Shown here one piece after another: positions 1 to 64,000 of a DNA stretch of 64,000 nt. The notes beneath the pieces were generated by a model that saw only the letters and a list, made by a program, of their open reading frames with translations, searched no databases and was not told where the DNA came from. Position 1 is the first letter of the stretch, and the number at the start of each line of letters is the position of its first letter. Location of the stretch: contig MGPQ01000001.1 in NCBI GenBank assembly GCA_001797465.1, positions 62,001 through 126,000 on the forward strand, given 5' to 3'. A program made the translations under genes and the position numbers. This stretch comes from Deltaproteobacteria bacterium GWB2_55_19. GTDB taxonomy: Bacteria > Desulfobacterota > GWC2-55-46.

Positions 1-34
1 GAGGCTTAGAGATCAAGGCATAGGACACTTACGG

Positions 35-98
35 AGCCCCCGCATGGAGCGGGGCTATTATCCGTTTTTAACGGCCCCTTTCAAGGGGCCGCGCTTTT
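35..98 (+). terminator. Two tandem hairpins upstream of folP
   Basis: The first hairpin pairs AGCCCCCGC (35-43) with GCGGGGCT (49-56), with one bulged C. The second pairs GGCCCCTT (73-80) with AAGGGGCC (83-90) across a 2-nt turn and is followed by GCGCTTTT. The U tract is short, so this may end the transcript of a gene left of the window, or act as a processing or pausing site within an operon. The first ~160 bases hold no other recognisable gene. Confidence 0.5.
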
Positions 99-177
99 AT
101 GGGGCTGTCCTTACCGGGGGCGGGGGGCTTGGGGGCGGCGGGCGTTTTCTGGAGACTGCGGGACATTGGAGACAAAT

Positions 178-1386
178 GTGAGGCCGCCAGTAAGGTGTCT
201 TGAGATAAAATTCCTCGTCCAGGCCAACGCCGAGATGGAGCGCGCGCTCGTGGATCCCGCAGGCGCGCGCATCATGGCGCCCAAGCAGTTCCACTACAAC
301 CTCAAGGTTTCAGCGCTTACCCCGGCGCAGGCGAACGTAATAAAGCAGGAGATGCTCTCGCTCGGCGGCGAGGCGGCGGTCGCCAGGGGCGCGGCCTCCT
401 GCTCGATAGCGGCGTCCGACGCGATACTCTCCGGGACCCTCCGGCAGTACGGGTTGCTTGTGGAGAAACTCAAATACCAGTCGTTTGCGCTTCCCGAAGT
501 CGGAGGCGCGATAGATGAAGCGCTTAATAATATCGCGAAACGCTCGTTCGTATTGAGAGGCCGGACACGGGAGTGGGAACTCGGGAAAAAGACGCTCATC
601 ATGGGCATACTGAACGTCACGCCGGACTCATTTTCCGACGGCGGGCTCTTTTTTGACAGGGACAGGGCGGTTGAGAAGGCTTTGAAGATGGTCGAGGACG
701 GCGCCGACTGGGTGGACGTCGGCGGCGAGTCGACGAGGCCGGGAGCCGGGCCGGTTCAGGCCGAAGAGGAGCTTGAAAGGATAATGCCGGTAGTCGAGGC
801 GCTCTCGAAACGCGGCGTCGTGTTTTCGATAGACACCATGAAGGCGCGCGTGGCGGAAGAGGCGTTGAAGGCGGGCGCGGAGGCCGTCAACGACGTTAGC
901 GCTCTCTCCGACCCGGCAATGGCAGAGGTATGCGCGAGGCACAAGGCCGCGGTCGTCCTCATGCACATGCGCGGGGCCCCAAAAGAGATGCAGAAGGATA
1001 CGGCGTACAAGGACCTCATTGGCGAGGTCTTCTCGTACCTCTCCGAGAGGGTAGATTACGCGGAGTCCTCTGGCATCGAGCGCGGACGCATAATGATAGA
1101 CCCGGGGCTCGGTTTCGGGAAATCGAAAGAGGGGAACCTGGAGATAATAGCGAGGCTCCGCGAGTTCGCCTCCCTCGGGCTCCCCATCCTCGTCGGTCCC
1201 TCAAGAAAGTCCTTTATAGGCGCGATCACCGGCGCAAAGGAGACGGAGAGGCTCTCTGGGACGGCCGCCGTCTCCGCTATGGCGGTTTTGAACGGTGCGT
1301 GCGCCTTGCGGGTCCACGACGCAAAAGAGGCGAGAGAGGCCTCCGCGATGGCCGAGGCGGTCAAGTCGGCAAATATTGACGGGTAA
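178..1386 (+). CDS. folP: Dihydropteroate synthase
   Basis: FolP condenses p-aminobenzoate with dihydropterin pyrophosphate in folate synthesis. The catalytic TIM-barrel half begins near residue 145 with MGILNVTPDSFSDGG, followed by GGESTRPGA, SIDTMKA, DPGLGFGK and GPSRKSF, all family signatures. An N-terminal extension of about 120 residues (around LKQEML-type text KQEMLSLGGEAAVARG) is the form known from Geobacter-like FolP. I chose the GTG at 178 because GGAG at 168-171 sits correctly before it; an in-frame TTG at 166 is the alternative and adds four residues. The gene is first in a tight run, with cdaA 3 nt downstream. Confidence 0.95.
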   Translation: MRPPVRCLEIKFLVQANAEMERALVDPAGARIMAPKQFHYNLKVSALTPAQANVIKQEMLSLGGEAAVARGAASCSIAASDAILSGTLRQYGLLVEKLKYQSFALPEVGGAIDEALNNIAKRSFVLRGRTREWELGKKTLIMGILNVTPDSFSDGGLFFDRDRAVEKALKMVEDGADWVDVGGESTRPGAGPVQAEEELERIMPVVEALSKRGVVFSIDTMKARVAEEALKAGAEAVNDVSALSDPAMAEVCARHKAAVVLMHMRGAPKEMQKDTAYKDLIGEVFSYLSERVDYAESSGIERGRIMIDPGLGFGKSKEGNLEIIARLREFASLGLPILVGPSRKSFIGAITGAKETERLSGTAAVSAMAVLNGACALRVHDAKEAREASAMAEAVKSANIDG

Positions 1387-1389
1387 GGG

Positions 1390-2181
1390 ATGCTTGATCA
1401 GATATTCAGCTTCAGCAACTTCATAACTGTCGCGGACATCGCGCTCGTCGCGTTCCTCCTCTACTGGTTCATGCTCATGTTCAAGGGGACGAGGGCCGAG
1501 CGGATGCTATGGGGCATCGGCGTCATCATCATCGTCTACTTCGTATCCCAGAGGGCCGAGCTCCTTACTCTCCACTGGATATTAAGCAACTTCCTCGGCT
1601 CCATCGCCATATTCCTGATAGTCGTCTTCCAGCAGGACATAAGGAAGGCGCTCATTCATATGGGCAAGCCCTTCTCTACGCGCGACGTAGCGGCCTCGCG
1701 CGAGTCCCTTGAGGAGATAACGAGGGCCGCGGCCTCGATGTCAAAGACGAGGACCGGCGGCATAGTCGTCATTGAGCGCGGGATAGATCTCGCCGACTTT
1801 CTCGACGTCGGCGTCGAAATTGACGCGAAACTCTCAAAGGAGCTCATCCTCTCCATATTCAATACCTCGTCCCCCATGCACGACGGCGCGGTGGTCGTGC
1901 GCGCCGGGAGGATATTCAAGGCGGGGTGCATACTGCCTTTGACGGAGAAGGAGCTTACGAAGTCCATGGGGACGAGGCACAGGGCGGCCATAGGCCTCTC
2001 CGAGGAGACCGACGCGGCAATCATCGTCGTATCCGAAGAGACCGGCGAGATAACACTCGTCGTCGAGGACGCGTTGTACGTGGACCTCGGCCCCGACAGG
2101 CTCTTGAACGACCTTAAGAAGCTCCTTACCGGCAAGGGCTATCGGAAAAAATCGATAATACCGTGGAGGGAGGGCAATTGA
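1390..2181 (+). CDS. cdaA: Diadenylate cyclase CdaA (membrane c-di-AMP synthase)
   Basis: CdaA joins two ATP into cyclic di-AMP, a second messenger tied to potassium and cell-wall control. The first ~80 residues form three hydrophobic helices (for example VAFLLYWFMLMF and AIFLIVVFQQDI). The soluble DAC domain follows, with the catalytic MHDGAVVV and GTRHRAAIG motifs at about residues 158-200. At 263 residues the length is normal. The ybbR (cdaR) partner overlaps its 3' end and glmM follows, which is the widely conserved cdaA-cdaR-glmM module in which the neighbours modulate cyclase activity. Confidence 0.96.
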   Translation: MLDQIFSFSNFITVADIALVAFLLYWFMLMFKGTRAERMLWGIGVIIIVYFVSQRAELLTLHWILSNFLGSIAIFLIVVFQQDIRKALIHMGKPFSTRDVAASRESLEEITRAAASMSKTRTGGIVVIERGIDLADFLDVGVEIDAKLSKELILSIFNTSSPMHDGAVVVRAGRIFKAGCILPLTEKELTKSMGTRHRAAIGLSEETDAAIIVVSEETGEITLVVEDALYVDLGPDRLLNDLKKLLTGKGYRKKSIIPWREGN

Positions 2182-2828
2182 GAAACTTCGTCCTCTCGAA
2201 CATGAGGCTCAAGGTGTTCGCGGTCGTCTTTGCCGCCGCGCTCTGGTTTTTTGTGGCCGGGCAGAGTAAAATGGAGGTCGGCTTCTTCGTTCCGATAGGC
2301 TTTAAATCCATACCGAAGGACCTGGCCATGGCGTCCACGGCGCCGGACGAGGTCGAGGTGAGGGTCTCGGGGCCGAAGCTCTTCGTAAGCAACCTCTCTC
2401 CATCGCAGATAACCGCCGAGCTCGACTTGAGTGGCGCGAAGGAGGGGACGAACTCATACAGGCTTACCCCGGCGGATATCGTTACGCCGATGGGGGTGGA
2501 GGTCTTGAGGCTCCGCCCCTCGTCGGTGGAATTGAAGATGGAAAAGCTCGTAGCCGCGGACTTAAGGGTCAGGGCGCGCGTATCCGGCAGGGCGGCCGCC
2601 GGATACAGGGTTGTTGACGTCATAGTCTTCCCCAGGGTCGTATCCGTAACCGGGAGGCAGGAGTTGAAGAGGCTTGAAGCCATATACACGAAGCCGGTGG
2701 ACGTGAGCGGGATGGACGAGTCCGCTTCAATCACGGCACAGCTCGACATCTCCGACTACGAGATTAGGTCCTTGAGCGTAAACAAGGTCGAGGTGAAGGT
2801 CATAATCAGGAAGGAGGGGGAGAGATGA
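2178..2828 (+). CDS. ybbR: YbbR-domain protein (CdaR-like regulator of CdaA)
   Basis: A single N-terminal membrane helix ([16 protein letters not shown]) is followed by an extracytoplasmic region with YbbR-type beta repeats (EVRVSGP..., ELKMEKL..., SVTGRQ...). Such proteins bind and tune CdaA. I take the TTG at 2178, which overlaps the cdaA stop in a TTGA junction and has GGAGGGAGGG just upstream. An in-frame GTG at 2163 would add five residues within cdaA. The 3' end overlaps glmM by 4 nt, so translation of all three is likely coupled. Confidence 0.88.
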
Positions 2829-4177
2829 AAAAGAGGCTTTTCGGGACCGACGGCGTAAGGGGGGTCGCGAACATCGAGCCGATGACCGCCGAGATGGCGC
2901 TCCAGCTCGGCCGCGCCATCGCCTATATATTCAAGAAGGAGCCGCGGCGCCACCGGATAGTAGTCGGCAAGGACACGCGGCTTTCAGGCTACATGCTCGA
3001 GAGCGCGATGATGGCCGGGATATGCTCGATGGGCGTTGACGCGCTCATGGTAGGGCCTCTGCCGACGCCCGGCATAGCGTTCATAACGTCCTCCATGCGG
3101 GCGGACGCCGGGGTAGTCATCTCCGCTTCCCACAACCCGTACCAGGACAACGGCATAAAGTTCTTCAGCAGGGACGGGCTCAAGCTACCCGATGAAGTGG
3201 AGCTTGAGATTGAGAGGTTCATATTCGAGAACCATGACCCATCGCACAGGCCGACGGCACGGGAGGTCGGCAAGGCATACAGGGTCGACGACGCCATAGG
3301 CAGGTACATAGTATTCGTGAAGAACACCTTCCCCAAGGAACTCACGCTCGATGGGGTGAAGATCGCGCTGGACTGCGCTAACGGCGCGACTTATAAGGTG
3401 GCGCCCGCGGTATTTTCCGAGCTTGGGGCCGAGGTCGTATCCATTTCGGTCAAACCGGACGGCGAGAACATAAACCTCGAATCCGGCGCGCTCTACCCGG
3501 AGAAGGTGGCGGCAAAGGTGAGGGAGACCGGGGCCGACATAGGCCTCGCGCTCGACGGCGACGGCGACAGGTGCATCATGGTCGATGAGAACGGCGAGAT
3601 AATCGACGGGGACTTCATCATGGCGATAACGGCGACGGCGATGATCAAGGACGGGACGCTTAAGAAGAACACGCTCGTCTCAACAATAATGAGCAACTCC
3701 GGGCTCGAAGAGGCGATAGAGTCGGCCGGCGGGCGTGTCGTCAGGACCAGGGTCGGCGACAGGTACGTCGTCGAAGAGATGCTCAAAAACGGCTACAACT
3801 TCGGCGGCGAGCAGTCCGGCCACATAATATTTCTCGACCATACGACGACCGGCGACGGGCTCATAACCGCCCTGCAGGTGCTCAAAAGGATGGTCAGGGA
3901 GAATAAAAAGCTCTCGGAGCTCGCCTCGTGCCTGCGCATATACCCGCAGATACTCCTTAACGTGAAGGTCAGGGAGAAGAAGGACTTATCCGCGCTCCCG
4001 TCGGTAGTGAACGCCATAAAGGCCGTTGAGGAGAGGCTTAAGAACCGGGGCAGGGCATTTATCAGATATTCCGGGACCGAGCCGCTCGCGCGCATCACGA
4101 TAGAAGGCGAGCGACAGGACGAGATAACGGCGATGGCTAATGAGCTCGCAGAGGTCTTGAAAAAAGAGATAGGTTGA
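2825..4177 (+). CDS. glmM: Phosphoglucosamine mutase
   Basis: GlmM converts glucosamine-6-phosphate to glucosamine-1-phosphate for UDP-GlcNAc, feeding peptidoglycan and lipopolysaccharide. The protein opens with FGTDGVRG, carries the phosphoserine loop ISASHNP near residue 100, the metal loop DGDGDR near 240, GEQSGH near 325, and the phosphate-binding [11 protein letters not shown] near the C-terminus. At 450 residues it is full length. Its ATG overlaps the ybbR stop (ATGA). CdaA is reported to regulate GlmM activity in other bacteria, which fits the shared transcript. Confidence 0.97.
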
Positions 4178-4347
4178 TAAAAATTGTTCTTTTTCCTGAT
4201 CTCTGTGTCAGGGCGAAAATAAAAATGCTCACATATTACTATATATGTTGCGTTTTTTTATTTCCCCTCTTCCTTGACCTCAGAAAAAATATCTAATTTT
4301 CAGATGTAGCCAGATAATAGGCAAATTCATTACAGGAGCTGGTAGAG
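4178..4347. other. AT-rich gap between glmM and pdxJ
   Basis: These 170 bases are clearly more AT-rich than the flanking genes. A weak CCTGA/TCAGG hairpin lies near 4195-4212, and T/A runs occur between 4245 and 4310, including TTGACC at 4274-4279 and GATAAT at 4313-4318, but these are not at promoter spacing. A promoter for pdxJ is plausible here; I cannot place it. No small ORF with a ribosome binding site was seen. Confidence 0.4.
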
Positions 4348-5079
4348 ATGTCGAGACTTTCGGTGAATGTGGATCATGTGGCAACGGTCAGGCAGGCACG
4401 GCTCGCTTCAGAGCCCGACCCTGTGACAGCGGCCCTTATGGCCGAGGCCGCCGGCGCGGACGGCATAACAGTGCATCTCCGGGAGGACAGGCGGCACATA
4501 CAGGACAGGGACCTGTTGGTCTTGAGGAAAACGGTGAAGACGCGCCTGAACCTCGAGATGGCCGCTACAAAGGAGATGTTCGCCATCGCGCTTGAAGTGA
4601 AGCCAGACATGGTGACGCTCGTGCCAGAGAAGAGGCAGGAACTTACGACAGAGGGCGGGCTCGACGTGAAGGCGAACTTTGAGGCCCTCAAAAAAATCGT
4701 CGAGGGGCTCCGCGACGCCAATATCCCGGTGAACCTCTTCATAGACCCGACGCTCGACGCCGTCAAGCTCAGCCACAAGATAGGCTCAGACGGGGTCGAG
4801 ATACACACAGGGTCCTACGCGGACGCCAAAGACGCTAAGGTGCGCGCTTCCGAACTTAAGAGGGTGGTGGAGGCCGTAGCCTTATCGCACAGGCTCGGGC
4901 TTAAGACCCACGCCGGCCACGGGCTCGACTACAGGAATATAAAGGATGTGGCGGCGATAAAGGAGATAGACGAGTTCGCCATAGGTTTTAGCATCATAGC
5001 GCGCTCCATATACACGGGGATCAATGAGGCGGTCAGAGAGATGAAGCGGCTCATTATAGAGGGGCGCGCAGGCGCTTGA
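4348..5079 (+). CDS. pdxJ: Pyridoxine 5'-phosphate synthase
   Basis: PdxJ closes the pyridoxine ring from 1-deoxyxylulose-5-phosphate and 3-amino-2-oxopropyl phosphate. Family signatures are NVDHVATVRQAR at the N-terminus, ITVHLREDRRHIQ near residue 45, NLEMAAT near 73 and AGHGLDY near 193. The 243-residue length is normal. The start has AGGAG a suitable distance upstream. It leads a new cluster with acpS 3 nt downstream; pdxJ-acpS linkage is common in Gram-negative bacteria. Confidence 0.97.
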   Translation: MSRLSVNVDHVATVRQARLASEPDPVTAALMAEAAGADGITVHLREDRRHIQDRDLLVLRKTVKTRLNLEMAATKEMFAIALEVKPDMVTLVPEKRQELTTEGGLDVKANFEALKKIVEGLRDANIPVNLFIDPTLDAVKLSHKIGSDGVEIHTGSYADAKDAKVRASELKRVVEAVALSHRLGLKTHAGHGLDYRNIKDVAAIKEIDEFAIGFSIIARSIYTGINEAVREMKRLIIEGRAGA

Positions 5080-5082
5080 CGC

Positions 5083-5430
5083 ATGATAGAGGGCATAGGC
5101 ATAGACATAGTAGAGGTCGAGAGGTTCAAGGGGGCGATTGAGCGCCGGGGTGAGGGGTTTTTGAAGAGGCTCTTTACCGACAGGGAGATCCTTTACGCGC
5201 GCGGCAAGAGGCGGCCCGAGGTCCACCTTGCCGCGAGGTTCGCGGCAAAGGTGTGCGTTATAAAGGCCTTTGGCTCGCCTCTGCGCTTCAGGGAAGTAGA
5301 GATATTGAACGAGGCCTCAGGGAGGCCGGTCGTTTTTGCGAAGGCGCTCGACAAGGATTTTAGAATATCTATTTCCATCACCCACGATGGCGGGCTCGCC
5401 GTCGCAGAGGCCCTCATAGAGAGGCTATGA
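5083..5430 (+). CDS. acpS: Holo-[acyl-carrier-protein] synthase, divergent active site
   Basis: AcpS transfers 4'-phosphopantetheine from CoA to acyl carrier protein. GIGIDIVEVERF carries the metal-binding Asp8, and AARFAAK...IKAFG is the second signature. Where the family has a near-invariant Glu (FAAKEA), this protein reads FAAKVC, with Val at residue 57. The usual GTG...W stretch after KAFG is also shortened to GSPLRFREVEI. Length is 115 residues against the usual 120-130. The reading frame is intact and its stop overlaps nnrD by 4 nt, so the gene is maintained, but its activity is open to question. Confidence 0.88.
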   Translation: MIEGIGIDIVEVERFKGAIERRGEGFLKRLFTDREILYARGKRRPEVHLAARFAAKVCVIKAFGSPLRFREVEILNEASGRPVVFAKALDKDFRISISITHDGGLAVAEALIERL

Positions 5431-6989
5431 AGCTCGCGGACTCCGCCATAATCACTGAGATCGACAGAAGGGCCGTAGCCGATTACGGCATTGAACCCAT
5501 CCGGCTCATGGAGAACGCGGGCAGGGGTGTGGCTGACGCGGTCCTCCGCGAGCTCGCCGCCTTTCCATCTAAGCGGGTCTCTGTACTCGCCGGTAAAGGG
5601 AATAACGGCGGAGACGGGTTCGTCGCGGCGCGTAAATTAAAAAACGCCGGGGCGGAAGCGACTGTCTTTGCGCTCTCCAGGGTCGAGGACCTCAAAAATG
5701 ATGCGCTCGCTAACGCAAAAGAGTGGGCGCGCATGGGCGGCGAGACGGCCGTAATATTAACCCCTGAAGACCTTGAAAAGTCCAAGTCGGCTTTAAGGCA
5801 TTCTTCCATCATAGTAGACGCGATATTCGGCACAGGGCTTAGATCAGAAGTAGAGGGCCTCTGCGCCTCTTTAATTGATTTTGTGAACGGCCTCGATAAA
5901 ATGATTGTGGCCGTCGACGTCCCCTCAGGCATAGACGCAGGAACCGGGCGCGTGCTCGGGCGCTCGATTAGGGCGTCCTTTACCGTTACGATGGCCCTGC
6001 CGAAGGTCGGCCTCGTCCTGTACCCGGGGAGGGACTTTGCCGGGGAGTTCGAGGTAGTGGACATTGGCGTCCCACGTGCCCTAATCGACGACCCTGAGAT
6101 AAGATACAACCTCATAACCGCAGAAATGCTCCGGGGGTTTCTTAAACCCAGAAAGGCCGACACTCATAAGACCACATACGGACACATCCTTGTTCTCGCC
6201 GGGTCTCCGGGCATGACCGGCGCGGCGTACATGACGGCGATGTCGGCGATGAGGACGGGCGCGGGGCTCGTGACAGTCGGCGTGCCGGAGAGCCTCCATG
6301 ATATCATGCAGGCGAAGACCGTCGAAGCGATGACCGCAGGGCTCCCAGAGACGACGGACAAGGCGCTCGGCCCTGTGTCGTGGCCGCGCATCAGGGAGCT
6401 ACTTAAGAACAAGGCCGCCCTCGTCATAGGCCCCGGCGTCGGCAACAGGAAAGACATCTATCACCTCATTGAAAAGATAGCCTCTGAAATAGAATGCCCG
6501 CTTTTGATAGACGCCGACGGCTTGAACTCCCTTGCCGACGATGTATCCGTTTTGAAGTCAATGACAGCCCGGGTCGTGCTGACCCCGCACCCGGGAGAGA
6601 TGGCGCGGCTCCTTAAGACCACGGTAAAGGAAGTACAGGCGGATAGACTTGGCGCGGCAACAAGGCTCTCGACACTTACGGGCGCAACAGTCGTACTTAA
6701 AGGCGCGGGCACGGTGATAGCCGGGACTGACGGGCAGATTTACATAAACACCACCGGGAACGCAGTCCTCGCGACAGCCGGGACTGGCGACATACTCGCC
6801 GGGGTGATAGGAGGGCTCCTCGCGCAGGGGTATTCTCCAGTCGAGGCGTCAATAGCCGGGGTCCATATCCACGGCCTTGCCGGAGACGCGGTAAGGGACG
6901 CAACAGGCGAGATAGGTATGATAGCGACGGACCTTCTCCCCCGCATACCGCCGATACTCAATTCGTTCACGCGGAATGCGAATGGATAG
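5427..6989 (+). CDS. nnrD: Bifunctional NAD(P)H-hydrate epimerase / ADP-dependent dehydratase
   Basis: This protein repairs hydrated NADH and NADPH. The N-terminal ~215 residues are the epimerase domain (NGGDGFVAARKL, DAIFGTGL, VDVPSGIDAGTG). The C-terminal ~290 residues are the ribokinase-like dehydratase (YGHILVLAGSPGMTGAA, LTPHPGEMARL, GTGDILAGVIGGLLAQG). At 520 residues this is the usual fused length. It overlaps acpS by 4 nt and tsaE by 8-14 nt. The acpS-nnrD-tsaE order is a conserved cluster. Confidence 0.96.
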   Translation: MKLADSAIITEIDRRAVADYGIEPIRLMENAGRGVADAVLRELAAFPSKRVSVLAGKGNNGGDGFVAARKLKNAGAEATVFALSRVEDLKNDALANAKEWARMGGETAVILTPEDLEKSKSALRHSSIIVDAIFGTGLRSEVEGLCASLIDFVNGLDKMIVAVDVPSGIDAGTGRVLGRSIRASFTVTMALPKVGLVLYPGRDFAGEFEVVDIGVPRALIDDPEIRYNLITAEMLRGFLKPRKADTHKTTYGHILVLAGSPGMTGAAYMTAMSAMRTGAGLVTVGVPESLHDIMQAKTVEAMTAGLPETTDKALGPVSWPRIRELLKNKAALVIGPGVGNRKDIYHLIEKIASEIECPLLIDADGLNSLADDVSVLKSMTARVVLTPHPGEMARLLKTTVKEVQADRLGAATRLSTLTGATVVLKGAGTVIAGTDGQIYINTTGNAVLATAGTGDILAGVIGGLLAQGYSPVEASIAGVHIHGLAGDAVRDATGEIGMIATDLLPRIPPILNSFTRNANG

Positions 6990-7422
6990 TGCGGAGAGGG
7001 TGATAACCCGCTCCCCTGAGGAGACCGAAGCGCTCGGAGAGAGGCTTTCGGCCAAATTGAAGGAAGGGGACCGCGTCGCCCTCATAGGCGACCTCGGCGG
7101 AGGCAAGACGCGTTTCGTCAGGGGCATAGCCCGCGGCCTCGGCTCAAGGGGTTTCATAAAGAGCCCGTCCTATACCATTATGAATATATACCAGGGCGGC
7201 AGGCTCCCCCTCTTTCATGTCGATCTCTACAGGATAGGCGGGGAGGACGAGTTTTTCTTCACTGGACTCGAAGAATTTATTTACGGAGATGGCGTTTCTG
7301 TAATAGAATGGGCGGAAAGGCACCCGGCGCTCATCAGGGATTGCATGTATGTGATAACGTTCAAGTACCTCGGCGAAGACGAGCGGGAAATCAGTATCGA
7401 GAAATGCGGAGTAACGGGGTGA
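6976..7422 (+). CDS. tsaE: tRNA t6A37 biosynthesis ATPase TsaE
   Basis: TsaE is the small P-loop ATPase of the TsaBDE complex that makes N6-threonylcarbamoyladenosine in ANN-decoding tRNAs. The Walker A motif is GDLGGGKTRFVRG at about residues 39-51. SPSYTIMNIY and HVDLYRIGG follow, and VSVIEWAER is the Walker B-like end. Length of 148 is typical. Its ATG lies inside the nnrD 3' end (a second ATG is at 6982), implying coupled translation. Confidence 0.95.
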   Translation: MRMDSAERVITRSPEETEALGERLSAKLKEGDRVALIGDLGGGKTRFVRGIARGLGSRGFIKSPSYTIMNIYQGGRLPLFHVDLYRIGGEDEFFFTGLEEFIYGDGVSVIEWAERHPALIRDCMYVITFKYLGEDEREISIEKCGVTG

Positions 7423-7426
7423 CGAG

Positions 7427-8818
7427 ATGAGAGAGTTCGATTGCGTAGTCATGGGCGGCGGGCCGGGCGGATACGTATCAGCGATACGCGGGGCTGAACT
7501 CGGCGGCAAGGTCGCGCTTATAGAAAAGGACAAGGTCGGGGGCACGTGCCTTAACCGCGGGTGCATACCGACAAAGGCGCTCTACTATTCGGCGAAGGCG
7601 CTCAACGCCGCAAGACACGCCGGCGACTTCGGCGTGAACGTGGGAGAAGTCAGCTTCGATATCATGCGGGCTGTCGCGAGAAAAGACGAGGTAGTAAAGA
7701 AGCTCGTCGGAGGCGTTGAGCAGTTATTGAAGGGCAACGCCGTTGAGGTAATCCGTGGTGAAGCCACAATTGAATCCGCCGGAAAGGTCGTCGTAAAAAA
7801 AGCCGATGGCTTTGAAGAGATAGCGGCGAAGTCCGTTATCATCGCCACCGGGTCGGAACCAGCTTTGATACCTGCCTTCAGCATAGACAGGGTAAACGTC
7901 CTTACCTCGACCGAGATGTTAGACATAAAGAAGGTCCCTGAGAGCCTGCTTATCATAGGCGGCGGGGTAATGGGGTGCGAGTTCGCCACCTTATTTTCGT
8001 CCTTCGGCAGTCGCGTGACGATTGTAGAGCTCCTGCCGACGATTTTGTCCACCGAAGACAAGATAGTATCGCGCGTCATCATGAAGAGGTTCAAGGAGAC
8101 GGGCGTAAGCGTCTTGACCGAAGTCTCCGTTGATAAGGTGACAATCGAAGAGGGCAGGGTAAAGACGACCCTTAAGGACGGCAGGGAATTCATAACTGAA
8201 AAGGTGATGGTCTCCATCGGGAGGTCCTTTAACTCCTTAGGCATTGGTCTTGAGAAGGCAGGGGTCGCGACAGACCGCGGCAAGATAGTGGTGAACGAAA
8301 AGATGGAGACGAACATATTGGGTGTCTACGCCGTAGGGGACGTGACGGGAAAGATGCTCCTTGCGCACGTCGCTTCAGTCCAGGGGATAGTCGCCGTAAA
8401 CAACGCGCTCGGGAAGAACGCGACTATGGACTACTCGGCGGTCCCGGCAGGGATATTCACCGACCCGGAGATCGCGTCCGTCGGATTACGCGAAAAAGAG
8501 GCGGCTGAAAAGAACATGCCTGTTTCCATTGGCAGGTTCCCGTACGCGGCAAGCGGCAAGGCGCTCGGCATGGGCGAGACCGAAGGTTTCTGCCAGATAC
8601 TCGCGGACCCCGGGACGGACAAGGTCCTCGGTTGTTCGATAGTCGGCGCGCACGCGACAGACCTTTTAGGCGAAGTCACTCTCGCCATACGCTCGGGCGC
8701 GAAGGTAAAGGACATAGCTGAAACGATCCACGCGCACCCGACCTTGCCTGAGATAGTCATGGAGGCGGCAGAAGACGTCCACGGCCTTGCGATACACAAG
8801 ATTGGCAGGAAGAAGTAG
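7427..8818 (+). CDS. lpdA: Dihydrolipoyl dehydrogenase
   Basis: This flavoenzyme re-oxidises dihydrolipoamide with NAD+ in 2-oxoacid dehydrogenase complexes or the glycine cleavage system. It shows the FAD site GGGPGGY near residue 10, the redox disulfide GGTCLNRGCIPTK near 40-52, the NAD site IIGGGVMGCEFA near 177, the second FAD motif VYAVGDVTGK near 303, and the C-terminal base HAHPTLPE near 437. At 463 residues it is complete. No E1/E2 or gcv gene is in the window, so its partner complex is unknown. Confidence 0.96.
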   Translation: MREFDCVVMGGGPGGYVSAIRGAELGGKVALIEKDKVGGTCLNRGCIPTKALYYSAKALNAARHAGDFGVNVGEVSFDIMRAVARKDEVVKKLVGGVEQLLKGNAVEVIRGEATIESAGKVVVKKADGFEEIAAKSVIIATGSEPALIPAFSIDRVNVLTSTEMLDIKKVPESLLIIGGGVMGCEFATLFSSFGSRVTIVELLPTILSTEDKIVSRVIMKRFKETGVSVLTEVSVDKVTIEEGRVKTTLKDGREFITEKVMVSIGRSFNSLGIGLEKAGVATDRGKIVVNEKMETNILGVYAVGDVTGKMLLAHVASVQGIVAVNNALGKNATMDYSAVPAGIFTDPEIASVGLREKEAAEKNMPVSIGRFPYAASGKALGMGETEGFCQILADPGTDKVLGCSIVGAHATDLLGEVTLAIRSGAKVKDIAETIHAHPTLPEIVMEAAEDVHGLAIHKIGRKK

Positions 8819-8836
8819 ACTGAGGAGGCGGTCGTA

Positions 8837-10078
8837 ATGGCTTTAATCATACAGAAGTACGGTGGCACTTCAGTCGGAAATATTGAACGGATAAAGAACG
8901 TCGCCAAAAGGGTCGCGAGGTCCTTTGACGAAGGCAACTCGATAGTCGTAGTCCTCTCTGCGATGTCAGGGGAGACGAACAAGCTCGTCGCGCTTACGCA
9001 GGAGGCGAGCGAGTTCCCGATAGGCCGCGAGTACGACGTCATCATATCCACCGGCGAGCAGGTGACTGTCGGGCTCCTCGCGCTGATACTTAAAGAGATG
9101 GGGTATAAGGCAAAGAGCTTTCTCGGCTCGCAGGTGCCGATCGTGACGGATTCCCAGTTCGGCTCGGCCCGCATCGAGTCCATTGAGGACGAGAGGCTTT
9201 GCGCCGTATTGCAGGACGGCGTCATAGCGGTCGTGGCGGGTTTCCAGGGCGTGGACCCGGAGGGCAATATAACAACGCTCGGCAGGGGCGGCTCTGACAC
9301 GACGGCCGTCGCGCTCGCCGCGGCCCTGAAGGCCGACCTCTGCGAGATATATACGGACGTAGAGGGCGTCTACACGACCGACCCGAATTTTTGCCCTAAC
9401 GCGAGGAAGCTTGAGAAGGTCTCGTACGACGAGATGCTCGAGATGGCGAGCCTCGGCGCGAAGGTGCTCCAGACTCGGTCCGTCGAGTTCGCCAAGAAGT
9501 ACGAAATCCCGGTCATGGTGCGGTCTTCCTTCAATGACGCGCCTGGCACGCTGGTCTGCAAGGAGGACAAGGAAATGGAAAAGGTCGTGGTATCCGGGGT
9601 CACCTACAACAAGGGCGAGGCCAAGATTTCGGTCCTCCGTGTGCCGGACAGGCCGGGGATAGCGGCGAAGCTCTTCAGGCCCCTTACCGAAGAGGGCATA
9701 AACGTCGACATGATAGTCCAGAACATAAGCCACGACGCGCACACGGACCTTACTTTCACGGTCTCCAACGCGGACTACAAGCGCGCTTTGAAGCTCATAA
9801 AGGAGTCCACCGCCGCTGTCATCGGAGCCGAAGAGGTCGTAGGCGACCCTAACATCTCGAAGGTCTCGATAATAGGCGCGGGCATGAGGAGCCACGCAGG
9901 TGTGGCGTCGAAGATGTTCGAGGTGCTCGCGAACGAAGGCATCAACATCCAGATGATCTCTACCTCTGAGATAAAGGTCTCCTGCGTGATAGACGTAAAG
10001 TACACCGAGCTCGCCGTCCGCGTCCTCCACGACGCCTTCGGGCTCGGGACGAACGAGATAGTCGAGGAGAAGGGGTAG
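8837..10078 (+). CDS. lysC: Aspartokinase
   Basis: LysC phosphorylates aspartate at the head of the lysine, threonine and methionine pathway. The N-terminus has the kinase signature [10 protein letters not shown], with [13 protein letters not shown] near residue 150 and [12 protein letters not shown] near 175. Two ACT domains fill the last ~145 residues ([17 protein letters not shown] and [19 protein letters not shown]), so allosteric feedback by an end product is expected. 413 residues is the monofunctional class. GAGGAGG precedes the ATG. It is followed by a palindromic repeat and then cimA. Confidence 0.97.
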
Positions 10079-10082
10079 ACCT

Positions 10083-10168
10083 TTCCCCCTCTTTTCTAAA
10101 GAGGGGTCAGGGGAGATTATCTGAAATTTTTATAATCCCCCTCAGTCCCCCTTTAGGAAAGGGGGAAG
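10083..10168. repeat. Nested imperfect palindrome between lysC and cimA
   Basis: The left arm (10083-10120) and right arm (10132-10168) are about 37 nt each and are near-complete reverse complements. Each arm also folds on itself, for example CCCCCTC...GAGGGG on the left and CCCCCTTT...AAAGGGGG on the right. A related half-element (TCTTTTCTAAAGAGGGGTTG) recurs at 54725-54744 between bioB and bioF. It is a REP/MITE-like intergenic element that could attenuate read-through from lysC to cimA. Confidence 0.7.
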
Positions 10169-10233
10169 TCACAGAGTACCCACTCCCACCTATTGAATAG
10201 GGCAGGGGAAGTTTAACGGATATAGGTCATAAC

Positions 10234-11811
10234 TTGAAGCTCTACGACACAACACTCAGGGACGGCACGCAGGCAGAGGACATCTCGTTCTCGGTCGAGG
10301 ACAAGGTCCGCATTGCGGAAAGGCTCGACGACCTCGGCGTCCATTACATCGAGGGCGGCTGGCCCGGCTCGAACCCGCGCGACATCGAGTTCTTCAAGGC
10401 CATGCGGGCCCAGAAACTCTCTTCCTCGACCCTCGTATCCTTCGGCTCTACAAGGAGGGCGGGGGTTAAGGCAAAGGACGACGCTAATCTTAAGGCCCTG
10501 TTGGATTCGCGCACCCCGGCGATAACCGTATTCGGAAAGTCCTGGAGGCTCCACGTCGTTAAGGCGCTCCGGGTCTCGATGAACGAGAACCTCGAGATGA
10601 TATTCGATTCGGTCTCGTATCTTAAAAAAAGGACCGGCGAGGTCTTCTACGACGCCGAGCACTTCTTCGACGGCTACAAGGACGACCCGGAGTACGCGCT
10701 CAAAACATTAAAGGCCGCCTTCGATGCCGGGGCCGACTATATAGTACTCTGCGACACTAACGGCGGGACTCTCCCCTTCGAGGTCGCCGGTATCATGGAG
10801 GCCGTAAAGAATAGCGTCTCCACACCGCTCGGCATACACGCGCATAACGATTCGGAGACCGCAGTCGCCAACTCGCTTACGGCGGTGAAGGCCGGGGCGA
10901 TGATGGTACAGGGCACGCTTAACGGCTTCGGCGAGAGGTGCGGGAACGCCAACCTCTGCTCGATCATCCCTGCGCTCAAACTCAAGATGGCGATAGACTG
11001 CATAAGCTCCGAGCGTTTAAAGAAGCTCCGGGACACCGCGCGCCTCATATACGAGCTCGCGAACCTCCCGCACTTAAAGCACCAGCCATACGTCGGCGAC
11101 TCCGCCTTCGCGCACAAGGGCGGGGTGCACGTGAGCGCGGTCGTAAAGTCCCCACTTACCTACGAACACATAAGACCGGAGCTTGTCGGCAACCACCAGC
11201 GGGTGCTCGTATCCGACCTCTCCGGCAGGTCGAACATCGTATACAAGGCCCGGGAATACGGGGTCGATATCGAGAGCTCCTCGGACGTCGTTAGGGACGT
11301 CCTCGCGGAATTGAAGGTCCTCGAGCACCAGGGCTTCCAGTACGAAGGGGCAGAGGCCTCCTTCGAGCTCCTCATGCAGAAGGCCTTGAAGAAAAAGGAG
11401 CGGTACTTCAGGCTCCTCGGCTTCCGGGTGATAGACGAGAAGAAAAAGGAAGACGAGCCGCCCTTTGCCGAGGCTACGATAAAGCTCGAGGTCGACGGGG
11501 AGGTCGAACACACCGCCGCCGAGGGGAGCGGCCCGGTAAACGCGCTCGACGCGGCCTTAAGAAAGGCGCTTGAGAGGTTCTACCCGAATTTGAAGGAAGT
11601 AAAGCTCCTCGACTTCAAGGTAAGGGTGCTCGCGGGCGTGCAGGGGACGGCCGCAAGGGTCAGGGTCCTGGTGGAGTCCGGCGACGGGACGGACAAGTGG
11701 GGGACGGTGGGTGTCTCAGACAACGTGATCGAGGCGAGCTGGCAGGCGCTCGTCGATTCGCTCGAATACAAGATATTCAAGGACAGGAAGCACAGGAAAA
11801 GCAGGAAATAA
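10234..11811 (+). CDS. cimA: (R)-citramalate synthase
   Basis: CimA condenses pyruvate and acetyl-CoA to citramalate, giving the threonine-independent route to 2-oxobutyrate and isoleucine. The N-terminal HMGL/isopropylmalate-synthase-like TIM barrel opens with [11 protein letters not shown] and includes [22 protein letters not shown] and NGFGERCGN. The C-terminal ~130 residues form the LeuA-type regulatory dimer domain, so isoleucine feedback is likely. 525 residues fits the long CimA class (520-540). The start is TTG at 10234. lysC-cimA adjacency is a common deltaproteobacterial arrangement. Confidence 0.94.
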
Positions 11812-11887
11812 TGCGGGTCGGGTCAGCGAAGCGTGGACCGATTTCAAAAAATGCCCTGAACATCAAGCCTACCACGGGCCAGCGAGC

Positions 11888-12292
11888 ATGGACAGAGCCA
11901 GATACGGAGCGTTCATAGCCCTCTCAATTGTCTTCCTCGCCATAACCTTTCTGCATACATCTGTTTTTAGAGGCAAGCCCCCTGGACACGCGATAAATAA
12001 CGGTAATATTCATCTGAATACGGTTCTTCCGGTTCCACATCCATCAATACAGACGCCCCCTTTTGCCCTCCCCGGTTTTCCGATAGACCTGAACAAGGCA
12101 TCAAAAGAGGAGCTTATGCTCCTTCCGGGTGTCGGCCCCAGGACCGCGGAGCGGATTATGGAAAAAAGGCTTGAATTGGGCGGCTTCCGCTCAATCGACG
12201 AATTGACATCCGTCAGATCGATTGGTAAAGTCAGATTGGAGAAGGTCCGTAAATACGCGGTAGTCTCTCCACCCAAAGGGACCGAGAGGTAG
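11888..12292 (+). CDS. ComEA-like helix-hairpin-helix protein, membrane anchored
   Basis: An N-terminal helix (FIALSIVFLAITFL, residues ~8-22) is followed by a ~40-residue linker. A tandem helix-hairpin-helix domain then begins IDLNKASKEELMLLPGVGP and ends near FRSIDELTSVRSIG. This is the ComEA-type double-stranded-DNA-binding module that receives DNA in the periplasm during natural transformation. Many Gram-negatives carry such short proteins without a complete known uptake system, and no comEC or pilus gene is in the window, so a role in competence is inferred. It lies 76 nt after cimA. Confidence 0.85.
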   Translation: MDRARYGAFIALSIVFLAITFLHTSVFRGKPPGHAINNGNIHLNTVLPVPHPSIQTPPFALPGFPIDLNKASKEELMLLPGVGPRTAERIMEKRLELGGFRSIDELTSVRSIGKVRLEKVRKYAVVSPPKGTER

Positions 12293-12382
12293 GCGTACCT
12301 GATGTCAAATGTCCGTTGGCGTATAGACGGATGGACGCCCGCCCATATCCATTTTTGAGATTGAATCCCCCAAACATCCCTC

Positions 12383-12412
12383 TTGTATTGGCACTCCCCC
12401 TTCTGGTATATT
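12383..12412 (+). promoter_or_regulatory. Candidate sigma-70 promoter for purB
   Basis: TTGTAT (12383-12388), an 18-nt spacer and TATATT (12407-12412) lie about 80 nt upstream of the purB GTG. The elements are only moderate matches; the 200-nt gap before purB and the start of a purine operon make a promoter likely here. Confidence 0.4.
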
Positions 12413-12493
12413 TTTAGTTTCGGGTTTCTGCGGGGGTTCTTTTATAAGAAGTTCTCCCCAGAGGTCCGAGAGTAAAACTCCAGGGGTGTACGT

Positions 12494-13795
12494 GTGATAG
12501 AGCGGTATTCGAGAAAAGAGATGGCGTCCATCTGGGAACCTGGGAACAGGTTCCAGAAGTGGCTCGACGTGGAGATAGCCGCGTGCGAGGCGTGGGCGAA
12601 GCTCGGCAAAATCCCGGCCTCGGCATTAAAGACCATAAAGTCCAGGGCTTCATTCAATATCGAGCGGATCGACGAGATAGAGAGGACCGTAAAGCACGAT
12701 GTGATAGCGTTCCTGACTTCCGTCGCCGAGTTCGTGGGGCCGGATTCGCGCTACATACACATGGGGCTCACTTCCTCCGACATACTCGACACCTCGCTCG
12801 CTCTGCTTCTCAGGGAAGCGTCGGACTTGATTATCGAAGACATCAAGGCCATGCTCGTTGTGCTGAGGAAAAAGGCTCATGAGCACAAGGATACCGTGAT
12901 GATGGGCCGCTCCCACGGGATACACGCCGAGCCCGTGACCTTCGGCCTCAAGATGGCGCTCTGGTACGACGAGATGCGCCGTAACCTCGAGCGCATGGAG
13001 AGGGCGCGTGACGTTATCTCCTGCGGCAAGCTCTCCGGCGCGGTAGGGACGTTTTCGTCCATCGACCCTGCTGTCGAGAGACATGTATTGAAAAAGCTCG
13101 GCTTAAAACCCGAGCTTGTGGCGACCCAGATAGTGCACAGGGACAGGCACGCCGAGTTCTTCTCAACGCTTGCGGTCATAGCGTCCTCCATTGAAAAATT
13201 CGCGGTGGAAATTCGCCACCTCCAGAGGACGGAGGTTTTGGAGGCCGAGGAGCCGTTCACAAAGGGGCAGAAGGGCTCTTCAGCCATGCCGCACAAGAGG
13301 AACCCGATATTGTCCGAGAATCTGACGGGCCTTTCCCGCCTCATGCGCGGGTACGCGATGAGCGCCCTGGAGAACGTCGCGCTCTGGCACGAGCGCGACA
13401 TATCGCATTCGTCGGTCGAAAGGGTCATCGCTCCGGACGCGACGGTCCTTATGGATTTCATGCTTGTCCGCGCCACAAACCTCATACGCGACCTCGTAGT
13501 GTACCCGGAGAACATGAAGGAGAACATGGATAGGCTTAAGGGTGTGGTCTTCTCCCAGAAGGTGCTCCTGAAGCTCGTTGAGAAGGGCACGACCCGCGAG
13601 GAGGCGTACGCGGTTGTACAGAGGAGCGCGATGAAGGTATGGGAGGGGCTTGGGGATTTCAAATCGCTCCTCCTTGAGGACACGGAGGTCATGACCTACC
13701 TCACGGAGAAGGAGCTTTGCGCCTGTTTCGACGTGAAACCCTACATAAAGAACGTCGATTATATCTTCAGAAGGACATTCGGAGCAAAAAAGTAA
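12494..13795 (+). CDS. purB: Adenylosuccinate lyase
   Basis: PurB cleaves SAICAR and adenylosuccinate, releasing fumarate, in purine synthesis. Markers are LTSSDILDTS near residue 91, GRSHGIHAEPVTFG near 135, and the superfamily signature GSSAMPHKRNP near 260. 433 residues is typical. The start is GTG at 12494. It is the first of five genes (purB-purC-purS-purQ-metF) sharing a strand and ending at the terminator near 16431. Confidence 0.96.
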   Translation: MIERYSRKEMASIWEPGNRFQKWLDVEIAACEAWAKLGKIPASALKTIKSRASFNIERIDEIERTVKHDVIAFLTSVAEFVGPDSRYIHMGLTSSDILDTSLALLLREASDLIIEDIKAMLVVLRKKAHEHKDTVMMGRSHGIHAEPVTFGLKMALWYDEMRRNLERMERARDVISCGKLSGAVGTFSSIDPAVERHVLKKLGLKPELVATQIVHRDRHAEFFSTLAVIASSIEKFAVEIRHLQRTEVLEAEEPFTKGQKGSSAMPHKRNPILSENLTGLSRLMRGYAMSALENVALWHERDISHSSVERVIAPDATVLMDFMLVRATNLIRDLVVYPENMKENMDRLKGVVFSQKVLLKLVEKGTTREEAYAVVQRSAMKVWEGLGDFKSLLLEDTEVMTYLTEKELCACFDVKPYIKNVDYIFRRTFGAKK

Positions 13796-13814
13796 AGACC
13801 GGAGGGTTTTAAAG

Positions 13815-14519
13815 ATGCAGAGGCTTGAGAAGTTTTATGAAGGCAAGGCAAAGGTCCTTTATTCGACCGATAACCCGGACCTCGTCATACAGTACTTCAA
13901 GGACGAGGCGACCGCATTTGACGGCAAGAAGAAGGGGATAATAGAGTCGAAGGGGATACTGAACAACAAGATATCCTCGCGGATATTCAAGTACCTTGAG
14001 TCCAAGGGCGTGAAGACGCATTTCGTGGATATGCCATCGGAGCGGGAGATGGTCGTAAAAAGGCTCCAGATAGTCCCCATCGAGGTCGTGGTAAGGAACA
14101 TCGCGGCGGGCTCCCTTTCCAAGAGGATGGGTGTCGAGGAAGGCACGCCCCTAAAGGAGACGATACTCGAGCTCTATTACAAGAGCGATGCGCTCGGCGA
14201 CCCGATGATAAACGAGTACCATGTGAAGGCATTCGGGCTCGCGGAGGCCGACGAGCTCCGGCGGATCGAGGCCGAGGCGTTGAAGGTAAACAAATTACTT
14301 TCGGAATTTTTCGACGAGAGGGGTATAATACTCGTGGACTTCAAGCTCGAATTCGGAGTCCACAAGGGCGAGATACTCCTCGGCGACGAGGTCACCCCGG
14401 ACGGGTGCAGGCTCTGGGACAAGACGACGCGCGAGAAGATGGACAAGGACAGGTTCAGGCGCGACCTCGGAAAAGTCGAGGAGGCGTACCAGGAAGTCCT
14501 CAGAAAGGTGATGGAGTGA
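13815..14519 (+). CDS. purC: SAICAR synthetase
   Basis: PurC joins aspartate to CAIR using ATP. The sequence starts with the typical YEGKAKVLY and has FKDEATAFDGKKK, PIEVVVRNIAAGS near residue 95 and LVDFKLEFG near 175. It is complete at 234 residues. GGAGG lies upstream of the ATG, and its stop shares one base with the purS start (TGATG). Confidence 0.97.
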   Translation: MQRLEKFYEGKAKVLYSTDNPDLVIQYFKDEATAFDGKKKGIIESKGILNNKISSRIFKYLESKGVKTHFVDMPSEREMVVKRLQIVPIEVVVRNIAAGSLSKRMGVEEGTPLKETILELYYKSDALGDPMINEYHVKAFGLAEADELRRIEAEALKVNKLLSEFFDERGIILVDFKLEFGVHKGEILLGDEVTPDGCRLWDKTTREKMDKDRFRRDLGKVEEAYQEVLRKVME

Positions 14520-14758
14520 TGAAGGCAAAAGTCTATGTAACGCTTAAAAAGGGCGTCCTCGACCCGCAGGGCAAGGCCGTGATGGGCGCGTTAAAGACCA
14601 TGTCCTTCGACGAGGTCAGGGACGTGCGCATAGGAAAGTTCATGGAGATAGAGATAGACGGCGCCTCGATTGAGAAGGAAGAGGCGCGCTTGAGGGAGAT
14701 GTGTGAGCGGTTACTGGCGAACACGGTTATTGAGAATTACAGGATTGAGATAGAATAA
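14519..14758 (+). CDS. purS: Phosphoribosylformylglycinamidine synthase subunit PurS
   Basis: PurS is the ~80-residue bridging subunit that holds PurQ to small-type PurL. The protein (79 residues) begins [20 protein letters not shown] and ends [12 protein letters not shown], both diagnostic. The ATG overlaps the purC stop in TGATG. A longer reading frame runs 5' into purC but has no supporting start. A purL partner is not in the window and must lie elsewhere. Confidence 0.95.
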
Positions 14759-14769
14759 GGAGATTTTCC

Positions 14770-15459
14770 GTGAAGTTCGGCATTGTTGTTTTTCCTGGTT
14801 CCAACTGCGACCACGACTGCTACCACGCAATCAAGCACGTCTTCAAAAAAGACGCGGGGTACATCTGGCACAAGGATACGTCTTTAAAAGGCTACGACTG
14901 CGTGATACTCCCCGGCGGGTTCTCCTACGGGGATTATCTCCGGACCGGGGCGATAGCGAGCTCCTCGCCTGTCATGAACGAGGTCGTAGGTTTCGCCAAA
15001 AAGGGCGGGCTCGTCCTCGGCATCTGCAACGGCTTCCAGATATTGACGGAAGCGGGGTTACTGCCCGGCGCGCTCATGAGGAACAGGGGGCTTAAATTCA
15101 TATGCAAACATGTGCCGGTTCGCGTGGACAACAACTCGACGCCTTTTACCGCGAAGTACGGGAAGAATGAAGTCGTCGATATCCCGATCGCTCACGCGGA
15201 CGGCAACTACTTCGCCGACGCGGAGACGACAAAACGGCTCGAAGGCTCGGGGAGGATCGCCTTCAGGTATTCTACCGCCGCAGGGGCGGTTACAGACGAG
15301 GCCAACCCGAACGGCGCGCTCCTTAACATCGCAGGTATCGTGAGCGAGGGCGGCAACGTGCTCGGCATGATGCCGCACCCGGAGAGGGCGAGCGAACCTG
15401 AGCTCGGCTCAGTCGGCGGCAGGGGCGTTTTTGAGTCCATAATAAGCGCGTTGTCATAA
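14770..15459 (+). CDS. purQ: Phosphoribosylformylglycinamidine synthase subunit PurQ
   Basis: PurQ is the glutaminase subunit that supplies ammonia to PurL. Class I amidotransferase features are the oxyanion region [15 protein letters not shown], the nucleophile Cys in GICNGFQIL near residue 86, and the His/Glu pair in [10 protein letters not shown] near 205. 229 residues is the normal small-subunit size. The start is GTG at 14770, with AAGGAG upstream. Confidence 0.96.
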
Positions 15460-15471
15460 GGGAAAGGGCAA

Positions 15472-16332
15472 ATGGGGTTCAAGGAAGATCTCAGATCAGG
15501 AAAGTTCGTCATAACCGCCGAGATATGCCCGCCGAGGGGGACCGAGGCGGCCCCGTTCATTGAAAAGGCGCGGCTCCTTAAAGGCAGGATATCGGCCGCT
15601 AACGTCACCGACAACCAGCGGGCGGTCATGCGCCTCTCGTCGCTCGCCTGCTCGATATTGCTGATGAAGGAAGGGCTTGAGCCTGTCTTTCAGATGACGT
15701 GCAGGGACCGGAACAGGCTCGCCATGCAATCCGACCTCCTCGGCGCGTGGGTCCTTGGCGTAAGGAACGTCCTTGCGCTGACAGGCGACCACGTATCTGC
15801 CGGAGACCACAGGGAGGCGAAGGCGGTATTCGACCTGGATTCCGTCCAGCTCGTATCCATGATAACGACGCTCAACTCCGGCAAGAACATGAACGGGGTG
15901 GAGCTCCGGGGCGGGACCGATTTTTTCATCGGCGCGGTCGTAGCGCCTGAGGCGAGCCCCTGGGAGCCCGAGGAGATAAAGTTCGAGAAGAAGGTTGAGG
16001 CAGGGGCGAGGTTCTTCCAGACCCAGGCGATATTCGATATGGACAAGTTCAAGAGGTTCTTCGACGGGGCGGCAAAAACAGAGGCGTCCATACTTGGCGG
16101 GATACTCCTTCTTAAATCCGCGAAGATGGCTAACTACCTTAACGCGAACGTCCCCGGCGTCCATGTGCCGCAGGGTTTGATAGATGAGCTTGAAGGGGCG
16201 CCCGACCAGCTTGAGAAGGGCATAGAGATAGCTTCAAGGCAGGTTAGGGAGTTAAAGAAGTTCTGCCACGGCGCGCACATTATGGCCATAGGCCAGGAAG
16301 AGAGTGTAGTAAGGATCATCGAGGAGGCGTAA
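15472..16332 (+). CDS. metF: Methylenetetrahydrofolate reductase
   Basis: MetF reduces 5,10-methylene-THF to 5-methyl-THF using an FAD TIM barrel. It shows ITAEICPPRGTE at the N-terminus, FQMTCRDRNR near residue 75, LALTGDHVSAGDH near 100, a central AGARFFQTQAIFD near 180 and a C-terminal helix bundle. 286 residues matches the short bacterial type without a regulatory domain. It closes the purine cluster 12 nt after purQ, linking one-carbon supply to purine synthesis. The methyl group could serve methionine synthesis or a Wood-Ljungdahl branch; the window does not say which. Confidence 0.92.
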   Translation: MGFKEDLRSGKFVITAEICPPRGTEAAPFIEKARLLKGRISAANVTDNQRAVMRLSSLACSILLMKEGLEPVFQMTCRDRNRLAMQSDLLGAWVLGVRNVLALTGDHVSAGDHREAKAVFDLDSVQLVSMITTLNSGKNMNGVELRGGTDFFIGAVVAPEASPWEPEEIKFEKKVEAGARFFQTQAIFDMDKFKRFFDGAAKTEASILGGILLLKSAKMANYLNANVPGVHVPQGLIDELEGAPDQLEKGIEIASRQVRELKKFCHGAHIMAIGQEESVVRIIEEA

Positions 16333-16428
16333 TAGCCGCCTTTTGCCTTGCGGGCGTAGGGGAGGGCAGGCCACGGGTGTGAAGGTTCAGAGTATCAGGC
16401 TTGAACCGTTAACAGGATTCGAAATGTC

Positions 16429-16463
16429 AAACGCCGGACGCGAAAGCGTCCGGCGTTTTTTTA
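16429..16463 (+). terminator. Intrinsic terminator of the pur-metF operon
   Basis: An 11-bp perfect stem, ACGCCGGACGC (16431-16441) with GCGTCCGGCGT (16446-16456), is closed by a GAAA tetraloop and followed by TTTTTT. It lies between the + strand metF end and the - strand cupin gene end and probably serves mainly the + strand. Confidence 0.95.
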
Positions 16464-16485
16464 TGTCACAGGACCATTTCAGTAC

Positions 16486-16944
16486 TCAGCCCGCCTTTTC
16501 CTCTTCGTCTCCTGGTCCGTCGTCCATCGATATCTCGTACTCTTCGACATCAAGCGCTCCGGCAACCGTTTCGGCCTCTTCGGTCCTGCTTTCGGGTTTT
16601 ACCGCGTCAGCCTGAGAGGCCGGAGGAGAGACGGCCCCTGTCGCTATGTAGACCGCCTCATCGTCGCCGACGTTGTCGAGGAGGAAGACTTGCGCCTCTT
16701 TCGAGTGAAAGGCCTCGCCTGCGCCGATCGTGAAAGACGTCTTGCCGCTGTTTACCCGGATAGAGCCCTTGAGGACGCATATGATCTCCTCCCTGCCCGC
16801 GCCTGGAGAGAGGCTCTTCGAGGTCTCCTTCGGGCGGAGCCTGCCGTAGGTGAGGTAGACGGTCCCGCCGATTTCGTCGGGGCCGAGCGAGTATTCGTTA
16901 TTGGGGTTGAGTTCGGCGAGAAGAGGGAGCCTGTATATCTTCAT
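16486..16944 (-). CDS. Cupin-domain protein with acidic C-terminal tail
   Basis: Residues ~1-100 form a single-domain cupin: GREEIICVLKGSIRVNSG, then FTIGAGEAFHSKEAQVFLLDN. The usual metal-binding His set is not obvious, so catalytic function is doubtful and a binding or sensor role is possible. The last ~50 residues are rich in Glu, Asp and Pro. Its start overlaps the stop of the upstream AbrB-like gene (ATGA), so the two form one unit. The exact role is unknown. Confidence 0.7.
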   Translation of the reverse strand: MKIYRLPLLAELNPNNEYSLGPDEIGGTVYLTYGRLRPKETSKSLSPGAGREEIICVLKGSIRVNSGKTSFTIGAGEAFHSKEAQVFLLDNVGDDEAVYIATGAVSPPASQADAVKPESRTEEAETVAGALDVEEYEISMDDGPGDEEEKAG

Positions 16945-17141
16945 GCCATCGATTCCATGGTGTCCCTGAAGTGCTCAATGAAGTCCTCGCCGTGCATGGG
17001 CCGCAGTATTATCCACTTCCTCTTTTTGTCGAGCTTCACCTCGACCTCGGCCCCTGGGATGAGCTCGAGGAAACGGAGGTAGTCCTCGGGGAGGGCCACG
17101 CCCTCGCGCCCCTTTTCTATCCTGACTATCTTCTCTTTCAT
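16941..17141 (-). CDS. AbrB/MazE-like small DNA-binding protein
   Basis: At 66 residues it shows the swapped-hairpin AbrB fold pattern: VRIEKGREGVALPEDYLRFL, then PGAEVEVKLDKKRKWIILRP. The ATG at 17141 is chosen because GGGGGAG lies just upstream; an open frame extends 25 codons further without a better site. Such proteins act as transcription regulators or antitoxins. No toxin partner is adjacent; the downstream partner is a cupin, so autoregulation of this pair is the simplest guess. Confidence 0.75.
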   Translation of the reverse strand: MKEKIVRIEKGREGVALPEDYLRFLELIPGAEVEVKLDKKRKWIILRPMHGEDFIEHFRDTMESMA

Positions 17142-17435
17142 CGTCTCCCCCTTTGCGTCTTTTCCCGCCCTTTTTACGCCGATTGAGATAAAAGCCCGCG
17201 TCTGTTCAGCCGGCATTTATTATATTAAGTTCACGGGGGCGAGTAGTCAAGGTAATTCATTGTTTTTTTCAGTGCTGGAACGGTTTAAGAGAGATGCCTG
17301 TATTTCAACCCCTGAGCCTCCTTCGATAAAACAAAAAATGAATGTAAGATAGGACTTTGGCGCTCGCCGAACCTTGACAATTATGCCGCAGGGTGTATTA
17401 TATCCTGAGGCGTAAGCACCTTTTTTCAAGGCCCA
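17142..17435. other. Divergent intergenic region
   Basis: The region of 294 nt separates the - strand AbrB/cupin pair from the + strand HAMP-protein gene. It holds the strong promoter at 17374-17401. Nothing else gene-like was found; the AbrB promoter should lie near 17160-17260, but I could not fix its elements. Confidence 0.5.
17374..17401 (+). promoter_or_regulatory. Sigma-70 promoter for the HAMP-protein gene
   Basis: A perfect TTGACA (17374-17379), a 16-nt spacer and TATTAT (17396-17401) lie 35 nt upstream of the ATG at 17436. Confidence 0.75.
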
Positions 17436-17987
17436 ATGATGCAGAAGGAAGACTCCCTAAAACCCGGGCATGTCAGACAACGGCACTTCTGCGCGAGGGA
17501 ACTGCAGTTTTCCGTCGCGCTCCTGATAGTCCTCGCCTTACTCGGGGGGATGTCGCTGCAGGCCCTATCATCCCTTTTAAGCCAGCACTACGGCCTCGAT
17601 ACGCCGGTACTCGGCATACTGCTCGTAATAGGATATGTCGCCATAGTCATCCTCCTCGCGGTCTTTTACACACACAGGCTCATAGGACCGTTCGTCCGGC
17701 TCGAGTACGAGATGAAGCTCATATCCGCGGGAAACCTCTCAAGGCGCCTCTCAATGAGGACCAAGGACGACCTCCACATCAGGAACTTCGCGAAGCACGT
17801 GAACGGCTGCATCGACAGGCTCGAGGAGATGAGCAGGGAATACAACCTCCTGAACTCGGCCTTGTCAAAGAGGCTCGACTACGTCACGACGGAGATATCG
17901 AAGGGCTCGGAGGCCGACTGCGCCATGATACAGCAGGAGATAAAGGCCTTACAGGCGGAGATGAGGAAGTTAAGGGAAAAATGGTAG
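17436..17987 (+). CDS. Two-helix membrane protein with HAMP domain and coiled coil
   Basis: Two transmembrane helices (LQFSVALLIVLALLGGMSL and ILLVIGYVAIVILLAVFY) are joined by a very short periplasmic loop of about 20 residues. A HAMP-like segment (IGPFVRLEYEMKLISAGNLS to NGCIDRLEEM) follows, then a C-terminal coiled coil. There is no kinase, cyclase or chemoreceptor output, so it is not a complete sensor. Similar short HAMP proteins could be partners for another signalling protein. Function is unknown. The downstream nuclease gene begins 10 nt after its stop. Confidence 0.7.
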   Translation: MMQKEDSLKPGHVRQRHFCARELQFSVALLIVLALLGGMSLQALSSLLSQHYGLDTPVLGILLVIGYVAIVILLAVFYTHRLIGPFVRLEYEMKLISAGNLSRRLSMRTKDDLHIRNFAKHVNGCIDRLEEMSREYNLLNSALSKRLDYVTTEISKGSEADCAMIQQEIKALQAEMRKLREKW

Positions 17988-17997
17988 CATTAAGTCA

Positions 17998-18468
17998 GTG
18001 GCCGGCCGCTTAAAACCCCTCCTCGCGTTTTTTTTAATCCTCTTTGCGGCCCCTTGCCTTTCAGAGGCCTCAGAGAAGGATACCTACGTAAAATACGTCA
18101 TCGACGGCGACACGATAGCCATACCTGGCGGAGACACCGTAAGGTACCTCGGGATAGACACCCCTGAGCGCGGCGAGCCATTCTACCGCGAGGCCAAATA
18201 TAGGAACCGTTCTTTCGTAAAGGGAAAAAAGGTCACGCTCGTCTTCTGCGACAAGGAGAGGCTGGACAAATACGGCAGGCTCCTCGCCTGGGTATACGCG
18301 GACGGCGTATTCGTGAACGAGGCCCTCTTAAAAGAAGGGCTCGCGCGAAAGCTCCTGATACCTCCGTGCGGGACGATGTTTGCCGATGAGTTCAAGGCCG
18401 CGGAGGATTCAGCTCGCGCGGAAGGGCTCGGCATATGGGGCGGAAAGACCGGCCCTGCGGTCAGATGA
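17998..18468 (+). CDS. Secreted thermonuclease-family (SNase-like) nuclease
   Basis: A signal peptide (LLAFFLILFAAPCLSEASE, ending near residue 26) leads into a staphylococcal-nuclease fold. YVIDGDTIAI, RYLGIDTPERGE and DKYGRLLAWVY hold the metal-binding Asp pair and the catalytic Arg/Glu positions expected for calcium-dependent nucleases. At 156 residues it is a minimal, complete domain. The start is GTG at 17998. The product is probably periplasmic or exported and may degrade external DNA. Confidence 0.88.
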   Translation: MAGRLKPLLAFFLILFAAPCLSEASEKDTYVKYVIDGDTIAIPGGDTVRYLGIDTPERGEPFYREAKYRNRSFVKGKKVTLVFCDKERLDKYGRLLAWVYADGVFVNEALLKEGLARKLLIPPCGTMFADEFKAAEDSARAEGLGIWGGKTGPAVR

Positions 18469-18545
18469 GGGCGCTCATTGACTGGAAAGGGCGCGCATGT
18501 TGCGGCCTGTTTGTCCCGGAACGGACCAACGCCCCCTGTTTTATC

Positions 18546-18575
18546 TTGACAACCTCGACCCCGGCTTATTATAGT
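18546..18575 (+). promoter_or_regulatory. Promoter of tRNA-Cys
   Basis: TTGACA (18546-18551), an 18-nt spacer and TATAGT (18570-18575) place transcription start a few bases before the tRNA 5' end at 18587. Confidence 0.7.
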
Positions 18576-18586
18576 GTCAAGGTAAG

Positions 18587-18661
18587 GGCGGCGTACCCAA
18601 GTGGTAAGGGAGCAGTCTGCAAAACTGCCATTCAGCGGTTCGAATCCGCTCGCCGCCTCCA
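18587..18661 (+). tRNA. tRNA-Cys(GCA)
   Basis: The acceptor stem GGCGGCG (18587-18593) pairs with CGCCGCC (18651-18657), followed by T and an encoded CCA (18659-18661). The anticodon stem GCAGT/ACTGC encloses CTGCAAA, giving anticodon GCA. The T arm is GCGGTTCGAATCCGC. Gene-encoded CCA and a dedicated promoter indicate an independently transcribed, functional tRNA. Confidence 0.97.
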
Positions 18662-18734
18662 ATTTTCCCGCCTTTCGCGGGCGGCATCATAGATGAAAAA
18701 TTCTCCGCAGACAGCCTTGTCCCGGAACACACGG

Positions 18735-18760
18735 CCCGCAGACACCCTGCGGGTCTTTTT
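18735..18760 (+). terminator. Intrinsic terminator after tRNA-Cys
   Basis: CCCGCAG (18735-18741) pairs with CTGCGGG (18747-18753) across a 5-nt loop and is followed by TCTTTTT. Confidence 0.85.
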
Positions 18761-18805
18761 GTATCCGCGCGGAAACCCTATGTCAAAGCCCTTGAGGTGA
18801 ATGAG

Positions 18806-18892
18806 ATGAGAGCCGTAATACTCGCCGGATGAAAGGGCGCGAGGCTGAAACCCTGCACCGTAGTCCTGCCGAAGCCGCTCATGCCCATAGGA
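18806..18892 (+). pseudogene. Remnant of a sugar-1-phosphate nucleotidyltransferase gene
   Basis: Reading from the ATG at 18806 gives MRAVILAG, a TGA stop at 18830-18832, then KGARLKPCTVVLPKPLMPIG. Functional family members read MRAVILAGGKGTRLKP...LPKPLMPIG, so the stop replaces the second Gly of the nucleotide-binding GGKGTR loop. Similarity fades after ~29 codons. It is a 5' fragment of an NTP_transferase gene, broken by a nonsense change and by loss of the remaining several hundred codons. It sits just downstream of tRNA-Cys. Confidence 0.75.
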
Positions 18893-19022
18893 CAGTGGTT
18901 AAAATGCCATTGAGGCCCTCCCCGCGCTATCTTCCCAGCTATTTCCTGAATTGTCCGGCGTATCTTAAAAAAGACGTTCATTAGCCCTTGAACGTCAACA
19001 AATGCCCGGATATACGGGGTAA
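18893..19022. other. Non-coding stretch between the pseudogene and the cytochrome operon
   Basis: No ORF with a credible start, hairpin or repeat is evident in this part of the 419-nt gap that follows tRNA-Cys. It may contain further decayed sequence of the nucleotidyltransferase gene, but I cannot recognise any. Confidence 0.4.
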
Positions 19023-19067
19023 AATGTAATCCAGGTTACATTCATCCATCGCGGGATTTTGTATATT
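19023..19067 (+). promoter_or_regulatory. CRP/FNR-like operator and promoter of the cytochrome operon
   Basis: AATGTAA (19023-19029) and TTACATT (19036-19042) form a perfect inverted repeat with a 6-nt spacer, a TGTAA-N6-TTACA pattern of the CRP/FNR regulator family. A -10 element TATATT follows at 19062-19067. If transcription starts about 7 nt later (near 19074), the operator centre lies at -41.5, the classical position for class II activation, and no good -35 is present. The predicted leader before the ATG at 19081 is only ~7 nt and lacks a Shine-Dalgarno sequence. Confidence 0.6.
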
Positions 19068-19080
19068 ACCCGCAGATCGT

Positions 19081-20100
19081 ATGAATACCTCCGCACTCAA
19101 AAAGGAAGAACCGGGCACAAGCCGCTTCACGCTGGAAGTCGTCCCCAGCCCAGCGTCTGAGCCCCGCGCGCCCGCGGCTGAGGAGCATGCGGCCCCCGTA
19201 TCAAGGCAGAAGGCAGGCGCCGTCGATAAGAAGGCCTTTGAGTCGTTCCTCGTCATATCAGTCCTCTTCCTGACCGCAGTCCTAATATATGAGTCAATCA
19301 CACAGGCCAGCCTCAGACACATAAGCCTTTTAAGTCTCGCGCACGCGTTCGGGTACTTGAAGTCCATCCCGGTAGAGTTTAAGCCGTCCAGCGGGCTCTG
19401 GCTCCTCTTCGGCTGGACAGGGACCGGGATGATGGTCCTCATGATGGCCTATACGCTCCGGAAAAGGGGCGGACTGCTGGGAAGGCTCGGCTCTATGAGG
19501 ATATGGCTGAACGGGCACATGTTCCTCGGCGTCATGGGGCCTGTCCTGATCGTCTTCCACACGACCTTCAAGTTCAACGGGATCATAGGGACGAGCTTCT
19601 GGTGCATGGTCGTAACAGCCATATTCGGCGTCCTCGGCAGATACATCTACCTGCAGATACCGAGGTCGATGACAGGCGCGGAGTTGAAGGAGAAGGATAT
19701 AGAGCGCCTCATAACGGGCCTTGAGGCCGAGATAGAGCTCCGCTCAAAGGGGTTGAAGGCGGGCGCGTTCTTATCCGAGATAACCTCTCCGGAGAAGGCC
19801 CAATCGATAGGCCCGGTAAAGGCGCTCCTTTACATGATGTGGAACGATACGGCCAACAGGCTCAAGGTGAGACGCATAAAGAGGGAGCTTAAGCGCGATT
19901 ACGGGCTCTCGCCAAGGGTGATGGCCGCGCTCGGCGCGCTCCTCTCACGGAAGTCCGCGCTCATAAGGAAGAGGAACTTTCTCTCAACCTCCCAGAAGCT
20001 CCTCCACTACTGGCACGTCCTGCACATACCGCTCGCGATAGTCATGTTCCTCATTATGTTCGTGCACATAGCCGTCTATTACATGTTCAGGCCGGTTTAG
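19081..20100 (+). CDS. Integral membrane b-type-cytochrome-like protein of the conduit operon
   Basis: After a ~55-residue Pro/Ala-rich cytoplasmic segment come several hydrophobic helices: SFLVISVLFLTAVLIY, LWLLFGWTGTGMMVLMMAY, MFLGVMGPVLIVFH, CMVVTAIFGVLGRYIYL and, at the C-terminus, LAIVMFLIMFVHIAVYYMF. Histidines fall within or beside helices (GHMFLG, VFHTTFKF, HYWHVLHIPLA, FVHIAVYY), the pattern of a haem-b quinol oxidase such as cytochrome b561 or ferric-reductase-like proteins. Its likely job is to pass quinol electrons to the multiheme cytochrome encoded 90 nt downstream. No exact family name is claimed. Confidence 0.7.
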   Translation: MNTSALKKEEPGTSRFTLEVVPSPASEPRAPAAEEHAAPVSRQKAGAVDKKAFESFLVISVLFLTAVLIYESITQASLRHISLLSLAHAFGYLKSIPVEFKPSSGLWLLFGWTGTGMMVLMMAYTLRKRGGLLGRLGSMRIWLNGHMFLGVMGPVLIVFHTTFKFNGIIGTSFWCMVVTAIFGVLGRYIYLQIPRSMTGAELKEKDIERLITGLEAEIELRSKGLKAGAFLSEITSPEKAQSIGPVKALLYMMWNDTANRLKVRRIKRELKRDYGLSPRVMAALGALLSRKSALIRKRNFLSTSQKLLHYWHVLHIPLAIVMFLIMFVHIAVYYMFRPV

Positions 20101-20101
20101 T

Positions 20102-20131
20102 CCGGCCTTCCACGCTCTGCGCGGAGGCCGG
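20102..20131 (+). other. Hairpin between the b-type-cytochrome-like gene and the multiheme gene
   Basis: CCGGCCTTCC and GGAGGCCGG can pair, and an inner CGC/GCG extends the stem. There is no U tract, so it is probably not a terminator. It could stabilise mRNA ends or set relative expression of the two genes. Confidence 0.4.
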
Positions 20132-20190
20132 GGGCTGACCTTCACGATGGTCCCGCCGCTTATCGATAATAATCCAAACGGAAAGTAAAA

Positions 20191-23100
20191 TTGAAAAAAA
20201 CAAAAATCATATACCCGTTGCTTCTCCTCCTGACGCTCTTTTTAGCCTCCGCGTCCGCTTCAGCCAAGGACGGCGGTGGGGGCTCCCTCATAAGCCCGGG
20301 GGACCTCGCCTCGGCCCACTCCAAGTACGAGGGGATAAGCAACTGCACGCAATGCCACAGGATGGGCGGCGGCATACCGGACTCAAAGTGCCTCGATTGC
20401 CACGACAAGCTCTCGGCGAAGATGAAAGGCGGCAAGGGCTTCCACGCCAATATTAAGGACCCCTGCATCAAGTGCCACGCCGACCACAAGGGCAGGTCGT
20501 ACAAGATGGTCGTCTTTGAAAAAGAGAAGTTCGACCATGCCAATACGGAATATCCCCTTAAAGACAAACACTCGGCGGTCCAGTGCGTCAAGTGCCACAG
20601 GAAGGAGGGTGTCTATACCGTCGCGACTACCGAGTGCGTCTCCTGCCACAGGGACGAGCACAAAAAACAGCTCAACCAGGACTGCTCGAAGTGCCATAAC
20701 ATCAAGGGCTGGAAGGACATAGCGCTCTTCAGCCACAAGACAGGCTCAGTATACCCGCTCGAAGGCAGGCATGTTGACGTAAAATGCGCCAGATGTCACG
20801 TAAGCGGCAGGTACAAGCCCATAGAGTTTAAGAAGTGCCTGGACTGCCACAAGGACACGCACAGGGGCCAGTTCATTGGCAGGACCTGCGAGTCATGCCA
20901 CACGGTCAAGGACTGGAAGACGACTTCGTTCGACCACAACGCGCCGTCGTACAAGGGGTACAGGCTTGAAGGCAAGCACATCACGACCCAGTGCGACAAG
21001 TGCCATGTAAAGGGGAAGTACAAGCCGATCCCCTCAGGCAAGTGTCTGGACTGCCACGCGGACCCGCACAAGAGGCAGTTTCCGGGCAAGACATGCGAGT
21101 CATGCCACACGGTCAAGGGCTGGAAGACCACCTCCTTTGACCATAACGCGCCTGCGTACGCCGGATACAGGCTTGAAGGCAAGCACATCAAGGTCGATTG
21201 CGCGAAGTGCCACGTGGACGGCAAGTACAAGCCGCTGCCTTACAAACAGTGCCTGGACTGCCACAAGGACGAGCACAAGGGGCAGTTCAAGGGAAAGACC
21301 TGCGAATCGTGCCACACGGTAAGGGACTGGAAGACGACGTCCTTCGAGCACAACGCTCCGGCGTACCCCGGTTACAGGCTCGAAGGAAAACACCTTCAGA
21401 CCAAATGCGACAAGTGCCATGCGGAGGGCAAATACAGGCCGCTTCCATACAAGCAGTGCCTGGACTGCCATAAGGACGAGCACAACGGCCAGTTCGCAAA
21501 GCAGAGGTGTGAGGCGTGCCATACGGTCAAGGACTGGAAGTCGGCCTCCTTTGACCACAACGCGCCGACGTACCTCGGTTACAGGCTCGAAGGCAAGCAC
21601 AGCAAGGTCGAGTGCGCTAAGTGCCATATAAAGGGCAAGTACAAGCCTTTGCCGGCGGAATGCGTCGACTGCCACAGGAAGGACGACACACACAAGGACG
21701 AGCTCGGGGCTGTCTGCGAGAAGTGCCACACGGCCCTTGACTGGAAGAAGATAACGCTCGACCATAACGCGAAGACGAAGTTCCCGCTCGTCGCCGCGCA
21801 CAAGACGACGCCCTGCGACAAGTGCCACAGGAACAAGAGCTACAAGACCAAGGCCGAGAAGTGCATCGACTGCCACAAGGACGTCCACAAGGGCAAGTTC
21901 AAGGAGGAGTGCAACTCCTGCCATACCCAGGCGGACTGGAGGCCGAGGGCCTTTGACCACGCGAAAAAGGCCGGGTTCGCGCTCTCGGGCGTCCATAACG
22001 ACCTCGTATGCGGCGCGTGCCACACGAAAAAGGACGAGTACAGGTTCCTGTCGCGCTTCTGCAGCCAGTGCCACACGGACCCGCACAGGAACCAGTTCGG
22101 CTCGGAGTGCTCTGAGTGCCATACGGAGCGTTCCTGGGCGCTCAACAAGTTCAAGCACTCGTCGACGTCCTACCCGCTCTCCGGCAGGCACAGGAGTGCC
22201 GAGTGCCAGGACTGCCACAGGAACCGCCAGTACAGGGCGACATCGAGGGTCTGCGTCAACTGCCACCTATCGTCGTATTCGAGCGCGCCGAATCACCTCT
22301 CCCGCGGCTACAGCCAGGACTGCGCCCAGTGCCACGCTACCAACTTCGTCTCCTGGGTATTCAGGCACTCAACCGCGAACACCGGGTGCTCGTCATGCCA
22401 CTTAAACGACAGGCCTTCGAGCCACGTGTCCAACCCTTCGTCTTACTCGACGACCTGCGAGCAATGCCATACGTCCACGGCGTCATGGAGCTCGCACAAG
22501 CATACGTCGGCGACGACCGGCTGTTCGTCGTGCCACCTGAGTTCGAGGCCGTCTTCGCACTCGTCCAACCCGTCCAAGTACCCGACGACCTGCGAGAGCT
22601 GCCATACCTCGACGGTCTCGTGGTCGACGTCCAAACACGTATCCACGTCGACCGGGTGCTCCTCGTGCCACTTGAGCGAGAGGCCAGGCTCGCACTCGTC
22701 GGACCCGTCCAAGTACTCGACTACCTGCGAGCTCTGCCACTCATCCACGGCGTCGTGGAGCTCGCACAAACATACGTCGGCGACGACGAACTGCTCGACG
22801 TGCCACTTGAGCGACAGGCCTTCGACCCACACGTCGAACACCTCCTTGTACTCGACGACCTGCGAGAACTGCCACAAGTACCCGACGTGGACGTATTCTC
22901 ACACGGCTACGACGAACTGCTCGTCGTGCCACCTGAACGAGAGGCCTTCGACCCACACGTCTAACACCTCCTTGTATTCGACTACCTGCGAGAACTGCCA
23001 CAAGTACCCGACGTGGACTGCCTCTCACACTGCAACGACCGGCTGTTCGTCGTGCCACCTGAACGAGAGGCCTTCGACGCATACGTCGAACACGGCAACG

Positions 23101-23466
23101 TATTCGACTACATGCGAGACCTGCCATAAGTACCCGACATGGACCTGGTCGCACACCGTGACGACCGGCTGTTCGTCGTGCCATACGTCAGACGCGCCTT
23201 CGGCGCACACGACCTACGCGAGCGCCTTCGGGACTACGTGCGAGACCTGCCACACCTATCCGACATGGACCTCCACGAAGATAAGCCACTCGTCGCTCAC
23301 TACGTTCCCGTCCACCCACAAGGGGTATTCACAGTGCTCGGACTGCCACCCGTCCATGAGCTACGCGACCGGCAACTGCATCAACTGCCACAAGTCCGTC
23401 GGCGCCGACACGCACAATACGACGTCTGACTCGGTATGCCTGAGCTGTCATCCGAAGGGCAATTAA
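20191..23466 (+). CDS. Giant secreted c-type cytochrome with 47 CXXCH haem-binding motifs
   Basis: A signal peptide (IIYPLLLLLTLFLASASASA) precedes a 1091-residue protein in which I count 47 CXXCH motifs. From 20887 to about 21700 there are four 69-residue modules with three haems each, of the form CESCHTVKDW ... CDKCH ... CLDCHKDEHK. From 22447 to 23229 there are six 42-45-residue Ser/Thr-rich modules with two haems each (TTCENCHKYPTW ... CSSCHLNERPS). Many extra His residues could act as distal ligands. It presumably forms a long haem wire across the periplasm or outside the cell. The start is TTG at 20191 with GGAAAG upstream. The next gene, a beta-barrel, is 9 nt away. Confidence 0.95.
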   Translation: MKKTKIIYPLLLLLTLFLASASASAKDGGGGSLISPGDLASAHSKYEGISNCTQCHRMGGGIPDSKCLDCHDKLSAKMKGGKGFHANIKDPCIKCHADHKGRSYKMVVFEKEKFDHANTEYPLKDKHSAVQCVKCHRKEGVYTVATTECVSCHRDEHKKQLNQDCSKCHNIKGWKDIALFSHKTGSVYPLEGRHVDVKCARCHVSGRYKPIEFKKCLDCHKDTHRGQFIGRTCESCHTVKDWKTTSFDHNAPSYKGYRLEGKHITTQCDKCHVKGKYKPIPSGKCLDCHADPHKRQFPGKTCESCHTVKGWKTTSFDHNAPAYAGYRLEGKHIKVDCAKCHVDGKYKPLPYKQCLDCHKDEHKGQFKGKTCESCHTVRDWKTTSFEHNAPAYPGYRLEGKHLQTKCDKCHAEGKYRPLPYKQCLDCHKDEHNGQFAKQRCEACHTVKDWKSASFDHNAPTYLGYRLEGKHSKVECAKCHIKGKYKPLPAECVDCHRKDDTHKDELGAVCEKCHTALDWKKITLDHNAKTKFPLVAAHKTTPCDKCHRNKSYKTKAEKCIDCHKDVHKGKFKEECNSCHTQADWRPRAFDHAKKAGFALSGVHNDLVCGACHTKKDEYRFLSRFCSQCHTDPHRNQFGSECSECHTERSWALNKFKHSSTSYPLSGRHRSAECQDCHRNRQYRATSRVCVNCHLSSYSSAPNHLSRGYSQDCAQCHATNFVSWVFRHSTANTGCSSCHLNDRPSSHVSNPSSYSTTCEQCHTSTASWSSHKHTSATTGCSSCHLSSRPSSHSSNPSKYPTTCESCHTSTVSWSTSKHVSTSTGCSSCHLSERPGSHSSDPSKYSTTCELCHSSTASWSSHKHTSATTNCSTCHLSDRPSTHTSNTSLYSTTCENCHKYPTWTYSHTATTNCSSCHLNERPSTHTSNTSLYSTTCENCHKYPTWTASHTATTGCSSCHLNERPSTHTSNTATYSTTCETCHKYPTWTWSHTVTTGCSSCHTSDAPSAHTTYASAFGTTCETCHTYPTWTSTKISHSSLTTFPSTHKGYSQCSDCHPSMSYATGNCINCHKSVGADTHNTTSDSVCLSCHPKGN
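20887..21714 (+). repeat. Four tandem 69-codon tri-haem modules
   Basis: Units begin at 20887, 21094, 21301 and 21508, exactly 207 bp apart, each starting with the Cys codon of CESCH or CEACH. Unit content is CE(S/A)CHTV, a YRLEGKH segment, C(D/A)KCH and a third CXXCH. Exact spacing implies in-frame duplication of a tri-haem unit. Confidence 0.85.
22447..23229 (+). repeat. Six tandem 42-45-codon di-haem modules
   Basis: Three 45-codon units are followed by three 42-codon units. Each contains TTCExCH, then a CSSCH or CSTCH followed by RPS(S/T)H-type text. The DNA copies are close enough to suggest recent expansion, and the region opens long spurious frames on other strands. Confidence 0.85.
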
Positions 23467-23475
23467 GGGGAAGCG

Positions 23476-24714
23476 ATGAAGACCGAATATCGAAAAATAA
23501 GGCTCGCGTCGTGTCTGGCGCCGGTCTTTGTTATGCTCCTGGGCGGCCAGGCGCTCTCAGCCCAGACAAAGGGGAGCCTCTCCATCGAGGACTATTACCT
23601 TAATGACACGTCCGACGACGGCTATCAGCACCTCTTAACGACGCGGCTTAAGCTCGACATGACGAAGCTTGACAAGAGCGGCGCGTGGGCCCTGCACTTT
23701 GACGGCAGGGAGCGGCTTAACCTCGGCACTTACGATAGCTCCAGCGAAGACGCCCGCGTGGACGTACTTAACTTCGACTACACCGGAAAGTCGGTCTACG
23801 TCGCCGTCGGCAGGGTCTGGCCGAAGGAGCTCTCCACCGAGCGCGTGGATGGCGTGAACGCGGTCTATCAATGGGACAAGTACGGCCTCGGCTCGTTCCT
23901 GGGCCTGCGCCCGGACCCGTACTCAGAGATGTTCACGACGGAGTTCGTCTCCGGCGGCGCGTACGCGTATTACAAGACCGACTCTCTTTCGACGAACGCC
24001 GCATTCACGCACACCATGTACAAGGGCGCTACCGACAGACAATACCTCTACAGCCAGACTACCTATGTGAAGGAGAAGATCACTCTCCTCGGTCTCTTGA
24101 CAGGCGACATCAACCAGAGGACAAAGGGCCTTTCGCTCACGAACGGCCTCCTTGACCTCTCCTTCAAGCCCGCCCCGAACAAGGGCGTAAGCGTCGGGTA
24201 CAACCAGTTCAAGTCCGTCCAGCTCTACGCCTCGACTGACGAGGAGGTCGACCCAGGCTCCGAGCGCTCGTACTACCTTGCCTTTAATTACCGCTTCAGG
24301 GACAAGTACAATCTGTTTGCGAGGGTTGAGAGGCAGAACCGCGATTACGCGAGCCTTGAGGACGGCTATAAGGACGGGATGGCGTACAAGACCGGCGTGA
24401 ACATCGACGGCCTACTCAAGACCGGCGTGAACCTGAACCTCGGGGCGTCCCTGAGCGACGGGTTCGGCGGCGAGTACAACTCTTACGATATCGAGGCCTC
24501 AAGGGTCTTCAAGGAAGTATTACAGCTCGTCATGAATGGCTCTTACAGCCTGAGCAGGTACACGGACTCAGATACGACCCGGATATGGGCTTACGGCCTC
24601 TCAGGCTACCTCTATATGTCGAAGAGGTGGACGTTTACGCTCTCTTACAATGGGGAGTACGCGGAAGACTACACGGTCAACAGCCTCCTTACCCGCCTCG
24701 CGATCAAGTTCTGA
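23476..24714 (+). CDS. Outer-membrane beta-barrel protein of the cytochrome conduit
   Basis: A signal peptide ending near QALSAQ (residue ~30) is followed by alternating amphipathic strands rich in Tyr, Gly, Asp and Lys, such as YLAFNYRFRDKYNLFARVER and RWTFTLSYNGEY. The chain ends ...LAIKF, with the C-terminal Phe used for outer-membrane barrel assembly. At 412 residues a barrel of about 16-20 strands is expected. It starts 9 nt after the multiheme gene, matching the porin-cytochrome organisation in which a barrel sheathes haems across the outer membrane. The family assignment rests on this pattern only. Confidence 0.82.
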   Translation: MKTEYRKIRLASCLAPVFVMLLGGQALSAQTKGSLSIEDYYLNDTSDDGYQHLLTTRLKLDMTKLDKSGAWALHFDGRERLNLGTYDSSSEDARVDVLNFDYTGKSVYVAVGRVWPKELSTERVDGVNAVYQWDKYGLGSFLGLRPDPYSEMFTTEFVSGGAYAYYKTDSLSTNAAFTHTMYKGATDRQYLYSQTTYVKEKITLLGLLTGDINQRTKGLSLTNGLLDLSFKPAPNKGVSVGYNQFKSVQLYASTDEEVDPGSERSYYLAFNYRFRDKYNLFARVERQNRDYASLEDGYKDGMAYKTGVNIDGLLKTGVNLNLGASLSDGFGGEYNSYDIEASRVFKEVLQLVMNGSYSLSRYTDSDTTRIWAYGLSGYLYMSKRWTFTLSYNGEYAEDYTVNSLLTRLAIKF

Positions 24715-24738
24715 TTCGTTGACCCGTTGTTTTATGGC

Positions 24739-24760
24739 GCCTCGCGTATGAGGCTTATTT
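24739..24760 (+). terminator. Weak terminator after the conduit operon
   Basis: GCCTC (24739-24743) pairs with GAGGC (24750-24754), followed by TTATTT. The stem is short, so termination may be partial, but the next gene is on the opposite strand. Confidence 0.4.
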
Positions 24761-24840
24761 GAGGCATGGATAAGCGGTGATCGCCGTCTTCTGTTTTGAT
24801 GAGGCGTGAAAGGTATAGAGGCAGGTTTTATTGATGGTCT

Positions 24841-26139
24841 TTACTCGGTCCCGAACTTCTTTTCGATCCTGACGCCTATGGAGAGCAGGAACTCGTTCGG
24901 GAGCTCTCCGCCGGCGAAGATATAGACGTAATCGTTATTGATAAACGCCTCCTTGCCTTCCGTTTCGATCCTGACGTCCTTTTCGCGTATCTCTTTTACA
25001 TTTGAGTTGAGTATGACCGTCACCGACTTTTTGGATACTGCCTCGTCGAGCCGCGTCTTGTTCATCGGCTTTATGCGCTTGAAGGAGTCGGAGCGGTATG
25101 AAAGGGATACCTTGTTCCCCGGCTGTTTGGCGAGTGCGATGGCGGCCTCGATGGCGCTGTCCCCGCCGCCGACGACGAGGAGGTGATGGTCCCTGTGCTG
25201 TTCCGGGTCGAGGAGGCTGTAGGTGACCTTGGGCAGTTTTTCCCCGGGGACGTCGAGCTTTCTGGGCGTCCCGCGCCTGCCTATGGCGAGGATGACGTTC
25301 CTCGCCGGGTACTCTCCCTTTGACGTTTTCACCCTGAAACCGTCGGCCTCCCTCGCAAGCCCCGTCATCTTCTCCCCGGTCCTTATCTCCAGCCCGGTCT
25401 TTTTGATGACCGAGGTCCAGAGGTCGAGGAGCGCTTCTTTCGTCGTCTCGCGGAGCCGCACGCTCCCGTAGAGCGGGAGCTCGACCGGTGAGGTCATCAC
25501 TATCTTGTGGCGGGGGTAATTGAAGACAGTGCCGCCGACGTCACCCTGCTCAATGGTCACGAACTTAAGGCCCTTTTTTGAGGCCATCAGCGAGGCGCCG
25601 ACGCCCGCTGGGCCGGCGCCTATTATGATTACGTCGTACGCCTCGGCGCGCCCCTTGTCCGCCCCGAGCCTGCAGGAGATGTATTCGACGGCCTCTCTCC
25701 CCTGGGTGATGGCGTTCTTTATGAGCCCCATGCCGCCGAGCTCTCCGGCTATGAAGATGCCCTTTATGTTCGTCTCGAAGTCGGGGGTGAGGTGCGGGAT
25801 ATCCACGCCGCGAGTCTCGGTGCCGAATACGAGCGCGATAGCGCCCACAGGGCAGGCCTCGGCGCACGCGCCGTGTCCGACGCAGTGCGAGGCGTTTATG
25901 AGCCCGCCTTTGCCGCCTATTAGGCCTATGATGTCCTTTTCAGGGCAGGCCTTCACGCACGCGCCGCTTCCGATGCATTTGGAGGGGTCTATCTTCGGGT
26001 GGATCGTCGTAGGCTCGCGGAAGCCGTATTCTTCGGCGAGGGCGACCTTCTTCTTTACCTTTTTTGATTTTCTGGAGATGATGCTCAGGTAAAGGGCTAT
26101 GGCGAGCACTATGAGCGCGGCTGAGATGATGGAGGTCAA
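24841..26139 (-). CDS. Membrane-anchored ferredoxin-flavin oxidoreductase
   Basis: An N-terminal helix (IISAALIVLAIALYLSII) precedes two ferredoxin-like cluster motifs and a pyridine-nucleotide-disulfide-type flavoprotein domain (VIIIGAGPAGVGAS near residue 170, LLVVGGGDSAIEAA near 310, GELGGMGLIKNAITQGREA near 130). The cluster motifs are C55-x2-S-x2-C-x3-CP and C86-x2-H-x2-C-x3-CP: each lacks the second Cys of a standard 4Fe-4S site. The flavin half resembles YpdA/thioredoxin-reductase-like enzymes. It probably shuttles electrons between NAD(P)H and a membrane or cytochrome partner. It is convergent with the conduit operon. Confidence 0.82.
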   Translation of the reverse strand: MTSIISAALIVLAIALYLSIISRKSKKVKKKVALAEEYGFREPTTIHPKIDPSKCIGSGACVKACPEKDIIGLIGGKGGLINASHCVGHGACAEACPVGAIALVFGTETRGVDIPHLTPDFETNIKGIFIAGELGGMGLIKNAITQGREAVEYISCRLGADKGRAEAYDVIIIGAGPAGVGASLMASKKGLKFVTIEQGDVGGTVFNYPRHKIVMTSPVELPLYGSVRLRETTKEALLDLWTSVIKKTGLEIRTGEKMTGLAREADGFRVKTSKGEYPARNVILAIGRRGTPRKLDVPGEKLPKVTYSLLDPEQHRDHHLLVVGGGDSAIEAAIALAKQPGNKVSLSYRSDSFKRIKPMNKTRLDEAVSKKSVTVILNSNVKEIREKDVRIETEGKEAFINNDYVYIFAGGELPNEFLLSIGVRIEKKFGTE

Positions 26140-26460
26140 TTAATGGAGGCTCCGGTAAGGGTTTGTTTTCTGGGATTCCGCACCGAGAGGGGCGCCGCAA
26201 CATGTCTTTTTAACTGTTTGTCTTGGTAAATGCCAATACATTTTACGGTATTTTTTTTCGTAGCGGCGTGACCTGAGTCACACTGGGCCTCTCTTGCCAA
26301 ATCGCTCAGTAGCCGGTAATCTCTTATGGTTTGACTGCGAGGCCCCGTTGTGGTAGTTGATAGCCATGTGCCGGATTGACGCCGCCAGGACCCCTTCGAC
26401 GGACCTGTCTTTACGCCCTGCTCAAACGAGCAAGAAAAACCGAATTTCAAGAGGATCGTC
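26140..26460. other. Divergent intergenic region with candidate promoter
   Basis: This region of 321 nt lies between divergent genes. On the + strand, TTGCCA (26294-26299), a 17-nt spacer and TAATCT (26317-26322) are a possible promoter for the ATP-grasp/tldD/tldE unit. On the - strand, TTGGCA (26236-26231) with TTAAAA 17 nt on is a weaker candidate for the oxidoreductase. No ORF or RNA gene was recognised. Confidence 0.4.
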
Positions 26461-27921
26461 ATGAGCTCCGGCGCACTCGCGCGCGATTACCGTCATAAAA
26501 TAGCCGAGGCCGTAGCCGGACTCGGCTACGGAGACGCCTCGGCCCTCTTCGACGCCCTCGCGATGGATGCGCGGAAGCGCGGCTTCACCTACCAGAGGGC
26601 GGGCGGCCTCGTCGAGGCGATCCGCCTCATGCTCATACCCGCGGTCTTTACGGCTGAACAGTTGAATCATCTAAGCGTCGTCGCCCACGCGATCCACCGC
26701 GGCATGGAGGCCGTAAGCAGGGCGTGGAGCGAAGACGACAGGCTTCGGAGGATGCTCCCGTTCGAGGAGGAGGAAGGGGCGTGGATAAGGTCCGTAAGAA
26801 GGGACCCGAAGTCCCCGGACCCCCTCTGGTACAGGCTTGACGCGCACCTGTCGATGGACGAGCCGGACTGGCGCAGCCGCATCTCCATATTCGAGATAAA
26901 CGCATGCGCCGTCGGCGGCATACACTACGGCCCGATGGCCGAGAGGCTCTTCCTCGATGAGATAGTCCCGTTTTTGAATTTGAAAAAGAGGCTCGCCCTC
27001 CTCCCACGCGTCACAAGGGGCCCGGACGCCAGAGACCTCCTCGGCCTTCTCGTTGCCAGGCACGCGAGGGCACTGGGAAGGACCACGCTCAACTTCGTAT
27101 TCTCCGAGGACACGACCGCCGAGGAAGGGATAACGGAGGGGCCCTACATTGTAGAATATTTGAGGTCAATCGGCGTTAACGCCCTCCTTGCCGACCCGAG
27201 GGAGTTATATGAAAAGAGGGGCGAGGTCTGGTACAGGGACACGCCCGTGGATATCGTATACAGGAATTTCGAGGCGAGGGAGATAATCGAGATGGAGCGG
27301 GAGGGCGGGGATACAAAAGGCATAAGGCTCGCCTTCGAAAAGAACCAGGTCATCTCGTCCCTTACGGGCGACTTCGATCACAAGGCCATGTGGGAGGTCC
27401 TCGCTGGAGGCGAGTTCGACGCGTATTTGAATCCAACGGACGCCGCTATATTCAAAAGACACCTCCCGTGGACGAGGATCGTAGGCGAAAGAAAGACCCT
27501 CGGCCCCGACGGCCGCGAGGAGGACCTTGCGCGCCTCTTGAGAAGAGAGAGGGAGTCGCTTGTCCTGAAGCCCGACCGTCTCTGCGGCGGCTACGGCGTA
27601 ACCATAGGCAGGAACCTCTCCCCTTCCGAATGGGAGAGGGCGATAGACGAGGCCATACGGGGCGACTGGGTCGTGCAGGCGTACTCGCCTCCGGAGATAA
27701 CGAAGTTCCCGGTGCTTGAGGACGGGGCCTTAAGCTTCGAGGACCATAACATCGTCTACGGGCTATCATCGACGCCTGACGGCACGGCGGTCCTCGGCAG
27801 GGTGTCGAGGGAGGGTGTAGTGAACGTCGCACAGCAGGGCGGCCTCATGCCGGTCTTGAGGCTCTCTGAAGAGGGCCTTAAGGACGGCGTAAAGGGGCCG
27901 CTTTCCGGTACATGGGCATGA
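26461..27921 (+). CDS. Circularly permuted ATP-grasp-like ligase
   Basis: The sequence (486 residues) has the features of circularly permuted ATP-grasp proteins related to glutathionylspermidine synthase: IFEINACAVGGIHYGP near residue 143, VDIVYRNFEAREI near 262, ESLVLKPDRLCGGYGV near 363 and DWVVQAYSPP near 401. These provide the Lys, Gly loop and metal ligands for ATP. The enzyme should make an amide or peptide bond through an acyl phosphate; the substrate is unknown. Its 3' end overlaps tldD, and tldE follows immediately, so it likely acts on the same peptide as the TldD/TldE protease. Confidence 0.75.
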   Translation: MSSGALARDYRHKIAEAVAGLGYGDASALFDALAMDARKRGFTYQRAGGLVEAIRLMLIPAVFTAEQLNHLSVVAHAIHRGMEAVSRAWSEDDRLRRMLPFEEEEGAWIRSVRRDPKSPDPLWYRLDAHLSMDEPDWRSRISIFEINACAVGGIHYGPMAERLFLDEIVPFLNLKKRLALLPRVTRGPDARDLLGLLVARHARALGRTTLNFVFSEDTTAEEGITEGPYIVEYLRSIGVNALLADPRELYEKRGEVWYRDTPVDIVYRNFEAREIIEMEREGGDTKGIRLAFEKNQVISSLTGDFDHKAMWEVLAGGEFDAYLNPTDAAIFKRHLPWTRIVGERKTLGPDGREEDLARLLRRERESLVLKPDRLCGGYGVTIGRNLSPSEWERAIDEAIRGDWVVQAYSPPEITKFPVLEDGALSFEDHNIVYGLSSTPDGTAVLGRVSREGVVNVAQQGGLMPVLRLSEEGLKDGVKGPLSGTWA

Positions 27922-29363
27922 AGGGGATATTCGTTTCCATACTCGCGCGTCTGAAAAAACTCGGCGTGGACTACGCCGACATAAGACACGAGCGTATAAT
28001 GACGGAATCCATGCAGGCGCTCGACGGAGAGGTCGAAGGCTTTTCGACCGACACTTCCGCCGGGGTCGGCGTAAGGATCCTATACAGGGGGGCCTGGGGT
28101 TTTGCCGCGACGAACATCGTAACCGAGGAGAGCGCCATGAAGGCCGCAAAAGAGGCGCTCGCGATGGCAAGGGCGTTCTCGGCCGTGAATACGGGAAAGG
28201 CGCGCCTCTCGGTGTCGGAGCCGTTCGTCGAGAGCTATTCAACGCCATATGAAATCGACCCCTTCAGCGTCGCCTCTGACAAGAAAATATCTTTGATCGC
28301 CGGGGTCACCGGCGCGGCGCTCCGGGAAAAGGGGATATCATCAGCCGAGGCCTTCCTTGAATTCTCCAGGGCCGAAAAGGAGTTCTGCAATACCGATGGC
28401 GCCTTCATTTCGCAGACCATACTGACGAGCGGCGGCGGCTATCACGTCATAGCCGGGGACAACGACGACGCGCAGGTCCGTTCGTACCCGGACGGCCACC
28501 ACGGGCTCTTCGCCACGCGCGGCTACGAGCTGATAGAGGAGCTCGACTTCATGGGGAGCCTGCCCAGGGTCACTGCCGAGGCCCGCTCTCTCTTATACGC
28601 GCGCGAGTGCCCGTCCGGCGTAAGGGACATCATCATAGACGGCCCACAGCTCGCGTTACAGATACACGAGTCGTGCGGCCACCCAGCCGAGCTCGACCGG
28701 GCGCTCGGCGCCGAGCTCGGCTTTGCCGGAGGGAGTTTCCTTACGCCTGATAAACTGGGAACGTTCAGGTACGGCTCCCCGATAGTGAATATATACGCCG
28801 ACCCGAACGAGCCCGGGGGGGCCGGGAGTTACAGGTTTGACGACGAAGGGGTGAGGGCGCAGAGGGTCGATCTCGTAAGAGACGGCGTCTTCACCGGTTA
28901 CCTTACCTCCCGCGAGTCGGCCCTTGCCGTCGGAGGCGTATCGAACGGCTCGATGAGGGGCGAGGGATGGGGAGGGCTCCCCTTGATAAGGATGAGCAAC
29001 GTCTGCATAACGCCGGGGCAAGGTACGCTCGACGACCTCGTCTCCGACACCAAAGACGGCATCCTCATGTCGGTGAACAGGAGCTGGTCGATAGATGACA
29101 GGAGGCTTAACTTCCAGTTCGGGGCGGAGATAGCCTGGGAGATAAAGAACGGGAAGGTCAAAGAGGCGTTCAGGAACCCCGTATATTACGGCAGTACCCC
29201 CGGGTTCTGGGCCTCCTGCGACGCCGTATGCGGCAGAAGCGAGTGGAGGTTGTGGGGGCTGAACAGTTGCGCGAAGGGAGAGCCGATGCAGGTCGCCCAT
29301 GTAGGCCACGGCGCCTGCCCCGCGCGTTTCAGGTCAGTGAAGGTGGGGGTGGGAAAACCCTGA
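27912..29363 (+). CDS. tldD: TldD-family zinc metalloprotease subunit
   Basis: TldD pairs with TldE (PmbA) to form a tunnel-shaped protease acting on unfolded peptides; the Escherichia coli pair matures microcin B17 and degrades CcdA antitoxin. The zinc motif HESCGH lies at about residues 252-257, preceded by DGPQLALQI, with SSPGFWASCDA-like C-terminal text (TPGFWASCDAVCG) containing the third ligand region. 483 residues is normal. The ATG at 27912 lies inside the ATP-grasp 3' end; a second in-frame ATG at 27918 overlaps its stop (ATGA). Confidence 0.93.
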   Translation: MGMKGIFVSILARLKKLGVDYADIRHERIMTESMQALDGEVEGFSTDTSAGVGVRILYRGAWGFAATNIVTEESAMKAAKEALAMARAFSAVNTGKARLSVSEPFVESYSTPYEIDPFSVASDKKISLIAGVTGAALREKGISSAEAFLEFSRAEKEFCNTDGAFISQTILTSGGGYHVIAGDNDDAQVRSYPDGHHGLFATRGYELIEELDFMGSLPRVTAEARSLLYARECPSGVRDIIIDGPQLALQIHESCGHPAELDRALGAELGFAGGSFLTPDKLGTFRYGSPIVNIYADPNEPGGAGSYRFDDEGVRAQRVDLVRDGVFTGYLTSRESALAVGGVSNGSMRGEGWGGLPLIRMSNVCITPGQGTLDDLVSDTKDGILMSVNRSWSIDDRRLNFQFGAEIAWEIKNGKVKEAFRNPVYYGSTPGFWASCDAVCGRSEWRLWGLNSCAKGEPMQVAHVGHGACPARFRSVKVGVGKP

Positions 29364-30706
29364 TGGACGGACTGCTGAAAGACAGGCTGATTAGTGAGGG
29401 GGAGAGGATAGCGGCGAGCGCGCAGGCGGATTCAATCGAGTTCGTTGCGAGCCGGGAGTCGTCCTCGACCATGCGGTTCTCCTCGTCGCGCTTCCACCAG
29501 GGCATATCGGTAACTGACGCGTCTTTCCATATAAGGGTTTTGATAGGCAGGAAGATCGGGGTCGCCTCGACGAACTCCATTGAGCGGTCCGCGTTGGACA
29601 GGTGCCTTGACGAGGCCCTGGGAATAGCCCGCGCCACGAGAGAGGAACCGTTCCTGTTGAAACCCCCCGGGCCGTGCCGCTATGCGCGGGTGAACTCCTT
29701 TTTCGAATCAACGGCACGCGCCTCTTATGACGAGAAGGCTTCGCTCGTCGCCTCCGGGTTCAGGGAGGCCCTCGTGTCTGGCGTCAGCCTTTCCGGAGCG
29801 CTCGCTACCGTTGTCGGAGAGGCCGTTATCGTGAATTCCAGAGGCCTAAAGGCCTACCACCCGTATACCTTCGCGCATTTAAGTTCCGTAGCCTCCTCAG
29901 GCGACGCCTCGGGGTTCGCGTCCGCCGTATCGAACGATATCTCCAGGATAGACATAAAGGGCCTCATGCGCGCCTCGGCGGAGACGTGCCTGAGGTCGTC
30001 TTTCCCGAAGGAGACGCCTCCCGGCGTATACCGCGTGCTATTGGAGCCCTCAGCCGTAAGCGAACTCGTCCATTGGCTCTCATACACGGGTTTCGGCGCG
30101 AAGTCCTTCCATGACAAGACGGGCTTTTTAAGCGAGAGGATCGGAGAGGCCGTAACAGGGGAAAAGGTGACCATATACGACGACGGGCTCGACGCGAAAG
30201 GCATGGCGATCCCCTTCGACTTCGAGGGCTCGCCCAAAAAGAGGCTCCCTCTCATAGAGAGGGGTGTCGCTTCCGGCATAGCCTACGACAGCCTGACGGC
30301 GTCAATCGAAGGGAGGGAATCGACCGGCCACGCGTCCTTCCCCGGTGACAATGAGGGGCCGTTCCCCGATCACCTGTTCATGGAAGGGGGAGACGTCGCG
30401 GCCATTGACATGCCCGGACTCCTCGGCGACGGCATACTGGTGAAGTCGTTCCATTATGTGAACGGGCTTCTGAACCCGAGGGAGACTTTAATGACCGGGA
30501 TGACGAGGCACGGGACGTTCCTCGTAAGGGATGGCGTTGTAAAGCACGCGCTGAGGCCCATGAGGTTCACCGAGAAGGTCCTCGAAGCATTCGGAAGGAT
30601 CGAGGCGGTCTCAAGGGAGACGGCCGTATACCCGAACGGCGCCTTCCCGTTGAGCTCTGTAACCGTCCCTTACATCCTCATAGACGGCTTTTCGTTCACG
30701 TCTTAA
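29363..30706 (+). CDS. pmbA: TldE/PmbA-family protease partner subunit
   Basis: This is the non-zinc partner of TldD, 447 residues. Family features are the AGLLDxxxSEGE-like N-terminus (LLKDRLISEGERIAASA), a central HPYTFAHLSS, VYRVLLEPSAVSELVHWL near residue 235, the FDFEGSPKKRLPLIERG stretch near 285, and a C-terminal RRGTFLVRDG-like segment (TRHGTFLVRDG). It lacks HExxxH, as expected. Translation begins at the ATG that overlaps the tldD stop (TGATG); a longer open frame into tldD has no supporting start. It completes the ATP-grasp/tldD/pmbA unit. Confidence 0.92.
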   Translation: MDGLLKDRLISEGERIAASAQADSIEFVASRESSSTMRFSSSRFHQGISVTDASFHIRVLIGRKIGVASTNSIERSALDRCLDEALGIARATREEPFLLKPPGPCRYARVNSFFESTARASYDEKASLVASGFREALVSGVSLSGALATVVGEAVIVNSRGLKAYHPYTFAHLSSVASSGDASGFASAVSNDISRIDIKGLMRASAETCLRSSFPKETPPGVYRVLLEPSAVSELVHWLSYTGFGAKSFHDKTGFLSERIGEAVTGEKVTIYDDGLDAKGMAIPFDFEGSPKKRLPLIERGVASGIAYDSLTASIEGRESTGHASFPGDNEGPFPDHLFMEGGDVAAIDMPGLLGDGILVKSFHYVNGLLNPRETLMTGMTRHGTFLVRDGVVKHALRPMRFTEKVLEAFGRIEAVSRETAVYPNGAFPLSSVTVPYILIDGFSFTS

Positions 30707-30740
30707 TATTATTGACAGCCCGATACTTTTTGTGAAAAAG

Positions 30741-30749
30741 TGATATACT
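30741..30749 (+). promoter_or_regulatory. Candidate extended -10 promoter for the REC-PilZ gene
   Basis: TG, one base, then TATACT (30744-30749) forms an extended -10 element 31 nt before the ATG. A consensus TTGACA at 30712-30717 is 26 nt away, too far to be its -35. Confidence 0.35.
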
Positions 30750-30780
30750 AAAGCAGGAAGGCGCATTCGGGGGAACATTA

Positions 30781-31470
30781 ATGGCGATAAGGTCCAAGAA
30801 GATACTTGTCGTGGATGACGACGAACTCATCCGCGATTGTTGCGTGGATATCCTCACAAACAGCGGGTACACGGTTGAAACCGCGTCAAACGGGATGCAG
30901 GCTATCGAGCGGCTCTCCGCCGAGACCTACGACCTCGTCATATCCGACGTAAACATGCCTCTTCTCGACGGCATCGGGCTCTTTCTCTCGGTCATGCGCG
31001 AGTTCCAGTACCTCAAAGACAGGTTCTTCTTCATGACAGGGGATATCCCCGGAGGTGCCGAGGGGCCGGTCCTGAAAGGGCTCGGCAGAAAGGTCATAGC
31101 AAAGCCGTTCAGGGTAAAGGAGCTTCTTGAGACTGTCGACGAATGCCTGAACCCTCTTGCGTATTCAGTATGCAGTTGGCCGAAGAGGATGAGCGAGAGG
31201 TTCGCGTTCGTAGCTGACTGCACGGTCGAGTTCGGCGAAGGCGCCGTAAGGCTCTCGGCGCGGGTACTCGACATCTCGGAGAGAGGGCTCAAACTCAAGT
31301 ACCCGGGAGAGCCGAAGGGCGCGGATGTGGACGCCGGGGTCTATATAAAGGGGCTTGACCTTAAAAGGACCGGGCGCGTCAAATGGTCCCGCTCGGCTGA
31401 AGGCGCGGTTATCTCAGGTATAGAGCTTACAGAGCCCCTGCCGGTCTCCTCGGTCCTGGGTAAGAGGTAA
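30781..31470 (+). CDS. Response regulator with PilZ c-di-GMP-binding domain
   Basis: An N-terminal receiver (ILVVDDDELIRD, phospho-acceptor in LVISDVNMPLLDG near residue 57, switch Lys in VIAKPF) is joined to a C-terminal PilZ domain. PilZ signatures are RxxxR in RMSER and DxSxxG in DISERG, so c-di-GMP binding is expected. The protein can integrate phosphorylation with c-di-GMP level, and the partner CheA could be the kinase encoded 8 kb downstream. It lacks a DNA-binding domain, so the output is probably protein interaction. Confidence 0.9.
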   Translation: MAIRSKKILVVDDDELIRDCCVDILTNSGYTVETASNGMQAIERLSAETYDLVISDVNMPLLDGIGLFLSVMREFQYLKDRFFFMTGDIPGGAEGPVLKGLGRKVIAKPFRVKELLETVDECLNPLAYSVCSWPKRMSERFAFVADCTVEFGEGAVRLSARVLDISERGLKLKYPGEPKGADVDAGVYIKGLDLKRTGRVKWSRSAEGAVISGIELTEPLPVSSVLGKR

Positions 31471-31610
31471 CTCCCCGGTCTGTCCGGTTCTTCTTTCATA
31501 ACCAGCGGGTGAAAACATCCGTTTTCCTGCAGGTCCCTCTTTATGTCGCATCCTAAGTCTGCTAAAGTACATATCGTCTGGACGGTAAATTCCACTCATC
31601 CGGGACCTTC

Positions 31611-32933
31611 ATGTCGATATCGTTGCGGACCAAGATCATCTCGAGTTTTTTCATCGTCTTCGCGCTCCTCTCCTTCCTCGGCGCCCTCTCCCTTTACAAT
31701 AGGAACCTCATCTACGACGGCATGATGGAGGTGGAGGACGCCTCCCGCGATCTGAAGTACATATCCGACTTGAAGCTCTCCCTTGACATGGCGGTGATGC
31801 CGGCGAACGACTATCTCATAACCGGCGACCCGGCCGAGAAGGCCAGGTTCGTCGAGCTCGTTAAGGATGTTGAGGAGAGGTTCTCTCTGCTTAAGGGCGC
31901 GGGGATGTATGACGAGGGCATAAAAACAGCCGAAACGAAGTTCGGTCTCCTCAAACAGAAGTCCATGCATGTACTGGCAAGCCTCCCGGCTGTGCATAAC
32001 AGACGCGACGCGGCCCTGATGGAGGAGATAGACGCCCTCGCCCTGGACATCATAGCCAACCACCTCGACAGGGTATATCTGGGCAAGAGGGATGAGATGT
32101 CTTACAGGGTAGAGGCCGCCTCTTCCTTGAGGCACAAGGTCGACGCCATACTCTTTGCCGTGGCGGCCGTCTCTTTCCTCGCAATTATCGGCGTCGCCGC
32201 GTACCTCTTCCGTTCGATATTGAGGCCCATAGACGAGCTGACGCGGGGCGCGGCGATAATAGGGAACGGCGACCTCGGCCACAGGGTCGATATAAGGGAT
32301 GGCATCGAGATGAACCTCCTCGCCGATGAATTCAACCGCATGGCCGGGAGACTCGGCGAGTCCTACGCGGAGCTCGAAAAAAAGATAGACGAGAGGACAA
32401 AGGAGCTGAACGAGGCGAACGGGCGCCTGAAAGCTCTCTCCATAACCGACGGGCTCACCGGGGCGTACAACCACAGGCACTTCGCAGAGAGGCTTGAAGA
32501 GGAGTGCAAGCGCTCGGCCCGGTACGGGAAAAGGCTCTCCCTCATAATGTCCGATATAGACCACTTCAAGAGCTACAACGACCTTAACGGGCACCCGGCA
32601 GGGGACGCGGTCCTCGCAGGGGTCGCCGAGTGCCTTAAGGACGGGATAAGGGGTCAAGACCTCCTCGCGAGATACGGCGGAGAGGAGTTCTCGATAATAC
32701 TCCCTGAGACGGGTAAAGAAGAGGCGTGCCTCATGGCCGAGAGGATAAGGGCGAGGGTAAGGGATAAGGTCTTCCCTAACGAGTCGGGACAACCCGGAGG
32801 GGACCTTACCATGAGCTTCGGGGTCGCCTCTTGCCCGGAGGATGCCGCCAGCGCCGAAGACCTCGTGAAGAAGGCCGACGCGGCGCTTTACAGGGCCAAG
32901 GAGGCTGGCAGGGACAGGGTCGAGTGCGCCTGA
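31611..32933 (+). CDS. Membrane diguanylate cyclase with periplasmic sensor, HAMP and GGDEF domains
   Basis: Two membrane helices (residues ~10-28 and ~180-200) flank a ~150-residue helical sensor containing AVMPANDYLITG at 61-72 and NRRDAALMEEID near 132. HAMP follows (RSILRPIDELTRGA to NRMAGRL), then a coiled coil and a GGDEF domain starting SITDGLTGAYNHRHF. The active site reads GGEEF, and an RxxD inhibitory site (RGQD) precedes it, so the enzyme should make c-di-GMP with product feedback. The first 72 residues align without gaps to those of the HAMP-PAS protein at 43149. Confidence 0.93.
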   Translation: MSISLRTKIISSFFIVFALLSFLGALSLYNRNLIYDGMMEVEDASRDLKYISDLKLSLDMAVMPANDYLITGDPAEKARFVELVKDVEERFSLLKGAGMYDEGIKTAETKFGLLKQKSMHVLASLPAVHNRRDAALMEEIDALALDIIANHLDRVYLGKRDEMSYRVEAASSLRHKVDAILFAVAAVSFLAIIGVAAYLFRSILRPIDELTRGAAIIGNGDLGHRVDIRDGIEMNLLADEFNRMAGRLGESYAELEKKIDERTKELNEANGRLKALSITDGLTGAYNHRHFAERLEEECKRSARYGKRLSLIMSDIDHFKSYNDLNGHPAGDAVLAGVAECLKDGIRGQDLLARYGGEEFSIILPETGKEEACLMAERIRARVRDKVFPNESGQPGGDLTMSFGVASCPEDAASAEDLVKKADAALYRAKEAGRDRVECA

Positions 32934-33016
32934 AAATGGCAAAAGTCCTCAATCCCGCATTTAATAAATTAAAACCGCCCGCCTCAATCCACCATGTATG
33001 TGCCCTTCATAAGGCC

Positions 33017-33045
33017 TTGACGTAAAACATGTTTTAGGGTATTAC
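33017..33045 (+). promoter_or_regulatory. Promoter with palindromic operator upstream of the chemosensory operon
   Basis: TTGACG (33017-33022), a 17-nt spacer and TATTAC (33040-33045) form a good sigma-70 promoter. The spacer contains a perfect 14-bp palindrome, TAAAACATGTTTTA (33023-33036). A repressor bound there would occlude RNA polymerase between the two elements. Confidence 0.65.
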
Positions 33046-33187
33046 TATTGTAAGCATTGCTTTAAATGGCTTTCCAGGCATAAGCGGTCCTGACGGCGGG
33101 GCGGTCTTATGCAGGGGGTGGACGCGTAGCTGGCGTCCCATACAAACAAACCACCATGCAAAGGATGGGACATGATGGCGTGCCCCA
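33046..33187 (+). ncRNA. Structured 5' leader of the chemosensory operon (class unknown)
   Basis: The ~140-nt leader can form an outer GCATAAG/CTTATGC stem (33078-33084 with 33106-33112), GGACGC/GCGTCC (33120-33125 with 33133-33138) and a possible CCCAT/ATGGG pairing nearer the start codon. It does not match the conserved core of c-di-GMP riboswitches. Regulation by this leader is only a possibility. Confidence 0.3.
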
Positions 33188-34558
33188 TTGTACTGCGAGA
33201 TGGATGGAAAAAGGCTGAAACTCATATCGGGGCTTGTCTCCGAGGCGACGGGACTGCGCATACGCCCTGACGATTATCCCAATCTCTTGAAGGCCGCCTC
33301 CGAGAGGGCGCGCCTTTCAAATATCTCGGTCGAAGACTATATCGACCTCATCCGATCCCCGCTTTTTGACCGGAAGGAAAAAGAGGCCTTGAAGGCACTG
33401 CTTTCCGTGCCCGAGTCCTTTTTCTTCAGGGACAAGGGGCAGTTTGATCTTATCCGTGCAAGGATACTCCCCGAGATCGTCGAAAAAAGGCGCGCCGAGA
33501 GGCGCTTAAGCCTCTGGAGCGCCGGTTGCTCCTCAGGCGAGGAGCCCTACTCGCTCGCGATACTCGTAAGGGAGGCCCTGCCGGACTATAAGTCATGGGA
33601 TATCACCATACTAGGGACCGACATAAGGGAAGACCTCCTGGAAAAGGCCCGAAAGGGGCTCTACGGAGAATGGTCTTTCCGCACTGTGGAGCCCGAGGCC
33701 AAGGCCGCATGGTTCAGGAGGTCCGGTGCGTACTGGGAAATAGACCCGTCGATAAGGGAGATGGTGGAGTTCAGGAAGGCCGACCTCATTGGCGGCGATT
33801 GCCCCGAGGGCATGGACTTCATACTCTGCCGGAACGTATTCATTTATTACAGTAAAAAGGCCATAGCAGGGATGGCCGGGAGGCTCGTCTCGGCCCTTGC
33901 GCCCGGCGGATACCTCTTTACCGGACACGGAGAGTTCTACGGGGTCAAGGTCGAAGGCTTGAAGACAATGACCTTTCCCGAATCCGTAGCCTACATGAAG
34001 GCGTTGCCCGAGGAGGCGTTTTCGGTGAGGCCCGCCTCAGGCGCGCCGGAGAGAGCCCCGGCCAGGGCCGCAAAACTGGCCCAGAAGGGCCTCAATAGGT
34101 CCGGAGCCCCTCCCGTTGCCGGGGGTCCCGGCGGTACCGCAAGCAGGGCCGAGGCCGCCGGGCCGCTCATACTCGCCGCCTCGGTTTATGCGGACGCAGG
34201 AGAATTAAAGAAGGCCTCCGAGTGCCTCCTGAAGGCGCTGGACGCCGACAAGTTCTCGTTAGAGCCGTACTTCCTCCTCGCCCAGATAGCCGAAGAGAGC
34301 GGGGACGTCGAGGACGCGAAGAGGTGGCTCAAGAAGGCCCTGTACGTCAACCCGTCTTTTGTCCCGGCATACCTTGAGCTCGCCTCCATCTACGACAACG
34401 AGGGGCTCATCGAGAGGGCGGAGAGGATGCGTGAAAGCGCGCTTTCGATCCTCTCCTCCATGCCCCCGGACGCCCCGATAGAGCATTATGAGCAGACCAA
34501 CGCCGGAGAGCTCTCCGGGTTCCTGAAAAAGACGGCCGAGGGCGGCCGGAAGAAATAA
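33188..34558 (+). CDS. CheR-type protein-glutamate methyltransferase with C-terminal TPR (WspC-like)
   Basis: Residues ~1-275 form a CheR methyltransferase: ESFFFRDKGQFDLI, the SAM loop WSAGCSSGEEPYSLAI near residue 115, GTDIREDLLEKARKG, FILCRNVFIYY and FTGHGEFYG. A Pro/Ala-rich linker leads to TPR repeats (~330-430, KASECLLKALDAD, DAKRWLKKALYVNPSFVPAYLELA). CheR-TPR fusions such as WspC use the TPR to reach receptors lacking a tether pentapeptide, and both receptors here lack one. The start is TTG at 33188; an ATG four codons on (33200) is equally possible. Confidence 0.92.
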   Translation: MYCEMDGKRLKLISGLVSEATGLRIRPDDYPNLLKAASERARLSNISVEDYIDLIRSPLFDRKEKEALKALLSVPESFFFRDKGQFDLIRARILPEIVEKRRAERRLSLWSAGCSSGEEPYSLAILVREALPDYKSWDITILGTDIREDLLEKARKGLYGEWSFRTVEPEAKAAWFRRSGAYWEIDPSIREMVEFRKADLIGGDCPEGMDFILCRNVFIYYSKKAIAGMAGRLVSALAPGGYLFTGHGEFYGVKVEGLKTMTFPESVAYMKALPEEAFSVRPASGAPERAPARAAKLAQKGLNRSGAPPVAGGPGGTASRAEAAGPLILAASVYADAGELKKASECLLKALDADKFSLEPYFLLAQIAEESGDVEDAKRWLKKALYVNPSFVPAYLELASIYDNEGLIERAERMRESALSILSSMPPDAPIEHYEQTNAGELSGFLKKTAEGGRKK

Positions 34559-34563
34559 TCGTT

Positions 34564-35565
34564 ATGGAAAAAACGGTAACCCCATTCGTGGTATTCAGGC
34601 TCTCCGGCTCCCTCTACGGGGTGAAGGCCGAGAGTGTCAGGGAGATGCTCAAGCTCCCTGAGCTCGTCCCGCTTGAGGAGGCCCCGTCCTATATACCTGG
34701 TTTTTTCAACCTGCGGGGCGGAATCGTTCCTGTCATGGACCTCGAGATGAGGTTAGGACACCCGTTTCACTGTTATTCCATAGACGACGCGCTGATAATC
34801 GTAGATGAGGGCACTCTCATGGGGATAATAGCGAGCGAGCTCCTCTCGGTCGAGGATATCCCGCCCTCAGCTATCGAGGCCCTCTCGCCCATTCAGAAGG
34901 AAGGCGCGCGCCATCACTTCATCGGGGGCGAGGCGAGACGCGGCGAAGACATCGTGATGCTCCTGGACCTCGAGGCCGTCGTCGATCACGGGACCGGGCC
35001 AGGGGTCGACGAGGGGGCGTTGCGCGCGTTCTGGCCAGAGGCCTCCGAGGGGCAAAGGGAGGTCCTCAAAGAGAGGGCGCGGGTCTTAAGCGAGCCTTCT
35101 TCAGGGCTTGAGGCCGAAGGGGTCATGCCTTTCGCGGTCATCGTGCTCGGGGGCGAGCGCTTCGCCATAAGGTGCGAGAGCATCCGCGAGTTCGCGGAAC
35201 TTAAAGACCTTACGCCCGTGCCGTGCACGCCCGCCCACATACTCGGGGACACCAATCTCCGGGGCGACGTCCTGACGGTCATAGACATAAGAGGGCGCCT
35301 TGGCATGTCCCCGGCGGCTCCGGGGCCCGGCTCCAAGGTGGTAGTCGCTGAGGCCGGCGGCGTAAGGGCCGGTGTGCTTGCCGACTCCGTCGAGGAGATA
35401 GCGTATTTGAGCCCTGCGGAGATAACGCCTGCCCCGCTCTCGTCAAAACAGGCGGAAGACGAGTACCTGTTGGGAGCGGCGCGGAGCGGGGAGAGGATGA
35501 TAGCGGTCATAGACCTCGAGAGGATGCTCACTAAAGGCGGCCTCCTTGTAGACGAGACCGTATAG
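34564..35565 (+). CDS. Tandem CheW-domain coupling protein
   Basis: Two CheW domains lie in one 333-residue chain: the first at ~5-145 ([43 protein letters not shown]), the second at ~180-325 ([42 protein letters not shown]). A helical linker of ~30 residues joins them. CheW couples receptors to CheA; Wsp systems have two separate CheW proteins (WspB and WspD), so this looks like a fused equivalent. It starts 5 nt after cheR. Confidence 0.93.
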
Positions 35566-35587
35566 CAATGAAAAGGAGAAGATCGAT

Positions 35588-37030
35588 ATGCGAGGAATGA
35601 AGGTAAGGACCGGGATGCTCCTCGGGAACCTCATAGGCGCGGCGCTCTTTGTAATAGTAGCCATCGTCGTGCTCGTAAGCGCCAACACCGTATCGAGGTC
35701 GATAGATGAGATCGCCGCTTCATCGAGGGACCTCGACACGGCGAACGAGCTCAACGATTCCGTGAACGAGATGGTGAGGGCCGTAAGGGACTATGCGATA
35801 GCCCGCGACAAAAGCGTGCTGGATGCCTTTGAGGAAGGCGTAAGAAGTTTCGAAGCGGTCTCGGAAAGGGCGAAGGAGATACCGGACCCTGTCCTGCAGG
35901 GCCGCATGAACGAGCTCATATCCCTGGGCAGGCAGTATTACGGGATCGGCAAAGAGGTTATAGAGATCGTGGACAGGGGCAGGCCGATAGAGGCGGCTGT
36001 ACCTGTGATAAAAAAGGCAAGGCCGGTCTTCGAGAGGATGAAGCCCATCATGAGGGAGTTCCACGAGAGGACCGATTCCGTTTTGAAAGCAGACGAACAG
36101 GCCGCGCTCTCCGCGGCCAGGACCCTTTACACGGTCTTGATAGCAGGCGTTATCGTCTCGATCGGCCTTGCGGTTGGAGGGGCCGTCTTGATTTCGTCAT
36201 GGATAGCGAAGGGCGTAAAGGAGTCCACCGGCGCGGTCTCTGCGGCGACAAGCGAGATAGCCTCGACCGTCGCCGAGCACGAGAGGACCGCCTCCGCGCA
36301 GTCGGCGTCTGTCACCGAGACCGCCGCGACGATGAACGAGCTCGGGGTGTCTTCAAAAAAGGTTTCGGAGCAGGCGGAGAGCGCGACGGAAGGCGCGAAG
36401 CATGTCATGTCCCTCGCCGAGGAGGGATTGAAGACCGTCGAGCAGACGATAGAGGGGATGGCTACTATAAAGGAGAAGTCGGGGACCATAGCCGGTGAGA
36501 TACTCAAGCTGAGCGAGCAGACGGCTCAGATAGGGTCAATCGCTAACCTCGTGACCGACATATCCTCGCAGATAAACATGCTCGCGCTTAACGCCGCGGT
36601 CGAGGCGGTCAGGGCCGGAGAGCACGGAAAGGGCTTCAATGTGATAGCCCAGGAAGTGAGAAAGCTTGCCGACCAGGCGAGGAAGTCCGCCGAGCGAGTG
36701 AACGGCATCGTCGTCGACATACAGAAGGCGACGAACGCCGCTATAATGGCGACCGAGGAGGGCACCAAGACGATAGAGGAAGGCGCGAAGCTCGCGGAGA
36801 GGACGACAGAGGCCTTCAGCGGCGTGAACGCCTCCATAACCGCGGCGTTCGACAGCTTCAGGCAGATATCTCTCAACATCGCCCAGCAGGCCGCGGCGAT
36901 AAAGCAGGTCATGGAGGCTGTGAACGCCATAACAGCGGGCTCGAAAGAGACCGCCGCCGGCATAGCCCAGACCAAGGTGGGGATAGACAGGATAAACGAG
37001 AGGGCGCGGGCGTTGAACGAGATGGTCTAG
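35588..37030 (+). CDS. Methyl-accepting chemotaxis protein, four-helix-bundle-type sensor
   Basis: TM1 ([18 protein letters not shown], residues ~12-30) and TM2 ([24 protein letters not shown] fragments, ~178-205) enclose a ~145-residue helical periplasmic sensor. The cytoplasmic part runs straight into the signalling coiled coil with no clear HAMP domain. The hairpin tip is [20 protein letters not shown]. No CheR-binding pentapeptide ends the chain (...RARALNEMV), in keeping with the CheR-TPR neighbour. It corresponds in position to WspA. Confidence 0.93.
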
Positions 37031-37041
37031 GACGAGGAATT

Positions 37042-38601
37042 GTGGATAGAAGCAGACAGAGGGATCTCGCCATACTCATAATCGCCTTCCTGGCCTCGAT
37101 TGCGATGTCGGCGGCGCTCGGCCTCATGGAGCACGCTCTCTGGCCGAGCGAGCCGCTCCATTCCGCGATTGAGGCCTTCGGCGCGTTTGAGGCGGTAACC
37201 CTTGGAGGCATAATCCTCCTCTTCAGGGGCCGGAAGGGCTCGGCCCTCGGGAACGCGTGGGTGGCCGCGGGGCTCCTTTCCATGGGCGCACTCGACGTTT
37301 TTCACGCGTCCGTGCGCCCTGGAGCGGCCTTCGTCTGGCTCAGGTCCTGGTCGAGCCTCTTCGGCGGGCTCTTTTTCTCGCTCGTATGGATAGAGGCCGC
37401 AGGCGCGTCCATGAGGAGGGCGGTCCCTGCCTCGGCCGCGGTATTCGCAACGATCTTCGGCGTCTTTTCCATCGTGTTCGCCGGAGGCCTTCCGTTGATG
37501 AGCGTAAAGGGTGAATTCACGGCCTTATCGGTCGGGATAAATATCGCCTCAGGCCTTTTATTCCTCGCGGCGATGCCGAAGTTCTTCGTGAGCTGGTGGA
37601 GGCACGGGACGAGGGACGATTTTCTCTTCGCCTTCATCTGCCTCCTCTTCGGGACCTCGGGCCTCCTATTCAAGTTCTCCCAACTGTGGGACCAGGGCTG
37701 GTGGTACTGGCATTTTCTGAGGCTTGCGGCATACGTGATAGTCCTCTCATATTCTCTGCTCATCTACAAGAGGTTCATAGCCGGCATTACAGAGGCGGTT
37801 TCGGGCATCTCGTCCACTGCGGCAGAGATCGCCGCGGCCGTGGAGGAGCACGAGAAGACGGCCTCTGCGCAGGCGGCCTCCGTAGCAGAGACCACCGCCG
37901 CCATGGACGAGCTTTCATCGAGTGCGGCCCTTTCAAGGGAGCAGGCGAAAAGCGCCTCCTCAGGCGCCGAGGAGGCCCTGAAGATATCGAAAGAGGGAGT
38001 CGATACCGCCAATAAGGCGCTCTCCATCATGGAAGGGCTGAGAGAAAGGGTGGACGCCATAGCGGGCCGGACAACTGATTTGAGCGAGCGCATAGGGCAG
38101 ATAAGCGGCATATCCTCATTGGTTGCGGACATTGCTTCCCAGATAAACATGCTCGCTCTAAACGCCGCGGTCGAGGCGGTGCGCGCAGGGGAGGCGGGGC
38201 GGGGCTTCGGCATCATAGCCCAGGAGGTGAGAAAGCTCGCGGACGAGGGGAGAAAGGCCGCCGAGAGGGTGAACTCCATCTCCTCGGAGATAAGGAAATC
38301 CGCCGCCTCGACCGTCGCGGCCACGGAACTCGGCGCAAAGGCCGCCAGGGACGGGGCGGCGCTCATGAAGAGGAACTCGGACGCCTTCAAGGCCGTCGAT
38401 TCCTCTGTCGCGGACGCGTACGAGCGCGTAAGGCAGATACTCCTTAATACGGTCCAGCAGGCCGAGGCCGTGGAGCAGGTATTGAGGGCCATGAACGCAA
38501 TAAACTCCGGGGCAAGGGAGACCGCCGCGGGACTCAAGCAGACGAGGGGCGGGGTAGAGGACCTGAACGGCGCGTCGAAACGGCTTTTAGATATCACATG
38601 A
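37042..38601 (+). CDS. Methyl-accepting chemotaxis protein with multi-pass membrane sensor
   Basis: The N-terminal ~245 residues hold about seven hydrophobic helices (LAILIIAFLASIAMSAALG, AVTLGGIILLF, FFSLVWIEAAG, AVFATIFGVFSIVFAGG, FLFAFICLLFGTSGLLF, LAAYVIVLSYSLLIY), recalling MASE-type integral sensor domains including a DVFHASV motif. No periplasmic domain or HAMP is seen; the signalling coiled coil begins at once and carries [20 protein letters not shown]. Its ligand is probably membrane-borne or a membrane state. The start is GTG at 37042, 11 nt after the first receptor gene. Confidence 0.9.
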   Translation: MDRSRQRDLAILIIAFLASIAMSAALGLMEHALWPSEPLHSAIEAFGAFEAVTLGGIILLFRGRKGSALGNAWVAAGLLSMGALDVFHASVRPGAAFVWLRSWSSLFGGLFFSLVWIEAAGASMRRAVPASAAVFATIFGVFSIVFAGGLPLMSVKGEFTALSVGINIASGLLFLAAMPKFFVSWWRHGTRDDFLFAFICLLFGTSGLLFKFSQLWDQGWWYWHFLRLAAYVIVLSYSLLIYKRFIAGITEAVSGISSTAAEIAAAVEEHEKTASAQAASVAETTAAMDELSSSAALSREQAKSASSGAEEALKISKEGVDTANKALSIMEGLRERVDAIAGRTTDLSERIGQISGISSLVADIASQINMLALNAAVEAVRAGEAGRGFGIIAQEVRKLADEGRKAAERVNSISSEIRKSAASTVAATELGAKAARDGAALMKRNSDAFKAVDSSVADAYERVRQILLNTVQQAEAVEQVLRAMNAINSGARETAAGLKQTRGGVEDLNGASKRLLDIT

Positions 38602-38619
38602 CGCGTTGCGGAGCAGTGC

Positions 38620-40920
38620 ATGATAGAGGATAAGGAACTGCGCGACCTCTTCAAGGCAGAGGGCGAGGAGCACCTTGCAAGTCTTGAACGGTCCATACTC
38701 GCGCTCGAAAAGGCGCCGGATGACAAGTCCGTCGTCGAGGAGGCGTTCAGGGAGGCCCATAGCCTCAAGGGCGCGGCGAGGATGGTCGGCGCAAAGGACA
38801 TAGAGCTCATCGCCCACAGGGTCGAGGACATCCTCGGCGCTATAAGAAAAGGTGAGAAGGAGTTCTTCCCTGGGCTCGCCGACCGCATATATCAGGCGCT
38901 CGACGCGATCCGTCCGCTCTTGAGGGAGGCGACCACAGGCGAGGCCGCCGGGGTCGTCGTCTCCGAGGTCATAAGGCCCCTCGATGCCGAGGAGAAGGGG
39001 AAGGAAAAGGAGACGAGCGCGGGCAAGGCGGCGGAAAGCCAGCCTGAAAAGAACGAGGCCGCGCCGCCTTCGAGCCGGGAGGCGGCCGTTTCGGGATCGC
39101 CCGGGACCGAAGGAGGGGGGCGGACGGTCGAGCCTCCGGCGGTACATGGGGATGAGCCTGCCGGGAGGGCCGAAGACGTCGATAAGGAAGGGCATAAAGA
39201 CGCCGCCAGGGCGCACGGCGACTACAGGATAGAGACGATACGGGTAGAGACGAGAAAGCTCGATGAGCTCATGACCGGGGCCGGGGAGCTCACGGTCATG
39301 AGGACGAGACTCTCCCAGAGGCTTTCAGAGACAGAGGCGCTATCCGAGACCTGGGACGAGCTCTCGAAGCGGCTGAGGGGCGGACTCTCCACGAGGGGCC
39401 CCGGGCTCGATGACGCCCTGCAGGGGTTCTCATCCACCATCGAGAGGCTCCGGTCCTCGCTCTACGACGATGAGGCGCGCCTTTCGTCCCTCTCTGTTGC
39501 GATGGAGGAGGGGATAAGGGAGGCGAGGCTGATGCCGTTGTCCACGCTCTTCAACCTCTTCCCGCGCATGGTGCGGGACCTCGCCCGCGAAAAGGGGATG
39601 GAGGTAAGTCTTATTATCGAAGGCGGCGATGTAAGGGCGGACAAGCGCGTCATAGAGGAGATGAAAGACCCCCTCATGCACATCATAAGGAACTCGATAG
39701 ACCACGGGATAGAGGGGGTATCCGAGCGCGAGAGTGGCGGGAAGCCGCGGGCGGGGACCTTGACTTTAAGCGCCTCCAGGAACGAGACGAGCATAGTAAT
39801 AGAGGCCTCGGACGACGGCAGGGGCCTCGACGACGAAGCTGTAAAGAACACCGCCCTTAGAATGGGGCTCGTCGCGGAGCAGGAACTCCAGGCCATGACG
39901 CTGTCCGAGGCGCGCTCGCTCATATTCGCACCGGGGCTTACCACGAGCCGGGCCGTCACCGAGACCTCGGGAAGGGGTGTGGGGCTGAATATCGTGAGGG
40001 TGAATGTCGAGAGGCTCAAGGGCTCGGTCCGCGTGGAGTCCGCGCCGGGCAAGGGGATGAGGACGATAATAACCCTCCCTGTCACGCTCGCCACGGCGCG
40101 CGTGATATTAGCCCTCCTAAAGGGCAGGAAGTACGCGATACCCGTCGAGAGCGTCCATTCGAGCAGGAACCTTACGTCCGGAGAGGTCTTTACGATAGAG
40201 GGGAGGGACGCGGTCCTCCTCGACGGGGCCCCTGTATCGGCGGCGAGGCTCTCCGACATACTCGGGTTTCCAGGCGAGAAGGGGAAAAACGGCTCAAACG
40301 GGCGAGACGGGCTCGCCTGCGTCTTCCTCCGGTCCGGGGATGAGAGGTTCGGGGTCATAGTCGACGGGCTCATCGACGAGGAAGAGGTGGTATTGAAGCC
40401 TCAGAGCGCGCTCCTTAAAAGGGTCAGGAACGTTTCTGGCGCGACGATCCTGGGTAGCGGCGAGGTCTCGATGGTATTGAACCCGGACGACATGCTGAAA
40501 ACGCTCAAAAGGCCCGGAAGGCCCGCGCCCGAGGCTCGTCCGATGTCGCCCCGGCGCAAAAAAACGGTCCTCCTCGTCGAGGACTCGATAACGACGAGGA
40601 CGCAGGAGAAGCGTATCCTCGAAGGCGGAGGCTACGAGGTCACAACCGCGGTCGACGGGCTCGACGCGCTCGCCAAGCTCTCCGCGCGCTCGTTCGACGC
40701 GGTAGTTTCCGATATAATGATGCCGAACATGGACGGGCTCGCGCTCACGGCCCGGATACGGCAGGACAAGAGGCTTAACGAACTTCCCGTGATACTCGTA
40801 ACAACTTTGTCGTCCGAGGAGGACAGGAAGCGCGGGCTGGACGCCGGGGCGAACGCGTACCTCACAAAGCCGGCCTTTGACCAGGAGGTATTCCTGGAGA
40901 CGCTCGGCAGGCTCGTCTGA
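38620..40920 (+). CDS. cheA: Hybrid chemotaxis histidine kinase CheA-REC (WspE-like)
   Basis: Domains in order: Hpt with phosphorylated His in AHSLKGAARMVGA (~46-58); a charged Pro/Glu-rich linker (~125-205); dimerisation domain; HATPase with N box RNSIDHG, G1 DDGRGLD and G2 GRGVGLNIVR; CheW-like domain (VTLATARVILALLKGRKYAIP onward); and a C-terminal receiver (LLVEDSITTRTQ, SDIMMPNMDG, LTKPAF). At 766 residues, a CheA fused to its own receiver matches WspE and FrzE rather than the flagellar CheA. No stand-alone CheY is present. Confidence 0.94.
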   Translation: MIEDKELRDLFKAEGEEHLASLERSILALEKAPDDKSVVEEAFREAHSLKGAARMVGAKDIELIAHRVEDILGAIRKGEKEFFPGLADRIYQALDAIRPLLREATTGEAAGVVVSEVIRPLDAEEKGKEKETSAGKAAESQPEKNEAAPPSSREAAVSGSPGTEGGGRTVEPPAVHGDEPAGRAEDVDKEGHKDAARAHGDYRIETIRVETRKLDELMTGAGELTVMRTRLSQRLSETEALSETWDELSKRLRGGLSTRGPGLDDALQGFSSTIERLRSSLYDDEARLSSLSVAMEEGIREARLMPLSTLFNLFPRMVRDLAREKGMEVSLIIEGGDVRADKRVIEEMKDPLMHIIRNSIDHGIEGVSERESGGKPRAGTLTLSASRNETSIVIEASDDGRGLDDEAVKNTALRMGLVAEQELQAMTLSEARSLIFAPGLTTSRAVTETSGRGVGLNIVRVNVERLKGSVRVESAPGKGMRTIITLPVTLATARVILALLKGRKYAIPVESVHSSRNLTSGEVFTIEGRDAVLLDGAPVSAARLSDILGFPGEKGKNGSNGRDGLACVFLRSGDERFGVIVDGLIDEEEVVLKPQSALLKRVRNVSGATILGSGEVSMVLNPDDMLKTLKRPGRPAPEARPMSPRRKKTVLLVEDSITTRTQEKRILEGGGYEVTTAVDGLDALAKLSARSFDAVVSDIMMPNMDGLALTARIRQDKRLNELPVILVTTLSSEEDRKRGLDAGANAYLTKPAFDQEVFLETLGRLV

Positions 40921-40944
40921 TACGGGGCCGATGAAAGGGTTATC

Positions 40945-41991
40945 ATGATCCGCAACAACGGCAAGAAGATAAGGGTCCTGCTCGTAGACGACTCGGCGCT
41001 CGCTCTCGCCGTTATGAAAAGGATAATCTCCTCGGCCCCGGACATCGAGGCCGCCGGGGAGTTCAGGTCGGCGAAGGAGGCCCTGAAGACGCTCCCCTCG
41101 ATAGACCCGGACGTCATATGCACCGACCTCCACATGCCGGAGATGGACGGGCTCGAGTTCACGCGGCAGGTGATGGAGAGGTTCCCGAAGCCGATACTGG
41201 TGGTGTCGGTATCGGTCGAAAGGTCGTCGGAGAACGCCTTCAGGCTCCTGGAGGCCGGGGCCGTGGACGTATTCTCGAAGCCCAGGGGAGAGATGGAGAG
41301 CGGTTTCCGGGCGCACTCGGACGAGCTCTTGAGCAAGATCCGCATCCTCTCAGGGGTGCATGTGTTCAAGAGGTTCTCAAGGCCGCGCGGGCCTCAAAGC
41401 ATGCCCGCCCCGGCATCGAGGCCCGGCTTGCGGAGGCCCGAGATAGTCGCCATAGGGGCCTCGACCGGCGGCCCCCAGGCCCTCTTCCTCATACTCTCGG
41501 TCCTGCCGCGCGACTTCCCTGTACCCGTGATATGCGTCCAGCACATAAGCGACGGCTTCCTTAACGGTCTCATAGAGTGGCTCGGGGGCGGCTGTGCCAT
41601 AAAGGTTTGCAAGGCCGTGGAGGGAGAGAGGCCGGTTGCCGGGCGCGTCTACTTCCCGGAGGAAGGATACCATCTCGTCATAGACAAGGGGGGGGCTTTC
41701 GCATACTCCCGTGAGCCCGCCAACCCGCACAGGCCCTCCATTACCGTGACCTTCAACTCGCTCGCGGACCATTACGGGGCAGGGGTCATCGGGGTGCTTT
41801 TGACCGGCATGGGCTCTGACGGGGCAGAAGGCATGCGCTCGATCGCCTCGGCGGGCGGCGCTACGATAGCCCAGGACGAGGCGACGTCCGTCGTCTTCAG
41901 CATGCCTAAAAAGGCGATAGAGCTCGGCGGGGCCTCCGAGGTCCTTCCATTATACGAAATATCACATTCGATACTCTCCAGGGTATCTTGA
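40945..41991 (+). CDS. cheB: Protein-glutamate methylesterase CheB (WspF-like)
   Basis: An N-terminal receiver (RVLLVDDSALALAVMKRI, phospho-Asp in ICTDLHMPEMDG) is joined by a linker to a CheB methylesterase domain. Catalytic residues are Ser in AIGASTGGPQ near residue 172, His in CVQHISDGF near 199 and Asp in GMGSDGAEGM near 292. It removes methyl groups from receptors, closing the adaptation loop with CheR. 348 residues is typical. Confidence 0.95.
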   Translation: MIRNNGKKIRVLLVDDSALALAVMKRIISSAPDIEAAGEFRSAKEALKTLPSIDPDVICTDLHMPEMDGLEFTRQVMERFPKPILVVSVSVERSSENAFRLLEAGAVDVFSKPRGEMESGFRAHSDELLSKIRILSGVHVFKRFSRPRGPQSMPAPASRPGLRRPEIVAIGASTGGPQALFLILSVLPRDFPVPVICVQHISDGFLNGLIEWLGGGCAIKVCKAVEGERPVAGRVYFPEEGYHLVIDKGGAFAYSREPANPHRPSITVTFNSLADHYGAGVIGVLLTGMGSDGAEGMRSIASAGGATIAQDEATSVVFSMPKKAIELGGASEVLPLYEISHSILSRVS

Positions 41992-42004
41992 AAGAAAGGC
42001 CGTC

Positions 42005-43147
42005 ATGACGGAAGATATCGCGGATAAAAAAGAGATACTCATCGTAGAGGACAGCGACGTCCAGGCGTACATGCTTAAAAAGTTCCTTGCTGACAACGGC
42101 TACTCCGTGCGCGTTGCCAGGAACGGGGCCGAGGGGCTCGTCGCCATAAAGGAGAGGGCGCCGGCTGTCGTCATAAGCGACATAGTCATGCCTGTCATGG
42201 ACGGCTACGAGATGTGCAGGCGCATGAAGGACGACAGGGCCTTCCGGGGCATCCCGTTCATACTCCTCACGACGCTCACCGATACGGAAGACATCATAAA
42301 GGGGCTGAACGCCGAGGCCGACAGCTATGTCACGAAACCCTACGAGCCGGGGTATCTCCTCAAAAGGGTCACGGCACTCATCGAGACCCCGACGCAGTAC
42401 AGGAACAACCCGGACGAGAAGTCCGTGGAGATATTCTACAACGGCAAGGCCTACTCGATCAGGTCCGGACGCGGGCAGACGTTGAGCCTCCTCCTTGCCA
42501 CTTACGAGAACGCGATACTCCAGAACAGGGAGCTCAACAGGACGCAGGAGGAGTTGAAGGCGCTGAACGACCTCCTGGAGGAAAAGGTCAGGGAAAGGAC
42601 CGCGGAGCTTACCGCCGAGGTCTCTGAACGGAGGAAGGCCGAGGCGGCGCAGAAGGAGAGCGAGGAGAGGTTCCGCTCCGTCGTCGAGACCGCGAGCGAC
42701 GCGATCATCTGCGTGGACGAGAACGGGCTCGTCTATCTCTGGAACAGGAAGGCCGAGGAGATGTTCGGGTACGAGGCCGGAGAGATGATCGGCAGGGACA
42801 TGCACGACTATGTCGTCCCCGAGAGGCTCCGGGAGAGGGCAAAGGCGGCCTTCGACGTGTTCAGGCAGACAGGCAGAGGGCCGGTAATCGGGAAGACCGT
42901 CGAGCTCGAGGGTCTTAATAAGGACGGGACCGAGTTCCCTATCGAGCTCTCGATATCCGCCATGAACATAAAGGGCAGGTGGCACTCGACCGGCATCATA
43001 CGCGACATAACCGCGCGCAAGGCCGCGGACGAGGGGCTCCGGCAGAAGATAGAGGAGCTCGAGAGGTTCAAAAGCGCGACGATAAAACGGGAGCTCAGGA
43101 TGAAAGAGCTCCGCGTAAAGATAGAGAAGTTCGAGAAGGGGAAGTAG
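42005..43147 (+). CDS. REC-PAS protein without output domain
   Basis: Residues 1-130 form a receiver (ILIVEDSDVQAYMLKK, ISDIVMPVMDG, VTKPYEP). A spacer and coiled coil (NRELNRTQEELKALNDLLEE) lead to a PAS domain (FRSVVETASDAIICVDENG to IIRDITARK, ~215-340). The chain ends in a short helix TIKRELRMKELRVKIEKFE where a histidine kinase would be expected. No kinase, GGDEF or EAL domain is present. It is probably a CheA-phosphorylated scaffold or sensor that acts by dimerisation with neighbours. The same terminal helix motif ends the next protein. Confidence 0.88.
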   Translation: MTEDIADKKEILIVEDSDVQAYMLKKFLADNGYSVRVARNGAEGLVAIKERAPAVVISDIVMPVMDGYEMCRRMKDDRAFRGIPFILLTTLTDTEDIIKGLNAEADSYVTKPYEPGYLLKRVTALIETPTQYRNNPDEKSVEIFYNGKAYSIRSGRGQTLSLLLATYENAILQNRELNRTQEELKALNDLLEEKVRERTAELTAEVSERRKAEAAQKESEERFRSVVETASDAIICVDENGLVYLWNRKAEEMFGYEAGEMIGRDMHDYVVPERLRERAKAAFDVFRQTGRGPVIGKTVELEGLNKDGTEFPIELSISAMNIKGRWHSTGIIRDITARKAADEGLRQKIEELERFKSATIKRELRMKELRVKIEKFEKGK

Positions 43148-43148
43148 C

Positions 43149-44906
43149 ATGGCCTCGAGGATAAGGGCAAGGCTCCTCAAAAAGATGTCGCTCGCGATCA
43201 TCCCGCTCGCCGCGCTCGCGATTTTAAGCCTCTACAACCAGAGGTCGATCTACAAGGCAACCGTCAGGGTGAACGCCGTCTCGCGCGAATCCACGCTCGT
43301 CAGCAATCTCCAGCAGGCGCTCGACAGGGCGATCATGCCTTCCAACGACTACATCATAACCGGCAAGGGAGGATACGCGGTCGAGTTCAGAAAATACTCG
43401 GAGGAGATGGAGCGTCTGCTCAAGGAGGCCGGTTCGATCCACGACGCCTTTGACGGCTCGGACGAGACCGTTGCCGAAGAAAAGAGGATATTAAAGGGAT
43501 TAAAAGAGTCTTGGGGGAACGTAAGGGATATTTCAGCGAGGATATTCTCCATACAAAAGCCCGTGGGCAACAGGGACGCCGCCGAACTCATGGAGGATAT
43601 GGATTACAAGTGGGGCGCCAACGCCATAGCCCTCCTCGACAGGTGGCACAGGATAGACGAGAGAGAGCGTGCTGAGGCCTTGCGAAATGCCGAGGCCGCG
43701 TGGCGGAACGCATGGGTCATCATAGGCGGGGGCGTGGCGGCTACCGCGCTCCTGACCATGTTCCTTGCGTATTACTATTCGGGCGTCTTTGTAACACCCA
43801 TAGAGCGCCTCCGGGAGCACTCCCTTAAGATAGCCTCCGGCGACTTTGCGTCAAAGGCCGGGTTAAGGACCAATGATGAGCTCGAAGACCTCTCGGAGTC
43901 GATGGACAGGATGTCCTCGGAGCTCTCTGCACTTTACCGTGACCTCGAGCGCAAGGTCGAGGAGAGGACGAGGGAGTTGAACCACGCCTACTCGGAGATG
44001 AAGGAGAATGAGGAGCGATACAGGGCCCTCTTTAACGGGACGAACGACGCCATCTTCGTCCATCCGGTCCCCGGTGGAGGCGGGCCGATGAAGTTTATTG
44101 ACGTGAACGAGGTCGCTTGTTCTCGGCTCGGGTACTCGCGCAAGGAGCTCCTGGAGTTGTCTCCGGAGCTTATCGACGCCCCAGGCCATGAGGCCGGGCG
44201 CGAGGCCGCCATACGGGAGATAGCTCAAAACGGGCACGCCATATTCGAGATGGCCCATGTTGCGAAGGACGGGAGGGTTATACCCGTGGAGATAAGCTCA
44301 AGGGTCTTCGTTCTCAAGGGCGCTCAGCAGGGGCTTTCCATAGTAAGGGACATATCGGAGAGGAAGATGGTGGAGGAAAAGGCGCTGAGAGAAAGACGCC
44401 TGAACGAGTCGATAGTCAATTACATGCCTGCCGGTGTCGCCTTTCTCGACAACGGCTTCATCCTACGGAAGTTCAACGCCTTGTACGCCGGGATGATAAG
44501 AAAATATACGCCGTATACGCCTGATGAGGCGCTCGGGATGTGCTACTTCGATTATGTCCCGGGGTCAAGGGAACAGGTAGAGGGGTGGTTCAAGGAAGTC
44601 AGGGACTCGGGGGAAAGCGCGGACAGGAAGGGCTTTGAGCTGAAGATTGGCGCCGGGGAAGACGAAAAAGCGACATATTGGGATACAGCCGTCACGCCTG
44701 TCTTTGACGAGGCTGGAAAGGTCGAGGGCATACTGATACTCACGCAGGACATAACGGAGAGGAAGAGGTCCGAAGACTCGCTCAAGGAGCGCGTCGAGGA
44801 GCTCGAGATGTTCAGGAAACTTACGCTCAAGCGTGAACTCCGGCTCAGGGAACTCAAGGACAGGATAGAGGCGCTTGAAATGGAGCTTAAAGGCGCAAGG
44901 GCCTGA
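43149..44906 (+). CDS. Membrane sensor with HAMP and two PAS domains, no catalytic output
   Basis: Two membrane helices (~14-28 and ~192-215) flank a periplasmic domain with AIMPSNDYIITG at 61-72 and NRDAAELMEDMD near 138, matching the sensor of the diguanylate cyclase at 31611. HAMP (YYSGVFVTPIERLREHSL to SMDRMSSEL), coiled coil, PAS1 (~295-415, RYRALFNGTNDAIFVHP) and PAS2 (~425-555) follow. The chain ends LTLKRELRLRELKDRIEALE, like the preceding protein. It starts 1 nt after that gene's stop, so they are probably made together. Confidence 0.88.
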   Translation: MASRIRARLLKKMSLAIIPLAALAILSLYNQRSIYKATVRVNAVSRESTLVSNLQQALDRAIMPSNDYIITGKGGYAVEFRKYSEEMERLLKEAGSIHDAFDGSDETVAEEKRILKGLKESWGNVRDISARIFSIQKPVGNRDAAELMEDMDYKWGANAIALLDRWHRIDERERAEALRNAEAAWRNAWVIIGGGVAATALLTMFLAYYYSGVFVTPIERLREHSLKIASGDFASKAGLRTNDELEDLSESMDRMSSELSALYRDLERKVEERTRELNHAYSEMKENEERYRALFNGTNDAIFVHPVPGGGGPMKFIDVNEVACSRLGYSRKELLELSPELIDAPGHEAGREAAIREIAQNGHAIFEMAHVAKDGRVIPVEISSRVFVLKGAQQGLSIVRDISERKMVEEKALRERRLNESIVNYMPAGVAFLDNGFILRKFNALYAGMIRKYTPYTPDEALGMCYFDYVPGSREQVEGWFKEVRDSGESADRKGFELKIGAGEDEKATYWDTAVTPVFDEAGKVEGILILTQDITERKRSEDSLKERVEELEMFRKLTLKRELRLRELKDRIEALEMELKGARA

Positions 44907-44932
44907 ACGGCTCTGCATAAAGGTGAAAGACC

Positions 44933-47158
44933 ATGCCGGATGAGGAAAAAAAATTACAGGAACGCGAACAGGAGATCAGCCTCCTGAAACGCGACATTTC
45001 GCTTAAGGATTCCGAGATAGCGCGCCTGAAGGAGGCGCTCCGCAAATTTGAGGAGCGCGAAGGCGAGCTCGAGGACGAGAGAAAGGCTATTATCTACATG
45101 CTCGAGGACATCAACGAGTCGACCTCGAAGATAGAGACGGCCCAGAAGGAATGGGAGGCGACCTTCGACGCCATCTCCTCTCCGCTCTTAATTCATGACG
45201 AGGGCTTCAGGATCGTGAGGGCGAACCGTGCTTACCAGAAGATAGCGAACATGCCTTTTAGAGAAATAATCGGGAGGCCCTATTTTGAGATATTCCCCAG
45301 GACAGGCGGACCGCACCCTGTATGCGCCTCGTTCAAGGAGAGGCAGGAAAAGGGTGAGGGCGCCGATGCCGACGTCGAGGCCGAGGTCGCCGTGCCGGAG
45401 TGTGGCAGGGTCTTCAAGGTCAGGTTCTACTCCATAAATAAACAGGACTCCGAAGGCTACGACGCCGTCCACGTGATGGAGGATATCACCGAGGCCAAGA
45501 GGGCGGAGGAAGCCATAAAAGAGGAGATGGACGTCACCGCGCACCTCCTCATGATATCCGAGGCTACGGCCATGACGACCGACATCGACAAGCTCATGGA
45601 GGACGTCGTGCGCTGTAACTGCGGGATCATGCGCGCGGACGCAAGCATGTCTTACTTATGGGACGTATCCTCAGGAGTATTCAGGCCCTCGCAGGAATAC
45701 GGCCTTGACCGCGCGTTTCTGCCTTTTTTCAGGACCGACAGCCTGAACGCGGCTGAGGGCATCGTAAAGACCGTTGTCGAGACCGGCGAGCCCGTGGCCG
45801 CAATGATCCAGCAGGGAGGGATCGAGATCAAGGGCCTGCCTCTCAAGTGGATAAAGGACGCGAGGACCGTCGCCGTAGTCCCGCTCATTAGCGCGGGGCA
45901 CAGCCTCGGGCTCATCATATCCCTTTACCTGCAAGAGAGGGGGTTCACGGAAAGGGACATGCGCGTCATGAAGGGGGTCGCCCATCAGGTCTCGACCGCG
46001 CTCGAGCAGGCCCGCCTCCACCGCTACTCGGTCGATAAGGCGATGGAGCTCTCCCACAAGATAGAGACGATACAGGTGATGAACGAAATAGACCGCTCGA
46101 TACTCTCAACCCTTGAGCCCGGGGAGATACTCGAGACGGCGGTAAGGATGGTCTCAAGGCTCATGACCGCGGACAGGGCCACCGTCGCGCTCGTTGACAT
46201 GGAGCGCCAGGGGTTCATTTTTACCTCAGGCTTTGGCGTCACCTCAGTCCCAAAAGGGGCGTTCACACATTTCTCCGATACGGATGCGACGGACGTCATC
46301 TTCTCCGGGCGGCCGCAGTATGTCCCGGACTTCTCCGAGTCCAGCCCGCTCCTGCCGCTTGAACAGAAGCTCCTGAAAGAGGGCTTCCTTTCACACATAA
46401 GGGTGCCGCTTGCGGTCAAGGGGGAAATAATAGGCATCCTGACGGCAGGGGCGAAGAGAAAGGCCGCGTTCACGCCAGAGGACCTCCAGACGCTCGAGAA
46501 GCTCGCCTCCCAGATAAGCGTGGCGCTCGATAACGCGAGGCACCTCTCCGACCTCCAGGAGCTCTTCCTCGGGACCGTCAAATCCTTATCGTCGGCCATA
46601 GACACGAAGTCCCCGTGGACGGCGGGCCATTCCGAGAGGGTGACAACTTACGCGCTTGCGATAGGCAAGGAGATGGGTTTTTCAGAAAAGGATTTGAAGG
46701 ACCTCGAACTCGCCGGACTCCTCCATGACATCGGCAAACTCGGCACCTATGAGACGATACTCGACAAGCCCGGAAAGCTCACCGACGAGGAGATGGGGAT
46801 AATGCGCGAGCACCCTGCCAAGGGCGCGGCGATACTCGAACCGATAAAGCTCCTCAAGAACATCAGGCCCGCCATAAAATACCACCACGAGTATTACAAC
46901 GGGACCGGGTACCCCGAGGGCCTCAAGGGCGAGACTATCCCGCTCTTTGCCCGCGTCCTTACCGTCGCCGACACCGTAGACGCCATGGCCGCCGACAGGC
47001 CTTACAGGAAGGGGAGGGCCTTGCCTGATATCATGGCCGAGCTCGAAAGGTGCTCCGGGACCCAGTTCGACCCGCAGATAGTAAAGATATTCAAGGGCCT
47101 CTACGAGAGGTCGGCGATAAGGATAACCCGCTTAAACGTCCCGGAAGGCGCGATATAG
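44933..47158 (+). CDS. PAS-GAF-GAF-HD-GYP cyclic-di-GMP phosphodiesterase
   Basis: An N-terminal coiled coil (~1-60) is followed by PAS (~70-190), two GAF domains (~200-365 and ~380-540) and an HD-GYP domain (~545-725). The catalytic motifs are LLHDIGKLG, EHPAKGA, and YHHEYYNGTGYPEGL, which includes the GYP signature. No membrane segment is seen, so it is a cytoplasmic enzyme that should hydrolyse c-di-GMP under control of its sensor domains. It ends the signalling block and opposes the cyclase at 31611. Confidence 0.94.
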   Translation: MPDEEKKLQEREQEISLLKRDISLKDSEIARLKEALRKFEEREGELEDERKAIIYMLEDINESTSKIETAQKEWEATFDAISSPLLIHDEGFRIVRANRAYQKIANMPFREIIGRPYFEIFPRTGGPHPVCASFKERQEKGEGADADVEAEVAVPECGRVFKVRFYSINKQDSEGYDAVHVMEDITEAKRAEEAIKEEMDVTAHLLMISEATAMTTDIDKLMEDVVRCNCGIMRADASMSYLWDVSSGVFRPSQEYGLDRAFLPFFRTDSLNAAEGIVKTVVETGEPVAAMIQQGGIEIKGLPLKWIKDARTVAVVPLISAGHSLGLIISLYLQERGFTERDMRVMKGVAHQVSTALEQARLHRYSVDKAMELSHKIETIQVMNEIDRSILSTLEPGEILETAVRMVSRLMTADRATVALVDMERQGFIFTSGFGVTSVPKGAFTHFSDTDATDVIFSGRPQYVPDFSESSPLLPLEQKLLKEGFLSHIRVPLAVKGEIIGILTAGAKRKAAFTPEDLQTLEKLASQISVALDNARHLSDLQELFLGTVKSLSSAIDTKSPWTAGHSERVTTYALAIGKEMGFSEKDLKDLELAGLLHDIGKLGTYETILDKPGKLTDEEMGIMREHPAKGAAILEPIKLLKNIRPAIKYHHEYYNGTGYPEGLKGETIPLFARVLTVADTVDAMAADRPYRKGRALPDIMAELERCSGTQFDPQIVKIFKGLYERSAIRITRLNVPEGAI

Positions 47159-47314
47159 CCTTTTTAAGGAGACATCCGTCATCCGTCAGGCGCCATTTCA
47201 TGAAAATCGCAGATATTGACATCCCGCCCGGGTTCATGTATCCTATTTTGCCTTGCATAATTGTAACGCCTCGGAACCCTTTGTTTTGTATGGAATATAA
47301 CGGGGCTAAGGCGG

Positions 47315-47320
47315 TATAAT
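47315..47320 (+). promoter_or_regulatory. Candidate -10 element upstream of aconitase
   Basis: A perfect TATAAT lies 62 nt before the aconitase GTG in a 223-nt gap. No convincing -35 stands 16-18 nt upstream, so an activator may be needed. Confidence 0.35.
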
Positions 47321-47381
47321 ATTCTTATCCTTATCCAAATCGAGACTGCCGGCTTCACGCAGACCTAAAGGAGGACAAAAA

Positions 47382-49316
47382 GTGGGAAAGAACGTAGCGC
47401 AGAAATTGGTAGACAGCCACCTGGTATCCGGTGAGGCAGAGCAGGGCAAAGAGGTAAACATCAGGATAGACCAGACGATCACTCAGGACGCGACCGGAAC
47501 CATGGCGTACCTGCAGTTCGAGGCGATGGGCGTGCCGAAGGTAAGGACGAAGTTGTCTGTCAGCTACGTCGACCACAACACGCTCCAGTACGGCGGGTTC
47601 GAGAACGCCGACGACCACAGGTTCCTGCAAACGCTCGCCTCAAAGTTCGGCATCTACTTCTCAAGGCCCGGCAACGGCATCTGCCACCAGGTACACCTTG
47701 AGAGGTTCGGCAAACCAGGGCAGACGCTTTTGGGGTCTGATTCCCACACCCCGACCTCAGGCGGCATAGGGATGTTAGCCATAGGCGCCGGCGGCCTCGA
47801 CGTCGCCGTCGCCATGGGCGGCGGGCCATTCAGCCTCACTTACCCGAAGGTCGTGCTCGTAAGGCTCAAGGGCAAGTTGAAGCCCTGGGTTTCGGCCAAG
47901 GACGTGATACTTGAGCTTCTGCGGCGCATGACCGTAAAGGGCGGCGTCGGCAAGGTAATCGAGTACGGCGGGGATGGCGTAAAGAGCCTGTCCGTCCCGG
48001 ACCGCGCGACCATCACCAACATGGGCGCGGAGCTCGGCGCGACTTCTTCCGTATTCCCGAGCGACGAGACGACGAGAGAGTTCCTCGCCGCGCAGGGCAG
48101 GGAAGAGGATTGGACCGAGCTCAAGGCCGACGAGGACGCGAAGTACGACGAGACGATAGAGATTGACCTCGGGAAGCTCGAGCCGATGATCGCGAGGCCG
48201 CATATGCCGGATAACGTCTGCAAGGTCTCCGAGATAGAAGGCATGAGGGTAGACCAGGTATGCGTCGGGAGCTGTACCAACTCCTCTTACAGGGACCTGA
48301 TGCTCGTATCCGAGACCTTCAAGAAGGGCGGCTTCAGGGTCCACCCAGAGGTCTCGATGACGATATCCCCCGGCTCCAAGCAGGTCCTCGACATGCTCGC
48401 GCTGAACAAGGGACTCTCCCACATGATAGAGGCGGGCGCGAGGATATTGGAGGCCACATGCGGGCCGTGCATCGGGAACGGCCAGTCGCCCCCGTCGGCC
48501 GGCGTGTCGCTACGCACCTTCAACAGGAACTTCGAGGGCAGGAGCGGGACCAAGGACGGCAAGGTATTCTTGTGCAGTCCAGAGACGGCGGCCGCCGCGG
48601 CCATCTACGGCGTCATCACCGACCCCAGGAAGCTCGGCAAGTACCCTAAGATAAAATTCCCCTCGAAGTTCCTTGTGGATGACTCGATGGTAGTGCCGCC
48701 GGCAAAGGACCCATCGAAGGTGACGGTAGCCCGTGGGCCTAACATAAAGGAGCTCCCGAAGCAGGGCCCGCTCGGCGACACTTTGAAGGGCAAGGTCCTC
48801 ATAAAGCTCGGCGACAACATCACGACCGACGACATAACGCCGGCCGGCACGTGGCTCAAGTACCGGTCGAACGTTCCGAAGTATTCGGAATCGGTCTTCT
48901 CGGCGATAGACGCGAAGTTCCACGAAAAGGCGAAGGCCGCCGGCGGCGGCTTCGTCCTCGGAGGAGAGAACTACGGACAGGGGTCGTCGCGCGAGCACGC
49001 GGCGCTCTGCCCCATGTACCTGGGGATAAAGGCGATCATAGCCAAGAGCTTTGCCCGGATTCACAAGGACAACCTCGTTAACTTCGGCATATTGCCGCTG
49101 ACCTTCGCGAACGCCGCTGACTACGACGGTGTTGAGGACGGGGACGAGCTTGAGTTTACGGGTCTTAGGGGCGCTCTCGCATCAGGCGATACAGTTACTC
49201 TTAAGAACGTCACAAAGGGCAGGGAGATAAAGCTCAAACACGGGTACTCCTTGAGGCAGGTCGAGACGATCCTCGTCGGCGGCACGCTCAACTACACGAC
49301 CGCGAAGGCGAAGTAA
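47382..49316 (+). CDS. acn: Aconitate hydratase
   Basis: This iron-sulfur enzyme interconverts citrate and isocitrate. The 4Fe-4S cysteines are in CVGSCTNSSYRD near residue 292 and ATCGPCIGNGQSPP near 360. Substrate motifs include GSDSHTPTSGG near 118 and GENYGQGSSREHAAL near 530, and the swivel domain starts near DNITTDDITPAGT. At 644 residues it is the shorter, mitochondrial/archaeal-like class rather than the ~890-residue AcnA. The GTG at 47382 has a strong AAAGGAGGA site. It is transcribed alone, with its own terminator. Confidence 0.95.
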   Translation: MGKNVAQKLVDSHLVSGEAEQGKEVNIRIDQTITQDATGTMAYLQFEAMGVPKVRTKLSVSYVDHNTLQYGGFENADDHRFLQTLASKFGIYFSRPGNGICHQVHLERFGKPGQTLLGSDSHTPTSGGIGMLAIGAGGLDVAVAMGGGPFSLTYPKVVLVRLKGKLKPWVSAKDVILELLRRMTVKGGVGKVIEYGGDGVKSLSVPDRATITNMGAELGATSSVFPSDETTREFLAAQGREEDWTELKADEDAKYDETIEIDLGKLEPMIARPHMPDNVCKVSEIEGMRVDQVCVGSCTNSSYRDLMLVSETFKKGGFRVHPEVSMTISPGSKQVLDMLALNKGLSHMIEAGARILEATCGPCIGNGQSPPSAGVSLRTFNRNFEGRSGTKDGKVFLCSPETAAAAAIYGVITDPRKLGKYPKIKFPSKFLVDDSMVVPPAKDPSKVTVARGPNIKELPKQGPLGDTLKGKVLIKLGDNITTDDITPAGTWLKYRSNVPKYSESVFSAIDAKFHEKAKAAGGGFVLGGENYGQGSSREHAALCPMYLGIKAIIAKSFARIHKDNLVNFGILPLTFANAADYDGVEDGDELEFTGLRGALASGDTVTLKNVTKGREIKLKHGYSLRQVETILVGGTLNYTTAKAK

Positions 49317-49336
49317 GGCGCGTTTTAAAACGAACT

Positions 49337-49372
49337 AAAAAAGGGCTTCCGGGAGACCGGAAGCCCTTTTTT
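49337..49372 (+). terminator. Intrinsic terminator of acn
   Basis: AAAAAAGGGCTTCCGG (49337-49352) pairs perfectly with CCGGAAGCCCTTTTTT (49357-49372) across a GAGA tetraloop. Confidence 0.95.
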
Positions 49373-49385
49373 GTTTTGATTTTCT

Positions 49386-49406
49386 CCCCTCCTTAACAAG
49401 GAGGGG
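49386..49406. repeat. REP-like palindrome
   Basis: CCCCTCCTT (49386-49394), AAC, then AAGGAGGGG (49398-49406), followed by GATGGGGGAGG. The same style of element (CCCCTCCC/GGGAGGGG, then GATG) occurs at 63011-63031. Confidence 0.7.
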
Positions 49407-49435
49407 ATGGGGGAGGTCGCTTTGGCATAGTGGCA

Positions 49436-49464
49436 TGTTGGGCTCCGCGTAGCGAAGCCCAACA
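49436..49464. repeat. REP-like palindrome (TGTTGGGC type)
   Basis: TGTTGGGCTCCGC (49436-49448) and GCGAAGCCCAACA (49452-49464) pair with a single G-T mismatch around GTA. Palindromes of this type are scattered in many bacterial genomes. Confidence 0.7.
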
Positions 49465-49524
49465 TTAAGGGTAAACCTGAAAAATTAGAAAGTCGCACAA
49501 AGCCTTTTTATGTGTTCTCCCGAA

Positions 49525-49610
49525 AAGGTCTTTTGCGCCCTGCCGGGCTTTTTTTCGGCATGGGGCTTCGCTCCCTGCTCCTCCCCAGCCCACCGCTCGG
49601 CGCGGGGCCA
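49525..49610 (+). repeat. Dispersed repeat, copy 1
   Basis: GCGCCCTGCCGGGC hairpin (49535-49548), seven T residues, then CGGCATGGGGC (49556-49566) and a CT-rich stretch. The sequence closely matches copy 3 (minus strand, 57637-57725) and more distantly copy 2 (55918-56085). The hairpin plus T run would also work as an intrinsic terminator. Confidence 0.7.
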
Positions 49611-49900
49611 ACTTCAAATCGGGTCGCTTAAATCAACCTGATGCACAGCCGTCCGATACGGATTTGCCCGTCCGGCCAGGACCGCTCGCCTCCTCTGAGC
49701 GCGCTTCGCGTCTATCCTTCCTCCGGCTCGCGCGAGCGGGTGGGGGTGGAAGAAAGCGCTTGGAGCCATCGCCGAAAGCGCGCGGAGCGCGCAAAAAAGC
49801 TCGATGAACTGCGAACGATAAATGAGTTTTGGTTTTAAAGGAATTCAGCACTACTTGCCCCTCTCCTCTTGCGGGATATGGGGAGAGGGAGGGGGTCTAT

Positions 49901-50578
49901 TTATTTGAAGACTTTCAGCAGGGCCTCAGGGAGTTCCGGTAAAATATCTCCGGCGGGTGTATACGGGATATCCGCGAGCACCGGCGCGTACCTTTCTATT
50001 TCCGAGCGATTGTATTTTACGCTCGCGTCATCGGGCCGTGGCGCGGGGTGGTTGAGTATCACGCCTGCCACGTCTATCCCCAGCGCCCTCGCGCACTCGC
50101 AAGTCATAAGCGTGTGGTTGATTACGCCGAGACGGGAAGGGGCTATTATCAAAAGCCTCGCCTTTAGGCGCACAACGAGGTCTGCCATATTCTGATCATC
50201 GTTCAGCGGCACGAGCAGGCCTCCTGCGCCCTCGACGATGATTATCTCGTGAACGGCTGAGAGCATTTTGAAAGCAGTCTCTATCTTGATTAGATCGATC
50301 TCAACGCCTGAGAGCCGCGCCGCGACATTCGGCGAAAGGGGAGGAGAGAACCTGTACGGGTTTATGAGGTCGAGCGGGTCGCCTGACTCAGCCGCCTCTT
50401 TCAACGCTACTGCGTCCATTGGCACGAGCGCACCGTCTTTCACCGCACAACCTGTCTCAACGGGCTTCATTACGCCGATGTCAATCCCTCTTGCCTTCAA
50501 AGCGCGCGCGACAAGGGTTGCCACGAAGGTCTTCCCGATATTAGTATCTGTCCCGGTTATGAAGAAGGCGCGCGCCAT
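49901..50578 (-). CDS. bioD: Dethiobiotin synthetase
   Basis: BioD closes the ureido ring of dethiobiotin using ATP and CO2. The P-loop is FFITGTDTNIGKTFV near residue 5, KPVETGC follows near 40, and IIVEGAGGLLVPL near 113 is the second signature. It is full length (225 residues). The ATG at 50578 overlaps the bioA stop in TGATG; a GTG one codon upstream is less likely. It is the last gene of the biotin operon. Confidence 0.95.
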   Translation of the reverse strand: MARAFFITGTDTNIGKTFVATLVARALKARGIDIGVMKPVETGCAVKDGALVPMDAVALKEAAESGDPLDLINPYRFSPPLSPNVAARLSGVEIDLIKIETAFKMLSAVHEIIIVEGAGGLLVPLNDDQNMADLVVRLKARLLIIAPSRLGVINHTLMTCECARALGIDVAGVILNHPAPRPDDASVKYNRSEIERYAPVLADIPYTPAGDILPELPEALLKVFK

Positions 50579-51945
50579 CACTCTTCAGTCACCTTCCTGA
50601 CGCTGTCGAATACTGTCTTCAGCATCTTTTTTATCTCAGCCTCCTTGACGCTCAGCGGCGGTATGAGGACGATGACGTCGCCAAGGGGCCTTATGATGAG
50701 GCCGCGTCCCCGCGCCTCCATCGCGACCCTGTGGCCGATGCGTTCGCTGGGCGGAAAGGGTTCTTTTGTTGCCCTGTCCTTCACGATCTCTATACCCGCG
50801 ACAAGCCCCATATGCCGCACGTCTCCGACATGGGCGAGTGTCTCGAATTTTTTTAGAAGCTCTCCAAAAAGAATCGACTTCGGCTTCATCTTTTCAAGCA
50901 CGCGCTCTTGCTCGAATATATCGAGGTTCGCGATCGCCGCCGCGCACCCGAGCGGGTTTCCCGTGTAGGTGTGACCGTGGAAGAATGATTTGTATTCGTC
51001 GTATTTGCCGAGAAATGCCTTGTATACCTTCTCCGTCGTAAGGGTCGCCGCAAGCGGCATGTACCCGCCTGTTATGCCCTTTGCGAGGCAGAGGAAATCA
51101 GGAGAGACGCCTTCTGTATCGCACGCGAACATCGTGCCGGTCCTGCCGAAGCCGACGGCGACCTCGTCGGCTATGAGGAGGACATTATATTTTTTAGTGA
51201 GCCTGCGCACCTCTTTCAAAAATCCGGGTGGGGCGACTATCATGCCGGACGCGCCCTGTATTACAGGCTCTATTACGCACGCGGCGGTTTCATGGGAGTG
51301 CTTTATTAAGAGCTCTTCGAGTGCCTTCAGGCACTCTGTCCTGCAGTCTCTCTTGTTTTTCTTGACAGGGCACCTGTAACAGTAGGGGTAAGGGGCGCGT
51401 AGCGTCCCGAAGAGGAGCGGCTTGTACTTTTTTACGAATATGTCTATCTCGCCGACAGACATGGAGCCGAAGGTGTCTCCGTGGTACGCGCCTGTGAAGG
51501 CGATGAACTGGCGTTTTTTGTCGGAGCCTCCGTTCGCCTGTTCCCAGTACTGGAAGGCCATCTTCAAAGCTATCTCGACGGCGGTAGAGCCGTTGTCAGA
51601 GTAGAAGACGCGCTTGAGCCCCCTGGGCGCGATACTGACGAGCCTTTCGGCGAGTTCGATCGACGGCACGTTTGAGAGGCCGAGCAAGGTCGAGTGCGCG
51701 ATATTCCCGAGCTGTTTTTTTATGGCGGAGTCGATTCTTTTATGCCCGTGGCCGTGGAGGTTTACCCAGAGCGACGAGGCGCCGTCGAGGAATCGAGAGC
51801 CGTTTATGTCGATAAGGTAGTTGCCTCTACCCTGCTCGATTATTAGCGGATCGCCAGCCTCCCACTCGCTCATCTGCGTGAACGGGTGCCAGACATGGCG
51901 CTTGTCTATCCGGGAGAGCCTTTCGTACCTCGCGCCTTTCTTCAT
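50578..51945 (-). CDS. bioA: Adenosylmethionine-8-amino-7-oxononanoate aminotransferase
   Basis: BioA transaminates KAPA to DAPA using S-adenosylmethionine and PLP. Markers are HVWHPFTQMSEW near residue 15, FYSDNGSTAVEIALKMA near 110, AYHGDTFGSMSVG near 148, LIADEVAVGFGRTG near 245 and the PLP Lys in LAKGITGGYMPLA near 280. The 455-residue start at 51945 overlaps the bioC stop by one base (TGATG); an open frame running a further 103 codons upstream is bioC sequence in another frame. Confidence 0.96.
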   Translation of the reverse strand: MKKGARYERLSRIDKRHVWHPFTQMSEWEAGDPLIIEQGRGNYLIDINGSRFLDGASSLWVNLHGHGHKRIDSAIKKQLGNIAHSTLLGLSNVPSIELAERLVSIAPRGLKRVFYSDNGSTAVEIALKMAFQYWEQANGGSDKKRQFIAFTGAYHGDTFGSMSVGEIDIFVKKYKPLLFGTLRAPYPYCYRCPVKKNKRDCRTECLKALEELLIKHSHETAACVIEPVIQGASGMIVAPPGFLKEVRRLTKKYNVLLIADEVAVGFGRTGTMFACDTEGVSPDFLCLAKGITGGYMPLAATLTTEKVYKAFLGKYDEYKSFFHGHTYTGNPLGCAAAIANLDIFEQERVLEKMKPKSILFGELLKKFETLAHVGDVRHMGLVAGIEIVKDRATKEPFPPSERIGHRVAMEARGRGLIIRPLGDVIVLIPPLSVKEAEIKKMLKTVFDSVRKVTEE

Positions 51946-52763
51946 CACACCTTCCTTCTCGCGGCGATGTATATAAGCTCGTAGGTGGCCCTTACGCCTC
52001 GGCCGTCCACCGCGAACCTCCCGGCATATTCCGTTTCCGCGTCTTTGAGTAGCGGGCTTCCCGGCCCCTTGCAGTCCTTTGAGACCGGAGAGGCCCCGAT
52101 ATGCTTCAATGTGAGGAGGAGGTCGCGTAGCGTCGGGTAAGATTTCATAACGGTATTCTCTTCGGAGAAGACCGTCTCGAACCCGGAGGATTCCAGGAGG
52201 CAAAGGGTCTCGTCCATGGATGTGAGGCGCGCTGGCGCGCCTGTGCCGAGACACTCTCGGAGCTCATGGAGTGTGGCAGGGCCGAGTGTGGAGAAGACGA
52301 ATAGCCCGCTCGGCCTCAATACCCGCGAGGCCTCGGCAAACGACAACTCCGGCGCGCTCCACTGAAGGGCGAGCGATGAGGCGACGGCGTCGAACGAAGC
52401 GTCTTTGTAGGGCAGGGCTTCAAGGTCGCCAGCAGAGAGTCTCCCGCCTGTCCACGGCAGAGACGCGCGCGCGCACTTAAGCATCGGTAGCGCGATGTCT
52501 ATGCCGAATATGCGAAAGCCGTCGTCTTTTATAAGGGCGGATAGCGCTCCGGTCCCTGAGCCCGCGTCGAGGATAGAAAGAGGGGGTATAGATTGCGCGC
52601 CGGTAGTCGCGCCTGCCTCCAGCGTTACAAGGGCGGCCTCCCTCATAAACCTCGCTAATAAAGAGGCGACGACCCCCGCAACCTCCCTCTGGAGCGTCGC
52701 GTACACGTCATAGGTCCGGGCGGCGCGGCCGAACGATTTTTTTGTCGCTGACTTATCTGTCAT
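51945..52763 (-). CDS. bioC: Malonyl-ACP O-methyltransferase
   Basis: BioC methylates malonyl-ACP so that the fatty-acid system can build pimeloyl-ACP methyl ester. The start SFGRAARTYDVYATLQREVA is typical of BioC, and the SAM loop is SILDAGSGTGALSAL near residue 65, with LQWSAPELSFAEASRVLRP near 130. A ~15-residue Ala/Gly-rich insertion lies before the SAM loop. Length is 272. Its start overlaps the upstream hydrolase gene (ATGA). Confidence 0.9.
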   Translation of the reverse strand: MTDKSATKKSFGRAARTYDVYATLQREVAGVVASLLARFMREAALVTLEAGATTGAQSIPPLSILDAGSGTGALSALIKDDGFRIFGIDIALPMLKCARASLPWTGGRLSAGDLEALPYKDASFDAVASSLALQWSAPELSFAEASRVLRPSGLFVFSTLGPATLHELRECLGTGAPARLTSMDETLCLLESSGFETVFSEENTVMKSYPTLRDLLLTLKHIGASPVSKDCKGPGSPLLKDAETEYAGRFAVDGRGVRATYELIYIAARRKV

Positions 52764-53548
52764 AAAATTGCGAGAAAACCCTTAAACGCGCGGTTGAACC
52801 TCTCCGGTTCTGTTATAAAAGGCGCGTGGCCGGAGTCTTCGAATACGGTGAGGGACGCGACCTTCATGCGCGATTCCAGGAATCTGGATGCGCCGATTGG
52901 CGTAACAACGTCCTTTCCGCCGTGGATGAGCAGGACAGGGACGCTTATCTCCTTTAATATCTCCCTCAGGTCGGTATTGTATAGGGATTCGAGCGCCGTC
53001 GTTATCCCGGCGTAGTCAAAGGCAGGGAAGCACCCCGGCACCTCCCCCGCGCAATCCACGGGGCCGGGGAACCGATAACGCTTTATGAACTCCTCCGCGG
53101 CCTCTGTCTTAGCCTCCTCCTCCGTAAAATTAAGTGGGTGGAACCTCTCAAGCGTCGAGGAGGCGTCCTTCTTCATGTCGATGAGCATCTTTTTTACGAG
53201 CGCCCTCGGTTGCCCCCAGGGGAAGTCGTCTTTTTCGAGGAAGCAGGGGGTGGCTCCTACGAGCACAAGGGCCTTGAACTTTTTCTTCTCAATTGCGGCC
53301 ATTGAGAGAAGCGCCTGCGCGCCCAAAGACCAGCCGACGCCTATTATAGAGCCGTCTGAGAGCCCGGAGGTGTACAGCGCAATCTCATCTATCGCGGGCC
53401 TCAACGACGGCTCGTACCATTTGAGCCTTCCGCCGTGGCCGGGGAGGTTCAGGTTTACTACGCGCGCGCTATTTAGCGCGGCAACTGTCTTGCCCCAGAT
53501 CGCACTGTCCGTCGCCCAGCCGTGTACGAAGATGATGGTGTCAACCAT
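52760..53548 (-). CDS. bioH: BioH-like pimeloyl-ACP methyl ester esterase
   Basis: The protein (262 residues) is an alpha/beta hydrolase: oxyanion region IIFVHGWATDSAIW, nucleophile Ser in GVGWSLGAQALL near residue 94, Asp in LLIHGGKDVVTP near 210 and His in DSGHAPF near 239. Within a biotin operon the expected job is to release pimeloyl-ACP from its methyl ester, ending the BioC-initiated cycle. Several non-homologous enzymes fill this step in different bacteria; sequence alone does not separate BioH from close relatives. It overlaps bioF by 8 nt. Confidence 0.85.
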   Translation of the reverse strand: MVDTIIFVHGWATDSAIWGKTVAALNSARVVNLNLPGHGGRLKWYEPSLRPAIDEIALYTSGLSDGSIIGVGWSLGAQALLSMAAIEKKKFKALVLVGATPCFLEKDDFPWGQPRALVKKMLIDMKKDASSTLERFHPLNFTEEEAKTEAAEEFIKRYRFPGPVDCAGEVPGCFPAFDYAGITTALESLYNTDLREILKEISVPVLLIHGGKDVVTPIGASRFLESRMKVASLTVFEDSGHAPFITEPERFNRAFKGFLAIL

Positions 53549-54695
53549 TAAGGGCGTCCTTTATAGCGTCTATGGCGAGGTCGAGGTCTGCTTTTGTGTG
53601 CGTGGCCATCGCGGTAATCCGGAGGCGAGAAGACCCGGCAGGCACCGTAGGCGGCCTTATCGCCTGCATGAATACGCCGGCCTCAAGGAGCCTCTCGCTT
53701 GCCTTTACGGCCTTTTCCGCTTCTCCTGCTATCACAGGTATTATCTGCGTTGAGCCGAGCGTTTGAAGCCCCTGGGCCTCAAGCCCTGCTCTAAGATATT
53801 CGTAATTAGTCTTCAGTCTCGTCCTCCTATCCGGCTCTTCTTCGACAATATTGATCGCCTCGATAGAGGCCGCGCATATCGCGGGAGGGAGCGCCGTCGT
53901 GAATATGAAAGGGCGCGATTTTGATATAAGTAGGTCGATGAGCGCCTTCGTCCCTGCCACGAACGCGCCGAACGAGCCGAGGGCCTTGCCAAGAGTCCCC
54001 ATCTGGATGATGGATGGGTGCGTAACGCCAAACTCCTCAAGCGTCCCCTTGCCGCGTGCGCCGAGCACGCCTGTTGCGTGCGCGTCGTCGATTATGAGTG
54101 TGGCGTTGTGTTTATCGAGCAGGCCCGCGATATCATTTACAGGCGCGATCGTCCCGTCCATGCTGAATACGCCGTCCGTAACGATAAGCTTCCTCCTGGC
54201 AATCGATTTCCTCAAGAGACCCTCGAGTGAGCCGACGTCCCTGCTCCTGTATCTCTTGACCTTTGCCAGTGAAAGCGCGCATGCGTCGACAATCGACGCG
54301 TGGTTCAGCCTGTCCGAAAATATTTCGGTATGCCTGTCGGAGAGCGCCGTTATGAGGCCGATGTTGGCCGAGTACCCTGAGTTGAAAACGAGCGCGGCCG
54401 CAGTCCCCTTGAACCTCTTTATCCTGTCCTCAAGCGCCTCGTGCATGGCCGTGTTGCCGGATACGAGGCGCGAGGCCCCGGCGCCGACGCCGTATTCGTC
54501 TATCGCCTTTTTTGCGGCGTCTTTTAGCCTTGTGTGGTTGGCGAGGCCGAGATAGTCATTCGAACATAGGAGGAGAAATTCCCGCCCATTGATGATAACG
54601 CGCGGCCCCTGCGGGCCATCGACCGTCTTAAGTGTGCGCTTAAGGCCCGCGGCCTCTATCCTTGAGAGTTCTTCGATGATATCTGTCTGCATCAT
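53541..54695 (-). CDS. bioF: 8-amino-7-oxononanoate synthase
   Basis: BioF condenses pimeloyl-ACP or -CoA with alanine using PLP. It shows LLCSNDYLGLANH near residue 42, VTDGVFSMDGTIAPV near 172, DDAHATGVLG near 203 and the PLP Lys in TLGKALGSFGAFVAG near 232. The 384-residue length is normal. The start is ATG at 54695 or the adjacent ATG at 54692. It is separated from bioB by 68 nt containing a half copy of the palindromic repeat seen at 10083. Confidence 0.95.
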   Translation of the reverse strand: MMQTDIIEELSRIEAAGLKRTLKTVDGPQGPRVIINGREFLLLCSNDYLGLANHTRLKDAAKKAIDEYGVGAGASRLVSGNTAMHEALEDRIKRFKGTAAALVFNSGYSANIGLITALSDRHTEIFSDRLNHASIVDACALSLAKVKRYRSRDVGSLEGLLRKSIARRKLIVTDGVFSMDGTIAPVNDIAGLLDKHNATLIIDDAHATGVLGARGKGTLEEFGVTHPSIIQMGTLGKALGSFGAFVAGTKALIDLLISKSRPFIFTTALPPAICAASIEAINIVEEEPDRRTRLKTNYEYLRAGLEAQGLQTLGSTQIIPVIAGEAEKAVKASERLLEAGVFMQAIRPPTVPAGSSRLRITAMATHTKADLDLAIDAIKDALNG

Positions 54696-54763
54696 TGTTA
54701 TTTTTCTATGATAAGAGGACCCGTCTTTTCTAAAGAGGGGTTGGGTGAGATTATAAAACCTCT

Positions 54764-55750
54764 TTAAAGGCCCCTGGGTTTGAGGCCGAGATCTGTAAGC
54801 ATCTGGAGGTCGTCCAACGGGTCCCTCCCCGGGGTCGTGAGATAATTACCGACCATCATCCCGTTCGCGCCCGCGGCGAATATGAGGGGCTGGAGGTCTC
54901 GGAGGTTCACATGCCTCCCTCCGCAGACGACTATGTCTTTTTCCGGGAGCATCAGGCGGAGGAGCGCGATGATCTTCAGGCACTCGATGGGCGTGAGGTT
55001 TTTCGCGTTCTCAAGCGGCGTGCCTGGCCTGGGGTTCAAAAAGTTGACGGGGACGGAATCGACGTCGAGCTCTTTTAAGGTTGAGGCGAGCTCAATCCTG
55101 TCCTCCCACGCCTCGCCGAGCCCGAATATCCCGCCTGAGCAGACATGGAAGCCGAGCCCCTTTGCCACGCGTACGGCCTCTACGTCGTCGTCATAGTCGT
55201 GCGTTGTGCAGACATTGGGAAAAAAGCTTCTACCGGTCTCAAGGTTGTGGTGAAAGCTCTCAAGCCCGGCGTCTCTGAGCCTCTTGAGCGTTTCTCGCTT
55301 CAATATCCCAAGTGAAGCGCACCTCTCCATGGCGACGCCGTCTTTCATGGAAGAGAGTGCGTCGATCAACGCCTCGACGTCCTTGTCCTTTTCGACCCTT
55401 GTGCCGCTCGTTACTATCGAGAACTCCCGCGCGCCGTAAGTTTGCGCCTCTTTTGCGGCGTTTACAATCTCATGAGGAGGCCTCATCGCGTATTCGTCTA
55501 TTCCGGTAGAGTACTCGACCGACTGGGAGCAGAACGAGCAGTCCTCCTTGCAGAGGCCGCTCTTTGCGTTCACTATCGCGCAGAGGTTTACTTCATCCCC
55601 CTTGTGTCTTCTCCTTACAGCCTCGGTGACCGCTATGATGGAGTATATTTCCTCATCAGGCAGTGAGGCGAGGGTGCGGGCGTCGTCCGCGCCCAACCCT
55701 TCACCGCTTAAGCCGCTTATAAGCGCTTTTTCAAGTATCCCTATGCTCAT
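54764..55750 (-). CDS. bioB: Biotin synthase
   Basis: BioB is the radical-SAM enzyme that inserts sulfur into dethiobiotin. The 4Fe-4S binding motif CKEDCSFC lies near residue 69, with YSTGID, LETGRSFFPNVCTTHDYDD near 170 and MVGNYLTTPG near the C-terminus. It is complete at 328 residues. It leads the operon bioB-F-H-C-A-D, which lies just downstream of the BirA operator. Confidence 0.97.
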   Translation of the reverse strand: MSIGILEKALISGLSGEGLGADDARTLASLPDEEIYSIIAVTEAVRRRHKGDEVNLCAIVNAKSGLCKEDCSFCSQSVEYSTGIDEYAMRPPHEIVNAAKEAQTYGAREFSIVTSGTRVEKDKDVEALIDALSSMKDGVAMERCASLGILKRETLKRLRDAGLESFHHNLETGRSFFPNVCTTHDYDDDVEAVRVAKGLGFHVCSGGIFGLGEAWEDRIELASTLKELDVDSVPVNFLNPRPGTPLENAKNLTPIECLKIIALLRLMLPEKDIVVCGGRHVNLRDLQPLIFAAGANGMMVGNYLTTPGRDPLDDLQMLTDLGLKPRGL

Positions 55751-55785
55751 CTTGACACCCTTTCGTTGAAATCCTGTACATAGCT

Positions 55786-55838
55786 GAATAACATGGGTAA
55801 AAGGGGATTGTCAACAAGAATGAAAGTTTGGTTAACAA
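55786..55838 (-). promoter_or_regulatory. BirA operator overlapping the bioB promoter
   Basis: TTGTCAAC (55808-55815) and GTTAACAA (55831-55838) are separated by 15 nt, matching the TTGTxAAC-N15-GTTxACAA operator of the biotin repressor BirA. On the minus strand the near half contains TTGACA (55814-55809), a -35 element with a -10 TTATTC 17 nt on (55791-55786). BirA bound to biotinoyl-AMP would therefore block the promoter when biotin is sufficient. birA itself is outside the window. Confidence 0.88.
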
Positions 55839-56247
55839 TGCCGGATCATAAAGGCGTTCCCCGGCATTGTTTTAGAAGACGGAGATTCGCGGTTTGCGAC
55901 AGTCTCTTCAGGCATAGATTTTTTGCGCGCTGGCCGCGCATTTTTTCGGCATAGGGTTCACTCGCTTCCTTCCTCCACCATCCGCTCGCGCGCCCCTTAG
56001 AGCGCTTCGCGTCTAAGCTACCCCGGCGCGCTCGCCTCTTCCTCCCTCATGCTTCGTTCACCTATGCCGCTGGTTTTTTTTAAAAGAAAAGCGAGGATTT
56101 TCTTACCCAATTCATAAATATGCCCAAAGCGCTCGGCAGGGAGCTAAACTTTTTTGCGGAAGAGGCATTAAGTTTAACTCTACAGGAAGGCAACGAAGGA
56201 TTACAAAATTGTGGCTCAGGTTTGTAACCTGAACCCGCACGCACTCT
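55839..56247. other. Repeat-containing gap upstream of the biotin operon
   Basis: This gap separates the bioB control region from the end of rarA. It contains dispersed repeat copy 2 (55918-56085), and the rest is unremarkable. No ORF with a ribosome binding site was found. Confidence 0.5.
55918..56085 (+). repeat. Dispersed repeat, copy 2, with enclosing 9-bp inverted repeat
   Basis: A GCGCGCTGGCCGCGC hairpin (55925-55939) and a T run precede CGGCATAGG (55947-55955). Its exact complement CCTATGCCG lies at 56061-56069 and is followed by another T-rich run, so the 105-nt interior is enclosed by a stem. The interior is CT-rich and includes GCTTCGCGTCTA, also present near 49707 beyond copy 1. 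Confidence 0.65.
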
Positions 56248-57555
56248 CTACCCCTTCTTCTTTTTCATCCGCTCGTCTATCTCTTTTTCATACCCGCGCT
56301 CTGACGGCTTGTAGTATTTTTTCCCTTTGAGCATATCCGGCAGGTAATCCTCTTCCACATACGCCCCCTTGTAGCTGTGCGGGTACTTGTATCCTTTGCC
56401 GTAGCCGAGGTCCTTCATGAGGCGGGTCGGCGCGTTCCTTATGTGCATGGGGACAGGGAGCGCCCCTGTCTTTTTGATGTCGGAGAGCGCTTCGAGATAG
56501 GCCATGTAGGAGGCGTTCGATTTCGGGGCCGTTGCGAGGTACGCGACCCCCTGCGCGAGCGGTATCCACCCCTCGGGCATCCCGATGAAATGGACGGCGT
56601 CCTTGACGGAGATTGCGACGGATAAGGCCCTCGGGTCGGCGTTCCCGATGTCTTCTGAGGCGAATATAACTATCCGCCGGACAATGAAAAGCGGGTCCTC
56701 GCCGGCCTCTATCATGCGGGCGAGCCAGTAGAGGGCGGCGTCCGGGTCACTCCCGCGCATCGATTTTATGAAAGCGGAGATGACATTGTAGTGCTCTTCT
56801 CCGGCCTTGTCATAGAGGAGCGCCTTCCTCTGCATCGCCTCTACCGCGACGTCCATAGTTATATGGCGTCTTCCTTCCTTGACGAGGTCCGCTATCATGT
56901 ACGCGGTCTCCATGGCGTTAAGGGCGCTCCTTGCGTCGCCTTGCGCGCTCCCGGAGAGAAAATCGATTACACCTGTGTCTATTGTGGCCTCCATCGACCC
57001 CATGCCACGGTCTTTATTGGAAATCGCCCGGTTAAGGATGTTCTTAATTGAATCGTCGGAAAGCGACTCAAGCACAAGCACCTTGCATCTGGAGAGAAGC
57101 GGCGCGTTTACCTCGAACGACGGGTTCTCGGTCGTCGCGCCAATGAGCGTTATCGTCCCGTCCTCGACGCTATGGAGGAAGGCGTCCTGCTGTCCCTTGT
57201 TGAACCTGTGTATCTCGTCTACAAAGAGGACGGTCCTTTTGCCCCTCTTAATATTAGCCTTCGCCTCTTTCTCGACCTCCCGTATCTCCTTTACGCCTGA
57301 GAGGACCGCCGAGAGTTGTACGAACTCGGCCTTCGAGGCCACGGCTATGATGCGGGCGAGTGTCGTCTTCCCTGAGCCAGGGGGCCCCCAGAGTACGAGG
57401 GAGGGTAGCTCCCCTTTGGCGATGACGCGCCTCAGGAACTTCCCCTCTCCGACGAGGTGCCCCTGCCCTTCGAATTCGTCGATGGTCCTAGGGCGCATCC
57501 TTTCGGCAAGGGGCGCGGCGGGTGGCTGTACCTTTTCGAATTCAAATAGTTCCAT
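56248..57555 (-). CDS. rarA: Replication-associated recombination protein A (AAA+ ATPase)
   Basis: RarA (MgsA/WRNIP1 family) acts at stalled replication forks. It begins with LAERMRPRTIDEFEGQ-like text, Walker A is WGPPGSGKTTLAR near residue 57, Walker B is VLFVDEIHRFNKGQQDA near 107, and sensor 1 is LIGATTENPSF near 135. The C-terminal MgsA tetramerisation part (RGSDPDAALYWLARMIEAGEDPLFI near 270) is present. The 435-residue length is typical. It is transcribed alone. Confidence 0.95.
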   Translation of the reverse strand: MELFEFEKVQPPAAPLAERMRPRTIDEFEGQGHLVGEGKFLRRVIAKGELPSLVLWGPPGSGKTTLARIIAVASKAEFVQLSAVLSGVKEIREVEKEAKANIKRGKRTVLFVDEIHRFNKGQQDAFLHSVEDGTITLIGATTENPSFEVNAPLLSRCKVLVLESLSDDSIKNILNRAISNKDRGMGSMEATIDTGVIDFLSGSAQGDARSALNAMETAYMIADLVKEGRRHITMDVAVEAMQRKALLYDKAGEEHYNVISAFIKSMRGSDPDAALYWLARMIEAGEDPLFIVRRIVIFASEDIGNADPRALSVAISVKDAVHFIGMPEGWIPLAQGVAYLATAPKSNASYMAYLEALSDIKKTGALPVPMHIRNAPTRLMKDLGYGKGYKYPHSYKGAYVEEDYLPDMLKGKKYYKPSERGYEKEIDERMKKKKG

Positions 57556-57636
57556 ACAATAAAGTCTACTATAATAGAACGGCGAATGGAAGGGGGAGGG
57601 GGGAAATCAGGCCCGCCTGCTTTATTTTTTGAAATA

Positions 57637-57725
57637 CCCAGGGATAGGGCGAGCGAGTTGGATGGGGAGGGCGACGGGAGCGAATCCCTATCCCGAAAAA
57701 AGCCCGGCAGGGCGCAAAAACTCTT
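57637..57725 (-). repeat. Dispersed repeat, copy 3 (inverted)
   Basis: Read on the minus strand: GCGCCCTGCCGGGC hairpin (57715-57702), six T residues, then CGGGATAGGG with its complement CCCTATCCC; the pair is GGGATAGGG (57641-57649) with CCCTATCCC (57686-57694) enclosing 36 nt. Relative to copy 2 (GGCATAGG/CCTATGCC) both sides of the stem have changed together. It sits upstream of rarA and nadD. Confidence 0.7.
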
Positions 57726-57830
57726 TTATTGAAGAGACAGTGAAGTCTTCACCCCCCCCTATCCTCTTTGGCTTGACTTTCCTCCCTTGTATGGTTAGCA
57801 TGAATTCACTACACCCACGGGGCAGGACCA

Positions 57831-58469
57831 ATGCGTATTGCGATAATGGGCGGCACATTCAACCCCATACACTACGGGCACTTGAGAATAGCCGAGGAGG
57901 CGCGTGAAGCGCTCTCGCTCGATAAGGTAGTCTTCATGCCCGCAAACATCGCCCCGCACAAGACCGAGTCCCCGGCCTTGCCTGAAGCGCGGACTGAGAT
58001 GATAAGATTGTCGATCGCCGGGAACCGGTTCTTCGAAGTATCGGATATCGAGATAAAAAGGGGTGGGCGGTCATTCACCATAGACACCCTGCGCGCCCTC
58101 AAGGAAAATGACAAATCGCTCGATATAAGCCTTATAATCGGCAACGACTCGTTCAACGACATCACGACGTGGTGCGAGTACGAATCCATCTTTGAACTTT
58201 CGAGCTTTATTGTAGTCGAGAGGCCCGGCTATCCGGTCAAAAAACCGGGGGAGGTCCTCCCGGTTGAATTGGCCAGAAAGTTCTGGTATGATGCGGGTAA
58301 AGGGATGTTCCTCAATTCCTTTGGAACAACCCTTACTTACCTTTCCACGACGCTTATGGACATCGCCTCGTCGGACTTAAGGGCGAAGGTCAGGGAAGGC
58401 GCGTCCGTAAGATACATGCTGCCAGACCCTGTAATAGAATACATACAAAAGACGGGCCTCTACAAATAA
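57831..58469 (+). CDS. nadD: Nicotinate-nucleotide adenylyltransferase
   Basis: NadD adenylates nicotinate mononucleotide in NAD synthesis. The T/HxGH nucleotidyltransferase motif is IMGGTFNPIHYGHLRIA at the N-terminus, and the late motif ISSxxIR-like region is SSDLRAKVREGASVRYMLPDPV near 185. Length is 212. It starts the conserved nadD-rsfS-rlmH run; the next gene begins 25 nt after its stop. Confidence 0.96.
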   Translation: MRIAIMGGTFNPIHYGHLRIAEEAREALSLDKVVFMPANIAPHKTESPALPEARTEMIRLSIAGNRFFEVSDIEIKRGGRSFTIDTLRALKENDKSLDISLIIGNDSFNDITTWCEYESIFELSSFIVVERPGYPVKKPGEVLPVELARKFWYDAGKGMFLNSFGTTLTYLSTTLMDIASSDLRAKVREGASVRYMLPDPVIEYIQKTGLYK

Positions 58470-58494
58470 TGGGCCCCAAACGAGGAGAAAGAAA

Positions 58495-59010
58495 CTGGAC
58501 CCCAGGAAGAAGGCGCTCGAAATAGCGAAGTTAGCCCTTGAGAAGCAGGCGGAAAAGGTCGTAATCCTTAACATCAAAAAGCTCTCGTCTGTATCCGATT
58601 ACCTGCTCGTCTGCAGCGCCGGGTCGGAACGGCAGGTTCAGGCCATAGCCGACGCGATTGAAGACGGGCTCAGGAAAGACGGGGAACGCCCGCTCGGCAG
58701 AGAGGGCGTCACCGAGGGCAGGTGGGCGCTCATCGACTTCAACGACGTCGTGGCCCATATATTCCTTGAGCCTGTCAGGGTCTTCTACGACCTCGAAGGG
58801 CTGTGGGCAGAGGCCCCTGTAACAGAGGTCAAGGACAAGCCGAGGGGCAAGGCATCTAAGGCCGGTACCGCGAAGGCCAAGGCCCCTAAGGCCGAGTCTC
58901 CCAAGGGCAAGGCCCCGAAGGCCAAGTCCCCTAAAGCCAAGGCTTCGAAAGCCAGGGCGCCCAAGGCCTCCAAGCCAAAGACCCCGAGGAAGAAAAAGGG
59001 AGAGGGGTAG
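58495..59010 (+). CDS. rsfS: Ribosomal silencing factor RsfS with CTG start and Lys/Ala/Pro-rich tail
   Basis: RsfS binds uL14 and blocks 30S-50S joining when nutrients are scarce. The domain (residues ~1-112) reads KKALEIAKLALEKQAEKVVI, SDYLLVCSAGSERQVQAIAD, EGRWALIDFNDVVAHIF and YDLEGLWAEAP. No ATG, GTG or TTG lies in frame ahead of the conserved domain, but GAGGAG at 58482-58487 is well placed before CTG at 58495. Residues ~122-171 are a histone-H1-like tail of repeated KAPKA/KSPKA/KASKA units, absent from ordinary RsfS. The full frame is 171 residues. It lies between nadD and rlmH as in many bacteria. Confidence 0.9.
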   Translation: MDPRKKALEIAKLALEKQAEKVVILNIKKLSSVSDYLLVCSAGSERQVQAIADAIEDGLRKDGERPLGREGVTEGRWALIDFNDVVAHIFLEPVRVFYDLEGLWAEAPVTEVKDKPRGKASKAGTAKAKAPKAESPKGKAPKAKSPKAKASKARAPKASKPKTPRKKKGEG

Positions 59011-59022
59011 CCGAGGCTTCGC

Positions 59023-59499
59023 TTGAAGATAACCTTTCTCGCCGTCGGCCCCATAAAGAAGCCCTACGCGAAGGACGGTGTCGCCGAGTACGTTAAGCGG
59101 ATAGGCAATTACACGCAGGTAGAGACCTTCGACATAAAAGAGGAGAAGTATTCCGCAAAGACCCCGCGTGCGGAGATACTTATGCGCGAGGGTGAGAGGA
59201 TACTCGCGAAGGTGAAGCCGTCGGACTTTCTAATAGTCCTCTCGGACAATGGAACGGGCTTCAGCTCCGAGGCCTTCGCTACAAAGATAGGCGAGGTTAT
59301 CGGAGGCAGGGCGGGGAAAAAGGGGATGGCGTTCGTCATCGGCGGCCCCTACGGGCTCTCAAAAGAGGTCGTCGATAAGGCCGACCTCCTGCTTTCCTTG
59401 TCGAAGATGACTCTGCCGCACGATCTGGCGAGGCTCATTCTCTCAGAGCAGGTATACCGGGCGTTTACGATTTTAAAAGGCGAGCCGTACTCTCATTAG
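59023..59499 (+). CDS. rlmH: 23S rRNA (pseudouridine1915-N3)-methyltransferase RlmH
   Basis: RlmH is a SPOUT methyltransferase acting on helix 69 of 23S rRNA in 70S ribosomes. Diagnostic text includes FLAVGPIKKPYAKDGVAEY at the N-terminus, LIVLSDNGTGFSSEAFA near residue 70, FVIGGPYGLS near 106 and the knot end SLSKMTLPHDLARLILSEQVYRA. 158 residues is normal. The start is TTG at 59023, 12 nt after rsfS. Confidence 0.95.
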   Translation: MKITFLAVGPIKKPYAKDGVAEYVKRIGNYTQVETFDIKEEKYSAKTPRAEILMREGERILAKVKPSDFLIVLSDNGTGFSSEAFATKIGEVIGGRAGKKGMAFVIGGPYGLSKEVVDKADLLLSLSKMTLPHDLARLILSEQVYRAFTILKGEPYSH

Positions 59500-59508
59500 G
59501 GAACCCCA

Positions 59509-60861
59509 ATGTACACAAAGATACTCCTCGTAGTAGTCATCATAATCTTAAGCGCGTTCTTCTTCCTCCACACGCAGAACCCGGGGACGGTGACGTTCGT
59601 CGTGACAGCCGAGCACACCTACGTAGTCCCTGCTACCATGCTGTTATTCGCGGGGTTCCTCGCTGGCGTCGTGCTCGCCGTCCTTAATTCGCTTCTCGTC
59701 GACGCGAAGAGGGCGATAACCGAGATGAGCGCGCGCAGAGACAAAAAAATCACCCTCCAGGCCGATGAGAACTTCAGGAAGGGGAACGAGCTCCTCGTAA
59801 AGGGAGACACCACGGGCGCGAGGGAGTCGATAGAGAAGGCTCTTAAGGCGAGACCCTCGGACACCGGCATGACCATAGCGCTCTCCGAGACATATACGCG
59901 GGAGAGGAGGCCCAAGGAGGCGATCTCGGTGCTGGAGAACGGGCTTGCGGCGAACCCGTCGTCCATAGGCATACTCATGGCCATAGCCAAGTGCGCGAAC
60001 GAATCCAGTGACGCGTTCAGGGCCGCGCGTGCTTATGAAGACGTCATAAAGATCGACCCCCGGAACGCGTTCGCGTTAAAGAGGCTCCGCGACCTCCGTG
60101 TCTCTGAGAAAAGGTGGAATGAAGCGGCCTCGCTCCAGAAGACCGTAGCGGACTCCGAACGCGACGGCGCAAATGAGAAGGAGAAAAGACTCCTTGCCGG
60201 TCTCTACTTTGAGGCGGCGGACCAGTGCGCGGCAGAGGGGAAGCTGAGCGACGCGGTCCTGAGGCTGAAGGACGTATTGAAGGCCGACGATTCCTTCATG
60301 CCCGCGCATATCCTCCTCGGCGACATACTCTGGAGGCAGGGCAACCCGGGAGGCGCGATAAAGGTCTGGGAAAAGGCATACGCGAAGTACCCGAACTCCG
60401 AGCCGCTCTTGCTAAAGCTCGAGGATATATACATAAAGGAATCCGCGCCTGACCTGATACTCGAAAAATACAAACGCGAGATCCTGGCGAGGCCCAATGA
60501 TACGAACCTCCGGTTGCTCCTCTCGAGGCTATATCTCAGGCTTGAGATGGTGGACAACGCCATCGAGGAGTTAGAGAGCCTCCACCTCGAAGGCGAGGAC
60601 TCCTACTACCCGCAGGTCTTGCTCGGCGAGGCGTCGCTCCGGAGAAAGCAGAACAACAGGGCCGCGCACCTCTTCCATAAGGCGCTGGGGCTGGACAAGG
60701 AGTTCCTGCCGCCTTTCACATGCTCGAACTGCTCGTTTGACGTCAAGTCCTGGGCCGCGAGATGCCCGTCTTGCGGCGAATGGAACACGCTTGCCATGTC
60801 CGCGCCGCCCGCGAAGACGCAACAGCCAAAGACGCAGGCGCAACTGCCCCTGCTCCGTTAA
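59509..60861 (+). CDS. LapA-LapB-like fusion: membrane anchor, TPR repeats and rubredoxin-type zinc domain
   Basis: Residues ~1-75 resemble LapA (two membrane helices with FFLHTQNPGTVTFVV between, then VVPATMLLFAGFLAGVVLAVL). A long TPR region follows (~85-400, for example KGNELLVKGDTTGARESIEKAL). The C-terminus has a rubredoxin-type metal site CSNC...CPSCGEWNT (~403-425). LapB with LapA controls LpxC degradation and thus lipopolysaccharide level in Escherichia coli, where they are separate genes. Here the two are in one chain of 450 residues. It begins 9 nt after rlmH. Confidence 0.85.
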   Translation: MYTKILLVVVIIILSAFFFLHTQNPGTVTFVVTAEHTYVVPATMLLFAGFLAGVVLAVLNSLLVDAKRAITEMSARRDKKITLQADENFRKGNELLVKGDTTGARESIEKALKARPSDTGMTIALSETYTRERRPKEAISVLENGLAANPSSIGILMAIAKCANESSDAFRAARAYEDVIKIDPRNAFALKRLRDLRVSEKRWNEAASLQKTVADSERDGANEKEKRLLAGLYFEAADQCAAEGKLSDAVLRLKDVLKADDSFMPAHILLGDILWRQGNPGGAIKVWEKAYAKYPNSEPLLLKLEDIYIKESAPDLILEKYKREILARPNDTNLRLLLSRLYLRLEMVDNAIEELESLHLEGEDSYYPQVLLGEASLRRKQNNRAAHLFHKALGLDKEFLPPFTCSNCSFDVKSWAARCPSCGEWNTLAMSAPPAKTQQPKTQAQLPLLR

Positions 60862-60884
60862 TTCTCCTCAGGAGAAACCCCCGA

Positions 60885-62414
60885 ATGAAACGAGTCTGCC
60901 TTATCGTCATGGACGGCTGGGGCCTTAACCCTTCCTCCAATGGCAATGCGACAAAGCTTTCGAAACTCCCGAACCTCACAAGGCTCTTAAGCCTCTACCC
61001 CTCGACCACGATAGACACCTCCGGCCTCTCCGCCGGGTTGCCCGAAGGCCAGATGGGGAACTCCGAAGTGGGGCACCTCACAATGGGTGCCGGCAGGGTC
61101 ATTTACCAGGAGCTTACCAGGATTGGGAAGGCTATCGAGGACGGGGTTTTCGAGAAGAACCCCTTGCTGGATGAGATTTTTTCGTTTTTGTCGGACAAGG
61201 GAGGCGCTCTTCACCTCATGGGGCTACTCTCAGACGGGGGCGTCCACAGCCACATCTCGCACCTCTTCGCCATACTCGACGCCGCGAAGAAGAAGGGGCT
61301 TACGAAGGTGTTCGTCCACGCATTCCTCGACGGCAGGGACACGCCGCCTTCAAGCGGCGTCCATTACATGGACGCGCTCGTCTCGCATATCAAAAAGAAC
61401 GGCACGGGAAGGGTCGCGACGGTCTCAGGCCGTTTCTACGCGATGGACAGGGACAACAGGTGGGAGCGCGTCGGGAAGGCGTATGAGGCTATCGTAAAGG
61501 GGCAGGGGAGGCACAATGAAGACCCGGTCCTCGCGATAAAAGAGGCGTACTCGCTTGGTGAAACAGACGAGTTCGTGACACCCACGGCCATCGTCGAGAA
61601 CGGCCTGCCCGTAGGAAAGGTCGAGGAGAACGACGCCGTCTTTTTCTTCAACTTCAGGGCCGACAGGGCCAGAGAGATAACGAGGGCGTTCGTGGAGCGC
61701 GACTTCGACGGCTTCGAGCGGGGGCAGAGGCCCGCGCTCGTCTCCTTCATCTGCATGACGGAGTACGACCAGAGGCTCAACCTCCCGGTCCTCTTCAAGC
61801 CCCAGGACATAAAGAACATCCTCGGAGAGGTCCTCTCACGGGCTGGGGTTAAGCAGTTCAGGGTGAGCGAGACGGAAAAGTACGCGCACGTGACTTTCTT
61901 CTTTAACGGCGGGAAGGAGACGCCTTTCCCCGGTGAGGAGAGGCTCCTCATTCCGTCGGTCAAGGACGTGCCGACGTATGACCTTAAGCCAGAGATGCGC
62001 GCGCAAGAGATAGCAGAGGCCGCTTCAGACAAGATAGCGGCCGTGGCGTGTTCGTTCGTGCTTATGAACCTCGCTAACGGGGACATGGTCGGGCATACCG
62101 GGGTGATAGAGGCGGCGATAAAGGCCTGCGAGGCGGTGGACAACGCGGTGGGGGTCGTAGCGGACGCGGCGCTAAAAAACAACTGGGCCGTCATCATAAC
62201 CTCGGACCACGGCAACGCAGAGCAGATGATGGACCCGGTTACCGGCGAGCCGTTCACGGCGCACACGACGAACCTCGTCCCGTTCATCCTTGTGGACGAC
62301 GATAACAGGGGGGCGAAGCTCAAGTCCGGCGGGCTCAAAGACGTCGCGCCGACTGTCCTTAAGCTCATGGGGATAGATATCCCGCCTGAGATGACCGGCG
62401 AGCCGCTGTTCTGA
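60885..62414 (+). CDS. gpmI: 2,3-bisphosphoglycerate-independent phosphoglycerate mutase
   Basis: GpmI interconverts 3- and 2-phosphoglycerate using two Mn ions. It opens VCLIVMDGWGLNP, has the phosphoserine site MGNSEVGHLTMGAG near residue 60, GLLSDGGVHSH near 117, VHAFLDGRDTPP near 145 and the metal-binding TSDHGNAEQM near 443. The ATG at 60885 gives 509 residues with GGAG upstream; a longer open frame from 60762 is the reading of the previous gene in another phase. Confidence 0.96.
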   Translation: MKRVCLIVMDGWGLNPSSNGNATKLSKLPNLTRLLSLYPSTTIDTSGLSAGLPEGQMGNSEVGHLTMGAGRVIYQELTRIGKAIEDGVFEKNPLLDEIFSFLSDKGGALHLMGLLSDGGVHSHISHLFAILDAAKKKGLTKVFVHAFLDGRDTPPSSGVHYMDALVSHIKKNGTGRVATVSGRFYAMDRDNRWERVGKAYEAIVKGQGRHNEDPVLAIKEAYSLGETDEFVTPTAIVENGLPVGKVEENDAVFFFNFRADRAREITRAFVERDFDGFERGQRPALVSFICMTEYDQRLNLPVLFKPQDIKNILGEVLSRAGVKQFRVSETEKYAHVTFFFNGGKETPFPGEERLLIPSVKDVPTYDLKPEMRAQEIAEAASDKIAAVACSFVLMNLANGDMVGHTGVIEAAIKACEAVDNAVGVVADAALKNNWAVIITSDHGNAEQMMDPVTGEPFTAHTTNLVPFILVDDDNRGAKLKSGGLKDVAPTVLKLMGIDIPPEMTGEPLF

Positions 62415-62570
62415 AAAGACATGACGTCCTCGCCCGTTGAGAGGTAGAGTTTTCTTATCTCTTTGAACACATACCGCTCCTCTTAATATTGTCCTTGTTT
62501 TCCAACATGCGGTCAAGGGATAATCGGCGTTTTTGGCGCGTATCAGCGGGTTTTTTGTTATGAGAGGGGC

Positions 62571-62599
62571 TTGACATCGAGGCGCGGAAGCCGGATAAT
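62571..62599 (+). promoter_or_regulatory. Sigma-70 promoter for the small zinc-ribbon gene
   Basis: A perfect TTGACA (62571-62576), a 17-nt spacer and GATAAT (62594-62599) lie 28 nt before the ATG at 62627. This is close to full consensus. Confidence 0.8.
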
Positions 62600-62626
62600 A
62601 CAGGGGTCCGCAAGGAGGGGGCGTCT

Positions 62627-62797
62627 ATGGCGCAAATATCTTCCTATAGTTATCTTACCTGCCCGATGTGCGACGTCGAGGTCCCGATGTCAGGGGACGA
62701 GAAGGTCGGGGAGCAGGTCTATTGCCCGTACTGCCAGACCCCTCTCGCACTCAGAAAGACAAAGACGGAAGAACTCTACCTTGAAGAGGACTACTGA
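62627..62797 (+). CDS. 56-residue double-CxxC zinc-ribbon protein
   Basis: The protein begins MAQISSYSYLTCPMCDVEVP and has a second pair in VYCPYCQTPLALRK, so four Cys (CPMC at 12-15, CPYC at 33-36) can bind one zinc. The tail is acidic (TEELYLEEDY). AAGGAGGGGG sits ideally before the ATG, and the gene has its own near-consensus promoter and a strong terminator, all signs of a real, well-expressed monocistronic gene. Function is unknown; such ribbons bind nucleic acid or proteins. Confidence 0.85.
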   Translation: MAQISSYSYLTCPMCDVEVPMSGDEKVGEQVYCPYCQTPLALRKTKTEELYLEEDY

Positions 62798-62877
62798 GGG
62801 TCTAAGGCCGGTCGGATTTTTGGAAGCCTGTCGGCGGTTTTTTGCTTTTCAGTCGTATCCTGTTACGCTCTAAATGC

Positions 62878-62912
62878 AAAAAAAGAGGAGGCCTTTTGGC
62901 CTCCTCTTTTTT
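62878..62912 (+). terminator. Intrinsic terminator after the zinc-ribbon gene
   Basis: GAGGAGGCC and GGCCTCCTC, extended by A/T pairing on both sides, form a perfect stem with a TTTT loop and a TTTTTT tail. Its symmetry means it could also function on the minus strand for rtcB. Confidence 0.92.
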
Positions 62913-63010
62913 ATTCTCTCTTGGAATCTCTAACTACCTGTGGTTTGCCGTGCTATTTAAATCACACCCCTTGACGGCGGATGCTGGGTGGGGTGCCAAA
63001 ATTTTACAGT

Positions 63011-63031
63011 CCCCTCCCGTCAAGGGAGGGG
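63011..63031. repeat. REP-like palindrome downstream of rtcB
   Basis: CCCCTCCC (63011-63018) and GGGAGGGG (63024-63031) flank GTCAA, followed by GATG. It is related in form to the element at 49386-49406. Confidence 0.6.
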
Positions 63032-63073
63032 ATGTTAATGAGGCAAAGGGGTGGTTTATTCGAAAGATTCAAT

Positions 63074-64000
63074 CTATCCCTTTACGCAGACCATCGGCCT
63101 TAAGCGAGCGACCTTCCTGTTGACCCCGGCCCTGTGCATGATTTCCACGACCCTGTCCACGTCCTTGTACGCTCCCGGGGCCTCTTCCGCGAGACCGGAC
63201 ATGGACCCCGACCTTATTATTATCCCCTTTTCCGCAAGCTCTTTTAAGAGCTCTGCGCCGCGCCACTGCCTCTTCGATTGCACGCGCGACAAAGATCTCC
63301 CGGCGCCGTGGACCGTCGAGCCGAAGCACTCAATCATCCCCTTTTCAGTCCCGCGCAGTATGTATGACGCCGTGCCCATCGTGCCGCCGACGAGGAGCGG
63401 GTGGCCGACAGAACGGTACGCCTCCGGGACCTCCTCCCTGCCGGGGCCGAAGGCGCGTGTTGCGCCTTTTCTGTGGATGAGGACCTTTTTTTCGACGCCG
63501 TTAACGGTATGGGTCTCGAACTTGCACGTATTATGCGCCACATCATAGAGCATCCGGACGGATTCGGGTCTTACGCCGGTAACACTCGCGAACGCCCCCC
63601 GCGCCAGATGCGCTATTGCCTGCCTGTTCGCGAAGGCGCAGTTCATGCCTGCGTTCACCGCGCTTATGTACTTTTTCCCCTCGGTACTCGTGATGGGCGC
63701 GCATACGAGCTCCCTGTCCCTTATGGGTATCCCGTACTTCCTGCTCGCGGCCTCAAGCGTTTTAAGATAATCAGTCCCTATCTGGTGGCCGAGGGCGCGG
63801 CTCCCGCAGTGTATGGATATTACGACCTGCCCCTTGGAGAGCCCGTAAATCCCGGCGGCAACGAGATCGTATATCTCCTCTATGTACTGGACCTCAAGGT
63901 AATGGTTGCCGGACCCGAGCGTGCCGACCTGCTTGAACTGCCTCTGCTTGGCCCTCGAGCTTACGTTCCTCGGGTCCGCGCCTTTGATGCATCCGCCCCC
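63074..64000 (-). CDS. rtcB: RNA-splicing ligase RtcB (5' part cut by window edge)
   Basis: RtcB joins RNA 2',3'-cyclic phosphate or 3'-phosphate ends to 5'-OH ends using GTP and Mn. The visible 308 residues run to the stop at 63074 and contain QVGTLGSGNHYLEVQ near the window edge, SIHCGSRALGHQIG, the CAFANRQ stretch with MNAGMN before it, YDVAHNTCKFE, and the guanylylated-His motif FGSTVHGAGRSLSR. All belong to the C-terminal two thirds of the enzyme; the N-terminal part lies beyond 64000. No archease gene is visible downstream. Confidence 0.95.
   Translation of the reverse strand, partial: GGGCIKGADPRNVSSRAKQRQFKQVGTLGSGNHYLEVQYIEEIYDLVAAGIYGLSKGQVVISIHCGSRALGHQIGTDYLKTLEAASRKYGIPIRDRELVCAPITSTEGKKYISAVNAGMNCAFANRQAIAHLARGAFASVTGVRPESVRMLYDVAHNTCKFETHTVNGVEKKVLIHRKGATRAFGPGREEVPEAYRSVGHPLLVGGTMGTASYILRGTEKGMIECFGSTVHGAGRSLSRVQSKRQWRGAELLKELAEKGIIIRSGSMSGLAEEAPGAYKDVDRVVEIMHRAGVNRKVARLRPMVCVKG

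What the first reader, a model, noticed from the sequence alone, without database searches (positions are those of the whole stretch)
19023..24714. A 47-haem cytochrome in a compact three-gene electron conduit
Seen: one reading frame (20191-23466) with a signal peptide and 47 CXXCH motifs by direct count, preceded by a multi-helix membrane protein with helix-borne His residues and followed 9 nt later by a C-terminal-Phe beta-barrel. Known: porin-cytochrome complexes carry electrons across outer membranes, usually with separate periplasmic and outer cytochromes of about 8-12 haems. Inference: here a single very long cytochrome may span periplasm and barrel, giving a minimal inner-membrane-to-exterior wire in three genes. 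This size and arrangement look unusual.
Basis: partly seen in the sequence, partly recalled or inferred. Interest (0 to 1): 0.8.

Follow-up and report, generated by a model that had tools for sequence, protein, structure and literature searches.

The report
Fused giant-cytochrome extracellular electron conduit
This bacterium appears to carry a single very long protein holding 47 haems that, with a membrane cytochrome on one side and an outer-membrane barrel on the other, could carry electrons all the way out of the cell; such conduits are known, but elsewhere this job is shared by two separate cytochromes.

Summary
One frame (20191-23466) has 47 CXXCH motifs (about 0.8 expected in shuffles), a 5-helix membrane protein upstream and a barrel gene 9 nt downstream. 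The trio is real: in relatives every barrel gene with readable upstream sequence (19/19) directly follows the cytochrome, and every readable cytochrome start (21/21) follows the membrane protein. The kind is known: the membrane protein carries the two WX3HX13H motifs of the 'PCC3' conduits (He et al. 2017, PMC5566968), which already have cytochromes of 21-85 haems proposed as envelope-spanning wires. What differs is that PCC3's periplasmic and extracellular cytochromes are one polypeptide here. The N-part (29 haems; 26-32 in relatives) matches the separate periplasmic cytochrome. The S/T-rich C-part (18 haems; 9-38) resembles the separate second cytochrome more weakly. Gene order is collinear with two-gene versions in the same order and in Emticicia oligotrophica (Bacteroidota). 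The barrel is predicted as 22 strands without a plug, about 40 Å across, so it could hold a haem wire. Threading itself is not shown. The flavoprotein suggests NAD(P)H or ferredoxin, not quinol, may feed the wire.

The parts
19081..20100 (+). MEMB: inner-membrane protein, 339 aa, PCC3/PCC4-type IMP. WX3HX13H at W142-H146-H160 and W311-H315-H329, predicted to hold two b haems; FGVLGR on TM4; 115-aa K/R-rich loop between TM4 and TM5.
   Evidence: Invariant motif columns in alignment A2; motif scan in 30+ homologues; no Pfam/NCBIfam family; motif definition from PMC5566968.
20191..23466 (+). CYT: 47-haem c-type cytochrome, 1091 aa, signal peptide, no lipobox.
   Evidence: Pfam Cytochrome_C7 (15 stretches) and Cytochrom_c3_2 (11 stretches).
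20266..22260 (+). CYT N-part (residues 26-690): 29 haems, charged, roughly 69-aa three-haem repeats (spacing 17/17/35). Counterpart of the separate periplasmic PCC3-type cytochrome.
   Evidence: Spacing and composition; 38% identity to the 21-haem cytochrome of L077, E 2e-93; 35% to Emticicia MHC1, E 2e-106; DNA tandem repeat period 207.
22261..23466 (+). CYT C-part (residues 691-1091): 18 haems, 40% Ser+Thr, two-haem repeats (spacing 22-23/19-23). Length-variable counterpart of the second (extracellular-type) PCC3 cytochrome.
   Evidence: DNA tandem repeats of period 135 and 126.
23476..24714 (+). BAR: outer-membrane beta-barrel, 412 aa, signal peptide, C-terminal Phe, 22 predicted strands, no plug domain.
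   Evidence: AlphaFold2 on alignment A1, pLDDT 85.5, pTM 0.71; VIA-align best matches are 22-strand TonB-dependent receptor barrels without their plugs, Z 19-21 over about 350 residues.
24841..26139 (-). FAD: N-terminal membrane helix, two Fe-S motifs and a pyridine-nucleotide/FAD oxidoreductase domain, 432 aa. Conserved partner, probably the cytoplasmic electron donor or acceptor.
   Evidence: Pfam Pyr_redox_3 E 6e-50, Fer4_10 E 2e-11; hydropathy 3-21 and GAGPAG/GGGDSA motifs; conserved in 18 of 20 barrel loci and same-strand beside MEMB in L084 and Emticicia.

Best explanation
A PCC3-like trans-envelope electron conduit in which the periplasmic and the extracellular multihaem cytochromes have become one polypeptide. 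Proposed path: cytoplasmic NAD(P)H or ferredoxin -> membrane-anchored Fe-S/FAD flavoprotein -> two b haems of the five-helix inner-membrane protein -> the 29-haem N-part across the periplasm -> the Ser/Thr-rich C-part inside a plug-free 22-strand barrel and, where long, beyond it -> an extracellular acceptor such as Fe(III)/Mn(IV) minerals or a partner cell. Shown by sequence: the parts, their conserved linkage, the two-part build of the cytochrome, and its correspondence to two separate collinear genes elsewhere. Inferred: threading of the barrel, donor identity, direction and acceptor.
For: Linkage: every barrel with readable upstream sequence follows CYT, MEMB precedes every readable CYT start, and FAD is present in 18/20. 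IMP motif identity to PCC3. Fusion: collinear two-cytochrome versions in L077-L079 and in Emticicia pEMTOL02 (MEMB-FAD-23 haem-40 haem-barrel); N-part matches the first cytochrome (E 1e-92 to 1e-106), and the C-part scores higher against the second (96 vs 66 bits in L077; 86 vs 41 in Emticicia). Emticicia's barrel is homologous to BAR (HMM E 1e-20). N-part haems 29.0 +/- 1.7 versus C-part 21.7 +/- 10.6 over 11 full-length proteins, mirroring PCC3's near-constant periplasmic (21-27) and variable extracellular (10-35) cytochromes. Copies in the same genus with no barrel nearby also lack the Ser/Thr-rich part (L092, L093). The 29-haem L077 cytochrome starts with sequence repeats I read as SPOR (peptidoglycan-binding), placing its N-terminus in the periplasm. 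The barrel is wide and plug-free. Unrelated FNR-type flavoproteins adjoin distant IMP relatives in L089 and L119, and by reading in L120.
Against: No structure of CYT, of CYT with BAR, or of anything with haem could be predicted. The MEMB model is poor (pLDDT 59), so only motifs and hydropathy support it. FAD is convergent here and absent at two of 20 barrel loci (L030, L035). C-part similarity to separate second cytochromes is modest and partly driven by repeats and composition. No expression data. In Sideroxydans, PCC3 clusters were not induced by Fe(II) (PMC8788666), so function of the kind is unproven.
Confidence: 0.62

Rival explanations
1. Quinone-linked version: the inner-membrane protein exchanges electrons with the quinone pool, as He et al. 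proposed for PCC3/PCC4, and the flavoprotein is a neighbour with another role.
For: The two HX13H helices also fit quinone-active cytochrome b (PMC5566968). FAD is convergent in the window and absent at L030 and L035.
Against: FAD lies in the same operon and beside MEMB in Emticicia and L084. It persists with the barrel-less second copies L092/L093. Distant IMP relatives pair with a different class of NAD(P)H flavoprotein.
Confidence: 0.35
2. The cytochrome stays in the periplasm (wire or charge store) and only its end touches the barrel, which admits small acceptors or is filled by an unknown partner.
For: No lipobox or surface anchor. No direct evidence of threading. Large multihaem proteins have been suggested as capacitors (PMC7399161).
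Against: The Ser/Thr-rich part with few charges resembles PCC3 extracellular cytochromes and occurs with barrels but not in the barrel-less copies. The barrel is plug-free and wide. No second cytochrome gene lies in the locus.
Confidence: 0.22
3. The system runs inward: extracellular electrons (Fe(II), a partner cell, a cathode) are taken up and delivered to the flavoprotein or quinone.
For: PCC3 was found in Fe(II) oxidisers (PMC5566968). Conduits of this kind are considered reversible (PMC10734462).
Against: Nothing in the locus indicates direction. Using low-potential NAD(P)+ or ferredoxin as acceptor from Fe(II) would be uphill (inference).
Confidence: 0.25

Closest known systems
PCC3 gene clusters (He et al. 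2017, PMC5566968; Gallionellaceae, PMC10734462)
   Same: Five-helix IMP of about 300 aa with two WX3HX13H motifs; porin gene; very long cytochromes with few residues per haem (here 22.7); periplasmic-type part nearly constant and second part variable in haem number.
   Different: One fused cytochrome instead of two; a smaller 22-strand barrel (PCC3 porins have up to 42 predicted strands); FGXXG instead of SGXXG on TM4; a conserved Fe-S/FAD flavoprotein that the 2017 paper does not mention.
Emticicia oligotrophica DSM 17448 plasmid pEMTOL02, EMTOL_RS21085-RS21110
   Same: Homologues of all four proteins in one operon with a cytochrome c biogenesis gene: MEMB (HMM E 2e-51), FAD (54% identity), N-type cytochrome, second cytochrome, barrel (HMM E 1e-20).
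   Different: Two cytochromes (23 and 40 haems) and a 538-aa barrel protein; Bacteroidota; gene order MEMB-FAD-cyt-cyt-barrel.
MtrCAB / MtoAB / PioAB
   Same: Works alike: a haem wire inside an outer-membrane barrel. The C-part has weak similarity to the MtrA/DmsE family (NCBIfam E 2e-8, far below cut-off) and to PDB 6r2q_A, which I recall as MtrA.
   Different: BAR does not match the MtrB/PioB Pfam family; no decahaem MtrA or surface lipoprotein; 22 rather than 26 strands.
Ext-type porin loci (porin plus 5-haem lipoprotein)
   Same: Remote similarity of BAR's N-terminal third to porins in G086 and G157 that are followed by 5-haem and 4- or 16-haem proteins (E 2e-9 and 2e-7).
   Different: No IMP or giant cytochrome there. 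The Ext identification is from memory, not tested.
Cyc2 fused cytochrome-porin
   Same: Fusion used to simplify an outer-membrane conduit.
   Different: In Cyc2 a monohaem cytochrome is fused to its porin; here two multihaem cytochromes are fused to each other and the barrel is separate.

Membership tests
PCC3 conduit | IMP of about 300 aa with two WX3HX13H motifs (TM3, TM5) | tested here: met
   W142/H146/H160 and W311/H315/H329, invariant in 11 homologues.
PCC3 conduit | SGXXG motif on TM4 of the IMP | tested here: not met
   FGVLG in the window and close relatives; SGXXG in L077-L079 and Emticicia.
PCC3 conduit | Five transmembrane helices in the IMP | tested here: inconclusive
   Hydropathy passes 4 segments; the fifth (106-129) appears only as a helix in a low-confidence model.
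PCC3 conduit | Separate periplasmic and extracellular multihaem cytochromes | tested here: not met
   A single 47-haem frame with both parts.
PCC3 conduit | Outer-membrane beta-barrel in the cluster | tested here: met
   22-strand model and 22-strand receptor matches.
PCC3 conduit | About 22-39 residues per haem with repeats | tested here: met
   22.7 residues per haem; tandem repeats.
MtrAB/MtoAB/PioAB | MtrB/PioB-family barrel (PF11854) | tested here: not met
   No Pfam match at E<=1 for BAR.
MtrAB/MtoAB/PioAB | DmsE/MtrA decahaem cytochrome | tested here: not met
   TIGR03508 33.9 bits versus cut-off 192.2.
OmbB-OmaB-OmcB / OetABI | Homologous porin and cytochromes | not tested
   No reference sequences were on hand.
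ExtABCD | ExtB-family porin | tested here: inconclusive
   Only remote similarity to porins beside 5-haem lipoproteins; no ExtB reference sequence.

The most novel reading that the evidence does not exclude
A quinone-bypassing, NAD(P)H- or ferredoxin-driven wire from cytoplasm to cell exterior: the flavoprotein feeds a NOX-like two-haem-b protein, and one polypeptide of 35-66 haems then runs from the inner membrane through a plug-free 22-strand barrel to the outside, with the protruding length tuned by gain and loss of two-haem tandem repeats.
Probability: 0.3. Interest if true: 0.8.

Novelty: new variant of a known kind. Interest (0 to 1): 0.5.

Why it matters
How electrons cross the periplasm and leave the cell is usually pictured as a relay of many small cytochromes. 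A fused version would fix the order and topology of the parts within one chain and make the envelope-spanning-wire idea directly testable. The conserved flavoprotein offers a concrete candidate for the unknown electron donor of PCC3-type conduits. Emticicia oligotrophica DSM 17448, a deposited strain outside the usual metal-cycling groups, carries the two-gene form and could be used for tests.

Tried and rejected
'47 haems is exceptional': rejected; 85- and 86-haem proteins are published and relatives here vary from 35 to 66. 'Barrel too narrow': not supported by the 22-strand model. MtrB/PioB membership: no Pfam match. PHROGs gave nothing for BAR or MEMB. PDB sequence searches gave only haem-motif-level matches. 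The MEMB structure prediction was too poor to search with. Foldseek listed 18-strand OprD-type porins first with TM about 0.45; VIA-align preferred 22-strand receptors. MtrB was not among the VIA rows, which excludes nothing. The single genome-contig scan reached only two near relatives, and a bona fide Proteobacterial PCC3 sequence could not be fetched, so the PCC3 comparison rests on published motifs and on the L077-L079 and Emticicia loci. I checked whether the 1354-aa L084 protein is a cytochrome-porin fusion; it is a 26-haem cytochrome fused to Sel1/ankyrin repeats. I suspected a GTDB class for the host from memory but did not test it.
Full report
CHECK. The window frame 20191-23466 encodes 1091 residues with 47 CXXCH motifs. 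All 94 cysteines lie in those motifs, and 49 further histidines are available as distal ligands, enough for bis-His haems throughout. Shuffling the mature sequence gives a mean of 0.76 motifs and a maximum of 4. The N-terminus is a cleavable signal peptide without lipobox. MEMB (19081-20100) and BAR (23476-24714, 9 nt after CYT, ending in Phe) are as described. No other ORF of 80 aa or more in the window has a CXXCH.

IS THE LOCUS REAL? BAR homologues were found in 17 of 59 related genomes. In 19 of 19 barrel loci whose contig reaches upstream (window, L021-L036, L082, L129) the gene before BAR is a CYT homologue. L037 could not be tested because the contig ends. In 21 of 21 loci with a readable CYT start, MEMB precedes it. 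A flavoprotein gene follows convergently in 18 of 20 barrel loci and is absent at L030 and L035. The nearest named relatives are groundwater 'Deltaproteobacteria' assemblies. Even the most remote barrel relatives in the phylum sit beside multihaem genes (G086, G157).

THE INNER-MEMBRANE PROTEIN. MEMB matches no Pfam or NCBIfam family. It has W142-x3-H146-x13-H160 and W311-x3-H315-x13-H329, invariant in 11 homologues. He et al. (PMC5566968) define exactly these two motifs, plus SGXXG on TM4, for the inner-membrane protein of their PCC3 and PCC4 conduits, and compare them with the two-haem-b helices of ferric reductases and NADPH oxidases. The window has FGVLG instead of SGXXG; relatives in the same order and in Emticicia have SGXXG. 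Its structure prediction was poor.

THE CYTOCHROME IS TWO PARTS. Residues 26-690 are charged (30% KRDE), with haem spacing 17/17/35, that is, three haems per 69 residues. Residues 691-1091 are 40% Ser+Thr, 9% KRDE, with spacing 22-23. Across 11 full-length homologues the N-part holds 29.0 +/- 1.7 haems and the C-part 21.7 +/- 10.6. The gene carries tandem DNA repeats of 207 nt (three haems) and 126-135 nt (two haems), and the near relative L021 differs by two haems in the C-part. The number 47 is therefore a snapshot.

A FUSION. In the same order, L077-L079 encode flavoprotein, an ankyrin-repeat protein, MEMB, a 21-haem cytochrome and a Ser/Thr-rich 19-29-haem cytochrome; L077, whose contig reaches further, also has a 705-aa protein with a SPOR domain and a C-terminus that looks like a barrel. 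In Emticicia oligotrophica DSM 17448 (Bacteroidota) plasmid pEMTOL02 the order is ccsA, MEMB, flavoprotein, 23-haem cytochrome, 40-haem cytochrome, barrel, with all four proteins homologous to the window's. The N-part aligns to the first cytochrome (327 bits) better than to the second (258), and the C-part to the second (86) better than to the first (41). In L077 the figures are 292 vs 139 and 96 vs 66. The cap spacings at both ends also agree. Gene order is collinear with the fused chain. Barrel-less second copies in the same genus (L092, L093) have a 21-haem cytochrome with no Ser/Thr-rich part. The Ser/Thr-rich L077 cytochrome begins with three repeats that I read as SPOR peptidoglycan-binding domains (Pfam was run only on the neighbouring 705-aa protein), which would put its N-terminus in the periplasm and its haem chain pointing outward.

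THE BARREL. AlphaFold2 on 16 sequences gives 22 strands (pLDDT 85.5, pTM 0.71). VIA-align ranks 22-strand TonB-dependent receptors first (Z 19-21, about 350 residues aligned), matched to their barrels without the plug. Standard barrel geometry for 22 strands gives a backbone diameter near 40 Å. An open pore of this size is compatible with a haem wire; that it is filled by CYT is inference.

THE FOURTH GENE. The 24841-26139 product has one N-terminal helix, two Fe-S motifs and an FAD/NAD(P) domain. It lies beside MEMB on the same strand in L084 and Emticicia. More distant IMP relatives are preceded by an unrelated FNR-type FAD/NAD/2Fe-2S flavoprotein and followed by a 7-haem cytochrome in L089 and Methylophaga L119, and apparently in Sphingobium L120. 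Association with two flavoprotein classes suggests that this two-haem-b family receives electrons from NAD(P)H or ferredoxin, unlike the quinone model of He et al.; this is inference.

KNOWN AND NEW. Extreme haem numbers (85, PMC5566968; 86, PMC12133095), porin adjacency and the periplasm-spanning wire idea (PMC10734462) are published. I found no description of the two PCC3 cytochromes as one polypeptide, nor of the flavoprotein partner, in the papers searched; the library is partial. As a length estimate from the OmcS rise per haem (my recollection, about 7.8 Å), 29 haems would reach about 226 Å, close to a periplasm's width. The organism has c-type cytochrome assembly genes and other c7-type cytochromes. 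Verdict: a new variant of a known kind, with threading, direction and donor still to be tested.

Noticed in passing
window 24841-26139 (-): Both Fe-S motifs of the flavoprotein lack the usual second Cys: C-IG-S-GA-C-VKA-CP and C-VG-H-GA-C-AEA-CP. The Ser and His are conserved as far as Emticicia, suggesting unusual cluster ligation.
   Followed up: partly
L084 5223-9287 (-): A 26-haem cytochrome fused to Sel1 and many ankyrin repeats, next to MEMB and the flavoprotein; in L077 the ankyrin/Sel1 protein is a separate gene of the same operon.
   Followed up: partly
L037 8823-11951 (-): A barrel homologue with long N-terminal SPOR (peptidoglycan-binding) repeats, 1042 aa.
   Followed up: partly
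L092 5598-9866; L093 9528-13766: Second set in the same genus: MEMB, 21-haem cytochrome and convergent flavoprotein, with no barrel nearby.
   Followed up: partly
L119 5953-9307; L120 4889-7388: Methylophaga and Sphingobium plasmids carry an FNR-type flavoprotein, a MEMB-like protein and a 7-haem cytochrome beside heavy-metal or copper genes; possibly a metal-related redox system.
   Followed up: partly
L026 7265-9983: The CYT homologue is split into two overlapping frames, either a frameshift in the gene or an assembly error.
   Followed up: no
window 30781-47158: A long run of genes that look like chemosensory and two-component signalling proteins downstream of the conduit.
   Followed up: no

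Follow-up and report, generated by a model that had tools for sequence, protein, structure and literature searches.

The hydrolase of GspSA is an N-terminal CHAP cysteine amidase, and Anbu is a proteasome-like N-terminal-nucleophile enzyme. The Anbu operon is described as consisting of the Anbu peptidase, an ATP-grasp ligase with a putative peptide-ligase role, alpha-E and a transglutaminase (PMC5666114). In the ammosamide pathway, as outlined in PMC12424672, ligase-catalysed addition of a C-terminal Arg is followed by removal of the last two residues by the TldD/E-like Amm12/Amm13. For Cp1B, residues R139, D141, E163 and N165 are reported to be needed for acyl-phosphate formation (PMC12568646).

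Organization of the locus

Here, three overlapping plus-strand ORFs were confirmed in the window (the whole stretch of 64,000 nucleotides that was analysed, from Deltaproteobacteria bacterium GWB2_55_19): a divergent ATP-grasp ligase, a TldD-like and a TldE-like gene (Table 1). The first-pass annotation had named these enzyme classes and had described the genes as overlapping and coupled. The classes proved right, by Pfam for TldD and TldE and by fold for the ATP-grasp enzyme, and the overlaps were found as described, with the same ATGA/TGATG arrangement in the three nearest relatives (L030-L032). Two ATG codons could start tldD: that at 27912, which gives an overlap of 10 nt, and that at 27918, which gives a classic ATGA and is perhaps the likelier of the two.

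Table 1 Features of the ligase-TldD2-TldE2 locus (positions within the window)
Feature	Position	Strand	Remarks
ATP-grasp amide ligase, 486 aa	26461..27921	+	Predicted glutathione-synthetase / glutathionylspermidine-synthetase fold
RxD (R125, D127)	26833..26841	+	Putative counterpart, by spacing, of Cp1B R139/D141; invariant (44/44)
ExN (E145, N147)	26893..26901	+	Putative counterpart, by spacing, of Cp1B E163/N165; aligns with ExN of 3n6x; invariant (44/44)
K370, lid motif LVLKPxRxxGGxGV	27568..27570	+	Aligns with LVVK of 3n6x; 44/44
Ligase stop / tldD start overlap	27912..27921	+	ATGA at 27918-27921; ligase stop at 27919-27921
TldD-like catalytic subunit (named TldD2), 483 aa	27912..29363	+	
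HESCGH metal-binding motif (H252, E253, H257)	28665..28682	+	19/19; role as described in PMC5810440
C453	29268..29270	+	Counterpart of Cys454, third metal ligand of E. coli TldD; 19/19
TldD stop / TldE start overlap, TGATG	29361..29365	+	
TldE/PmbA-like partner subunit (named TldE2), 447 aa	29363..30706	+	From ATG at 29363; without HExxxH

Fold and catalytic residues of the ligase

The assignment to the ATP-grasp enzymes is weak by sequence and solid by predicted fold. Against Pfam CP_ATPgrasp_1, the window ligase (P0001) scores 11.7 bits (E 0.13), below the cut-off of 23.1, and CP_ATPgrasp_2 gave no match at E 0.001 in its own genome; relatives match the CP_ATPgrasp_1 or CP_ATPgrasp_2 models with E-values down to 8.7e-7. 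The AlphaFold model of the ligase has a pLDDT of 89.5, and Foldseek searches with it returned E-values down to 2.5e-17. VIA-align gave full-length matches at Z 22-29 over 339-432 residues, to homoglutathione/glutathione synthetase, YgiC/YjfC, 3n6x, Cp1B and GspSA, after which the scores drop to Z 10. The predicted structure has the three-domain fold of the glutathione-synthetase / GspS superfamily.

R125, D127, E145 and N147 are present in 44 of 44 aligned relatives, and by motif and spacing they would be equivalent to the acyl-phosphate residues of Cp1B. The lysine of the lid motif presumably takes part in ATP binding. In the window's own genome the best GSH-S_ATP match reached 20.5 bits, below the cut-off of 23, which is suggestive, though only suggestive, evidence against glutathione there.

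No ligase match was found in phages, and the five relatives on plasmids are all distant (22-30% identity). A distant relative on a Pantoea plasmid lies with ectB, ThiF, TauD, CapA, ATP-grasp, purD and MFS genes, and a ligase paralogue in Anaerolineales, also a distant relative, is found beside subtilase, GCS2, ATP-grasp and lactamase_B genes.

The TldD2/TldE2 pair

All three Pfam PmbA_TldD domains of TldD2 are above cut-off (E 4.5e-39, 5.2e-15 and 6.6e-5). In TldE2 (E 1.5e-41, 7.8e-8 and 0.0022) the first and third domains are above cut-off, the second scores 18.9 against 20.9, and the match at E 0.0022 falls under its cut-off. The NCBIfam equivalog cut-offs for E. coli-type TldD and PmbA were not reached (65.2 vs 513 and 30.1 vs 438 bits). 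The metal site and its supporting residues (H252, E253, H257, E260, D262, C453 and K455) occur in 19 of 19 TldD2, and none of the 17 TldE2 checked contains HExxxH. This is the TldD/TldE metalloprotease pattern, with HExxxH and a remote Cys in TldD and an HExxxH-less TldE, from which proteolysis and a heterodimer are predicted.

Other contigs of the window's genome also encode TldD and TldE of the ordinary kind, with about 25% identity to this pair, and TldD2/TldE2 are therefore an additional pair. In the trees both subunits are located on deep separate branches; L098_D2 (branch length 5.8, probably a wrong frame) was disregarded there, as was the label 'other' of L140, which belongs to the D2/E2 pair.

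Peptidase partners of the ligase family

To the window ligase the survey added 53 loci, giving 54. TldD was found near the ligase, within the stretch examined, in 20 of them, 19 of which also have TldE; at the remaining one (L058), near a contig end, only TldD was seen. These loci span Deltaproteobacteria-labelled, Nitrospinae and Omnitrophota genomes. In two further loci (L041 and L042), TldD and TldE are on contigs other than that of the ligase. In 20 of the 54 loci, from Alphaproteobacteria, Planctomycetes and other Pseudomonadota, the ligase carries a metallopeptidase of an unrelated kind as a C-terminal fusion, M32 carboxypeptidase (for example, Pfam E 2.8e-157 in L047). HEGGH or HEAGH is present in 19 of the 20 fusions, the other being cut by a contig end, and in 19 of the 20 fusion genomes the fused M32 is the sole one. 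Directly downstream of the ligase in three loci, all three from Anaerolineales, are TldE2 and an M42 peptidase.

In the ligase tree each partner state forms one branch (support 100/100 for TldDE, 100/99 for M32 and 99/97 for TldE with M42), indicating that the exchange of peptidases is evolutionary replacement and not scatter. Linkage to tldD/pmbA, for which the first-pass annotation had suggested a survey, is fixed in just one section of the family: TldD and TldE were found nearby or elsewhere in the genome in 22 of 54 loci (counting L058 with TldD only), and three further loci have TldE next door. The case that the first-pass annotation named as refuting its reading is half borne out by these counts. 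Because TldD/E, the M32 fusion and TldE with M42 alternate across the 54 loci, what is constant is a ligase plus a metallopeptidase. Compared with TldD/E linkage alone, this is better support for a common small-peptide substrate, and the finding of unrelated peptidases in one another's place next to one kind of ligase is a strong genomic indication of such a substrate.

Among 59 related genomes, 15 contain the ligase, 16 contain TldD2 type (at least 50% identity) and 15 contain both (Fisher p 4e-13, uncorrected for kinship), indicating linkage beyond chance. In more distant families of the phylum, TldD2 was found without a ligase-HMM match in 17 of 17 loci (6.9-18 kb each), 14 of which show TldE2, which counts, within the flanks covered, against a tie of TldD2/TldE2 to this ligase. 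On the ligase side, no peptidase partner was seen in nine of the 54 loci, among them L076, which is cut inside the ligase. Two Gemmatimonadales ligase genomes gave no M32 and no TldD/E matches, and a Pfam scan of selected neighbours of L041, L052, L063, L068, L069, L070, L075, L081 and L082 revealed no such metallopeptidase partner. A menaquinone-pathway gene (VitK2_biosynth) lies just upstream in L063 and L081, and the opposite strand of L081 carries an Rce1-like gene. In Pirellulales all 12 ligase genomes carry M32, yet so do 121 of 146 genomes overall, which makes M32 as a partner in trans uninformative there.

Every ORF with 70 aa or more from the 54 loci was entered into a clustering. Apart from those of the ligase, TldD and TldE, the 40 largest clusters are all local or antisense ones, with no other family conserved across phyla. 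A YpdA-like oxidoreductase gene is located at 24841-26139, divergent to the window ligase; a thiol link through it was dropped because the oxidoreductase gave no cluster among these 40.

Proposed function and alternatives

Our proposal starts from observed gene order, overlaps, predicted fold, conserved catalytic residues, co-occurrence and peptidase exchange. We suggest, with a probability of about 45%, that both enzymes act on a single small peptide or peptide-like conjugate of non-ribosomal origin, which the ligase makes and the peptidase hydrolyses or trims. In this scheme the ATP-grasp enzyme would convert a carboxylate to an acyl phosphate and couple it to an amine or amino acid. TldD2 and TldE2, as a heterodimer with a zinc or iron site in TldD2, would hydrolyse the bond made by the ligase or a neighbouring one, and the hydrolysis may serve to recycle or to trim the product. 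In other lineages the peptidase role would fall to the fused M32 carboxypeptidase, or perhaps to TldE2 with M42. That both enzymes act on one compound, in which direction the chemistry runs and what kind of compound it is, we infer. Ligation and hydrolysis of one peptide-like compound had already been proposed from the window; the idea gains support from unrelated M32 (20 of 54 loci) and M42 plus TldE (three) taking the place of TldD/E. A bolder and rather doubtful version is a previously undescribed ligation-deligation cycle, in which one ATP-grasp family would be the constant writer of a C-terminal amide bond that TldD/E, M32 and TldE with M42 erase interchangeably. The bond would lie either in a small peptide metabolite or at the C-terminus of a protein, and the cycle would then be a bacterial analogue of tubulin tyrosine ligase and carboxypeptidase.

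The two enzymes might instead catalyse consecutive steps of a one-way biosynthesis, with the peptidase cleaving another bond, or a precursor from earlier in the pathway, for instance to free an acceptor peptide or to remove a protecting residue. Amm12/13 act in this way in the ammosamide pathway as presented in PMC12424672, and the distant ligase relatives of the Anaerolineales paralogue and the Pantoea plasmid are found in biosynthetic clusters. However, a longer pathway should bring more enzymes, and only ligase and peptidase are conserved across phyla; we consider this a tentative alternative of rather low probability. Unlikely, in our estimate, is a weak or regulatory link in which TldD2/E2 and M32 are general peptide degraders, joined to the ligase by amino-acid recycling or common expression and without a common substrate. 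The 17 TldD2 loci without a ligase nearby would fit it, as would the sequence-independent binding of unfolded peptides described for E. coli TldD/E (PMC5810440), but it leaves unexplained why the M32 fusion is retained in 20 loci across its three host groups, why unrelated peptidases replace one another beside the ligase, and why the genes co-occur in f11 genomes even on different contigs.

Maturation of a RiPP, in which the ATP-grasp enzyme would modify a gene-encoded precursor and TldD2/E2 would remove its leader as for microcin B17, has precedent, since several RiPPs are described as matured by TldD/E (PMC5810440) and graspetide ligases as ATP-grasp enzymes (PMC8939145). Nevertheless, the predicted ligase fold is of the small-molecule glutathione-synthetase type, and among 1331 short ORFs (20-100 aa) in the flanks of 11 loci none, the three genes apart, is shared by three or more of the lineages compared, in agreement with the first-pass annotation, which saw no obvious precursor peptide nearby. 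We therefore regard this as very improbable.

A literature search on ATP-grasp enzymes with TldD returned the ammosamide pathway only and no account of a ligase-TldD/E module. Searches on circularly permuted ATP-grasp with peptidase, ATP-grasp with carboxypeptidase Taq, and glutathionylspermidine synthase with TldD found no such module described; the amidoligase review of Iyer et al. (2009) may already mention it. The module may help to explain what a member of the widespread TldD/TldE family does physiologically, and it points to a peptide metabolite of groundwater Deltaproteobacteria, Omnitrophota, Planctomycetes and Alphaproteobacteria. In the M32 fusion both reactions would be present in a single protein and could be assayed together.

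Comparison with known systems

E. coli GspSA and trypanothione synthetase-amidase have the same ligase fold as the window ligase (2io7-2iob, 2vob and 2vps; Z 22-24) at 10-14% identity. GspSA combines ligase and hydrolase in one unit, like the M32 fusions; here, however, the hydrolase is a C-terminal M32 metallopeptidase or a separate TldD/E, and a CHAP amidase domain is absent by Pfam from the three window proteins and from L047, the one fusion of 20 scanned. Glutathione/homoglutathione synthetase, YgiC/YjfC (peptidyl-polyamine synthetases) and Cp1B (E-64 biosynthesis) match the predicted fold over its full length (Z 24-29) at 11-16% identity, and the catalytic RxD/ExN residues described for Cp1B (PMC12568646) recur, by motif and spacing, in the ligase. 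The accounts consulted name no peptidase partner for these enzymes.

In the NAGGN osmolyte operon (AsnO, Ngg and M42 peptidase; PA3459-PA3461), a small non-ribosomal dipeptide is made beside an M42 peptidase. The M42 of Anaerolineales is nearest to TIGR03106, the NAGGN family model, at 352 bits, below the curated cut-off of 397.75. AsnO and Ngg were not found among its annotated neighbours, nor were AsnO, Ngg or M42 among the window neighbours scanned, which also lack Anbu, alpha-E and transglutaminase. The metal site of E. coli TldD/TldE, as described in PMC5810440, is in TldD only and TldE is an inactive partner, as predicted for TldD2/TldE2, and the ammosamide pathway, where the ligase step is placed before TldD/E cleavage (PMC12424672), offers a precedent for a ligase acting with such a pair. 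The Anbu operon likewise pairs an ATP-grasp ligase with a peptidase in the account of PMC5666114. By analogy, the ligase-peptidase module may be a variant on the known theme of a paired ligase and hydrolase or peptidase, as in GspSA and the Anbu operon.

Gene organization in the window

The three genes under study lie in tandem, and their overlaps are as described in the first-pass annotation: 10 bases between the ligase gene and tldD2 (or ATGA, if the second ATG at 27918 is the start) and TGATG between tldD2 and tldE2. The three nearest relatives (L030-L032) show identical ATGA and TGATG overlaps. This genome also encodes an ordinary TldD and an ordinary TldE, on other contigs and with about 25% identity to the window pair, so TldD2 and TldE2 are an additional pair. 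Upstream, the cytochrome and the barrel-like protein are possibly an outer-membrane electron conduit.

Features of the window around the ligase operon
Feature	Position	Strand	Remarks
ATP-grasp-like ligase gene	26461-27921	+	486 aa
TldD-like gene (TldD2)	27912-29363	+	overlaps ligase gene and TldE2 gene
TldE/PmbA-like gene (TldE2)	29363-30706	+	447 aa; start is the ATG of TGATG
Multihaem c-type cytochrome	20191-23466	+	1091 aa; 47 CXXCH motifs
Outer-membrane beta-barrel-like protein (by eye)	23476-24714		412 aa; directly after cytochrome; no Pfam match
Ferredoxin-type N-terminus fused to YpdA-like flavoprotein oxidoreductase	24841-26139	-	divergent from ligase; TIGR04018 E 6e-53, under cut-off
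Receiver-PilZ protein	30781		ahead of the signalling run
Chemotaxis/signalling run	31611-47158	+	GGDEF, CheR-TPR, CheW, two MCPs, CheA with receiver, CheB, PAS, HD/GAF

Fold and conserved residues

Searched as a single sequence, the window ligase stays under the cut-off of every Pfam and NCBIfam model, the best Pfam model being CP_ATPgrasp_1 (11.7 bits vs cut-off 23.1). Once 11 ligase relatives were aligned, CP_ATPgrasp_1 and CP_ATPgrasp_2 were matched among the members, and the ligase profile matched 3n6x, a putative glutathionylspermidine synthase structure (E 1e-5; 2.8e-8 from a 44-row alignment). The AlphaFold model built from the 44 rows has a pLDDT of 89.5. The structures that match along its length, at Z scores from 29 down to 22, are glutathione and homoglutathione synthetases, YgiC/YjfC, 3n6x, Cp1B, GspSA and trypanothione synthetase; the following entry drops to Z 10. 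In Cp1B, the ligase of E-64 biosynthesis, replacement of R139, D141, E163 or N165 left no or nearly no activity (excerpt of PMC12568646). Their counterparts R125/D127 (RxD) and E145/N147 (ExN), assigned by motif and spacing and not by residue-level structural alignment, are invariant in 44/44 rows, as are R268, K308 and K370. Given the fold match and the invariant RxD and ExN, the window protein is likely an active carboxylate-amine ligase.

The E. coli TldD residues His262, Glu263, His267 and Cys454 (excerpt of PMC5810440) have their counterparts in HESCGH and C453 of TldD2, which are kept in 19/19 rows together with E260, D262 and K455. HExxxH is absent from all TldE2 examined (0/17). This motif pattern fits E. 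coli TldD/TldE, in which TldD is catalytic and TldE is inactive but required.

Partners of the ligase across genomes

A single scan of 84,980 species' genomes gave 53 loci, or 54 with the window. TldD lies within the fetched stretch in 20 of them (the window, L030-L040, L043, L044, L058, L067, L071 and L077-L079, from Deltaproteobacteria-labelled, Nitrospinae and Omnitrophota genomes) and TldE too in 19, while L058, close to a contig end, has TldD only. In Omnitrophota, ligase and TldD are divergently transcribed; in L043, about 6 kb separates them. Extra genes stand between ligase and TldD2 in L040, L043 and L071, as if insertions had split the operon; those of L040 include an AbiEii-type toxin-antitoxin gene. 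Two further genomes (L041, L042) carry TldD2/TldE2 on contigs other than that of the ligase.

Another 20 loci, from Alphaproteobacteria, other Pseudomonadota and Planctomycetes, show a C-terminal fusion of the ligase to an M32 carboxypeptidase (E 2.8e-157 in L047, the sole fusion scanned with Pfam). Of these 20, 19 carry HEGGH or HEAGH and the remaining one is cut by the contig end. The fused M32 is the genome's only M32 in 19/20, so it is no redundant extra. In three Anaerolineales loci the ligase is directly followed by TldE2 and an M42 peptidase; two of the three genomes have TldD2 on a separate contig, and in the third it was not found. No partner was seen in the last nine loci, one of which is cut inside the ligase. 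In two Planctomycetes (L063, L081), a menaquinone-pathway gene (VitK2_biosynth) precedes an unfused ligase.

The first-pass annotation had linked the ligase to tldD/pmbA as a module. It named as a refuting result that the ligase gene be found mostly without them, and taken literally this is what the 54 loci show. However, where TldD is not the partner, the commonest arrangement has another kind of metallopeptidase taking its role, which is not expected from chance linkage. On the 44-row ligase tree, the TldDE, M32-fused and TldE+M42 states are each a single change (support 100/100, 100/99 and 99/97), and the Anaerolineales TldE2 groups with the TldE2 of other loci and not with ordinary TldE. 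TldE association occurs on both sides of this tree, whose root is not fixed; this suggests that the ligase was first paired with TldD/E and that M32 may have replaced it later.

More distant relatives were also seen. Three Anaerolineales loci (L095, L096, L099) hold a ligase paralogue inside a conserved gene cluster, likely a non-ribosomal peptide cluster (in L095: subtilase, esterase, GCS2, ATP-grasp and metallo-beta-lactamase-type families). Pantoea agglomerans plasmid pNBBC01-5 (L147) encodes a relative of 22% identity near ectB, ThiF-family, TauD-family, CapA, ATP-grasp, purD-like and MFS genes.

Co-occurrence and exceptions

Among 59 related genomes, the ligase is present in 15, TldD at at least 50% identity in 16 and both in 15 (Fisher p 4e-13, uncorrected for kinship), with G057 the only genome having TldD2 without the ligase. 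In three genera (g7, g10, g13) some genomes carry both and others neither, although several of the latter are incomplete and a missing contig would drop linked genes together. More widely, TldD2 (E <=1e-100) occurs in 21 of 395 sampled genomes of the phylum, four of which were already known to carry the ligase. Around TldD2 of the remaining 17, the 6.9-18 kb fetched held TldE2 in 14 cases and the ligase in no case. These loci (L169-L185), from other families of the window's phylum, have their TldE2-TldD2 pairs mostly in the order E then D, without a ligase nearby, so the pair is not strictly dedicated to the ligase. Their neighbours, judged by eye with families unconfirmed, include NifU-like, flavodiiron-like and zinc-ribbon-like genes.

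In Pirellulales the ligase is found in 12/146 genomes and is never fused; all 12 contain M32, which is uninformative because 121/146 genomes do. Two Gemmatimonadales ligase genomes gave no M32 or TldD/E matches, nor any peptidase among the neighbours scanned.

Likely function and known systems

The ligase fold type handles small carboxylates and peptides, and the partner is a peptide-handling enzyme in every locus where one was seen. We put the probability that ligase and peptidase share one substrate at about 0.45. In the loci compared, the pairs are accompanied by neither conserved tailoring enzymes nor a conserved precursor peptide. M32 enzymes are carboxypeptidases, as their family name says, and glutathione-type ligases extend their substrates at the C-terminal carboxylate. 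In ammosamide synthesis, a ligase adds a C-terminal Arg and a TldD/E-like pair then removes a C-terminal dipeptide (excerpt of PMC12424672). Taken together, these three points suggest that both enzymes work on the C-terminus of a single small peptide, which the ligase would extend and the peptidase would shorten. This could serve as reversible storage, as trimming or as the tagging of a protein.

The Anaerolineales M42 comes closest to the NAGGN osmolyte system's peptidase (352 bits, under the cut-off of 397.75); that system makes a small dipeptide next to an M42-type peptidase (excerpt of PMC8070244). From this resemblance, a dipeptide-like solute would be a reasonable first candidate.

In open-licence PMC papers we found no description of this ligase family, its TldD/E operon, the M32 fusion or the peptidase exchange. 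The pairing of a ligase with a hydrolase is itself a known theme, shared with the glutathionylspermidine synthetase/amidase GspSA, the Anbu operon (excerpt of PMC5666114) and the NAGGN system.
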